From a virus, in IMG/VR virus record IMGVR_UViG_3300045885_000120, positions 1 through 28,945 of that record: 28,945 nucleotides of DNA; one strand, written 5' to 3'. The position numbers were made by a program, and so were the translations under genes. Numbering within the stretch: the first letter of the stretch is position 1; every line of letters begins with the position of its first letter. Positions 1 through 28,945 of this stretch are shown here, one piece after another. Below the pieces are notes generated by a model. The model saw only the letters and a program-made list of their open reading frames with translations, ran no database searches and was not told the origin of the DNA.

Positions 1-463
1 CGCCGGCCGGGTCGTAGCCCTGCAGCATGCTCGCCCGGGCCGCGGCCGCCGGCAGCATCGGGATCGCCTCGGGCGTGCGCAGCGCGTGCGCGAACTGATC
101 GTCGCTGTCCGCCTCCACTTCCTGAATCACCAGCATCTCGCGGTCGAGCGCGCGCTCGTGCGTCTCGGCCGGGAAATCGTCATGCTGGGTATAGTTGGCC
201 GGCTGGGTGCGCGGCGTGTGCCGGCCGATGCGGATCGTCCAGCCGGCGCCCTTGGCGACCGTCGTCGTCACCGTGCCCGGCGCGACGTTGCCGCCGCTCA
301 CCGTATAGTCGGCGCCGAGCAGCAGCAGCGATCGAACGCCGGCCGGGTCAAACCGCTCGACGACAAGGTCGGCCGCGGCAATGAACTGGAAACCGGTCGG
401 CCAGTCCTTGGTCGAGCCATTCTCATCATAGCTGACGGGGACGGCGATGTCGGCGACGGTCAT
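1..463 (-). CDS. Tail fibre protein, N-terminal part (cut by window edge)
   Basis: About 154 residues are visible; the 3' end lies outside the window. The N-terminus resembles the T7 gp17-type tail-fibre attachment domain: a YDENGSTKDWPTGFQF-like opening (about residues 12-27), a repeated beta pattern ending in GADYTVSGG, then a TPRTQP segment and an ERALDRE helix followed by QEV. In that family this domain anchors the fibre to the tail tube, and the distal part, missing here, binds the host receptor. The ATG overlaps the stop of the 816-aa internal protein by 4 bp (ATGA), which fixes the start and indicates translational coupling. I am confident of the fibre assignment by pattern; receptor specificity cannot be judged. 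Confidence 0.8.
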   Translation of the reverse strand, partial: MTVADIAVPVSYDENGSTKDWPTGFQFIAAADLVVERFDPAGVRSLLLLGADYTVSGGNVAPGTVTTTVAKGAGWTIRIGRHTPRTQPANYTQHDDFPAETHERALDREMLVIQEVEADSDDQFAHALRTPEAIPMLPAAAARASMLQGYDPAG

Positions 464-2910
464 GGATTGCCTCCCATGTTGCTCAGTTCAGGCGGCCGGT
501 CCGGCGTCATGTCGCCGGGCTCCCACCAGTATTGCGTGCCAAGATCGTGGGCACGGCGCTCCATCGCGCGCCAGCTCCGGAAATAGGCCGGGTCGGCCGC
601 GGCCTGCCACTGGTCGAGGATGATGCGATCCCACGCCAGGCGCGCGTACCACAGCGAGCCGCCCGGGGTTTCCGATCGCAGCAGCTTCACGAGCTGCCGG
701 TCATAGTCGACCTTCTCGCCCTCGGCCTGCAGCAGCGGCGCTCCGACCACCAGCCCGGCGACGCCGCTCACCGTCGTCGCGCTCGGCCCGAGCAGCGTCT
801 CGCCAAGGCCCTGTCCGCCGCGGTTCTGCGCGCCGAACAGGAAATCGCCATAGATGCCGAGCCCGCCGCCCTGCTGCAGCGCCGCCAGCATGGTCTTGAC
901 GTTCAGCGGCCGCGGGTCCTGGCCCTTGAGGATCGCCTTCGCCTCCAGCGCCAGCCAGCCGGCGGCGGTCGCCGACAGCAGGAAGCTCGCGCCATAGAGC
1001 GCCTTGTTGAACCCGCCCTGCATCGCCAGCATCCGCGCGCCGTGATCGAACAGGATGGTCAGCGGAAAGCCCTTGAACTGGAACAGCGTTTTGGCCAGCT
1101 CGCCCTGCACCGTGCCGGGCCGGCCGAAGCCGGCGACGAACGCGCGCGACCGCACGCCCGGCGTCACCACCGCCATGTCCTGCTCGGTGTAGATCATGCG
1201 CATGATCGTGTCGGCCAGCCGGTCGTCGTCGAGCTGGTCGGGATGGAACCACTTCGATCCGTCCGCCGCCGTCACCAGCGGCGCCGCCTGCATCGCCTGC
1301 CAGTCCGCCGCGCCAATGCCGTAGCGTTCGAACATCGCGCGGAACCGCGGGTCGAGCTCAAGCCAGCCTTTCGCGCCCAGCTCGTCGGTGATGTGCGAGA
1401 GCGTCTCCATGCTGTACGCCATGCGCGAGGCATCGGTGTGCAGCTTCATCCCCGACACCTGCATGACGCCCTCGGCCAGCCGTGCCTGGAACTCGCCGGT
1501 CATTTCCTCGCCGAAGAAACGCGCCTGCGTCGAGAAGCCGGCGGCGACCTCGTCGGCGATGAAACCGAACCGCGCCGCCTGCTCGCGGTTGCCGCTCGAT
1601 GCCAGATAGCTGAGATAGTCGAAGCCGGTCCGGACCGCCGGGATGCCGTTGAACGCGCGGGTCAGCGTCTGCGTCGCCAGATCGGCCGGCAGCGCCGTCA
1701 CCACCGCGCTGCCCAGCTTGCTCGACACCTGATGCGCGCGCAGCCCGCTGCCGATCAGCCGGATCGCGTTGCGCTCGCCGCGGTTGGCCGCGCCCGACAG
1801 CACGCCGAAATAGCCGTCGATCCGGTTCAGCGAGGCCTGCGCGCGCTGCACCGCATCCGATCCGGCGCCGTGCTCCAGCAGCGCCTTGTTCATGATGACA
1901 TCCTTCAGCCAGCGCACCGTCGCCGCCGGATTGGGGCCAAGGATTTCCATCTGCGCGATGTCGCGGGCAAAGCTGTGCAGCTCGCCCATGATCGCGTCGA
2001 ACACATTGGGGTTGCCGTATTTCTCGGCGATCGCCAGCCAGTCGTCGGTCGACTTGTAGACGAAGAACCGCCGGTCCTGGCGCTGGTTGGCCAGCTTCAT
2101 GCCGCCGAACGCGCCTTCCTCGCGCGCTCCGGCGCCCTCGGTGACAATGTCCTGATAGGCCGCCTCGATCGCCGCATCGAGCGCCTCGGGCGTCGGCGCC
2201 TGCCCGGTGGACTGGTCGATCATCGCCTCGCGCTTCAGGCGCTGCAGCATGTCGGCCTTGAATTCGGCCATCGGCACCGCCGCCACCTTCGCCGAATCAT
2301 AGGCCTGCGCGACGCCGCGGTTCTCCAGCCAGCGCACGTTGCCGCCGGCCGCGTTGAACTGCGCGACCTGCAGCTTCTGCATCGCCAGCACCGCCTCGGC
2401 CAGCTCGGCCGCCGACTGGTTGCCGGTTTTCTCGCCGCGCATCTCGCGCAGGATGTCGAGCGTGCCGGCGGAATCGCGCACCATGCCGAGCAGGTTGCGG
2501 CTGTGCTTCTGCAGCACGCCGTTGATCATCGACAGCGCCTGGCGCCGGCGCCGGATTTCCTGATATTCGGCATTGCCTCGCCGGTAGGGCGCGCGGTCGT
2601 CCTTGGCGAAATGCGCCTCGCCCGCCTTGCCCCAGTCGAACTTGCCGGGCCGGCTGCGATAGGTGCCCATCGTCTCCAGCAAATCCTTCTTGACGGTGAT
2701 GTCGAGCAGCACCTGCCGGCGCTGCTCAAGCACCGCCGCGCTCAACTGCTCGACGGTCTGATGACCGGCCGCGGCGTCGGCCGCATATTGCCCGAAGGCC
2801 TGCCGCTGGCGCGTGCGCAGCTTCTCATAGAGCTGCTGCACATAGGCCGCCTGCTCGCGATCGAGCGCGCCCTGCGCGACCAGCTCGGGGATGCAGCGAT
2901 CGAGGCTCAT
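460..2910 (-). CDS. Internal virion protein, gp16-type DNA-ejection channel protein
   Basis: An 816-aa protein placed between the giant multidomain internal protein and the tail fibre, the place where T7-like phages encode their largest ejected core protein. The first 300 residues are mostly charged helices. A segment around residue 280 (FFVYKSTDDWLAIAEKYG) is of a kind I recognise in podoviral internal core proteins. The C-terminal third has hydrophobic stretches near residues 640-655 and 711-728, suited to membrane insertion during ejection. No lysozyme motif is evident; that activity sits in the upstream gene. The ATG overlaps the upstream stop (ATGA). Role by family and context: release from the capsid with the DNA and formation of the trans-envelope conduit. 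The exact homology to gp16 is inferred, not demonstrated. Confidence 0.72.
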   Translation of the reverse strand: MSLDRCIPELVAQGALDREQAAYVQQLYEKLRTRQRQAFGQYAADAAAGHQTVEQLSAAVLEQRRQVLLDITVKKDLLETMGTYRSRPGKFDWGKAGEAHFAKDDRAPYRRGNAEYQEIRRRRQALSMINGVLQKHSRNLLGMVRDSAGTLDILREMRGEKTGNQSAAELAEAVLAMQKLQVAQFNAAGGNVRWLENRGVAQAYDSAKVAAVPMAEFKADMLQRLKREAMIDQSTGQAPTPEALDAAIEAAYQDIVTEGAGAREEGAFGGMKLANQRQDRRFFVYKSTDDWLAIAEKYGNPNVFDAIMGELHSFARDIAQMEILGPNPAATVRWLKDVIMNKALLEHGAGSDAVQRAQASLNRIDGYFGVLSGAANRGERNAIRLIGSGLRAHQVSSKLGSAVVTALPADLATQTLTRAFNGIPAVRTGFDYLSYLASSGNREQAARFGFIADEVAAGFSTQARFFGEEMTGEFQARLAEGVMQVSGMKLHTDASRMAYSMETLSHITDELGAKGWLELDPRFRAMFERYGIGAADWQAMQAAPLVTAADGSKWFHPDQLDDDRLADTIMRMIYTEQDMAVVTPGVRSRAFVAGFGRPGTVQGELAKTLFQFKGFPLTILFDHGARMLAMQGGFNKALYGASFLLSATAAGWLALEAKAILKGQDPRPLNVKTMLAALQQGGGLGIYGDFLFGAQNRGGQGLGETLLGPSATTVSGVAGLVVGAPLLQAEGEKVDYDRQLVKLLRSETPGGSLWYARLAWDRIILDQWQAAADPAYFRSWRAMERRAHDLGTQYWWEPGDMTPDRPPELSNMGGNP

Positions 2911-3041
2911 TCGCCGCCTCCCGGGGTGCCCGGATCGAGGCAGCCGCGCAGCGCGTCGACCGCCGCCTGATTGCGGTCGAGCTGCTCAAGGATTTCCTCG
3001 ACGGTCCACTCGCGCCCAGCCTCATCGAGCCGGATGCGCAT
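2907..3041 (-). CDS. Possible 44-codon gene, also the C-terminal tail of the 1873-aa ORF
   Basis: An ATG at 3041 begins a 44-residue stretch (MRIRLDEAGREWTVEEILEQ at its start) in the same frame as the giant ORF. It starts 5 bp after the stop of the nested frame at 3047-3340. Codon third positions are again strongly GC-rich here, unlike the preceding 90 or so codons of the giant frame, so this piece looks like normal coding sequence. It could be a free-standing small gene fused to the giant ORF only because no stop codon intervenes, or the genuine C-terminal tail of the giant protein. The ribosome-binding site is weak (CCGGA just before ATG). Its stop overlaps the start of the 816-aa gene (ATGA). 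No function is recognised. Confidence 0.35.
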   Translation of the reverse strand: MRIRLDEAGREWTVEEILEQLDRNQAAVDALRGCLDPGTPGGGE

Positions 3042-6000
3042 TCCGGTCAGGCCGGCGGCGGCGGCTGCCGCTTGCGGTCCAGCATCTCCTGCACCTTGCG
3101 CAATCCCCTCACGCCCCGGGCCGCCTCCTCGCGGAACGGCTCCGCCAGCCGCTCGTCCTGGCTCGCCTTCTCCAGCCGGCGTATCAGCTCCGCCCGCTGC
3201 TCGTCCGACATCAGGCCCGGCCGCGGCTTCGGCCCCAGCGGCACCACCCGGGGCCGGCTGCTCAATCCGAACTTCTTCAGCAGCTTCTCGCGCTGCGGGT
3301 CGCTCGTCGATGGCGTAGGGGAATCCGGGGGCGTCGCCATAGTCTGCATCCTCTATCATGAACCCGGCGTCGCGCAAGCGATCGCGCTCCACGGCCTCGA
3401 TCGCCTGCGCCAGCGCGGTTTCCGGATCGTCGCCGGCCAGCCGGTGCTCGATCGCCAGCTCGACCGCCTCCATCGACACGTCGTCCGGCCCGAAGCCATG
3501 TTCGTCGAGCATCGCCGTCAGCTCGCCATAGGCCTCGTTGCCGGCATAGTCGGCCGCCTGCGCCTGCTCCTGCTCACGCGCCAGCGCCTCGGCCTCGGGA
3601 TGATAGACCTCGCCGGCCTGCTTCATCTCCTGCCCGCGGCGCCGCTTGGGTTTCGGCTCGCCGGGCTTGCGTTTGGGCGCCCGGACGCCCTTCTTCTGCG
3701 CCCGCGCGGCGAATGAGGCGCGCTCGATGAGCTGCAGCACTTCATCCTCCAGCGGCCGGTCCACCACCGACGGCGGCCCGAACCATCCGGCTTCCCACAG
3801 CGCCTCGCCAAGATCGTCGATCGACTGGCCGCCGGGCCGGATCAGCGGACCGACGCCGGGGATCAGCCGCTGCAGGTTGCGCTTGTCGATCAGGCCATGC
3901 CCCTCATCGTCGCGGATGCCGCCCATCTCGGCGATCACCCGCAGCAGCGGCTTGGGCTGGCCGTTCCTGAACACCGGCCCCGGCATCGCCACGCCCTCGC
4001 GCTGCAGCGCCGCGCGCGCCGGCCACGCCAGCGGCGGCTCGGCCGGTGGGGCAGTTCCGATTTCTTCACGCGACGGCCTGGCACCAGTCGTCGGTTCCGC
4101 TGCCCCGGTCGGAGCGGCCTCGGCCTCGGCAATTTCCGTCGCGACCGGATGGGCGCCAGGCAGGTCGGCGGGGATCGCCCGCGCCGGCGTGTTGGCGAGC
4201 GCGAAGGCATAGGCGAACGGCTCCGGTGTCAGCGATCGCAGGCCCTCGTTCTTTTCGTCGCGCCCGCGCAGCTTGTGCATCTTCGACCCCTCGGCCGGAT
4301 GCACGTTGGCGGTCGGCAGCACTGGCTCGAAATCGCCCCACAGGTGCGTGCGCTTGGTATAGGGCGAGCCGAAATGATGCGGCTGCATCACCAGCAACGG
4401 CTTGGGCAGGCCGGTCAGGCGCTCGATCCGGCCGGCCGGGTTCTCGATCACGAAGAAGGTATCGGGCTCCAGCCGGGCGATCATCTCCTCGGTGATGAGC
4501 ACCAGCGTCTGGTTATATTCGACCGGCGTGTCGAACATCTGCGCGGCCTTGGCGCCCCACATGCGGGTGACCGCATTGTCCCAAACTCGATCGTGCCGGG
4601 TCGATTGCCAGCGCGCGCCCGAATTGGTGAACGTCGTGCAGGGCGGCTGCGCGATCACGCCGCGGATGCGCGCGCCCTCGGCGACCATCTCGTCCAGCTC
4701 ATCGAGGATGGACTGGAAATCCTCCATCAGATCATGACCGCGCTTCAGGTCGAAGCGGATCACGGTCATGCCCATTTCCTCATAGGGCCTTGAGAAAATG
4801 CCCGACGCGTCGAACAGCGACACGACGACGTCATTCTCGTCGAACTGGCCGGACGCGCGGATGCGCTCGACCTCGGCCTTCCACTCGGCCAGCCGCGCAT
4901 CGGCCACCGCCTGCGGCAGCTCCGGGCCGACATAATGCTCGGTGTGGAACGTGCGCGGCGGCGCCGGCACCACGGTGCTCGGCTCGACCGGCTTGATCTC
5001 CTTCAGCTCCGGCTCGCCCTTGTCGACGAAGGTGATCTTGCCGGCCTTGATCAGCCGCTGCACTTCCTTGTCGGGATCGGCGCCGTCGAGGATGGCGTTC
5101 GCCAGCTCGTCGTGCGTCGCATCGCTATATTCGCCGATCAGCTTGCGCCCCTCGACGCGCACCGCCTGATCGTCGATCGCCCGCCGGATCGCCTCGCCGG
5201 CATCGGCCAGCGCCTGCTCGCCTTCATCGGTCGACGGCACCGCCAGCCAGTCCTCGGCGCCCAGCTCCTTGAGCCGCGCCCTGGCGTCGTCGGCCGTCGC
5301 CACCGGCTCGACCGTGCCGTCGCCGCGCACCAGCTCATAGCCGCCACCCTCGGCCAGCCGCACGTCGATCCGCTCGCCGGCGGCGATGAATTCCTGCGCC
5401 GGCACCATGCCAAGATCGAGCGCCGACACCATGCCCGGCGGGAACAGCGTCTCGCGAACGCCCGGCGCCGGCGCCGCCTCGCGCACCGTCGGCGCGAGCC
5501 ACCCCATCGCCTCGGCATATCCTTCCGGATAGTTGTCGGGATCAAAATCCTCCGGCATCGGCTCGTCCGGATACCGCACCATGAAGCCCGGTTCGTCCGG
5601 CTCGAATCCGAAACGCTGATAGAATTCGACGTTCCTCGGCTGCTCCGGCTTGACATAGACGGCCAGGCGCAGCTCGTCGGCGCGCTCGGCCAGCCTTTCC
5701 ATGACGCGCGTGCCCGCGCCTGTCCCGGTCGTGCGCGCATAAAGATCGGTCAGTTCGACCGCGACCGGCGGCAGGTCCGTTTCGCCAAGCCCGCCCATCC
5801 CATCGCGAATCTGGATCACCAGATCGACGCCCTGCTCATCGGCAAAGGCCTTCATTTCCTCGGCGAACGCGCGACCCGCCGCGCCGACGTCATCGGCCGC
5901 CGGCGCCGCCGGCGCCGCCGCCTCCGGCGCCTCCGGCAGTCTGATCGACTGCACCCGCGACAGGTCCGTCGTTTCCCGCCCGCGACGCGCTCCCGTTACC

Positions 6001-8528
6001 CGCTCGCCCTTCAGCTCCTTCAGCTCGGGTGCCACTTCATGCAGCCGCCGCATTATGTCGCGGACTTGCGCCGCGCCGAGCGCGCCGGGGCCGGGACCGG
6101 CAATGTCGATGCTGCCGACGCCATCCTCGTCAATGTGGACGGTCGCCGCAATCTCGCCGCCATATCCCATTTCGATCAGCGTCGTGCCGTCTGACAGCTC
6201 AGTCCGGTAGATACTCAACTCACCGGTCACCCGCTCGGCCGCCTCCAGCTCCATGCGCAGGTCGTGCTCAAGGCTGGCCGTCTGCAGCTCGGGACCGTCG
6301 CCGCCCGGCTCCACCCAGCGGTCCAGCTCGTGCGGATCGGCGCCGGTCGGCAGCGTGTCGTCGATCAGATCGTTCGCCACGTCCGGCGGCTGCCGGCCGG
6401 CGGTGCGGCGGGCGAGGATGCGATCGCGGAGTTGCTGCTCGGAAAGGCCGCGGATGCCGGCCGCCTCCAGCGCCTGCAGCTCGGCATAATATTCGTCGGC
6501 GAAAATCTCCGGCCGGCGCCCGGCCGCGACCGCCAGCAAATCCTCGCGGCCGGTGACGTGGCCGATTTCCTCCATCAGCACCGTCGACAGCGCGTCGGAA
6601 TTGGCCAGATCGTCCGCCACATCGGCCGCCGGCCGCGGCGTGCCCTTCGCACCGACGCGGAACCGCGGGCCATAATCGAGCAGCTTGATGCCGCCCTTCT
6701 GCGCCGCCATCAGCAGCCTGCGGTCGCTGGAGTCGTAGAGCTGGCCCATGTCCTCGCCGGCCTCGGCGATGCGCGCCAGGCGCTGCTCAAGCCGGGCCAG
6801 CGCATCATCGGGGCTCGCCGGCGGCGGCGTCGCGCGGGCCGCCAGCATCTCGTTCGTCGGCGCCTCGGCGGTGCCGATCGGATAGACCGGCCCGGCCTCG
6901 GCGCCGCGCAGCTCCGCTTCAAGCGCCTCCTGCGCCAGCCGGTGCTCCAGCGGGTCGGCGAACTGATCCGGGTCGAGCTGCGGGAATTCCTCGACCGACG
7001 CGACATCCGGCGCCTCGGGCGCCATGCCGGCCGGGAACGCCGGCCGCTCCACGTCCGGCGCCGCCGCCTCGCCCTCGGGCAGCGGCTCCGCGCCGGGCTC
7101 GATCTCGCCGCGCTCGCGGCCCAGCGCCGCCGCGCCGCGCCTCAGATCGCCCTCGGTTTCCGCGCCCTTCGCCGGCCGCATGAACTTCTTGATGTAGGCA
7201 TCGAGCACCTGCGTCTCGTCGCCCGCGGCCAGCACATGGCGGCCGCCATGGTCGCCGCCCTGCAGCTCCCAGTGCAGGAACTCGAGCTGCTGCTGGCGGG
7301 TCGGATTGGGGCCATAGCGGCGGTGCAGCTCGGCCTTGCGGCTGCCGAGCCACTGGCCGAGCCCCTGCGCGCCTGAATCGGGATTGATCGCCGTGTGATC
7401 GCCGCCGCGGGACTCGGCGGCGATGCCCGCCGCGATGCCACGCGCCTGCGCCTCGCTATAGCCCTTGCCGAGAAAGAACTGGACGATGTCGGCCGGCAGC
7501 GTCGGCGTCACCCGATGCGGCCGCGGCGCCCGGTGCGTCGGCGCCTGCGGCGTGCCGGCCGCGACCGAATTCGGCCCCAGCGTCTCGCGGATCGCCGCGT
7601 CGGTGCGCGCCACATGCTGCGCCGAGCCATCCGGCCCGGTGAACGGATTGGCCTCGGCGATGTCGCTGGTGCGGTTGACGACGTTGGTCGCGGCGCGCTG
7701 CTCGGGCGTCAGATTGTCGCCCATCAGGTCGTTGACCGTGTCGGCCAGCGCGCGGCTGCGCACCGTGCCGGCGCGGCGCCGGCGCCATACCTGGCCGCCC
7801 AGCTCGACGCCGCCCTCCAGCACGCCGCCAAGGATCGCATCGACGGTGACGTCGAGCGCCGCGTCGATCGCGCCATATTCCATGCCGGCTGCCTCGGCAT
7901 CGACCATCGTCGGGGCAATCAGCGCCGCGCTCATCGCCGCATTGGTCGCCGCCCCGCGCAGCGTCGCCGACAGCACCGCCCGGCCGCCAGTCAGCCCGGC
8001 CGCCGCCTCGCCGCCGATCGGGATGTAATTGATCGGGTCAGTCAGCCCATAGGCCAGCGCACCGCCGATCTGCGCGGTGAACGGCGAATCCTTCATCATC
8101 AGGTCGAGCCGCGCCGTCTCGCGCCGCCGCTCGCCTTGCGCCCATGACTGCATCGTCACGCCGTCGACCACGCCGGGCATGTCGATCAGCAGCCCGCGCC
8201 GGTGCAGCTCGCGCACGCCCTGCCAGTAGGTATCGGCCTGCGCGACGATCTGCCTGGCCCACGCATTGTTCGGATTGACCGCGAGCTGCCGGCGCGCGAC
8301 CGACTCCTGATAGGGATAGACGACCGCCGGCATTCCGGCCTTGGCCCGCGCCTTGTCGATCCGGTCGTGCCCCTCGCCGACCATCGCCGACTGATTGCGC
8401 CCATAGTCGGGCGCCACGCCGGCGCGCTGGAACGAAAGCCGGGCGGTGTCGAACCACGGCAGCGGCGAGGCCTGCGCGCCCTCTGGGCTGACCGGGTTCA
8501 TCTGCAGGACGGACGTCGGGCCGGCCAT
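2907..8528 (-). CDS. Giant multidomain (polyvalent-type) internal virion protein with lysozyme, GNAT and DNA methyltransferase-like domains
   Basis: An 1873-aa protein. Visible parts in order: N-terminal virion region with a small-residue-rich, hydrophobic stretch (about 155-240); phage tail-lysozyme-like domain (about 344-425, candidate catalytic Glu372 in AGIAAESRGG, then GAQGLGQW); an acidic, Pro/Ala-rich linker; a zincin-like but degenerate EEIGH (653-657); a region ending in KGERVTGARR (about 770-850); a GNAT acetyltransferase domain (about 900-988, RTTGTGAG at 932-939, FYQRFGFE); a cytosine-C5-methyltransferase-like domain (about 1234-1400: SLFDASGIF, PPC at 1295-1297, ENP at 1362-1364, YTKRTHLWG); and a conserved-looking module (about 1500-1605, GGIRDDEGHGL and LWEAGWFGP). 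Residues about 1743-1829 are Ala/Gly-rich with atypical codons because another frame is coding there. The gene abuts the upstream stop (TAA then ATG). Likely ejected with DNA to digest cell wall and perhaps protect incoming DNA; activities are inferred. Confidence 0.8.
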   Translation of the reverse strand: MAGPTSVLQMNPVSPEGAQASPLPWFDTARLSFQRAGVAPDYGRNQSAMVGEGHDRIDKARAKAGMPAVVYPYQESVARRQLAVNPNNAWARQIVAQADTYWQGVRELHRRGLLIDMPGVVDGVTMQSWAQGERRRETARLDLMMKDSPFTAQIGGALAYGLTDPINYIPIGGEAAAGLTGGRAVLSATLRGAATNAAMSAALIAPTMVDAEAAGMEYGAIDAALDVTVDAILGGVLEGGVELGGQVWRRRRAGTVRSRALADTVNDLMGDNLTPEQRAATNVVNRTSDIAEANPFTGPDGSAQHVARTDAAIRETLGPNSVAAGTPQAPTHRAPRPHRVTPTLPADIVQFFLGKGYSEAQARGIAAGIAAESRGGDHTAINPDSGAQGLGQWLGSRKAELHRRYGPNPTRQQQLEFLHWELQGGDHGGRHVLAAGDETQVLDAYIKKFMRPAKGAETEGDLRRGAAALGRERGEIEPGAEPLPEGEAAAPDVERPAFPAGMAPEAPDVASVEEFPQLDPDQFADPLEHRLAQEALEAELRGAEAGPVYPIGTAEAPTNEMLAARATPPPASPDDALARLEQRLARIAEAGEDMGQLYDSSDRRLLMAAQKGGIKLLDYGPRFRVGAKGTPRPAADVADDLANSDALSTVLMEEIGHVTGREDLLAVAAGRRPEIFADEYYAELQALEAAGIRGLSEQQLRDRILARRTAGRQPPDVANDLIDDTLPTGADPHELDRWVEPGGDGPELQTASLEHDLRMELEAAERVTGELSIYRTELSDGTTLIEMGYGGEIAATVHIDEDGVGSIDIAGPGPGALGAAQVRDIMRRLHEVAPELKELKGERVTGARRGRETTDLSRVQSIRLPEAPEAAAPAAPAADDVGAAGRAFAEEMKAFADEQGVDLVIQIRDGMGGLGETDLPPVAVELTDLYARTTGTGAGTRVMERLAERADELRLAVYVKPEQPRNVEFYQRFGFEPDEPGFMVRYPDEPMPEDFDPDNYPEGYAEAMGWLAPTVREAAPAPGVRETLFPPGMVSALDLGMVPAQEFIAAGERIDVRLAEGGGYELVRGDGTVEPVATADDARARLKELGAEDWLAVPSTDEGEQALADAGEAIRRAIDDQAVRVEGRKLIGEYSDATHDELANAILDGADPDKEVQRLIKAGKITFVDKGEPELKEIKPVEPSTVVPAPPRTFHTEHYVGPELPQAVADARLAEWKAEVERIRASGQFDENDVVVSLFDASGIFSRPYEEMGMTVIRFDLKRGHDLMEDFQSILDELDEMVAEGARIRGVIAQPPCTTFTNSGARWQSTRHDRVWDNAVTRMWGAKAAQMFDTPVEYNQTLVLITEEMIARLEPDTFFVIENPAGRIERLTGLPKPLLVMQPHHFGSPYTKRTHLWGDFEPVLPTANVHPAEGSKMHKLRGRDEKNEGLRSLTPEPFAYAFALANTPARAIPADLPGAHPVATEIAEAEAAPTGAAEPTTGARPSREEIGTAPPAEPPLAWPARAALQREGVAMPGPVFRNGQPKPLLRVIAEMGGIRDDEGHGLIDKRNLQRLIPGVGPLIRPGGQSIDDLGEALWEAGWFGPPSVVDRPLEDEVLQLIERASFAARAQKKGVRAPKRKPGEPKPKRRRGQEMKQAGEVYHPEAEALAREQEQAQAADYAGNEAYGELTAMLDEHGFGPDDVSMEAVELAIEHRLAGDDPETALAQAIEAVERDRLRDAGFMIEDADYGDAPGFPYAIDERPAAREAAEEVRIEQPAPGGAAGAEAAAGPDVGRAAGGADTPAGEGEPGRAAGGAVPRGGGPGREGIAQGAGDAGPQAAAAAAGLTGMRIRLDEAGREWTVEEILEQLDRNQAAVDALRGCLDPGTPGGGE
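3047..3340 (-). CDS. Nested small gene in an alternative frame of the giant internal-protein gene
   Basis: A 97-aa reading frame (MATPPDSPTPSTSDPQREKL at its start) lies entirely inside the 1873-aa ORF, in the +1 frame relative to it. The residues look like a real soluble protein: a Pro/Ser-rich N-terminus, then charged helices with LLKKFGL, SDEQRAELIRRLEKASQDER and LRKVQEMLDRK. By hand count roughly nine tenths of its codons end in G or C, against about half for the giant frame across the same bases, so selection appears to act on this frame. An AGAGG lies 9 nt before the ATG at 3340; an alternative ATG is at 3349. Function unknown. It may be a separate small protein, or the giant ORF may have lost its stop and run over it. 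Confidence 0.6.
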   Translation of the reverse strand: MATPPDSPTPSTSDPQREKLLKKFGLSSRPRVVPLGPKPRPGLMSDEQRAELIRRLEKASQDERLAEPFREEAARGVRGLRKVQEMLDRKRQPPPPA

Positions 8529-10535
8529 TTACTGGAATCCGCTTCGCTTCAAATCGCGCATGCCGCGGTTGACCGCATCCTGCGGCAGCGGCGGGAAATA
8601 GGGTTTCGCCTTCCAGATTTCGAATTTCAGCGGCCAGCCGTTCTTGCCGAGCACCGCATTGCCATCGGCGTCGCGCCACTCATATTTGCCTTCACCCTTG
8701 ACGTTCACGAGCTGGAAATTGCGGCGCAGCTCGTTCCACGAAATATAGCGGCCGCCGACATAGGCCTCGGACAGACCATCGAGCGGCTGCCAGTAACGCC
8801 GGTCGAAATCCTCCGCCGTCATGCTGCCCGGCAGCGCGATCGTGCCCTCGTTGACGACGTGCAGCCCGCCCTGCCGCTTCTGCGAGTATTCACCGCCCAG
8901 CGCCAGGCGCGCCGCCTCATTACCGATTGCGTCGGTATATTGGCCGGCGCCGCTCTGGCGGATCAGCGCCCGCGCGATCGACACCGCGGTCTGCTCGATC
9001 GCCGAGCCCTGCACGGCGCTCGCCCCCCTGAAGGCCTGCCGGATGCCGGCGAGCTGCTCGTGCATCTCCTCCTCAAGCGGGATGTCGTCGGCCGGCGTCT
9101 TTTCCTTGGCGACCTTGCGGCCGGCCAGCGCGAGCTGCTGCGAATGCCCCTCCAGCGTCGCGGCGATCTGGAACACCGGATCGCCCGGTGCGATGTCCAC
9201 CGCCGACGAATAGGCCGCCTCCGGCGAGAATTTGCTGATGTAGGCCAGCACCTGCTGCTGGCCGCCTTCGCCCGACGCCATCATGTCCTGCAACAGCTTG
9301 AGATGCTCGCCATAGACGAACCGCGGGAACTTGCCGTGCGTCTTGCTCCAGGCGATGATGTTGCCCTCGTAGAGCGCGACTTCCTGCTGCGTCGCGGTGC
9401 GCAGGTCCGGCGGCACGAAATAGGGCACCGCCTTCTCGACCTCGTTCAGCCGGCCGACCAGCGCGTCGCGCGTGAACACCGCGCCGCGATCGCGCTTCTT
9501 CCACTCCTCGGTCGCCTCCAGTTTCTCGATCTGCGCGCGCACCTGCATCGGCGTCGCGTTGGGCGGGATCGTCTCCAGCACCAGCGCCGCCTGCCGGGCG
9601 ATCTGCAGGTCGACCACCCGGCTCTTGTCAGCCGCCTGCTCGGCCTCGGCGATCTGCCGGTCGATCGTCGCCAGCTCGACATGCACGCCCTTCTCGACCA
9701 GCTTGACCGTCTCGCTCCACGCATCGCGCTGCGCCGTCAGCGCCGTCGAGGCGGCCGATTTCTTCGCATTCTCGGCGCGCAGGATCGCCGCCTCGGCGCG
9801 GTCGCGCAGCGGGCCGATCACCTTGTCGTCGAGCGTGCCGGCATAGGCGCCGCTGTCCAGCTCGGCGAGCTGCTGTTCGGGCGGCAGGCTGTCGATATAT
9901 TCGCTGGCGAGCAGGCTGCCGACCGTCGCCTTGGCCTTGCGCTTGTCCTCATCGGTTCCCGACGCCGCATCTATCGCGGCATATTGCGAATTGATGTGCG
10001 CGAAGGCCTGATCGCGCGTCGTGCCCGGCGTGCGGATCACCGCGCCGGTGAAGCGCACGCCATCGTCAATGTCCTGCCATTGCGCCGCCACCCGCCGGCC
10101 GGCCTGAAACGCCTCGGCGCGAAGGTTCATGCTGCCGGCATCGCCGGCCAGATCGACGTCCATCCGCTCGCGCACCCGCGGATTGGCGATCGCGGAGAGC
10201 ACTTCGCGCGAGCGGTCGCCGTACCATTTGCGATAGCCCTCGGCATGGCCCGCGCCGGCCGGCGCCGGGTTGGTTTCCATGTCCAGCGCCTTCTTGCGCG
10301 CCTCCAGCTTGAACTCGGCGACCGCCTTGGTGCCGGCGGCGAAATCGCTTTCATATTGCCGCTGCGCTTCCAGCTCCTTCGCCTCGACATTGGCCCGGTG
10401 CAGCACGCCGCCGAGCTGGGCCGCTGACCGACCGATGCCCGCGCCGAATGCTTCCGGCGAGACACCGGTCAGCCGCGCCGCCCCGCCGGCATCCACCTGG
10501 CTCTCGTAGCGACGTTCCTGCGGTGCGCGTGCCAT
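8529..10535 (-). CDS. Internal core protein (gp15-position ejection protein)
   Basis: A 668-aa, largely alpha-helical, charged protein with long coiled-coil-like segments (for example AKELEAQRQYESDFAAGTKA and IDRQIAEAEQAADKSRVVDL) and no signal peptide or membrane segment. It lies between a gp14-type protein and the giant lysozyme-containing protein, the position of T7 gp15 and its counterparts, which stack on the portal inside the capsid and form the periplasmic tunnel after ejection. Similarity to gp15 is by position, size and helical character; I see no diagnostic motif. The ATG at 10535 lies 3 bp after the upstream TAG, with AGGAAATAGGGG as ribosome-binding region. Its own TAA directly abuts the ATG of the giant gene. 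Confidence 0.68.
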   Translation of the reverse strand: MARAPQERRYESQVDAGGAARLTGVSPEAFGAGIGRSAAQLGGVLHRANVEAKELEAQRQYESDFAAGTKAVAEFKLEARKKALDMETNPAPAGAGHAEGYRKWYGDRSREVLSAIANPRVRERMDVDLAGDAGSMNLRAEAFQAGRRVAAQWQDIDDGVRFTGAVIRTPGTTRDQAFAHINSQYAAIDAASGTDEDKRKAKATVGSLLASEYIDSLPPEQQLAELDSGAYAGTLDDKVIGPLRDRAEAAILRAENAKKSAASTALTAQRDAWSETVKLVEKGVHVELATIDRQIAEAEQAADKSRVVDLQIARQAALVLETIPPNATPMQVRAQIEKLEATEEWKKRDRGAVFTRDALVGRLNEVEKAVPYFVPPDLRTATQQEVALYEGNIIAWSKTHGKFPRFVYGEHLKLLQDMMASGEGGQQQVLAYISKFSPEAAYSSAVDIAPGDPVFQIAATLEGHSQQLALAGRKVAKEKTPADDIPLEEEMHEQLAGIRQAFRGASAVQGSAIEQTAVSIARALIRQSGAGQYTDAIGNEAARLALGGEYSQKRQGGLHVVNEGTIALPGSMTAEDFDRRYWQPLDGLSEAYVGGRYISWNELRRNFQLVNVKGEGKYEWRDADGNAVLGKNGWPLKFEIWKAKPYFPPLPQDAVNRGMRDLKRSGFQ

Positions 10536-10538
10536 CCC

Positions 10539-11039
10539 CTATTTCCTGCTGAAGCCCGGCCCGGAATCAGGCACCACAACCTTGATGCGGCCGCTCCGGC
10601 CGGTGCCATATCTGCCGGCCTGCTGCGCATAGTCGGCCTTCATGCCGGCCGCCGCGGCCGCCGCCCCGGTCAGCCCGCCGACCAGCGCCGAGACACCCTC
10701 CATCTTCGCCGCCTTGGCCTGCTGGCGCTGCTGGGCCGCGGCGGACTGCGCCTTTCGCCGCACGTTGAGGATGTCCATCTCGGCATTGACCGCGCTCTCT
10801 CGCAGCGAATCGAGCGCCGTGCCGGTGCCGATCTGAAAGCCGCTCTCGGCCTGTGCGCCGACCTGCTGGCCCATCGCCATCCGGGCCGCGCGGCGCACTT
10901 CCTGCTCCTGTGCCACGCCCTCCAGCTCGGCCTGCCGCGCATTCTGTTTCGCCGCCGCGGCGTTCGCCTGGCCCGACCGGAAACCGGCCACGCCCTGCAC
11001 CAGCGAGCCGGCGATCATCAGCGGAGCGGCGGCCTGCAT
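10539..11039 (-). CDS. Internal virion protein, gp14-type
   Basis: A 166-aa Ala/Gln-rich helical protein with small hydrophobic stretches at both ends (APLMIAGSLVQGVAGF near the N-terminus and VSALVGGLTGAAAAAAG near residue 125) and a central GFQIGTGTALDSLRESAVNA block. That pattern (GTG-x-LD-x-L-x-ESA-xN-A-x-xD) is one I recognise in T7 gp14-like ejection proteins, which enter the outer membrane of the host. The size is close to that family. The start at 11039 gives a TGATG junction with the upstream stop, with AAGGA 7 nt before the ATG. An open frame extends further upstream, but the extension is read from inside the neighbouring gene in another frame. Confidence 0.72.
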   Translation of the reverse strand: MQAAAPLMIAGSLVQGVAGFRSGQANAAAAKQNARQAELEGVAQEQEVRRAARMAMGQQVGAQAESGFQIGTGTALDSLRESAVNAEMDILNVRRKAQSAAAQQRQQAKAAKMEGVSALVGGLTGAAAAAAGMKADYAQQAGRYGTGRSGRIKVVVPDSGPGFSRK

Positions 11040-11527
11040 CAGTTGATCCTTTCCAGCAGCATGTGCGGCCGGCCTTCCGGCCCCCACTTGCGCAGCACCC
11101 GGCCGTTGCCGAAGCCGAGCAGCCGCGCCCACAGGAATTCGGACGGCACATCCATCCGGGTGATGCACTCGATCCGGCTATAGGGCGCCTCGGCGATGCG
11201 ATCGCGCGCGAACCGGGTGATCGCCACATGGCCGGCGCCGAGATTGGCGGCGAGGATCGCCCACGCCACCGCATGGCCGCCGGTCAGCGGCGGATTGGGC
11301 GGCCACAGCAGCTTGAAGCCGCCGCAGCACAGGATGCGCCCGCCCCGGCCGATCGCGGTCCAAGCCGGCCCGCCGAGCAGCATGTCCAGCCCATCCTCGA
11401 TGTTGAGCACCGGCCGGTTGACGCCAAGGCAGATGTGCTGGCTCGTCTGCAGGCAGATATGGATCGCATCGCCCGGCAGGAAATCGCGGAACGTCACCGC
11501 CTCGGGGATGCGCGCCGGCATGTTCAT
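11039..11527 (-). CDS. GNAT-fold-like internal virion protein (gp13-type)
   Basis: A 162-aa protein just after tail tubular protein B. The central pattern (WTAIGRGGRILCCGGFKLLW, then GHAVAWAILAANLGAGHVAI and a final RLLGFGNGRVLRKWGPEG) follows that of phage proteins with an acetyltransferase-like fold found at the T7 gp13 position. The usual acetyl-CoA binding signature (R/QxxGxG/A) is not evident, so a structural rather than enzymatic role seems likely. The ATG overlaps the upstream stop (ATGA). In T7-like phages the gp13 equivalent is needed for assembly of the internal core. Family assignment is by pattern and context. Confidence 0.65.
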   Translation of the reverse strand: MNMPARIPEAVTFRDFLPGDAIHICLQTSQHICLGVNRPVLNIEDGLDMLLGGPAWTAIGRGGRILCCGGFKLLWPPNPPLTGGHAVAWAILAANLGAGHVAITRFARDRIAEAPYSRIECITRMDVPSEFLWARLLGFGNGRVLRKWGPEGRPHMLLERIN

Positions 11528-13779
11528 GACGCACCTTCGAAGGTCATGGTCGGCATGTGCGCAACGACGGTGCAGGGCAGCGGATCGTCGGAGATGATCG
11601 TGCCCTGACCGTCGCGCTCCCAGCGGCCACCCAGCGCGCGGCTGGTCGTGTCGCCGGAGAAAAGCGGAATCGGCTCATCCATCGGCGCGGATGCCGGCCG
11701 GTTGATGACATATTCGCTGCGGCCGTTGCCCGGGTCGACCTTGACGCCCAGCGTGTCGAGCAGCCGCAGCACGATCGAGGCCAGCCGCTTGCGCTTGCCC
11801 TGCACCGTGCCGGAGCCGGTGCGGATCTCGGGTCGCATCCACTTCAGCCGTGCCTGGAACGGCATGCCGAACGTCACCTTGCCCGGCGGCGCCGAAAGGT
11901 GCGGCGTCAGGTCGAGCACGCCGCCGGCCGAGACGGCGACCGGCGGCAGCACCGCGCCGTCGGCCAGCACCGCCACCGTGCGGCCGGCCAGCCACGTCGC
12001 GCCGCTGATGACCAGCCCGGCCGGCGCCTCGACGGTGACGCCGGAATCGACGAAGAAGGCATCGGCGAGCTGCGTCTCATTCTCCTCCCACCATGGCGCC
12101 TGCATCTCGATCGACTTGCCGCCGCCGGGCGCGGTCACCAGCAGCCAGAATTCATCCGTCTCGCCCATGCCGCCGGGCAGCGCGACCGCGCTCTGGACCG
12201 CGCCGCCGCCGTGCTGCGCGCGGGCAAAGCCGCGCACTTCCTGCTCGGGCACATGCGGATGCAGCGCCAGCACGCCGTCCATCCGCACGATCCAGACCAT
12301 TTCTTCCGGCTCCTGCTGATAGGCGAGCTGCCGGGTGCCGGACTTCAGGATGTGCCGCTGCCAGATGGCGATGTTGGGCGCCTCGTAGCGGTCCGACTCC
12401 AGCGAGTAATTCGCCTCGCGGACCTTGCGGCCGTTCTTCTGCACGAACAGCGTCGACGTGCCGGTCTGCACCGGCTCGACCGGCGAGGCGCCGAAATGAC
12501 TTTGCGGCACGCATTCGATATTCGAGCCCGAGAAGATTTCGCCGCTGTTGGTCTTGCGGATCACATATTCGCCGTCGGCGGTGCCGACGAGGATGGTGTC
12601 GCGGTCGACCTTGGCCCACAGCACCGGATTGGAAATGTCGAGCCGGCGCCGGAACGCCATGTCCGGCGCCAGATCGCCATTTTCGTCATAGGGCGCCATG
12701 TTGACCCGGCCGCCGCCATAGTCGCCGACGACGCTGCCCATGATTTCGAAATCGGTGAAGAAGATCAGCCGGCCAAAGCCGAGCAGCACGATCTTGGGCC
12801 AGCCGGCCGCGTCCGACACCGCCGGCAGCGCCCAGCGCGACGACGGCACCGTCAGCAGGGAATCGGCGAACGCGCGGGTGACGGTGACCGTCGCCGTCGT
12901 GCCGCCGCCGCCGACCGCGGTGATCGTGCCGATGCCGAACCGGTCATATTGATAGGTCCAGGCGACGCCGTAAGGCCCCTTGCCATTGACGTCGACGCCG
13001 ACGCCCGAGCCGTCATGCTCGGTTCCGCTGGTGTGGGTCGGCTGCACCGATCCGCTGCGGCCCGAGCTCGCGGCGAGATAGACCCGGGATTCGGACCGGC
13101 ACTTGCTGGTGCCCGACACCACCCCGTCGATCCCCGGCTCCCACGCGCGGATGTTGGAAAAATCCATCGCCTCGACCTGCACCGGCGAGCCGATCATGCC
13201 GGCGGTGAAGATCGCCGAGCTGGCGGTGATCGTCGCCACGCCGCCGACCGCCAGCGCGCCGGACAGCGTCACGGTTTTGGCCGGATCGGTATTGCCGTCG
13301 GCGAACGGTCCGCTGATGAGCTGCAGGTCGGCGTGGCTGAACGTCGTCGCGGTCAGCCGCGTCAGCGCCGCCGGCGGATGCGCGCGGTGCGCCAGATAGA
13401 GCCGGTCGAAGCTCTGCTGGGAAATGATCTCCGGCGCCTGCGCCGCGGTGTAGGGCACCGCCAGCTCATAGGCGACGCCGGAGCCAGGCGCGGTTTCGAC
13501 CACGCCGCCATTGGTGAAGAAGCGCAGCTTGGCCTCGCCCCACTCGATCACATAGGCCTGCGTGCGGCTGAACACGAACCGCGTCAGCCATGTCGTCGCC
13601 GCCATCGCATCGCGCACGAACCGGAAGCCCGGCCGCTTGATCGCCGGCCCCTCGATCGTCGGCACGAAATTGAACATCTCGGCCGCGGCGATCGCATAGA
13701 TGCCCTGATCGACACGGCCCTCCAGCCGCGGCGACAGCTCGCCGCCGTTGTAGCTGGTCTGCATCGCCGCGACGGTCAT
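11524..13779 (-). CDS. Tail tubular protein B (T7 gp12-type nozzle)
   Basis: A 751-aa protein with the classic N-terminal signature of this family: QTSYNGGELSPRLEGRVD (about residues 7-24) followed by FVPTIEGPAIKRPGFRF. The rest is beta-rich, with blocks such as NPVLWAKVDRDTILVGTADG and YEAPNIAIWQRHILKSG that fit the beta-propeller platform of nozzle proteins. In T7-like phages this protein forms the distal end of the short tail, closes the channel and carries fibres. The length matches the family. It starts 4 bp inside the upstream tubular A gene (ATGA); an internal ATG at residue 6 is a possible alternative start. Confidence 0.9.
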   Translation of the reverse strand: MTVAAMQTSYNGGELSPRLEGRVDQGIYAIAAAEMFNFVPTIEGPAIKRPGFRFVRDAMAATTWLTRFVFSRTQAYVIEWGEAKLRFFTNGGVVETAPGSGVAYELAVPYTAAQAPEIISQQSFDRLYLAHRAHPPAALTRLTATTFSHADLQLISGPFADGNTDPAKTVTLSGALAVGGVATITASSAIFTAGMIGSPVQVEAMDFSNIRAWEPGIDGVVSGTSKCRSESRVYLAASSGRSGSVQPTHTSGTEHDGSGVGVDVNGKGPYGVAWTYQYDRFGIGTITAVGGGGTTATVTVTRAFADSLLTVPSSRWALPAVSDAAGWPKIVLLGFGRLIFFTDFEIMGSVVGDYGGGRVNMAPYDENGDLAPDMAFRRRLDISNPVLWAKVDRDTILVGTADGEYVIRKTNSGEIFSGSNIECVPQSHFGASPVEPVQTGTSTLFVQKNGRKVREANYSLESDRYEAPNIAIWQRHILKSGTRQLAYQQEPEEMVWIVRMDGVLALHPHVPEQEVRGFARAQHGGGAVQSAVALPGGMGETDEFWLLVTAPGGGKSIEMQAPWWEENETQLADAFFVDSGVTVEAPAGLVISGATWLAGRTVAVLADGAVLPPVAVSAGGVLDLTPHLSAPPGKVTFGMPFQARLKWMRPEIRTGSGTVQGKRKRLASIVLRLLDTLGVKVDPGNGRSEYVINRPASAPMDEPIPLFSGDTTSRALGGRWERDGQGTIISDDPLPCTVVAHMPTMTFEGAS

Positions 13780-14387
13780 ACATTCGGCACTCCCGGCGAG
13801 CTGCCGCCCCAGCGCGCCGTTATCCAGTCATCTTCATAGGGGATGGTCGGCGGGTTCTCGACCGCATCGGCACCGGTCGCCTTGCCGATCGCCGCGCGAT
13901 AGCCGCTCCAGCAGTCCGCCTTGCGGTTGCGATCGCCGGTGATCCGCTCGGCGATCTGATAGGCCAGGCGGTGCGCGAAGGCATTGACGAACGTCGCGTC
14001 CCACTGGCCGGTTTCCGGCACGTCGCGCACATAGCGGATGAAGATCGGGCCGGCGACGTCGGCGAGGATGCGGTTGCTCTCCAGACTGTAGCTGTCGCGC
14101 AGCATCGGCGGGTTGATGACCTCGACCAGCCGCAGCCACCCGTCCGGCATGTTATAGGCATAGGCATAGGGATGGATGTCACCGGGCGGGATGCCATGGA
14201 CGCTGCCCAGCTCGGCGCGCAGCGTCGCGAAATTCCACTCGCCCTCGCGCAGCACCGCCTCGCGCACGACGTCCCACACCGCCTTGATGGTCCGCGCGGC
14301 GTGGGTATCGTCCTCGGGATCGGTGAGCTGGTCGTCCTCGCCGAGCAGGGAGAGCGCCTGATTGGAAATGGTGACACGGTCGGCCAC
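13776..14387 (-). CDS. Tail tubular protein A (T7 gp11-type gatekeeper)
   Basis: A 203-aa protein, the normal length for this family, immediately before tubular B. Typical features are an N-terminal ISNQALSLLGEDDQLTD segment, then the helix with AVWDVVREAVLREGEWNFAT (residues about 36-55), PYAYAYNMPDGWLRLVEV and FIRYVRDV, ending with a helical AFAHRLAYQIAERITGD region. The pattern is that of head-to-tail ring proteins that sit under the portal and bind the nozzle and fibres. Its stop overlaps the tubular B start by 4 bp, so the two are likely made in coordinated amounts. Confidence 0.88.
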   Translation of the reverse strand: MADRVTISNQALSLLGEDDQLTDPEDDTHAARTIKAVWDVVREAVLREGEWNFATLRAELGSVHGIPPGDIHPYAYAYNMPDGWLRLVEVINPPMLRDSYSLESNRILADVAGPIFIRYVRDVPETGQWDATFVNAFAHRLAYQIAERITGDRNRKADCWSGYRAAIGKATGADAVENPPTIPYEDDWITARWGGSSPGVPNV

Positions 14388-14402
14388 GGCAGCCTCCCGC
14401 GC

Positions 14403-14600
14403 TTAAAGGAACGGCAGCGTCTTGTTCTGATGGATGAAGGCATCCAGCTCCTTCAGCAGCAGCCGCGCCTGGCCCTTGGTCATGCCGGTGATGTCGATGT
14501 TCAGTTCCATCGCATCGGAGCCGGCGATCGCGCTGCCGGCCGAAACCACGACATCCTTCTGATGCTGGCCTTCCTTGATGGTCAGTTTGGTCGTTGCCAT
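14403..14600 (-). CDS. Small hypothetical protein in the virion cluster
   Basis: A 65-aa acidic/mixed protein (MATTKLTIKEGQHQKDVVVS at its start) with a short beta-like N-terminal half and a helical C-terminus (KGQARLLLKELDAFIHQNKT). A strong AAAGGAGG lies 9 nt before the ATG, the best ribosome-binding site in this neighbourhood, and a stable hairpin lies just upstream. It sits between the decoration-like protein and tubular A and ends with TAA. No family is recognised; a head-completion or minor assembly role is only positional guesswork. Confidence 0.72.
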   Translation of the reverse strand: MATTKLTIKEGQHQKDVVVSAGSAIAGSDAMELNIDITGMTKGQARLLLKELDAFIHQNKTLPFL

Positions 14601-14626
14601 GCCCGTTGCCTCCTTTGCGAAAATGG

Positions 14627-14674
14627 GCCGGCGGAGCGTCCGCAGGGGGGGCTTTGGGGAAGCGCCCCGCCGGC
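14627..14674 (-). terminator. Long GC-rich hairpin between decoration and small gene
   Basis: Arms at 14627-14638 and 14663-14674 form a 12-bp stem on the minus-strand transcript with one G-U wobble and a 24-nt loop, followed by CC then AUUUU. It lies just after the decoration-like gene and before the strong ribosome-binding site of the next gene. It could be a leaky terminator or a processing/stability element that sets high mRNA levels for capsid and decoration genes relative to tail genes. The uridine run is short, so termination is not certain. Confidence 0.5.
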
Positions 14675-14687
14675 TGCAGCCTGCGGT

Positions 14688-15125
14688 TCAGGCCGCGGTT
14701 CTGTAGTGAATCTCGACCGTCATCGAGCCGGCGCCGGGCAGGGCCCCCACGGCGGTGGTGAGCCACAGCTCCTCGGGTGACGAGAGCGGCGGATCGTCCT
14801 TCGCCGTCGCCTTGATGCCGAGCGCCACCTGAACGTCCGGCGTCGTGTTCGCCGCCAGCGCCGAGTATTTCGCCGGGGACGCCTTGGTGCCGAGCGACAT
14901 GGTAGTTGTGCCGGTCGTCGCGCTGACCGTCACAAAGGCACTCTCAAGACTCGCGCCGATCGGCAGCGTGCCGCAGAACAGCTGGCTGCCCGACGCCTGC
15001 GCGGCGAACGTGAACTGCTCGACGATGGTGCGGCGCTTGGCGCCGACCAGACCCGGCCCGGGCATCTGCTGCGGGTTGGTGCCGCTCTTGGCAGCGGCGA
15101 ACGTGGAACCGTAGAAATCAGCCAT
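14688..15125 (-). CDS. Probable head decoration / minor structural protein
   Basis: A 145-aa Ala/Thr/Gly-rich, beta-predicted protein immediately after the major capsid gene. It has no signal peptide, membrane segment or cysteine cluster. A regular alternation (SLESAFVTVSATTGTTTMSL, then GSMTVEIHYRT at the C-terminus) suggests a beta-sandwich, as in capsid decoration proteins, and the position directly downstream of the capsid fits. AAAGGAG lies 7 nt before the ATG. Function is inferred from context; a head-fibre or tail component is also possible. Confidence 0.68.
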   Translation of the reverse strand: MADFYGSTFAAAKSGTNPQQMPGPGLVGAKRRTIVEQFTFAAQASGSQLFCGTLPIGASLESAFVTVSATTGTTTMSLGTKASPAKYSALAANTTPDVQVALGIKATAKDDPPLSSPEELWLTTAVGALPGAGSMTVEIHYRTAA

Positions 15126-15155
15126 TTCGATACTCCTTTCCAGAGGCCGCCCGGC

Positions 15156-16079
15156 TCATGCCCGCTTGTTGAGGATGTAGCCGACCTTGCCGCTGTCGGT
15201 GCGGGTCGTGCCGCCGCAGAACGACGCATAGACCTGCTTGCTGAAGTGCTTTGCCGGCAGCGCGTCGATCGACGTGAACAGGTCCCACCATGTCGATCGG
15301 ACCATCCCGCTCTTTTTCCAGAACGGCGTCTTGCGGTTGCCGCCGCCGGCATCGACCAGCGCCGCATTCCAGTAGAGCGGGTTTTCGCTCTCCAGCTCGA
15401 CGAAGGTGAAGCCGAACAGCCGCCGCAGCTGGCCCTCGCGAATCTCGACGCCGGAGGCGCCGAAATCGGCCGACGTGACGACCAGCTCGTCGAGCAGGCT
15501 CATCTTGTCGTCCGCGGTGACCACCATATAGGCCACCTCGCTGGCGTCATTGTACGCCTGGCCCAGCATCTTCGCCGCGGCCTTGACCTTGGCGAGATTG
15601 AGGCCCGTGGCGGCCGCCGCTCCGACATCGACCGCGATCACGTTGGCGACGGGGAACACCACCGATGTCGTGCCGGACTTGCCGGACAGCATCGTGCCGA
15701 AGAAGCCGCCGATCACGGCGTCGTCCTTGGCCCGGTTGATGGTCGCCCGCGCGGTCATCATGTAACCGCTGTCGAGCTGGATCATGGCCTGGACCTGATC
15801 GTTCTTGTCGGCCAGCTCGGCATAATAATCGAAGTCCGGCTTGGCGATCCACACCCGCTCGTGCCCGGTGTTGGCATATTGGGTGTCGCCGTGCCGGCCA
15901 TCGGCCGAGCCCTTCATCGACTTGACCTGACCGATGATGTCCTCCAGCTCGCGCAGCTCGTTGCCGGGGCCGCCCTTTTCATCGAGCAGCGGCCACAGCA
16001 GCGCCTGATTCTGCTGGAGCGCGAGGCGCATGTTGTTGTTGAAGGTGGTGACGAATGTCGTCGGAACTTGGCTGGACAT
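15156..16079 (-). CDS. Major capsid protein
   Basis: A 307-aa protein after the scaffold gene region, with the features of the phage capsid family seen in short-tailed phages: N-terminal SSQVPTTFVTTFNNNMRLAL, then RHGDTQYANTGHERVWIAKP, DFDYYAELADKNDQVQAMIQ and AKDDAVIGGFFGT. The C-terminal half contains EIREGQLRRLFGFTF and GMVRSTWWDLFTSI, the typical late segment of this HK97-fold-like family. A GGAGGG lies 6 nt before the ATG, a strong site for a highly expressed protein, and the gene has its own upstream spacer of about 75-215 bp, the largest inside the late operon. It is predicted to form the icosahedral shell. Confidence 0.9.
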   Translation of the reverse strand: MSSQVPTTFVTTFNNNMRLALQQNQALLWPLLDEKGGPGNELRELEDIIGQVKSMKGSADGRHGDTQYANTGHERVWIAKPDFDYYAELADKNDQVQAMIQLDSGYMMTARATINRAKDDAVIGGFFGTMLSGKSGTTSVVFPVANVIAVDVGAAAATGLNLAKVKAAAKMLGQAYNDASEVAYMVVTADDKMSLLDELVVTSADFGASGVEIREGQLRRLFGFTFVELESENPLYWNAALVDAGGGNRKTPFWKKSGMVRSTWWDLFTSIDALPAKHFSKQVYASFCGGTTRTDSGKVGYILNKRA

Positions 16080-16155
16080 CGCTGCCCTCCGTAACTTGAC
16101 GTTGAAGCCTAGTTCGAAGGGCTTGGGGACCTTGGCGGTCCGGCCATTCTATCGT

Positions 16156-16269
16156 TTACCGCCTGCGATCGGCGGGAGTTTCCGCTCCGGGGACCGGGGC
16201 CACTATCGGCTTGGCCGGCACTCCTGATCCGGGACCCATTAGCGTCACGCCCGGCCGTGACTGATCCAT
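16156..16269 (-). CDS. Possible 37-aa micro-ORF upstream of capsid
   Basis: An ATG at 16269 opens 37 codons (MDQSRPGVTLMGPGSGVPAK at its start) ending in TAA at 16156. GAGG lies 8 nt before the start. The peptide is Pro/Gly/Ala-rich and ends in a basic DRRR. Codon third positions are only moderately GC-rich, lower than in neighbouring genes. It fills most of the gap between the 108-aa gene and the capsid gene. It may be a real minor protein, a leader peptide affecting capsid translation, or chance. Confidence 0.4.
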   Translation of the reverse strand: MDQSRPGVTLMGPGSGVPAKPIVAPVPGAETPADRRR

Positions 16270-16294
16270 GTTATGCGCCTCGCCGAAAGAGTCG

Positions 16295-16621
16295 TCAATC
16301 GGTCACATTGAGCGCCAACAGCATGCGGGTGCGCAGATCGTTGAGCACGATCTCGACCAGCTCGTACCTCGGAATCGTGCCGCCCAGTTCGGCCGCACGA
16401 TCCTCCACGGCCTTGACCAGCACGCAGGCCTGCACCGCGACGACTTGGCCGCCGATGCTCGACACTTCATTGCTGGTGCAGCCGGCCGCAAGGAGCCGAT
16501 CGAGCCCTTCGGCAAGGTTCTCCGCGAACGTCTTGATCAGCGGCTCGGCCAGCACCGCCGCCACACCGCGCATCGGCTCATGCAGCGGATCGATGCCGGC
16601 GCGGGACGGACCGCCCTTCAT
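16295..16621 (-). CDS. Hypothetical protein
   Basis: A 108-aa mostly helical protein with LAEPLIKTFAENLAEGLDRL and a C-terminal RYELVEIVLNDLRTRMLLAL; two cysteines and no membrane segment. The ATG overlaps the upstream stop (ATGA), so it is coupled to the zinc-finger-like 220-aa gene. It lies between scaffold and capsid in the head-assembly block, but no known family is recognised. The shape suggests a small oligomerising protein; nothing more can be claimed. Confidence 0.68.
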   Translation of the reverse strand: MKGGPSRAGIDPLHEPMRGVAAVLAEPLIKTFAENLAEGLDRLLAAGCTSNEVSSIGGQVVAVQACVLVKAVEDRAAELGGTIPRYELVEIVLNDLRTRMLLALNVTD

Positions 16622-17280
16622 GCCGGCAGCAGCTCCATCGCCGCCGCGGTGCGCTGATCCATCTCGGCCTGCGCGCCGGCCGGATCGGGGTCGATGTCGA
16701 CCATCGCCTGCAGGTGCGGCAGGCCGGATTCGATGCTGTCGACGACCTCGGCGCGCGTCGCCGGCCGACCCTCACAATACCATTCGATCGCGTGCGGCTT
16801 GCCGATGTCGAACAGGGTGCCGGCGCCGACCGGCCCGTCGGCGCGCACCGTATACGGCCGGCCGCGACCCTTGACGATCCAGACCAGCGTCACGCCGGGA
16901 TTGCGGTCGAGCATGACGCCCGCCGCGCCATTGGGTCCCGCGCCGCCATATTTCTCGCTCGGCACCCGGCGCATCCGCGGGTTGGCGAGGAACGGGCAGT
17001 TGCGCGCCGAGAAGCGCGCGCATTCCAGATGGCTCGGCGGCTCCGCGCTGGTGAGATTGATCGCGCACATCGGCCCGATCACGAAGGCCGACAGCCGCCC
17101 CAGCTCGCCGCCGCACACCCAGCAGCGGCCCTGCCGGATCGCCCGCACCATCCTGTCGCCATCCATCGCCGGGAACACCGGCTCGCCGTCGAGCCACTTG
17201 ACGAACCACGGCACCGGAAACCCGCGCCGATCGACGGGCAGACGCCGCATCTTCGCCGGCAGGTCGGGGAATCGACTCAT
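16618..17280 (-). CDS. Conserved phage hypothetical with CxxC zinc-finger-like motif
   Basis: A 220-aa protein of a type I recognise in many phages and integrated elements but whose role is not established. Signature parts are RRGFPVPWFVKWLDGEPVF (residues about 18-36), RCWVCGGELGRLSAFVIGPM (about 52-71), further cysteines in the EPPSHLECARFSARNCPFLA segment, then GVMLDRNPGVTLVWIVKGRG and GRPATRAEVVDSIESGLP near the C-terminus. The CWVCG and the two later cysteines could bind one zinc ion. It overlaps both neighbours by 4 bp and follows a 58-aa zinc-finger-like protein. Nucleic-acid or protein binding is plausible but unproven. Confidence 0.75.
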   Translation of the reverse strand: MSRFPDLPAKMRRLPVDRRGFPVPWFVKWLDGEPVFPAMDGDRMVRAIRQGRCWVCGGELGRLSAFVIGPMCAINLTSAEPPSHLECARFSARNCPFLANPRMRRVPSEKYGGAGPNGAAGVMLDRNPGVTLVWIVKGRGRPYTVRADGPVGAGTLFDIGKPHAIEWYCEGRPATRAEVVDSIESGLPHLQAMVDIDPDPAGAQAEMDQRTAAAMELLPA

Positions 17281-17453
17281 TGCTTCGCCTCCGTCGTCGG
17301 GGCCGTCTTAGCGCGGAACTCGGGCGTGAGCGAGGGGGTGGATTGCCTGTCGCGGTGCATATCGGGAAGGGGGTTGCCGGATGCGAGACTGACGCACGGC
17401 TTGCCAGCCGGGGCTTGGCACTTGGGACACATAATCTCTTTGGTCGTAGTCAT
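17277..17453 (-). CDS. Small CPxC-type zinc-finger-like protein
   Basis: A 58-aa gene between scaffold and the 220-aa protein, found by reading the minus strand. It begins MTTTKEIMCPKCQAPAGKPC, giving a CPKC pair plus a third cysteine, and continues to a DMHRDR motif. The C-P-x-C, A-P-x-G-x-P-C, H-x-x-R arrangement matches small zinc-binding modules common in actinobacterial and proteobacterial phages, so C-C-C-H metal binding is likely. AAGGA lies 8 nt upstream of the ATG, and the stop overlaps the next start (ATGA). Longer overlapping frames here look like shadows. Function unknown. Confidence 0.75.
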   Translation of the reverse strand: MTTTKEIMCPKCQAPAGKPCVSLASGNPLPDMHRDRQSTPSLTPEFRAKTAPTTEAKQ

Positions 17454-17494
17454 TTGTCGTGTCCTTCGGTGGATTGCTCAGGCGCACCGGTTCG

Positions 17495-18508
17495 TCACAT
17501 ATTCGCCCTTGCTTCCTCACGGTCCTTGCGGTCGACGTCAGCGGCGATCGCCGCGTTGAGCCGGCTCCAGCGCGCCACCGCCTCGGGGTCCTTGTCCCGC
17601 AGCTTCCGGCCGAATTCCTCGTCGGCGATCAGCTTGTCGACCTCGGCCTGCGCCTCGGCGCCGGTGATCCCGAACCGCCGCTGCGCGCCGCCGCCGAAGA
17701 TCAGCGAATCCTCGGCCATGCCGGCGCCCAGCCGCTGCAGCAGCTCCAGCGTCCTGGCGCTGCCGGGCTTGCCGCCGACCAGTGCAAAGCCGCGCTGGAT
17801 GCCGGCGACGTCGTCGGCCGTGAGCTCAAGCGCGCGCATCGCCCGCTGCACGTCGGCCAGCTTGGCATTGCGCTGCTCGCCCCAGCCGGTCAGCACCGTC
17901 GCGGCGTCCTGATCCTCGGCGGTCCGCGTCGCCTCCAGCGTGTCCGCCTGCCAGGCGATGAAACCCTCGGCCAGCGCCTTGAACGCATTGGCCGGCACGC
18001 CCGCCTCGTGCGCGATCTTCTTCATCGGATCGGCGAAACTGGCATCGACTTCCTCGTCCTGCGGCATCGCGAATTCATAGCGGTCGGCCGCCTCGGGCAC
18101 GCCGATCGCGGTGCGGAACGCCGCGACTTCCTCGGCCGTCGCCTTGTCGCCGGGCACGCTGATCTTGCCGCCGTTGCGCAGCGCCTTCTCGGCATCGCGA
18201 TAGCTTCTGATCGCATCGTCGGCGGTCTTGAAACCCTTGGCCTTCAGCCAGTCCCGGTTGCTCGGGTTGGCGGCATCGCCGCCCTCGGCCGAAAAAATCC
18301 CCAGCCATTCCGGATCAGTGCCACCATCACCGCCGGCACCGCCACCATCGCCGGCACCAGCACCATCGCCGGCACCGCCAGCGCCATCATCGGCACCACC
18401 ACCAGCGGCGCCACCAGCTCCAGCAACAGCCGCCGCCGCGCCGCCCGCCGATCCGGCGCCATCGTCCGCGAAGCACGCCCAGCGCGCATTGTCATCCGTC
18501 CAGTCCAT
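17495..18508 (-). CDS. Capsid scaffolding protein
   Basis: A 337-aa acidic protein with an extreme low-complexity N-terminal region (about residues 15-60, nearly all Gly, Ala and Asp), a central GFKTADDAIRSYRDAEKAL block with SVPGDKATAEEVAAFRTAIG and ADRYEFAMP, and a charged helical C-terminus ending in basic residues. This is the pattern of scaffold proteins of short-tailed phages: disordered acidic head, helical core, basic C-terminus that contacts the capsid. It lies between portal and capsid as expected. The ATG at 18508 with GGAG 7 nt upstream is preferred over an upstream in-frame start; it overlaps the Bbp19-like gene by 17 bp. Confidence 0.82.
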   Translation of the reverse strand: MDWTDDNARWACFADDGAGSAGGAAAAVAGAGGAAGGGADDGAGGAGDGAGAGDGGGAGGDGGTDPEWLGIFSAEGGDAANPSNRDWLKAKGFKTADDAIRSYRDAEKALRNGGKISVPGDKATAEEVAAFRTAIGVPEAADRYEFAMPQDEEVDASFADPMKKIAHEAGVPANAFKALAEGFIAWQADTLEATRTAEDQDAATVLTGWGEQRNAKLADVQRAMRALELTADDVAGIQRGFALVGGKPGSARTLELLQRLGAGMAEDSLIFGGGAQRRFGITGAEAQAEVDKLIADEEFGRKLRDKDPEAVARWSRLNAAIAADVDRKDREEARANM

Positions 18509-18815
18509 CTTCCAGCTCCACAAGTTTCTGCACGCGCGCCTCATCCAGATTCAAATGCTGCACGATGCGCAGCCATGCCTCACGCCGGCCGGCCAGGCGC
18601 GCGGCGACGTGGCTGTCCGGCGAGAATGTCGTTCGATGGGCGCGACAGAAATCGCGCAGGTCGGCCAGCACGATTTCATGGTCGCGCGTCATGGCGTCCG
18701 GTTCGAACACCCGCTTGTAGGAACGCGCGCGGATGATCGCCATGCGCCGCAGGATGTTGTCGACGATCCGCCGGGCATGCACGCCGATCGGGTCGGTGAT
18801 CGGGTGCGTCGCCAT
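18492..18815 (-). CDS. Bbp19-like small phage protein
   Basis: A 107-aa protein whose second half (EIVLADLRDFCRAHRTTFSP, then ARLAGRREAWLRIVQHLNLD) fits the Bbp19-type phage domain, first named in a Bordetella podophage and usually found near portal and scaffold genes. Its function is not known. The ATG at 18815 shares one base with the stop of the two-helix membrane protein (TGATG). An in-frame extension to 18923 would be read through the membrane-protein gene and is rejected. The stop lies inside the scaffold start region. Confidence 0.75.
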   Translation of the reverse strand: MATHPITDPIGVHARRIVDNILRRMAIIRARSYKRVFEPDAMTRDHEIVLADLRDFCRAHRTTFSPDSHVAARLAGRREAWLRIVQHLNLDEARVQKLVELEDGLDG

Positions 18816-18982
18816 CAGACAAGGCCGGCGCGGCTGGCGATGATGAGCGCGCCAAGGATGATGATGAGCGCCATCAGCACCCGGTTGAACGGCTCCGGCA
18901 CGGGCAGGTAGCTCACGCCCCACGCCAGCAGCGCAACGATCAGGATCACGAAGATCGCGAACACCAGCAGCTCAAGTCCCAT
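18815..18982 (-). CDS. Two-helix small membrane protein (holin-like)
   Basis: A 55-aa gene: a first hydrophobic helix (LLVFAIFVILIVALLAWGV, about residues 5-23), a short polar turn with PVPEPFNRV, and a second helix (LMALIIILGALIIASRA, about 34-50). GGAGGGTGAA directly precedes the ATG, an excellent site. The size and two-helix hairpin fit a class II holin or the small Thivi_2564-type membrane proteins common near phage portal genes. A lysis role is possible but no endolysin gene adjoins it, so I call it holin-like only. Confidence 0.78.
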   Translation of the reverse strand: MGLELLVFAIFVILIVALLAWGVSYLPVPEPFNRVLMALIIILGALIIASRAGLV

Positions 18983-18983
18983 T

Positions 18984-19244
18984 TCACCCTCCATCGGCCG
19001 GCTTTACCGCCGGCAATTCTGGCAGCACCGCCCAGCCAAGCACGGCCTCGGCGTGCAGCCAGATTTCCCCCTCCGGCCCGGTGCCGGGCCTGAACATGCA
19101 ATGCACGAAACCGGAGCCGGTAAGGCTGGCGTCGTCGACCAGCACGCAGTCCTGCAGCAGATAGCCGCCGCTCATATACATCGAGACGCGCGTGCCGGCC
19201 GGCATGGTCGGCGGCAGTACCTCCCTGATCGCCGGGTCGCTCAT
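18984..19244 (-). CDS. Hypothetical protein downstream of portal
   Basis: An 86-aa beta-rich protein (GTRVSMYMSGGYLLQDCVLV, then GSGFVHCMFRPGTGPEG) with no membrane segment or recognisable motif. Its ATG overlaps the portal stop by 4 bp and its stop is one base before the ATG of the two-helix protein, so it is tightly coupled to the head genes. A head-completion or minor virion role is possible only by position. Confidence 0.7.
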   Translation of the reverse strand: MSDPAIREVLPPTMPAGTRVSMYMSGGYLLQDCVLVDDASLTGSGFVHCMFRPGTGPEGEIWLHAEAVLGWAVLPELPAVKPADGG

Positions 19245-20908
19245 GCCGCCATCCCCATCATCGCCCCGCCGCTGATTTCATTGGCCTTGGCCAGATCGAG
19301 CGCGGCGCCGGCCGCCTCGGGCACCACCGCCGCGGCCTGCGCCGCCTGCTCCTGCTCGGCCTTCTCCTGCCGGCGCGTGACCAGCTCCTCGTCGGTGACG
19401 ATCCAGCTCGGCCGCACGCCGAGCACTTCGCCGACGTCCGGCATGGCTGCGTCGAAGTCGATGCGGTCGAGCGCGTCGGGCCGGCCGGCGCCGGCCGCCT
19501 GGACGCCGATCTCCACCCATCGGGTGAACGCCGATGCCTCCTGCGATCGCGCCATCTTCGCCAGCGGGTTGGTCATCACCACCAGCGGCGCCGCGCCTTC
19601 CTCCAGCATCTCGTCCGGCATCGGGTCGATCTGCTGCTCGCGCATCAGGATATCCAGCTCGCGCTCGACCATCACGCCCAGCTTCTCGGTTTCATAGCGG
19701 TCGGCAAAAGGCTGCAGCAGCACGCCCTGCTTGGCGACCATCTCCAGCACCTGCGTCGCCGTCATGCGATCGCTCGGGTCGGTCAGGATGCGGAAGAAAT
19801 CCTCAAGGAAGGCGATGCGGATCGGCTGGCGCTCGCTCTCGACCAGCTCGAAACCGAACCGCACGTCGCCGCCGCCGGGCACCGCCGCGACCAGCAGCCG
19901 GCCGGCCTCGTCGACCAGCCCGGGATTGAGCCCGCCCGGCTTCGTCACCAGCCGCGAAATGTCGCCGTCGTCGTGAAAAGCCAGCGCAGGATCGACCGCC
20001 TTGTGGCCGGCGCGAAGGATCGTGCGCACCATCTGATTGACGCCCTTGATGCTGCCGAGCATCTCCATCGCGGGAGAGCGCCCGTACACTTCCGCCGGGC
20101 TGCTGACATTGCGCGACACCGCGATCGGCATCGAGTGATAGCCGCCCTGCCGGATAATCCACTTGGCCTCGATCGCAACATAGCGGCTGGCGACCGGCTT
20201 GCCGCGCCAGTCGAATTTCTGCGGCTCGACCTTCTCGTTGGGCCGCACGACATGCAGGATGTCGAACCGGGTTTCCTGCTTGTTGGGATCATAGCAGGCC
20301 TTTCTCATGTCCTCGGGCAGATTGTCGTCGCCGAACATCTGCTTGGCCTGCCTCGCACTCAGCGAGAACTTGCGGTGGATCGTGTCGACCCGGCCGCGGA
20401 AATCCTCGGCGATGAAGCACTCGCTCATGTGCAGCGCGCGATAGTAGAGGCCGCGGCCGCTCCAGTCGTCGATCAGCAGCGGGCCGGTGCCGTACAGCCC
20501 GAGCTGCCGCCGGTCCTGGCTGAACTGCACGCCGGCGCCGACGTGCGGCGCATAGCGGCACTGGAACAGCCGGTCGGTCGCATGCTCCAGCCAGAGCTGC
20601 ACCGCCGGCACCTTCGCCAAATCCTTGTTGAGCACGGTCAGGCCGTGCCACCGCTGGTTCTTGGGCGTCGTCACCGCGCCCAGCGCGGCGTCGAACCGGC
20701 CGAGCCCCTGCGGCGCCGTCGGGTCGAACAGGCCCTGTCCGCGCAGCCCGCCGGGTGACTGGCCGGAAAAGCCGCCGGCCGCGACCGGATCGACGAACGC
20801 CTCGACGTCGCGATAGATCGTTTCCCACGGCGCCCGCTCGGTCTGCATCGCATCCTGCCGGCGCAAATCGGCAGCGACCAGATCGCTGTCCTGCACATCC
20901 TCGGCCAT
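19241..20908 (-). CDS. Head-to-tail connector (portal) protein
   Basis: A 555-aa protein with the marks of the podovirus head-tail connector family: N-terminal helix with APWETIYRDVEAFVDP, then TTPKNQRWHGL (residues 80-90), SECFIAEDFRGRVDTIHRKF in the wing, NVSSPAEVYGRSPAMEML before the stem, DPSDRMTATQVLEM (about residue 400), and a helical, Gln/Ala-rich C-terminal crown or barrel. Twelve copies form the ring through which terminase pumps DNA and onto which the tubular and core proteins attach. The length is normal. GGGACGGG precedes the ATG. It lies between the small genes downstream of terminase and the scaffold. Confidence 0.92.
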   Translation of the reverse strand: MAEDVQDSDLVAADLRRQDAMQTERAPWETIYRDVEAFVDPVAAGGFSGQSPGGLRGQGLFDPTAPQGLGRFDAALGAVTTPKNQRWHGLTVLNKDLAKVPAVQLWLEHATDRLFQCRYAPHVGAGVQFSQDRRQLGLYGTGPLLIDDWSGRGLYYRALHMSECFIAEDFRGRVDTIHRKFSLSARQAKQMFGDDNLPEDMRKACYDPNKQETRFDILHVVRPNEKVEPQKFDWRGKPVASRYVAIEAKWIIRQGGYHSMPIAVSRNVSSPAEVYGRSPAMEMLGSIKGVNQMVRTILRAGHKAVDPALAFHDDGDISRLVTKPGGLNPGLVDEAGRLLVAAVPGGGDVRFGFELVESERQPIRIAFLEDFFRILTDPSDRMTATQVLEMVAKQGVLLQPFADRYETEKLGVMVERELDILMREQQIDPMPDEMLEEGAAPLVVMTNPLAKMARSQEASAFTRWVEIGVQAAGAGRPDALDRIDFDAAMPDVGEVLGVRPSWIVTDEELVTRRQEKAEQEQAAQAAAVVPEAAGAALDLAKANEISGGAMMGMAA

Positions 20909-20935
20909 TGTTACCCGTCCCTTTTGTCAGGCTTT

Positions 20936-20969
20936 GGGCCGCCCCTGCGGGGGTTTGCCTGAGCGGCCC
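20936..20969 (-). terminator. GC-rich hairpin upstream of portal
   Basis: Arms GGGCCGC (20936-20942) and GCGGCCC (20963-20969) form a 7-bp stem; an inner CCCC/GGGG pair and an alternative GTCAGGC/GCCTGA pairing (20927-20932 with 20957-20962) could compete with it. It sits in the 73-bp gap between the Pro-rich protein gene and portal. No uridine run follows, so attenuation or mRNA processing is more likely than full termination. Confidence 0.4.
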
Positions 20970-20981
20970 GCCGCCTGCAGC

Positions 20982-21458
20982 TCAGAATGTGATCGAATTG
21001 TCGATCGACACCGTCGTGTTGGGGTTGACGACCACCGGCGCGCCCAGCTCGCAATAGTCGATCTGCACGTCGTCGCCGCCGATCAGGCCGAACCCGTTCA
21101 CCGTCACCGGCACCGCGGAATCGCCCAGCTTCAGCGCCACCCTCTCGGTGTAGAGCATCTTGCCGAGATGCGGCCGGAAGTCGCTCGCCGTCACGGCGAT
21201 CGGCGGGAACTGCGTCAGCTCCTGCTCTCCGCTCGATGCGACCAGCGTCGCGCCACCCTTCAGCGTCTCGGCGGTCAGCTCGGGATCGCCGTCCATCGGC
21301 CCGATCGAGCGCGCCTCGGGCTCCTCCGGCGGCTTGCCCGGCTTGTCCGGCTTCTCCTCCTGCTGCCCCGGCGGTTCGCCGTGCGGATGCTCCGGATGGT
21401 CCGGATGCTCCGGCTTGTCCTTGTCCGGCTTGTCGGGCTTGTCGTCAGGTTTTGCCAT
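20982..21458 (-). CDS. Virion-associated-type protein with charged Pro/Lys/Asp/His repeat N-terminus
   Basis: A 158-aa protein. Residues about 3-50 are a low-complexity run built on K-P-D, H-P-D and E-K-P-D units. The remaining 100 residues form a beta-rich domain (GEQELTQFPPIAVTASDFRP, then VNPNTTVSIDNSITF at the C-terminus). The start at 21458 has AAGGAG 6 nt upstream; ATGs at 21461 and at 21485 (overlapping the previous stop, but without a ribosome-binding site) are alternatives. The disordered, charged head plus beta domain could fit a head-fibre or tail accessory protein, but no family is recognised. Confidence 0.7.
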   Translation of the reverse strand: MAKPDDKPDKPDKDKPEHPDHPEHPHGEPPGQQEEKPDKPGKPPEEPEARSIGPMDGDPELTAETLKGGATLVASSGEQELTQFPPIAVTASDFRPHLGKMLYTERVALKLGDSAVPVTVNGFGLIGGDDVQIDYCELGAPVVVNPNTTVSIDNSITF

Positions 21459-21481
21459 CATCTGCTCCTTCGCTTTGGGCC

Positions 21482-21664
21482 TCATGAACCAAGTGTGATC
21501 TTGCCGCCCGCCGGCGCCTCGGCGCCGTAGGCGCCGGTGACAATGTCGGCGGCACCGCCTCGCCGGCGCATCAGCATGCTTTCGCGGTTGATCTGATCGC
21601 GCACCACGTCGCGCCGCGGCGGCAGCACCGGCGCCGGCACCTTGGGTTTCTTGAACAATCGCAT
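21482..21664 (-). CDS. Small conserved podophage protein upstream of portal
   Basis: A 60-aa basic protein: an N-terminal basic, Pro-rich stretch (MRLFKKPKVPAPVLPPRRDV), then MLMRRRGGAADIVTGAYG and a final GKITLGS. The 'MRRRxGxAxTxxTGxxGxxxxxxKTLLG' pattern is one I have seen repeatedly in short proteins near podoviral portal genes; its role is unknown. GGGAG lies before the ATG. It follows the previous stop by 12 bp and may be a minor virion or portal-associated protein. Confidence 0.72.
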   Translation of the reverse strand: MRLFKKPKVPAPVLPPRRDVVRDQINRESMLMRRRGGAADIVTGAYGAEAPAGGKITLGS

Positions 21665-21676
21665 CGCCTGGCTCCC

Positions 21677-21874
21677 TCACGGCTGATAGGTCGGCATCGA
21701 GCCCGGGCCGTAACCCTGCTCGACCAGCGCCGCCGCGCCGGGCCGGCGCCGCTTGACGCCGAACGGCGTGCCGGCCGTGTCCATCGGCGCGGCGCCGCCA
21801 CCGCCGTCGCCCGATTTCTTCTTCAGCAGGCTGACCCCGCCGACCAGCGGACTGATGAGTTTCGCTGCATTCAT
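21677..21874 (-). CDS. Small hypothetical protein, Gly/Lys/Pro-rich
   Basis: A 65-aa protein (MNAAKLISPLVGGVSLLKKK at its start) with a short hydrophobic N-terminal segment, a GDGGGGAAP linker and a Pro/Gly/Tyr-rich C-terminus. The start at 21874 overlaps the previous stop (ATGA) and has AAGGAG 8 nt upstream. It lies between terminase and portal. The N-terminal hydrophobic patch is too short for a clear membrane helix. No function recognised. Confidence 0.68.
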   Translation of the reverse strand: MNAAKLISPLVGGVSLLKKKSGDGGGGAAPMDTAGTPFGVKRRRPGAAALVEQGYGPGSMPTYQP

Positions 21875-22062
21875 GTCACCAGCTCCTTGCAGTTCTCGCC
21901 CATCCAGGCCCCGCATCGCAGGCAGTCGCCGGTCAGCGGACAAACGACGCTAGGCCTGGTCCGACAGCGGGCAGGCGTGCCCCACGATTGCATGTGCAGC
22001 TGCTCGCGCCGGCATCGCTCCAACGCCTCTTCCGATACGTCATAGGCCATGCGTCCGATCAC
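21871..22062 (-). CDS. Small cysteine-rich protein
   Basis: A 63-aa protein with a GTG start that overlaps the terminase stop (GTGA), supported by GGAGGAG a few nucleotides upstream. The N-terminus is helical (AYDVSEEALERCRREQLHMQ); the second half carries CRTRPSVVCPLTGDCLRCGA and a further Cys near the end. The cysteine pattern resembles a small zinc-binding domain. Placement right after the large terminase suggests a packaging accessory, but this is positional only. Confidence 0.7.
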   Translation of the reverse strand: MIGRMAYDVSEEALERCRREQLHMQSWGTPARCRTRPSVVCPLTGDCLRCGAWMGENCKELVT

Positions 22063-23603
22063 CAGCTCCTCCCCAACTCGGAATAGTCGGATTCATTCAC
22101 CACCTGCCGGCCGCGGCGCGGCTCGCGGCCGCGGATGTCGAGGATCACATTCTCGCCCTCCAGCGCGGCATATTGCTCGGCGTCGGCGACGTGGGTGAAG
22201 ATCGTATCGGCGATGTCGAGATGGCCGCGCTGCTCGCCCTCGGCCATGTCCGCCTTGCGGTATCGGTAGCCGCCGAGATGGCCGCGGATCAGGTGCTTGC
22301 ACCGCCGGTCGACGAGATAGCCGCCGCGCTCGGCCTGCGCCCGCCGGATCGCCTCCAGCCGGAGCTGCTCGCGGTTGGTCTTGGCGCGGTGGACCCGGTG
22401 CCCGACCGCCTTTTCGAACGGCCGGCGCCAGTCCAGTTCATTGTCCTCGCGGTCGTTGGCGGTGAACATCGCCGGGTCGCCGACGAACCGGATTTGCCCG
22501 GGCTGGATGCCGGGGAACCGCTCCAGCATCTTTTGCCGCACCATCTTGCCGAACGCCGTCGGCCCGATCTTGCGGATCGCATTGCCATCCTCGGACGTCG
22601 CCACGCATTCGTCCAGCGTGCGCAGCTCGCCCATGATCGTGCGCTGGCAGAATGCCACCGCGGCGTTGAGCCCGCCGTCGACGCCGGCGATCACCTTGCG
22701 GCGCTTGTCCCACGGGATATCGTCGACGACATGGTCGGCGAACACGAAATCGCCATAGACCGGCTGGCCGTGCTGCATCGGCACGAACTTGTTCTCGATC
22801 ATCCGCTCGACATAGCCGGGCACCGATCGGTTGAGCGCCGCCTGGATCACATAATAGCCGCGCCCGCCCGGCAGGTTGTGCAAATTCTCGGCCAGCGGCG
22901 ACCGGCCGCTCGGCTGGATGAACGTCTCGACCAGCGGCCGCCCGCCCAGCGCCTCGACCAGCTCGGGATCGGCCAGCTCGCCCAGCTCCTTCTCGATCGC
23001 CAGTGAGTACATGAAATTGTCGACATAGGGTGCGTTCAGCGAGCAGATGATCTGCGGGTCGACCACGAGCTGCGGATCAAGGTCGCTGAACCGGCCGACG
23101 CGGCCGGCGAGGAAGGCGATCAGCTCGCGCGGCTGCAGGTCCGTCTCGTCGACCATCACCGCATTGATTTCCCAGCCTCTGCACGCCTGCTCGACCGACT
23201 GGTCGCCGATCGCGCGGAATTCGACCTCGACGTCGACGATGTCATTGGCGCCATGCTCATCCTCGCCCTGGATCAGCCGGAGCTGGTGCGAATAGGGCGC
23301 CCGCCAGTTGAATTTCCCGTCGCTCTCCGCGTGCATCCGGAACCACGATGGCAGGATATTCTTGTCGATCTGCGGATAGCTCTCGCGGATCACGCCGAGC
23401 CGCGCCTTGCGCCACTTGCGGCCGACGTCGTCGGTCCGCGCGCCCTGCATCTGCCCGTTGCGCCGCAGCTTGCGCAGCGCCGTCAGGGTTTTCCCTGATC
23501 CGACTGGCCCGATGATAACCGCCACGAACGCCCGCGATCGCAGGAACGCATCGGCAATCGGCCCCGGCGAATTGAGCCGGCGGATTTCGGCCGGCGCGTT
23601 CAT
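22059..23603 (-). CDS. terL: Terminase large subunit
   Basis: A 514-aa DNA-packaging motor and nuclease. The ATPase domain has Walker A GPVGSGKT (residues 32-39) and a Walker B-like INAVMVDE (Asp152, Glu153). The RNase-H-like nuclease domain shows acidic residues in the expected order: Asp309 in VIAGVDGG, Asp376 in IRFVGDP and Asp463 in GHLDIADT. It cuts concatemeric phage DNA and pumps it into the prohead through the portal. The length is normal and no key residue is missing. The start overlaps the upstream zinc-finger-like gene (ATGA) and the stop overlaps the following Cys-rich gene (GTGA). The first 20 residues are unusually short before the P-loop. Confidence 0.93.
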   Translation of the reverse strand: MNAPAEIRRLNSPGPIADAFLRSRAFVAVIIGPVGSGKTLTALRKLRRNGQMQGARTDDVGRKWRKARLGVIRESYPQIDKNILPSWFRMHAESDGKFNWRAPYSHQLRLIQGEDEHGANDIVDVEVEFRAIGDQSVEQACRGWEINAVMVDETDLQPRELIAFLAGRVGRFSDLDPQLVVDPQIICSLNAPYVDNFMYSLAIEKELGELADPELVEALGGRPLVETFIQPSGRSPLAENLHNLPGGRGYYVIQAALNRSVPGYVERMIENKFVPMQHGQPVYGDFVFADHVVDDIPWDKRRKVIAGVDGGLNAAVAFCQRTIMGELRTLDECVATSEDGNAIRKIGPTAFGKMVRQKMLERFPGIQPGQIRFVGDPAMFTANDREDNELDWRRPFEKAVGHRVHRAKTNREQLRLEAIRRAQAERGGYLVDRRCKHLIRGHLGGYRYRKADMAEGEQRGHLDIADTIFTHVADAEQYAALEGENVILDIRGREPRRGRQVVNESDYSELGRSW

Positions 23604-23830
23604 GCCTCGCCCTCGTCATCGAGCAGCCGCCCATGGCCGCCGCACATCGGGCAGGTTTCCAGCAGCCGGTGATCGAGCGGGCTGGTGACGACGCCGGTCG
23701 AGTTGCAGGAATCGCAACCGCTGGAATCGGTCACATCCATCAGGATGCGATCCAGACATTCGCCTGTGTGGCCAGGCGCGGCGCCGCAGCGCAGGCAGGG
23801 CTCCGGCCCGACAAGCTGCGTCCGCGTCAT
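23600..23830 (-). CDS. Small DnaJ-type zinc-ribbon-like protein
   Basis: A 76-aa protein with four cysteine clusters: CLRC followed by HTGEC in the first 25 residues, CDSCNSTG near residue 39, and CPMCGGHGRL near residue 62. The CxxCxxTG and CxxCGGHG motifs are the type found in the DnaJ cysteine-rich region, which binds two zinc ions. It is directly coupled to terminase (ATGA overlap at both ends). A DNA- or protein-binding aid to packaging or late expression is possible; function is not known. Confidence 0.75.
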   Translation of the reverse strand: MTRTQLVGPEPCLRCGAAPGHTGECLDRILMDVTDSSGCDSCNSTGVVTSPLDHRLLETCPMCGGHGRLLDDEGEA

Positions 23831-24012
23831 GCTGAACCCCCGATCGTCGGCGTGAGCAGCACGATCGCCGCAGCCAGTCTCTGCGCCTCCATCCGGGCAT
23901 AGCCGGCGGCCAGCGGCACCTGCTCGAGCGTGCACTCGGGCAAGGTGTTGGCGAGATGCTCCAGCGCCTCCATGGCCCTTCGCATCGGCTCCAGCTCGAT
24001 CGGCGCGCTCAT
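23827..24012 (-). CDS. Small helical hypothetical protein
   Basis: A 61-aa mostly helical protein (MSAPIELEPMRRAMEALEHL at its start), with a second helix GYARMEAQRLAAAIVLLTPT. GGAG lies 8 nt before the ATG, which overlaps the previous stop (ATGA). It belongs to a run of six tiny coupled genes. No family recognised. Confidence 0.68.
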   Translation of the reverse strand: MSAPIELEPMRRAMEALEHLANTLPECTLEQVPLAAGYARMEAQRLAAAIVLLTPTIGGSA

Positions 24013-24197
24013 GCCGCCAGCTCCAGCATCACCCGCTCGACCCGCAGCCGCTCGATCAGGTCGATCGACATCGCCAGCCGTTCCGAATCCTCGCGGTGCA
24101 GTTCGCCCTGCTGCTTTCTGCGCCTGTCCACCAAGGCCCTGATCTGCCGCTCCAGCGCCTCGCACATCAGCGCGACTTCATCGTCTGAGAAATTCAT
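24009..24197 (-). CDS. Small helical hypothetical protein
   Basis: A 62-aa charged helical protein (MNFSDDEVALMCEALERQIR, later LAMSIDLIERLRVERVMLEL), likely a helical hairpin or coiled coil. The ATG at 24197 overlaps the previous stop (ATGA) with GGAG 8 nt upstream; an in-frame start further upstream lies within the previous gene and is less likely. Part of the tiny-gene train before terminase. Function unknown. Confidence 0.68.
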   Translation of the reverse strand: MNFSDDEVALMCEALERQIRALVDRRRKQQGELHREDSERLAMSIDLIERLRVERVMLELAA

Positions 24198-24367
24198 GCC
24201 CGGCACTCCAGCACGACGCGCCGCAACGGACATTGCAGCGCCTGACAATCATCCAGCGCGGCCGCCGAGCAGCGCGGGCAGTCATGGGCCAGCTCGTCGA
24301 GCGCCTGCAGAACCTCGCTGACACACCGCCGGCTGAACACCACGATCCAGATCGTTGCGCCGATCAT
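24194..24367 (-). CDS. Tiny cysteine-rich protein
   Basis: A 57-aa gene found by reading the minus strand. It has a hydrophobic N-terminus (MIGATIWIVVFSRRC) and then HDCPRCSAAALDDCQALQCP, with six cysteines in all, two as CPRC. GGGAGG lies 8 nt before the ATG, and both ends overlap their neighbours by 4 bp. The N-terminal stretch might be a signal anchor, although it is short. Zinc binding is plausible; function unknown. Confidence 0.65.
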   Translation of the reverse strand: MIGATIWIVVFSRRCVSEVLQALDELAHDCPRCSAAALDDCQALQCPLRRVVLECRA

Positions 24368-24585
24368 GGCCGCACCCTCCCAACGTCCTTGAGCTTGAAG
24401 CCATCCGGCTGTTCCGGGTCGGCCTCAAGCCAGCCCTGGCAGAAAAGCCGCAGCCACGTCAGCGCGGCGAACCCGAGCTTCTGCTCTCCGGCCCAGGCGT
24501 TGCCATAGCGGTCTAAGGTGCCGCGCCCGCCGTGCTTGCCGAGCCGCTCCAGAGCGCGCGCGCCTGCTTTGGTGAGCGCCCTCAC
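24364..24585 (-). CDS. Small hypothetical protein, GTG start
   Basis: A 73-aa basic protein starting with GTG at 24585, overlapping the previous stop (GTGA). It reads VRALTKAGARALERLGKHGG at its start and has FAALTWLRLFCQGWLE in the middle and a DGFKLKDVGRVRP end. The arrangement (helix, aromatic-rich core, short tail) resembles a small winged-helix or helix-turn-helix-like domain, but I see no clear signature. A long open frame upstream of the GTG is read out of frame through the preceding genes and is rejected. Confidence 0.68.
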   Translation of the reverse strand: MRALTKAGARALERLGKHGGRGTLDRYGNAWAGEQKLGFAALTWLRLFCQGWLEADPEQPDGFKLKDVGRVRP

Positions 24586-24770
24586 AGGAACAGCCTCCCC
24601 AGCGCGCCGCGCTCGTCGAGCACCGTCGAGATTTCCTGCATCGCGAACATCCGCCCGCACTCGGCCTCGACCGTCTCGGCCGACGTGTCGATCTCCAGCC
24701 GCGCATAGCGACGGTGCAGCTCGTCGGTCCGCATGTTCCGATATTGGGTCCGGTCGAGCGCGTATTTCAT
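24582..24770 (-). CDS. Small hypothetical protein, first of the tiny-gene train
   Basis: A 62-aa charged helical protein (MKYALDRTQYRNMRTDELHR at its start; later FAMQEISTVLDERGALGRLF). GAGG lies 7 nt upstream of the ATG at 24770; an in-frame GTG at 24773 is an alternative. It follows the LamG-like gene by 12 bp and couples into the next gene (GTGA). No known function. Confidence 0.68.
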   Translation of the reverse strand: MKYALDRTQYRNMRTDELHRRYARLEIDTSAETVEAECGRMFAMQEISTVLDERGALGRLFL

Positions 24771-24782
24771 CACATCGCCTCA

Positions 24783-25553
24783 TCAGGTCATGAAGGTGTT
24801 GAGCGCGTTGTAGAACGCCGTCACTTCGCCCTGCGACAGACCGGCGCCCCAATGCACCGCATGGATGCGGCGCGGCGAGAAGTTGGCCGGCGTGCCGGCG
24901 TTGTTGATGCAGCAGACGTTGATCGCCACCGTCTCCAGCGCGACCGACGCGCCCGCCGCCGTGACCAGCGTGCCGCCATCCTTGGCGCAGCCATTGTTGG
25001 CCGAATCCACCCGGTTGGCGATGTAATGGCCGATCGAGCTGGTCACCGCCTGCGTCACCGCGTTCGACGACTGCACCCGGAAGCTCGCCACCAGCGCGTT
25101 GTTGCTGACCACCCGGTTCTGATTGGTGCCGCAATCGACCCCGGTGCCGTTGAAGTCGGTGCCGATCCACGCGCCGAGATGGCCGCTGTTGGCGATGAAC
25201 TTGGTGTTGGCGTTCACCGCCTTGCCACTGTTCAGATAGCTGGTCGTGCCATTGCCCTGGTAGCCGCCCGCCGCGCCGGCGGTGAAGGTCGGCGCATTGA
25301 CCTCGCTCATCGCCTCGGCCGGGTTGACCGCGTTCAGCCGCGCCGCCTGCGCCGTCTCCTGCTGCGCGAACAGCGACAGCCAGTCGAGCTTGGCCCACAG
25401 GCCGGCGCCCTTCAGCGTGGCGATCAGCGTGTTGATGCGCGCCTTCAGCGGATCGGACGGCGCCGTCGACATCGCCGCGAAATAGGTCAGGCTCTCCGCC
25501 TCGTAGGTGATCGCGTCGACCGCCGGGCCGGCACCAAGCAGGGGCAGCGTCAC
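24783..25553 (-). CDS. Adhesin-like virion protein with LamG/concanavalin-like domain
   Basis: A 256-aa protein. The first 80 residues are helical (ARINTLIATLKGAGLWAKLD, then WLSLFAQQETAQAARLNAVN). From about residue 85 it shows the beta pattern FTAGAAGGYQGNGTTSYLNS followed by repeated strand blocks and SPRRIHAVHWGAGLSQGEVT and FYNALNTF at the end. This 'laminin-G-like' layout is one I recognise in phage structural proteins that bind glycans or the cell surface. The start is GTG at 25553 with GGAGGT 7-8 nt upstream, 3 bp after the previous stop. A receptor-binding or head-decoration role is likely; which one cannot be settled. Confidence 0.72.
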   Translation of the reverse strand: MTLPLLGAGPAVDAITYEAESLTYFAAMSTAPSDPLKARINTLIATLKGAGLWAKLDWLSLFAQQETAQAARLNAVNPAEAMSEVNAPTFTAGAAGGYQGNGTTSYLNSGKAVNANTKFIANSGHLGAWIGTDFNGTGVDCGTNQNRVVSNNALVASFRVQSSNAVTQAVTSSIGHYIANRVDSANNGCAKDGGTLVTAAGASVALETVAINVCCINNAGTPANFSPRRIHAVHWGAGLSQGEVTAFYNALNTFMT

Positions 25554-25556
25554 CGC

Positions 25557-25973
25557 TCAAACCTCCGCATAGACCAGCTCGCCGCCGACCGCGACGGCTC
25601 CGCTGAGATTCAAGTTCAGCGCCTCGCCGGCGTTGGTTTCAAACCAGCCGACCGGGCAGAACGCCGCCGAGATGCCGCCATTGGCCGCGAAGTATTTCAG
25701 GCCCGTCTTGTCGTTGGCGGCTGACTGGAACTTGGCGTTGACCGCGCCGCTGGCAAACAGCGTGTAGGCCAGCACCCTGATCTTCTTGCCGCTGACCGCC
25801 GCGACGATCGCATTGGAGCCGGATGCGCCGACCTGAATCGACGCAAATTTCGGCGTGAGCTGGGTCTGCCCGTTGTAGACGCCGCCCGGCGACGCCGGCA
25901 CCATTTCCTGATCGATGTCGCCGGTGCAGACGACGACGAGATTCTTTGATTCCGCATTTGGTCGTGACATCAT
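25557..25973 (-). CDS. Virion protein with shared N-terminal module and beta C-terminal domain
   Basis: A 138-aa protein. Its first 26 residues (MMSRPNAESKNLVVVCTGDI and onward to EMVP) match the start of the 142-aa gene at 27304-27732. The remaining 110 residues are a different domain: KIRVLAYTLFASGAVNAKFQ, then GGISAAFCPVGWFETNAGEA and NLNLSGAVAVGGELVYAEV. This second part follows a pattern common in small structural proteins of phages from many hosts. The ATG overlaps the upstream stop (ATGA), with GGAG 5 nt upstream; the second ATG (25970) is an alternative start. Likely a head-fibre, decoration or adhesin component. Confidence 0.72.
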   Translation of the reverse strand: MMSRPNAESKNLVVVCTGDIDQEMVPASPGGVYNGQTQLTPKFASIQVGASGSNAIVAAVSGKKIRVLAYTLFASGAVNAKFQSAANDKTGLKYFAANGGISAAFCPVGWFETNAGEALNLNLSGAVAVGGELVYAEV

Positions 25974-27307
25974 CGAAACTCCACTTGGAAATAGCCGCCG
26001 TTCACTCCGCTCGCGGCAGTCGGGTTGTGGACGAAGCAACGGATGTGACTGAGGCCCTGCGTCGGCATCCACATGCCCATGCCGGCAAGCAAATCCTGCC
26101 CGCCGGTCTGACACTCGGCGGTGAACTGGCCCCGCGCCGAGCCAAGATCGTCCTGCGCCCAGCTCAACCAGTCGCCGGCGCTGCTGTTGTTCGCCGTGTG
26201 CAGGGTGGCCCGATATTCCTTCACCCCGTTGGGGATGTTGATCCGGTCGCTGTTGGTGACCGGATCGTGCAGCCCGAGCGGGTCCCAAATGTCGGTGCCG
26301 TCCCACAGCACCGCCGTGCTGACGCCGGCGCTGATCGCCTGCGCGGCGGACTTTTGGGCGATGCAATATTTGTGGTTGGCCGGGATTTCCTCGACACACA
26401 CCCATGTGCGCCCGCTGCCCTCGGCGTTCCACGAGGCGACCGTGCTCCAGCTCGGGATGGTGATGATGTCGCCCGGCACGACGTCGAAGATGCGGCTGGC
26501 GATAGTCAGATATTTGGTCGTCGATGTGCCGTCGCCATATTCGTAGGTGACCTGCGGGACGCCGTTGATGTAGACCGCGATGGCACAGGCGCCGGCCACC
26601 GCCGCGAGTGACTTGGCGCCGGCGGTGACGCGCAGCTTGCCGGTCGTGCCGGCCGGAACGACGAGATTGGCGCCGCTCGTCCACAGGCCCAGCGTGTCGA
26701 CATTCTCGACGTCCCAAATCAGCGGCGTGCCCGCGGTGCTCAGTGCCTGATTGGTGTTCTTCTGCAGGAACGTGTAGCGCGTGCCAGGCGCCAGCACTTC
26801 GACGCCGAACCAGTTCTTGTCGGTCTGCACCTGCTGCGACGTCGCCACCGCCGTTTCGAGCCAGTGCTGAAACCGCTCGCCGGCCACCGCCGGCAGGATC
26901 GCCGACAGCAGATAGGTCTGCGTGTCGCCGCCGGATTCGCCGCGCGACAGCGTATCACCGTTGAACCGGCCATAGGCCGAGACGCCATCATATTTGCGCA
27001 GGCCGGTGAAGATCGTCGAGTTGCTGACATAGCAGGCCGCGTGCAGCCGCATGAGCTGGATGCGCGGATTGCTGGGCGTCACCAGCGTCGCATTGTCGCC
27101 AAGCGACTCCCAGCCAGGCCCGTCATAGATGGTATTCGAATAGCGGGTGATCGCGGCGATCGCCGAGCCGATCGAGCCGGTCGACGGCACTTCCAGCAGC
27201 GCGCCATATTGGGTTGACCGGAATTTCGCGGGACCGGCCGCCACCGGCGGGAAGAACGGCGGCGATCGTCCCAGCTTGCGGTCCCAGAATTTCCGGTCGT
27301 GCATCAT
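25970..27307 (-). CDS. Putative receptor-binding or decoration protein with three jelly-roll-like repeats
   Basis: A 445-aa, beta-rich protein made of three related units, about residues 34-175, 176-313 and 314-445. Each has a strand pair ending in a W/L-D-x-x-x-x-D-x-x-G/L-W stretch followed by a P-x-G-x-x-x-x-R-x segment: DGPGWESLGDNATLVTP, then TPLIWDVENVDTLGLWTSGA, then TAVLWDGTDIWDPLGLHDPV. The layout resembles C1q-like jelly-roll domains found in phage fibres and decoration proteins. The start at 27307 overlaps the previous stop (ATGA); a longer in-frame extension runs backward through the neighbouring gene and is rejected. Expected to be displayed on the virion. Target unknown. Confidence 0.7.
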   Translation of the reverse strand: MMHDRKFWDRKLGRSPPFFPPVAAGPAKFRSTQYGALLEVPSTGSIGSAIAAITRYSNTIYDGPGWESLGDNATLVTPSNPRIQLMRLHAACYVSNSTIFTGLRKYDGVSAYGRFNGDTLSRGESGGDTQTYLLSAILPAVAGERFQHWLETAVATSQQVQTDKNWFGVEVLAPGTRYTFLQKNTNQALSTAGTPLIWDVENVDTLGLWTSGANLVVPAGTTGKLRVTAGAKSLAAVAGACAIAVYINGVPQVTYEYGDGTSTTKYLTIASRIFDVVPGDIITIPSWSTVASWNAEGSGRTWVCVEEIPANHKYCIAQKSAAQAISAGVSTAVLWDGTDIWDPLGLHDPVTNSDRINIPNGVKEYRATLHTANNSSAGDWLSWAQDDLGSARGQFTAECQTGGQDLLAGMGMWMPTQGLSHIRCFVHNPTAASGVNGGYFQVEFR

Positions 27308-27732
27308 GTGAACTTGCCCACCGCCAGCGCCGACACGTTCGCCCCGGTCGTGATCCGCCAGCCGGCGGCCAGCGCGGTCGCCCCGATCGGCACCGCGATC
27401 GGCGCAAGGATCGGCAGCGCCACCGTGCCGCCGCCGACGAACAGGGTGATGGTCGCGCCGCCGGGACCGTCCTTGATCGAGACGGCGCCGCAGGCATCGG
27501 TCAGCGGCGTGATGATGATGTGCGAAAGGTAATCGCCGACCGCCCCGACCGCGCCGAGCACGGAATCGGTCGAACCGGCCGCGATCGCCTTGTAGTCGTC
27601 CGGGTCGTTGGCCGAGACGCCGGCCGACACCGGCAGCGGATTGGACGGCCCGATCGGCACCATCTCGCTGTCGATGTCTCCCGTGCAGGGGACCATCAGG
27701 TTCCTCGCTTCTGCACCTGGCCGTGACATCAT
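27304..27732 (-). CDS. Virion-like protein with shared N-terminal module
   Basis: A 142-aa protein. The first 26 residues (MMSRPGAEARNLMVPCTGDI and onward to EMVP) closely match the start of the gene at 25557-25973. The rest is a different beta/Ala-Gly-rich domain: LGAVGAVGDYLSHIIITPLT, then GAVSIKDGPGGATITLF and GTVALPILAPIAVPIGA. The start at 27732 overlaps the small-terminase-like stop (ATGA); ATG at 27729 has GGAGG 6 nt upstream and is an alternative. Likely structural, as the neighbouring genes, but the exact role is unknown. Confidence 0.7.
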   Translation of the reverse strand: MMSRPGAEARNLMVPCTGDIDSEMVPIGPSNPLPVSAGVSANDPDDYKAIAAGSTDSVLGAVGAVGDYLSHIIITPLTDACGAVSIKDGPGGATITLFVGGGTVALPILAPIAVPIGATALAAGWRITTGANVSALAVGKFT

Positions 27733-28346
27733 TCGCCTCCGTTCCCCGGTAGATCATCCTCCGGCCGCGCGACGCGCACCGCCTCGCCGTCGATCGCCGC
27801 ATCGCGCAGGTCGTGCCCGCCGATTTCCTCGATGATCTTGACGCCGAGAATCCGGGCGTCGATCGCCACCGGCTTCTTCGAATGGACGTAGGGCATCAGG
27901 CCCTCCGCGCAGCGGACGCGCAGGCTCTGCGCCTCGTAATAGCTCATGCTCTCCTCGACGGTCACCAGCCGGTCCTTGACGATCTTGGTAACGGTGCGCT
28001 TGCTCGCCTCGACCAGCAGCTCCGGCGGCGTCGTCTGGATTTGCATCATGGTCACCGCCGGGTCCTGCCCGAAGCTGCGGATGTACCGTTCGAAATCGTC
28101 GGTCCGCCGGTTGCGGACGCCCTGCGGCCGGCCGCGCCTGGTAGCTCGCGCGTGGCGCACGACGGTCAGGTCGCCGGCGTTGCCGCCCAGCTCCTCGCGC
28201 GCCTCGGCGATTTCCTCCGGCGTCGGCGGGTCGAGCAGGTCGAGTTGCGTTTCCTCGGCCTCGGCCGCGGCCAGCAGCTCGCGCGACGTGTCGACCGCCT
28301 GCCGGGCGACGGCTTCGAAGCCGTCCATTTTCTGCGGCGACGTCAC
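27729..28346 (-). CDS. Small-terminase-like protein
   Basis: About 205 aa from a GTG at 28346 (GAGGG just upstream), or 199 aa from the ATG at 28328; longer starts at 28427 or 28640 are possible but less coding-like. Features: helical N-terminus (EAVARQAVDTSRELLAAAEA), a basic TRRGRPQGVRNRRTDDFERY segment typical of TerS-like or DNA-binding proteins of this placement, then a helical core with AVTMMQIQTTPPELLVEASK and RVRCAEGLMPYVHSKKP. In phages of this type such a protein selects DNA and hands it to the large terminase. It is unusually far from terL here (about 4 kb). It heads the late operon. The assignment is by pattern and is tentative. Confidence 0.55.
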   Translation of the reverse strand: MTSPQKMDGFEAVARQAVDTSRELLAAAEAEETQLDLLDPPTPEEIAEAREELGGNAGDLTVVRHARATRRGRPQGVRNRRTDDFERYIRSFGQDPAVTMMQIQTTPPELLVEASKRTVTKIVKDRLVTVEESMSYYEAQSLRVRCAEGLMPYVHSKKPVAIDARILGVKIIEEIGGHDLRDAAIDGEAVRVARPEDDLPGNGGE

Positions 28347-28662
28347 GCCGCCCTCGCCCGGTTGACAGGCCTGCGGGATCGGCTCAGTGTCAGCGTTCCG
28401 CGACGATTCCGCCCGATCGGAGCCCATCCCATCCCCAACCCCAAGCCAGGCGGTGAAATTTCGCCACCGCTCCCAATCAGGTGCCCGATCGAAATCCTGA
28501 CGCCATCCAGCGCCAGCACCCGGCGATCGTGGCGATCGGCTGGGGGGGGCCACCCCGGTCGCCGGCCGGATCGGCCGCGGCCGCGCCGGAAATGGCCGCG
28601 ATAATGCCCCATTGACGGCGGCCGGCCCGAATGCGCCCATATTTCAGGCACATAGCCGGCCG

Positions 28663-28684
28663 GTTCCAACGCACCCGTTCCAAC
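28663..28684. repeat. Pair of GTTCCAAC direct repeats
   Basis: Two identical 8-bp units, 28663-28670 and 28677-28684, with a 14-bp period. Close, same-phase spacing is the sort seen in binding sites for DNA-binding proteins. No binding factor can be named. Confidence 0.4.
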
Positions 28685-28690
28685 AACGCC

Positions 28691-28719
28691 CGATTCCGCC
28701 CCGTTTTCCGTCGGAATCG
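28691..28719. repeat. Inverted repeat
   Basis: CGATTCCG (28691-28698) and CGGAATCG (28712-28719) form perfect 8-bp arms separated by 13 bp. It lies in the presumed leader region, next to the GTTCCAAC direct repeats. It may be an operator or hairpin. Confidence 0.45.
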
Positions 28720-28873
28720 CCGGCCAGGCGCCGAGCGGCGCCCAAAACTTTCGCCGCCGATCCCGAGCTGCGGAGTGCAAATCGGCCGATCCGGCGCGCG
28801 CTCGACCGCGGCCGGCCGGTGCGATCCGATAAGCACCCTTCAGACAATTCGCCGCCGGCGCCTGGCCCGCGGC

Positions 28874-28916
28874 CAAGTGTCCCGTGTCCCTCTCGGCTGG
28901 GACACTTGAAGGGACA
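28874..28916. promoter_or_regulatory. TGTCCC/GGGACA operator-like inverted repeat cluster
   Basis: CAAGTGTCCC (28874-28883) and GGGACACTTG (28899-28908) are perfect 10-bp inverted arms around a 15-bp spacer. Two more copies of the core, TGTCCC at 28885-28890 and GGGACA at 28911-28916, flank them. Four oriented cores within 40 bp, near an A/T-rich edge, suggest a protein-binding operator or replication/packaging control site. Confidence 0.5.
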
Positions 28917-28945
28917 GCTAAGCCGCTGAAACAATAAGACAATAT

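Follow-up and report, generated by a model that had tools for sequence, protein, structure and literature searches.

A predicted C5-cytosine methyltransferase inside the enlarged gp16-slot protein of an epsilon15/phiV10-type podovirus

A C5-cytosine DNA methyltransferase domain, motif-complete and with the predicted C5 fold, lies within a 1873-aa protein that, judged by homology, is the gp16-slot component itself of an epsilon15/phiV10-type podovirus, enlarged by cargo. No prior description of a polyvalent ejection protein with C5-methyltransferase cargo was found; the anatomy of this one is well supported, and from it we infer a function. On balance, we favor the reading that the protein is ejected and would carry the methyltransferase, along with a probable acetyltransferase, into the cytoplasm as the DNA enters.

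The window, the whole 28,945-base stretch of viral DNA analysed here, comes from an epsilon15/phiV10-type podovirus, of whose genome it is a fragment, an assignment made because of the identity of the neighbouring genes. As assigned with PHROGs, the gene order runs from a head-tail adaptor/portal (phrog_332), a major head protein (phrog_3437) and a tail protein (phrog_376) through proteins of 235, 668, 1873 and 816 aa, the last matching phrog_684, to the start of a tail fibre, and the same order is found in phiV10 and Tr60_Ab31. The open-reading frame reported in the initial annotation at 2907-8528 is real, lying on the minus strand with an ATG start and no internal stop and sharing 4 bases with the next gene. 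PHROGs and Pfam searches gave no match for the 668-aa gp15-slot protein, placed by its homologue. Against phages, window bases 1-25000 gave a single 59-base match, and six exact peptide patterns found no relatives of the whole 1873-aa protein in viral_contigs. The host is likely a sphingomonad, since the genome loci most similar by gp17 are mainly from sphingomonads. Coordinates of all features are given in Table 1.

Table 1 Features of the 1873-aa protein and its two neighbours, in window positions
Feature	Positions	Strand	Basis
gp16-slot ejection protein with polyvalent cargo (putative), 1873 aa	2907..8528	-	ORF; epsilon15/phiV10-type gene order; nearer relatives' slot proteins are homologous
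N-terminal chassis common to some other gp16-slot proteins, aa 1-345	7494..8528	-	blastp to MT835618 and MT835534 proteins; matches among 150 relatives
Phage_lysozyme2 peptidoglycan hydrolase domain, aa 347-467	7128..7490	-	PF18013, E 3.3e-13
C-terminal module, first half (..SLEHDLR..), cargo after it, aa 737-775	6204..6320	-	alignment with L183, L187, L206; blastp to L187, E 6e-4
Probable GNAT acetyltransferase, about aa 870-990	5559..5921	-	RxxGxG 932-937, FYQRFGF 969-975; sub-cutoff Pfam; PDB matches; Foldseek
Unknown-family domain, partly well predicted, aa 1044-1169	5022..5399	-	model
C5-cytosine DNA methyltransferase (predicted), about aa 1204-1456	4161..4919	-	phrog_757, motifs, model, structural matches
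gp16-slot-shared module (..IRDDEGHGLI..), aa 1521-1604	3717..3968	-	MT835618 protein match; further relatives
C-terminal module, second half, RGCL tail, Cys 1863, aa 1832-1867	2928..3035	-	relatives' matches, alignment
epsilon15 gp17-like virion protein, 816 aa, downstream neighbour	460..2910	-	phrog_684, E 1.2e-143
gp15-slot protein, 668 aa, upstream neighbour	8529..10535	-	24% identity to MT835618 homologue, E 6e-21

Both its position between the gp15-slot and gp17-type genes and its homology to the slot proteins that nearer relatives encode assign the protein to the gp16 slot, whose occupants elsewhere measure 600 aa in phiV10, 579 in Tr60_Ab31, 643 in L005 and 792 in Dunaliella virus SI2, with larger ones of 888 aa in MT835534 and 1059 aa in MT835618. 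In blastp comparisons, the MT835618 protein matched at aa 77-405 (E 9e-10) and again at aa 1500-1604 (42% identical, E 2e-15), and the MT835534 protein at aa 45-314 (E 1e-6); the Tr60_Ab31, L005 and Dunaliella virus proteins gave no match at E up to 0.1, and that of phiV10 none at E up to 1. Slot proteins of three further relatives (L183, L187 and L206) matched within aa 251-761 at 37-47% (E 2e-58 to 9e-60) and end right after an SLxHD..CL module. In the window protein this module is split into two parts, ~aa 737-775 and aa 1832-1867, and the ~1050 aa between them hold the GNAT segment, the methyltransferase and the slot-type module at aa 1521-1604, an arrangement suggesting that the protein may be a recombinant of two slot proteins plus cargo. 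With slot-protein homology found to either side of the cargo, the proposal that it replaces a usual podoviral core component was rejected. The cell-wall-degrading domain claimed for the protein was confirmed, its PF18013 match scoring 50.5 bits against a Pfam cutoff of 28.2.

The slot was sampled by means of a gp17 profile in 76 loci from genomes and in 80 viral loci, the best of 331, and the slot ORF was picked by position in 150 of these 156 loci (142 complete, median 1013 aa). The longest sampled, L244, is also 1873 aa, a coincidence of length; blastp at E 0.001 does not match it to the window protein. Complete slot ORFs were clustered at about 60% identity, and the resulting 91 representatives were scanned with Pfam at E 0.001. 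Wall hydrolases varied among them (SLT in 5, Phage_lysozyme2 in 4, GH108 in 3, SLT_2 and Transglycosylas in 1 each), and some carried cargo of the polyvalent type, comprising ddrB-ParB (7), Zeta_toxin (4), PBECR1 (2), PBECR3, LPD23 and LPD3 (1 each). Further domains were AAA_33 (4), MutS_I, Bro-N, GntR and AAA_18 (1 each); AAA_33 overlaps Zeta_toxin in both slot proteins looked at. Acetyltransf_1 and Acetyltransf_7 were each found once, with a Pfam GNAT in one of the 91. As the domain counts total 40, 51 or more of the 91 representatives are without a Pfam domain. PHROGs, run on 42 of the 91, matched 17 to a transglycosylase family and 20 to phrog_10691; the phrog_10691 stretch of L244 also matches a ParB-like family. 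By these domain matches the slot is modular in the sampled relatives, with varying wall hydrolases and, in some, ParB, Zeta-toxin or PBECR domains.

Neither part of the cargo recurred among the 150 slot relatives, which gave no match to the methyltransferase HMM and none to the GNAT segment (phmmer, E 0.1), and because of this absence the combination of slot with methyltransferase and GNAT may be young. The same absence would be expected if an assembly error had joined unrelated genes, as might be suspected from a virus record of 28,945 bases that is possibly a fragment and from the GC3 of the GNAT part (0.79, against 0.856 for the whole ORF). We regard such an artefact as extremely improbable, given that the frame is uninterrupted, that slot-type modules flank the cargo on both sides, and that the methyltransferase has a GC3 (0.879) close to the values for the whole ORF and for five neighbouring genes (0.867-0.907).

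The methyltransferase domain has the PPC and ENP motifs, the SAM-motif region and the predicted fold of a C5 enzyme. It matches phrog_757, annotated as DNA methyltransferase, over aa 1228-1452 (E 7.4e-33, PHROGs), and its motifs are SLFDASG from 1237, PPC at 1295-1297, ENP at 1362-1364, YTKRT from 1390 and RSLTPEPFA from 1431. When the METHYLTRANSFERASE domain is aligned with six phage relatives, 25 columns are invariant, among them the C of PPC, ENP, YxK and RSxTP. The AlphaFold2 model, made with 50 alignment rows, reached pLDDT 84-97 in blocks of aa 1200-1449, except at aa 1300-1329 (51-63). Dnmt3a (E 1.5e-4) was the only Foldseek match at E 0.001 or better, and on re-examination of Foldseek's own candidates by VIA-align 2 the best 50 entries shown were all C5 DNA methyltransferases (Z 12.4-13.9), among them DNMT3A at 13.9, M.HhaI at 13.4 and M.HaeIII at 12.5. 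A PDB profile search with the methyltransferase alignment returned cytosine methyltransferases amid coiled-coil noise. Pfam PF00145 (C-5 methylase) did not match the 1873-aa protein with the threshold relaxed to E 1, although its match to phage 8P exceeds the cutoff (24.8 bits vs 22) and 6 of 15 scanned relatives have it at E 0.001. The earlier identification of a cytosine-methyltransferase domain with PPC and ENP is thus borne out by the phrog_757 and structural matches.

The domain agrees with 85 relatives at all 10 invariant columns and at 27 of the 30 columns conserved at ≥95%. At the 64 columns fixed in 27 relatives fused into giant proteins it agrees at 45 and departs at 19, and it carries a 16-residue insert after motif IV. 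From these columns, decay looks unlikely and divergence is clear. The long branch of the domain (see below) would suit a different role, that of a catalytically dead clamp binding DNA during translocation, like the C-terminal part of T7 gp16, which binds DNA according to PMC8954989; nevertheless, the catalytic Cys, ENP, YTK and the other invariant columns are kept, which makes loss of catalysis very unlikely.

Kin of the domain in viral contigs were represented by the best 80 of at least 342 confirmed relatives. In 26 of these 80 loci, a fraction that is no census, since loci were selected for their similarity to an alignment led by the window domain itself, the methyltransferase lies within an ORF of 1488-5113 aa, nine of which run off the locus; the remaining 54 loci have ORFs of <400 aa. 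Fifteen of the 26 giant proteins were scanned, and LPD38 was found in 12, ddrB-ParB and LPD1 in 2 each, and LPD39, MuF_C, ART-PolyVal and SLT in 1 each; phrog_757 matched all 15 and a DarB-like family matched 2. Mean identity to the window domain was 41% for 27 fused rows and 37% for 55 solo rows, with the solo row L045 (44% over 180 columns) the fourth-closest of all. Two features are shared by the window domain and the fused rows: a helix ahead of motif I and a GRIxxLTGLP-type stretch that is longer.

A tree from the MAFFT auto alignment was set aside for its end branch of 2.48 to the window domain and a long-solo-branch warning, and the rows were realigned with L-INS-i and the tree rebuilt; the trees left out one of 87 rows (<150 aa), and the L-INS-i alignment also L044, L068 and L079. 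In the L-INS-i-based tree, the window domain, on a long branch (1.68), groups with the 27 fused domains and L033 with support 98/72 (not starred), and from the sequences compared this grouping with fused domains is likely. L033 is a 382-aa ORF whose virus also has pieces similar to giant proteins. Among 397 genomes from the family of a Sphingopyxis genome, a methyltransferase match was found in 3 at E 1e-10, at five places with open frames of ≤285 aa, one with two internal stops.

These kin bear on a further explanation, that the methyltransferase works in the producing cell, where it would be made late and methylate progeny DNA before packaging, the fusion serving co-expression or recruitment to packaging DNA. 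Its gene does stand in the virion block, and the related methyltransferases encoded as separate genes (the 54 loci above) need no delivery. On the other hand, a separate gene would suffice for such a role, and the tree group of the domain consists almost entirely of parts of giant proteins (27 of 28), with LPD38 in most of those scanned; we therefore judge work in the producing cell unlikely.

The resemblance to polyvalent proteins put forward in the initial annotation gained support. The closest named relative of the methyltransferase (42% over aa 1209-1456) lies inside a 5145-aa protein of Pseudomonas phage 8P that is annotated as structural. That protein is far longer, elsewhere has no match to the window protein, and carries Eco57I, Helicase_C and LPD23 above cutoff in addition to PF00145, with SNF2 just below. 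F116-like relatives of 8P share part of the giant protein and have no match to the window methyltransferase, and no paper on phage 8P was among the matches listed. Like polyvalent proteins, the window protein combines disparate activities in one polypeptide (lysozyme, C5 methyltransferase and probable GNAT) and is encoded near late virion genes, between those of the gp15 slot and gp17 (phrog_684). Polyvalent methylases are mostly EcoKI/TaqI-like adenine enzymes according to PMC5512222, the main text of which describes no cytosine type, mentions cytosine once, in a reference, and does not contain the names epsilon15, BPP-1 or gp16. A cytosine methylase in an ejection or polyvalent protein was described in none of the open-access matches listed.

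DarB of P1 and gp69 of the Bcep22-like phage JC1 are likewise large proteins with a DNA methylase, and the precedent drawn from P1 DarB holds in part. P1 DarB is reported to be packaged in virions (PMC9024508), and the DarB-like giant of JC1 to be present in them with 51 unique peptides (PMC9144972). DarB, however, is described as an adenine methylase fused to an SNF2-type ATPase (PMC5512222), whereas the enzyme here is predicted to be of the cytosine-C5 kind and no helicase was found. Membership of the DarB group was rejected, as neither an adenine methylase nor SNF2 was matched (Pfam E up to 1, PHROGs E up to 0.1). The phrog_757 Dcm-like enzymes of TLS-type siphoviruses have a related domain with the same motif set but are separate genes, about 27-28% identical (tblastn). 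Towards the slot itself, the protein resembles its epsilon15/phiV10 counterpart, T7 gp16-like by position, in gene position and differs in length from that of phiV10, which it does not match by blastp; with nearer relatives it shares parts of the sequence and a Cys tail at the C-terminus, and some of them have a wall hydrolase as well.

The acetyltransferase assignment is weaker. The RxxGxG signature named in the initial annotation is present (R-TT-G-T-G in the translation, followed by FYQRFGF), but the three GNAT Pfam models at aa 934-981 are all sub-threshold (E 0.004-0.018), the best, PF00583, with 17.9 bits against a cutoff of 20.7 at E 0.004, so that a GNAT at about aa 870-990 is probable only. 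Among PDB sequences, the top three matches to the segment are N-acetyltransferases (E 0.023-0.11), followed by four unrelated rows (E 0.37-1.9). Structure prediction domain by domain, which had been proposed as a check, gave a C5 fold for the methyltransferase and, for the GNAT segment, puromycin N-acetyltransferase as the top Foldseek match (E 1.3e-3, prob 0.99) from a low-confidence, single-sequence model with mean pLDDT 49.6; other GNATs are mixed with unrelated rows in the same listing. The segment had no match in phages (tblastn, E 1). Consequently, of the three enzyme-type domains claimed for this ejection-protein position, lysozyme and methyltransferase stand and the acetyltransferase is probable. 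GNATs of polyvalent proteins have been suggested to modify proteins (PMC5512222), and this analysis found no evidence of DNA protection by a GNAT.

Taken together with what is known of T7, these features suggest how a gp16-slot ejection protein that has grown into a polyvalent protein could act. T7 gp16 is described as having a periplasmic hydrolase part and a DNA-binding part presumed to be cytoplasmic, and ejection of internal virion proteins has been reported for Epsilon15 (PMC8954989). The window protein would sit in the internal core of the virion. Once infection begins, the N-terminal part with the lysozyme would breach and traverse the envelope in the manner of T7 gp16-N, and the C-terminal part would extend into the cytoplasm, the presumed site of T7 gp16-C at the DNA exit. 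Since the domain order is as in T7 gp16, the methyltransferase would be positioned where DNA emerges into the cytoplasm. At this site it would methylate DNA during entry, most likely the incoming phage DNA, which cytosine-sensitive restriction enzymes would then spare, and the GNAT would acetylate some host protein. The target could instead be the host chromosome or other mobile elements, with altered host expression or exposure of rivals' DNA to modification-dependent restriction as the outcome, in keeping with other cargo of the slot (Zeta_toxin, PBECR) that would appear host- or rival-directed. A C5 methylase at the entry site would presumably meet phage DNA first, which leaves this option decidedly improbable.

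Several points count against our preferred reading of an ejected methyltransferase acting at entry. A methyltransferase delivered in small numbers may not modify an entire genome quickly enough to protect it. The absence of the cargo from the 150 slot relatives, the sub-threshold GNAT, the long branch, the motif IV insert, the 19 departures from columns fixed in fused relatives, the similarity of L045 and the unstarred support also weigh on that side, as does the absence from the 1873-aa protein of any Pfam match (E up to 1) to a zincin peptidase or LPD that could release domains; such domains are described as frequent, not obligatory, in polyvalent proteins (Iyer et al. 2017, PMC5512222), and a possible degenerate motif, MEEIGH, is present here at aa 652. 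More tentatively, and at somewhat less than even chances, C5-cytosine methyltransferases may be a recurrent, undescribed ejected polyvalent module, with the gp16 slot a cargo bay whose enzymes, set down where DNA enters, would mark incoming (or host) DNA with 5-methylcytosine at the very start of infection. Should the enzymes of ejection proteins be swappable, podoviruses would have a delivery bay acting before any phage gene expression, and the modular slot would be a catalogue of candidate early-acting effectors. A C5 methylase in such a bay would be an anti-restriction route unlike that of DarB, testable in 8P (Pseudomonas stutzeri).

In the rest of the protein, aa 560-870 had no match in phages (tblastn, E 1), and the whole sequence returned nothing from the PDB at E 1 (phmmer) and nothing close to cutoffs from NCBIfam. 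The domain at aa 1044-1169 is predicted in blocks of pLDDT 80-92, with exceptions at aa 1090-1109 and 1120-1129 (51-67) and at its start (61). The hydropathy peak of the protein, at aa 219-241, falls in the N-terminal chassis.

A cysteine lies among the final 15 residues in 145 of the 150 gp16-slot proteins from the loci gathered by gp17 profile (L094-L249), while random 15-residue windows drawn from the same 150 proteins contained a cysteine in 63 of 7500 cases. The window protein has two cysteines only, that of the methyltransferase PPC motif and this one in its tail.

For the methyltransferase itself, the giant structural protein of Pseudomonas phage 8P was the sole match among Pseudomonas records, and this protein shares ~1300 residues near its C-terminal end, 74% alike, with F116-like relatives such as phiC725A. 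By sequence, 8P and these relatives are a natural with/without pair for the methyltransferase.

Between the probable GNAT and the methyltransferase domain of the window protein lies a further domain, partly well predicted, for which Pfam and PHROGs searches returned no family match. The MEEIGH segment is possibly a degenerate zincin motif. Elsewhere in the window, the large ORFs listed last in the table gave no Pfam match at E 0.01.

Features of the window and of locus L244
Feature	Residues	Nucleotides	Strand	Remark
Domain between GNAT and methyltransferase	1044-1169	5022-5399	minus	window protein
MEEIGH	652-657	6558-6575	minus	window protein
Tail Cys	1863	2940-2942	minus	window protein
L244 slot protein		L244:4383-10004		1873 aa, same length as window protein
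Large ORFs		24364-28942	minus	window

The L244 slot protein had no blastp match to the window protein at E 0.001. It contains LPD23 as well as a stretch resembling ParB, and an HExxH motif occurs in it twice, at aa 1145 and at aa 1415. Zeta_toxin was found by Pfam in 4 of the 91 slot representatives; in loci L177 and L196, this kinase domain lies within the C-terminal third of the slot ORF, which places a toxin-like kinase inside a predicted ejection protein.

The record of Dunaliella viridis virus SI2 (NC_023841) gives an alga as host, a label that is doubtful because its virion gene block is that of an epsilon15-type phage.

What the first reader, a model, noticed from the sequence alone, without database searches (positions are those of the whole stretch)
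3047..3340. A 97-codon gene overprinted inside the giant internal-protein gene
Within the 3' end of the 1873-aa ORF a second frame (+1) reads as a normal soluble, helical protein, while the giant frame becomes Ala/Gly-rich and loses its codon bias. By my hand count roughly nine tenths of codons in the nested frame end in G/C, against about half in the giant frame over the same bases. On either side the giant frame is normal. Either two proteins share the DNA, or the giant gene lost its original stop and runs over a small gene into the 44-codon piece at 2907-3041.
Basis: partly seen in the sequence, partly recalled or inferred. Interest (0 to 1): 0.75.

Follow-up and report, generated by a model that had tools for sequence, protein, structure and literature searches.

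The report
Hidden gene inside phage ejection-protein gene
A small gene is written in a second reading frame inside the gene for a very large phage protein that is probably injected into the host, and the same kind of hidden small gene occurs, unannotated, in many related phages, so these phages probably make small proteins that have been overlooked.

Summary
On the minus strand, ORF 3047-3340 (97 codons, GC3 0.92) lies in the +1 frame inside the 1873-aa ORF, whose own GC3 drops to 0.53 there. It is neither an indel artefact nor a lost stop: the 44-codon piece is the giant protein's own C-terminal tail, conserved in dozens of relatives and coupled to the next gene.

The nested frame is a protein family (F1): 26 carriers in 19 diverged clusters, all in +1 inside the homologous gene. 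Fourfold sites of the giant frame are nearly frozen there (17/126 changed versus 387/980 in flanks, p=1e-9; 0 of 20,000 random window sets as low). Nested starts carry Shine-Dalgarno sites (16/22 versus 80/598). The giant frame stays open throughout.

Rhizobiales phages carry a homologue (F1R). Two further +1 nested families, F2 (100 hits) and F3 (27), show the same signatures. The host gene corresponds to epsilon15 gp16, an ejection protein. Ten annotated relatives list no gene there.

Most likely the small helical proteins are made by internal initiation and act in virion assembly or ejection. That function is inferred; YaeP similarity is only a lead. No expression data exist.

The parts
3047..3340 (-). 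Nested +1-frame gene (family F1), 97 codons plus stop; core motif LEKASQDERLAEPFREEAARG. An alternative upstream ATG at 3349 gives 100 codons.
   Evidence: GC3 0.92; HMM family in 19 clusters; two confident helices in the AlphaFold2 model.
3350..3353 (-). Shine-Dalgarno-like GAGG, 9 nt before ATG 3340; AGG-N9-ATG is found in 12 of 22 F1 members.
   Evidence: Sequence.
2907..8528 (-). Giant 1873-aa ORF, epsilon15 gp16-like presumed ejection (polyvalent) protein that contains the nested gene.
   Evidence: position and tail shared with epsilon15 gp16 and relatives.
2907..3041 (-).
   Evidence: tails of about 75 relatives; tblastn of the tail.
3717..3956 (-). Conserved giant-frame module (residues about 1525-1604, GGIRDDEGH...GPLIRPGGQSIDDLGEALWEAGWFGPP) upstream of the nested gene.
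   Evidence: tblastn against related loci.
7128..7490 (-). Phage tail lysozyme domain (PF18013) of the giant protein.
   Evidence: E 3e-13.
4173..4847 (-). DNA cytosine methyltransferase-like domain of the giant protein.
   Evidence: phrog_757, E 7e-33.
460..2910 (-). Next gene, 816 aa, epsilon15 gp17-like (phrog_684), overlapping the giant stop as ATGA.

Best explanation
ORF 3047-3340(-) is a real gene overprinted in the +1 frame of an epsilon15 gp16-like ejection-protein gene. Shown by sequence: in relatives both frames are under selection at the same bases, the nested frame is a conserved protein family, and its start carries a ribosome-binding site. Inferred: ribosomes start internally on the late virion mRNA at the GAGG-N9-ATG site and make a separate, soluble, helical protein of about 45-130 aa (97 aa here), while ribosomes in the giant frame read the same bases as a flexible Ala/Gly/Asp-rich linker before the conserved tail. 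Most likely function (inferred, about 35%): a small co-expressed partner in assembly or ejection of the internal virion proteins, comparable in role to T7 gp6.7 or gp7.3.
For: F1 in 26 carriers and 19 clusters, all in +1 inside the homologous giant ORF, plus a prophage not used for the model, L251, E 1e-14. Fourfold giant-frame sites 17/126 changed in the overlap vs 387/980 in flanks, p=1e-9; 0 of 20,000 random window sets as low. Nested translation more conserved than the giant translation of the same bases (BLOSUM62 per site 0.67 vs 0.15). Shine-Dalgarno at 16/22 nested starts vs 80/598 other +1 ATGs, p=1e-9. The giant frame stays open through the overlap in all carriers, chance about 1e-14. 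The same signatures hold in F1R, F2 and F3.
Against: No expression data. The window's own sequence has no close relative (nearest about 40% in the neighbouring gene; none found), so selection was measured in relatives, not in the window. F1 start codons were partly chosen with the Shine-Dalgarno in view. The constant +1 frame is partly a composition effect (755 +1 vs 79 +2 chance ORFs). Function rests on gene position only.
Confidence: 0.93

Rival explanations
1. Two compensating indels (real or sequencing errors) shift the giant protein into the other frame for about 250 bases; there is only one protein.
For: The giant frame is normal on both sides and looks like a frameshifted shadow in between; a 1-nt insertion near 3303 and a 1-nt deletion near 3050 would join the frames.
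Against: The same +1 arrangement, with a Shine-Dalgarno site and start, occurs in 25 other carriers and in other families; in relatives the giant frame across the overlap is stop-free and its fourfold sites are frozen together with the nested frame.
Confidence: 0.03
2. The nested frame is expressed by programmed +1 frameshifting, giving a truncated giant protein with the nested sequence as C-terminus, instead of by internal initiation.
For: The offset is always +1.
Against: Conserved ATG with a Shine-Dalgarno site at the nested start; in the window TGA TAG stops in the nested frame lie just before ATG 3349; the upstream extension of the nested ORF is not conserved.
Confidence: 0.04
3. The nested gene is real, but its product acts in the host cell (for example on host regulation or defence) and is not a virion or ejection factor.
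For: The best profile match to solved structures and the top fold match are both the small cellular protein YaeP (5h1n_A, E 0.002 and E 1.2). The giant itself carries polyvalent-type enzymatic domains, a class thought to counter host functions (PMC5512222).
Against: It lies in the virion (late) gene cluster, inside an ejection-protein gene. The YaeP match is short and below every curated cut-off.
Confidence: 0.3
4. The giant gene lost its original stop and runs over a separate small gene into an unrelated 44-codon ORF.
For: The 44-codon piece begins with an ATG just after the nested stop.
Against: That piece is the conserved C-terminal tail of the giant family, in frame and coupled to the next gene in nearly all relatives; carriers of F1 keep the giant frame open through the nested gene.
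Confidence: 0.02

Closest known systems
Overprinted (nested, same-strand) genes of viruses and bacteria (reviewed in PMC8227390; surveyed in PMC8903798)
   Same: A complete gene in another frame of an older gene, with its own start; both frames constrained.
   Different: A conserved family nested in a virion gene of tailed dsDNA phages. The survey in PMC8903798 of annotated overlaps finds dsDNA virus overlaps mostly very short; these are 130-400 nt and unannotated.
Epsilon15 gp16-like ejection proteins (host gene)
   Same: Gene order before a gp17-like gene, and a C-terminal tail ending in a conserved Cys.
   Different: Epsilon15 and phiV10 themselves show no detectable F1-F3 nested gene; the window's giant is about three times longer and carries extra domains.
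T7 gp6.7 and gp7.3 (small ejected core/tail proteins, PMC11784390)
   Same: Small proteins from the virion region of a podovirus; analogy of role only.
   Different: No sequence similarity was tested or claimed; T7's are separate, non-nested genes (own knowledge).
YaeP / UPF0253
   Same: A 27-residue stretch aligns, D..L(S/T)...R.KA...A; top fold hit.
   Different: E 0.002 only, far below curated cut-offs; the rest of YaeP does not align.

Membership tests
Overprinted nested gene | ORF lies wholly inside another gene in a different frame, and both frames stay open across relatives | tested here: met
   26 F1 carriers, all +1; giant frame stop-free, chance about 1e-14
Overprinted nested gene | Selection on the nested frame (synonymous sites of the outer frame depleted of change) | tested here: met
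   17/126 vs 387/980, p=1e-9; 0 of 20,000 random window sets; measured in relatives, not in the window itself
Overprinted nested gene | Own translation start signal | tested here: met
   Shine-Dalgarno 16/22 vs 80/598; AGG-N9-ATG 12/22 vs 26/600; GAGG 9 nt before ATG 3340 in the window
Overprinted nested gene | Protein product detected | not testable with these tools
   needs ribosome profiling or mass spectrometry
Epsilon15 gp16-like ejection protein (host gene) | Gene order before a gp17-like gene and shared C-terminal tail | tested here: met
Epsilon15 gp16-like ejection protein (host gene) | Located in the virion and ejected | not testable with these tools
   Inferred from relatives
YaeP / UPF0253 (nested protein) | Match above the curated family cut-off over the whole domain | tested here: not met
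   NCBIfam best E 0.0014, 18.8 bits vs cut-off 99; no member above cut-off
DUF7645 (nested protein) | Match above Pfam gathering score | tested here: not met
   19.2 bits vs 27, only the window member
T7 gp6.7/gp7.3-type small ejection protein (role) | Presence in the virion and ejection with the core proteins | not testable with these tools
   Analogy from gene position only

The most novel reading that the evidence does not exclude
The gp16-like ejection-protein gene of alphaproteobacterial and marine podoviruses is a recurrent site of overprinting: at least three apparently unrelated families of small proteins (F1/F1R, F2, F3) are encoded in the +1 frame of its linkers, sometimes two per gene (F2 and F3 together), many with their own ribosome-binding site, forming an unannotated set of late, possibly virion or ejected, proteins.
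Probability: 0.82. Interest if true: 0.8.

Novelty: new variant of a known kind. Interest (0 to 1): 0.74.

Why it matters
Overprinting is well known in small viruses, but long, conserved nested genes in tailed dsDNA phages are rarely documented. Here one widespread virion gene family carries them in over half of the 237 loci fetched (some loci repeat one contig), and none is listed in the ten annotated relatives examined. Gene callers that disallow long overlaps will miss them systematically. The families give ready targets for virion proteomics and ribosome profiling, and a natural experiment on how linkers of large modular proteins become sites of new genes.

Tried and rejected
Exact-peptide search of viral contigs with the window's nested protein found no relative, nor did tblastn in annotated phages or a search of 398 genomes of one Sphingomonas-containing family: the family is too diverged for single-sequence searches. 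It was found by local tblastn among loci fetched with the neighbouring gp17-like protein. Early weak tblastn hits of the nested protein were set aside because they were not in the giant frame; one of them (L079) later proved a true +1 member. The codon-usage scans list boundary artefacts at their top (for example L078, L071, L211, L181), where the stop-to-stop ORF overlaps the preceding gene. L155 (offset 2) was a chance HMM hit. The most diverged F1 pairs (with L178) show no synonymous depletion and were not used. An F1 profile could not be used to scan the collections, and an F2 consensus found nothing in annotated phages by tblastn.

Full report
What is in the window. The window is a 28,945-base IMG/VR virus fragment. 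On the minus strand it carries podovirus virion genes: a head-tail connector, a tail protein (phrog_376), the 1873-aa giant, and an 816-aa protein of phrog_684. The 816-aa protein matches epsilon15 gp17 and its relatives by tblastn, and the giant stands where epsilon15 gp16 stands. The giant carries a phage lysozyme domain and a DNA cytosine methyltransferase-like domain, so it looks like an ejected polyvalent protein in the sense of PMC5512222; ejection itself is inferred. The nearest relatives are prophages of Sphingomonas, Novosphingobium and allies, at about 40% identity in the 816-aa protein.

The observation. GC3 is 0.92 in the nested frame and 0.53 in the giant frame over 3047-3349; the giant is normal on both sides. 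The nested ORF can start at ATG 3349 or ATG 3340. GAGG lies 9 nt before ATG 3340, and TGA TAG stops in the nested frame lie just before ATG 3349.

The 44-codon piece. In about 75 relatives the ORF just before the gp17-like gene ends with the same kind of tail (acidic, ending in a conserved Cys), usually overlapping the next start as ATGA; tblastn of the window's 44 codons finds these tails directly. So the giant frame is genuine after the nested gene, and the lost-stop idea fails.

The nested family F1. Local tblastn of the nested protein against loci fetched by the neighbouring gene gave weak hits in L182, L178 and L098, each inside a continuing giant ORF and each in +1. An iterated HMM over six frames of 237 loci gave 26 carriers used here (33 hits with duplicates), with core motif D.RL(S/T).ETR.KA. 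All lie in +1; one unconvincing hit (L155) had another offset. The HMM was trained on hits lying inside another long ORF, but the search covered all frames, and no convincing hit lay outside a giant gene. At 55% identity there are 19 clusters. In most carriers the nested gene sits between a giant segment that often ends in D-Y-(D/E), whose Tyr codon overlaps the nested ATG, and a conserved segment like FDDP.G......SL.HD.R; between them the giant reads as an Ala/Gly/Asp-rich linker. In the window a SLEHDLR segment lies elsewhere in the giant and the tail follows the nested gene directly. A prophage fetched later and not used for the model, L251, carries F1 in +1 at E 1e-14.

Selection. In five independent pairs of relatives, fourfold-degenerate sites of the giant frame changed at 17 of 126 places inside the overlap and 387 of 980 in flanks (p=1e-9, each pair p<0.03); 0 of 20,000 random window sets were as low. 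Over the family, the nested translation is more similar between phages than the giant translation of the same bases (mean BLOSUM62 per site 0.67 versus 0.15). Given the nested proteins and local codon use, the chance that the giant frame is free of stops is about 1e-14 over 22 carriers, so the giant frame is kept open too. Nested starts have a Shine-Dalgarno match of at least 4 nt in 16 of 22 cases against 80 of 598 other +1 ATGs, and AGG-N9-ATG in 12 of 22 against 26 of 600. F1 starts were partly picked with this in view, so the fixed-rule figures below matter.

Wider pattern. A codon-usage scan of 203 giants found 30 +1 ORFs with nested coding score above 5 (a few of them boundary artefacts) and none in +2. 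+1 ATG ORFs are about ten times commoner by composition, so frame constancy alone is weak evidence. Further families emerged: F1R in Rhizobiales phages (9 loci; similar to F1, hhalign E 5e-4), F2 (100 hits, 79 distinct) and F3 (27 hits inside a held giant ORF), all +1. With a fixed start rule, 8/9, 63/100 and 22/27 starts have Shine-Dalgarno sites. Fourfold-site tests: F2 162/1124 versus 1967/5314 (p=3e-54; one pair is entered twice under two loci), F3 12/131 versus 208/659 (p=1e-8), F1R 28/137 versus 131/341 (p=9e-5). For F2 the giant third position varies less than the giant first position. F3 is the weakest on frame-specific identity. F2 and F3 can occur together in one gene (for example L017, L032, L047, L166, L233).

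Annotation status. Ten annotated cultured phages (VP2, Skadi-4, HTVC100P, epsilon15, Piluca, YeP5, YA3, 23E28.1, phiV10, SI2) list no gene inside their gp16-like gene. Only SI2 carries a detectable member, F2 (E 3e-4), unannotated. Pfam, PHROGs and NCBIfam have no family for F1. Searches of an open-access full-text library found no description, but that library is incomplete.

Structure and function. AlphaFold2 on the F1 alignment gives two confident helices (46-61 and 67-91, pLDDT about 95) after a low-confidence N-terminal half. The best profile match to solved structures (E 0.002) and the top fold match (E 1.2, probability 0.72) are both YaeP, a lead only. The position in the virion operon and the precedent of small ejected core proteins in T7 (PMC11784390) make an assembly or ejection partner my first guess, at about 35%; a host-acting small protein is a serious rival.

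Verdict. That the nested frame is a real, conserved, overprinted gene is about as strong as sequence alone can make it; what it does is open.

Noticed in passing
L206:5710-5835, L188:5143-5280, L089:6421-6540 and about 100 loci: Family F2: another conserved +1 nested small gene (pattern LS.EQL..A......LA..DALSML.RK) in the same giant gene family, mostly in marine podovirus contigs, with strong synonymous-site depletion (p=3e-54).
   Followed up: yes
L017:5634-5816, L047:5586-5717, L233:6691-6825 and about 25 loci: Family F3: a third +1 nested small gene (Ser/Thr-rich start, then FDYDE.E.RA) 140-300 nt before the giant stop, often in the same gene as F2.
   Followed up: partly
L122, L126, L150, L129, L114, L116, L120, L132, L134: Rhizobiales prophages carry an F1-like nested gene (F1R) at the corresponding place.
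   Followed up: partly
L005:7407-7694 (Dunaliella viridis virus SI2, NC_023841): SI2, recorded with an algal host, has the same virion gene set as alphaproteobacterial podoviruses and an unannotated F2 gene; the recorded host may be wrong.
   Followed up: no
window 4173-4847 (-): Cytosine methyltransferase-like domain inside the giant protein; close matches on Pseudomonas plasmids are annotated as DNA cytosine methyltransferases, so the window's giant (1873 aa, longer than most relatives) looks domain-shuffled.
   Followed up: no
window 5147-5181 and 27764-27798: A 35-base stretch matches at 86% between the giant gene and the far end of the window; unexplained, possibly chance in GC-rich DNA.
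   Followed up: no
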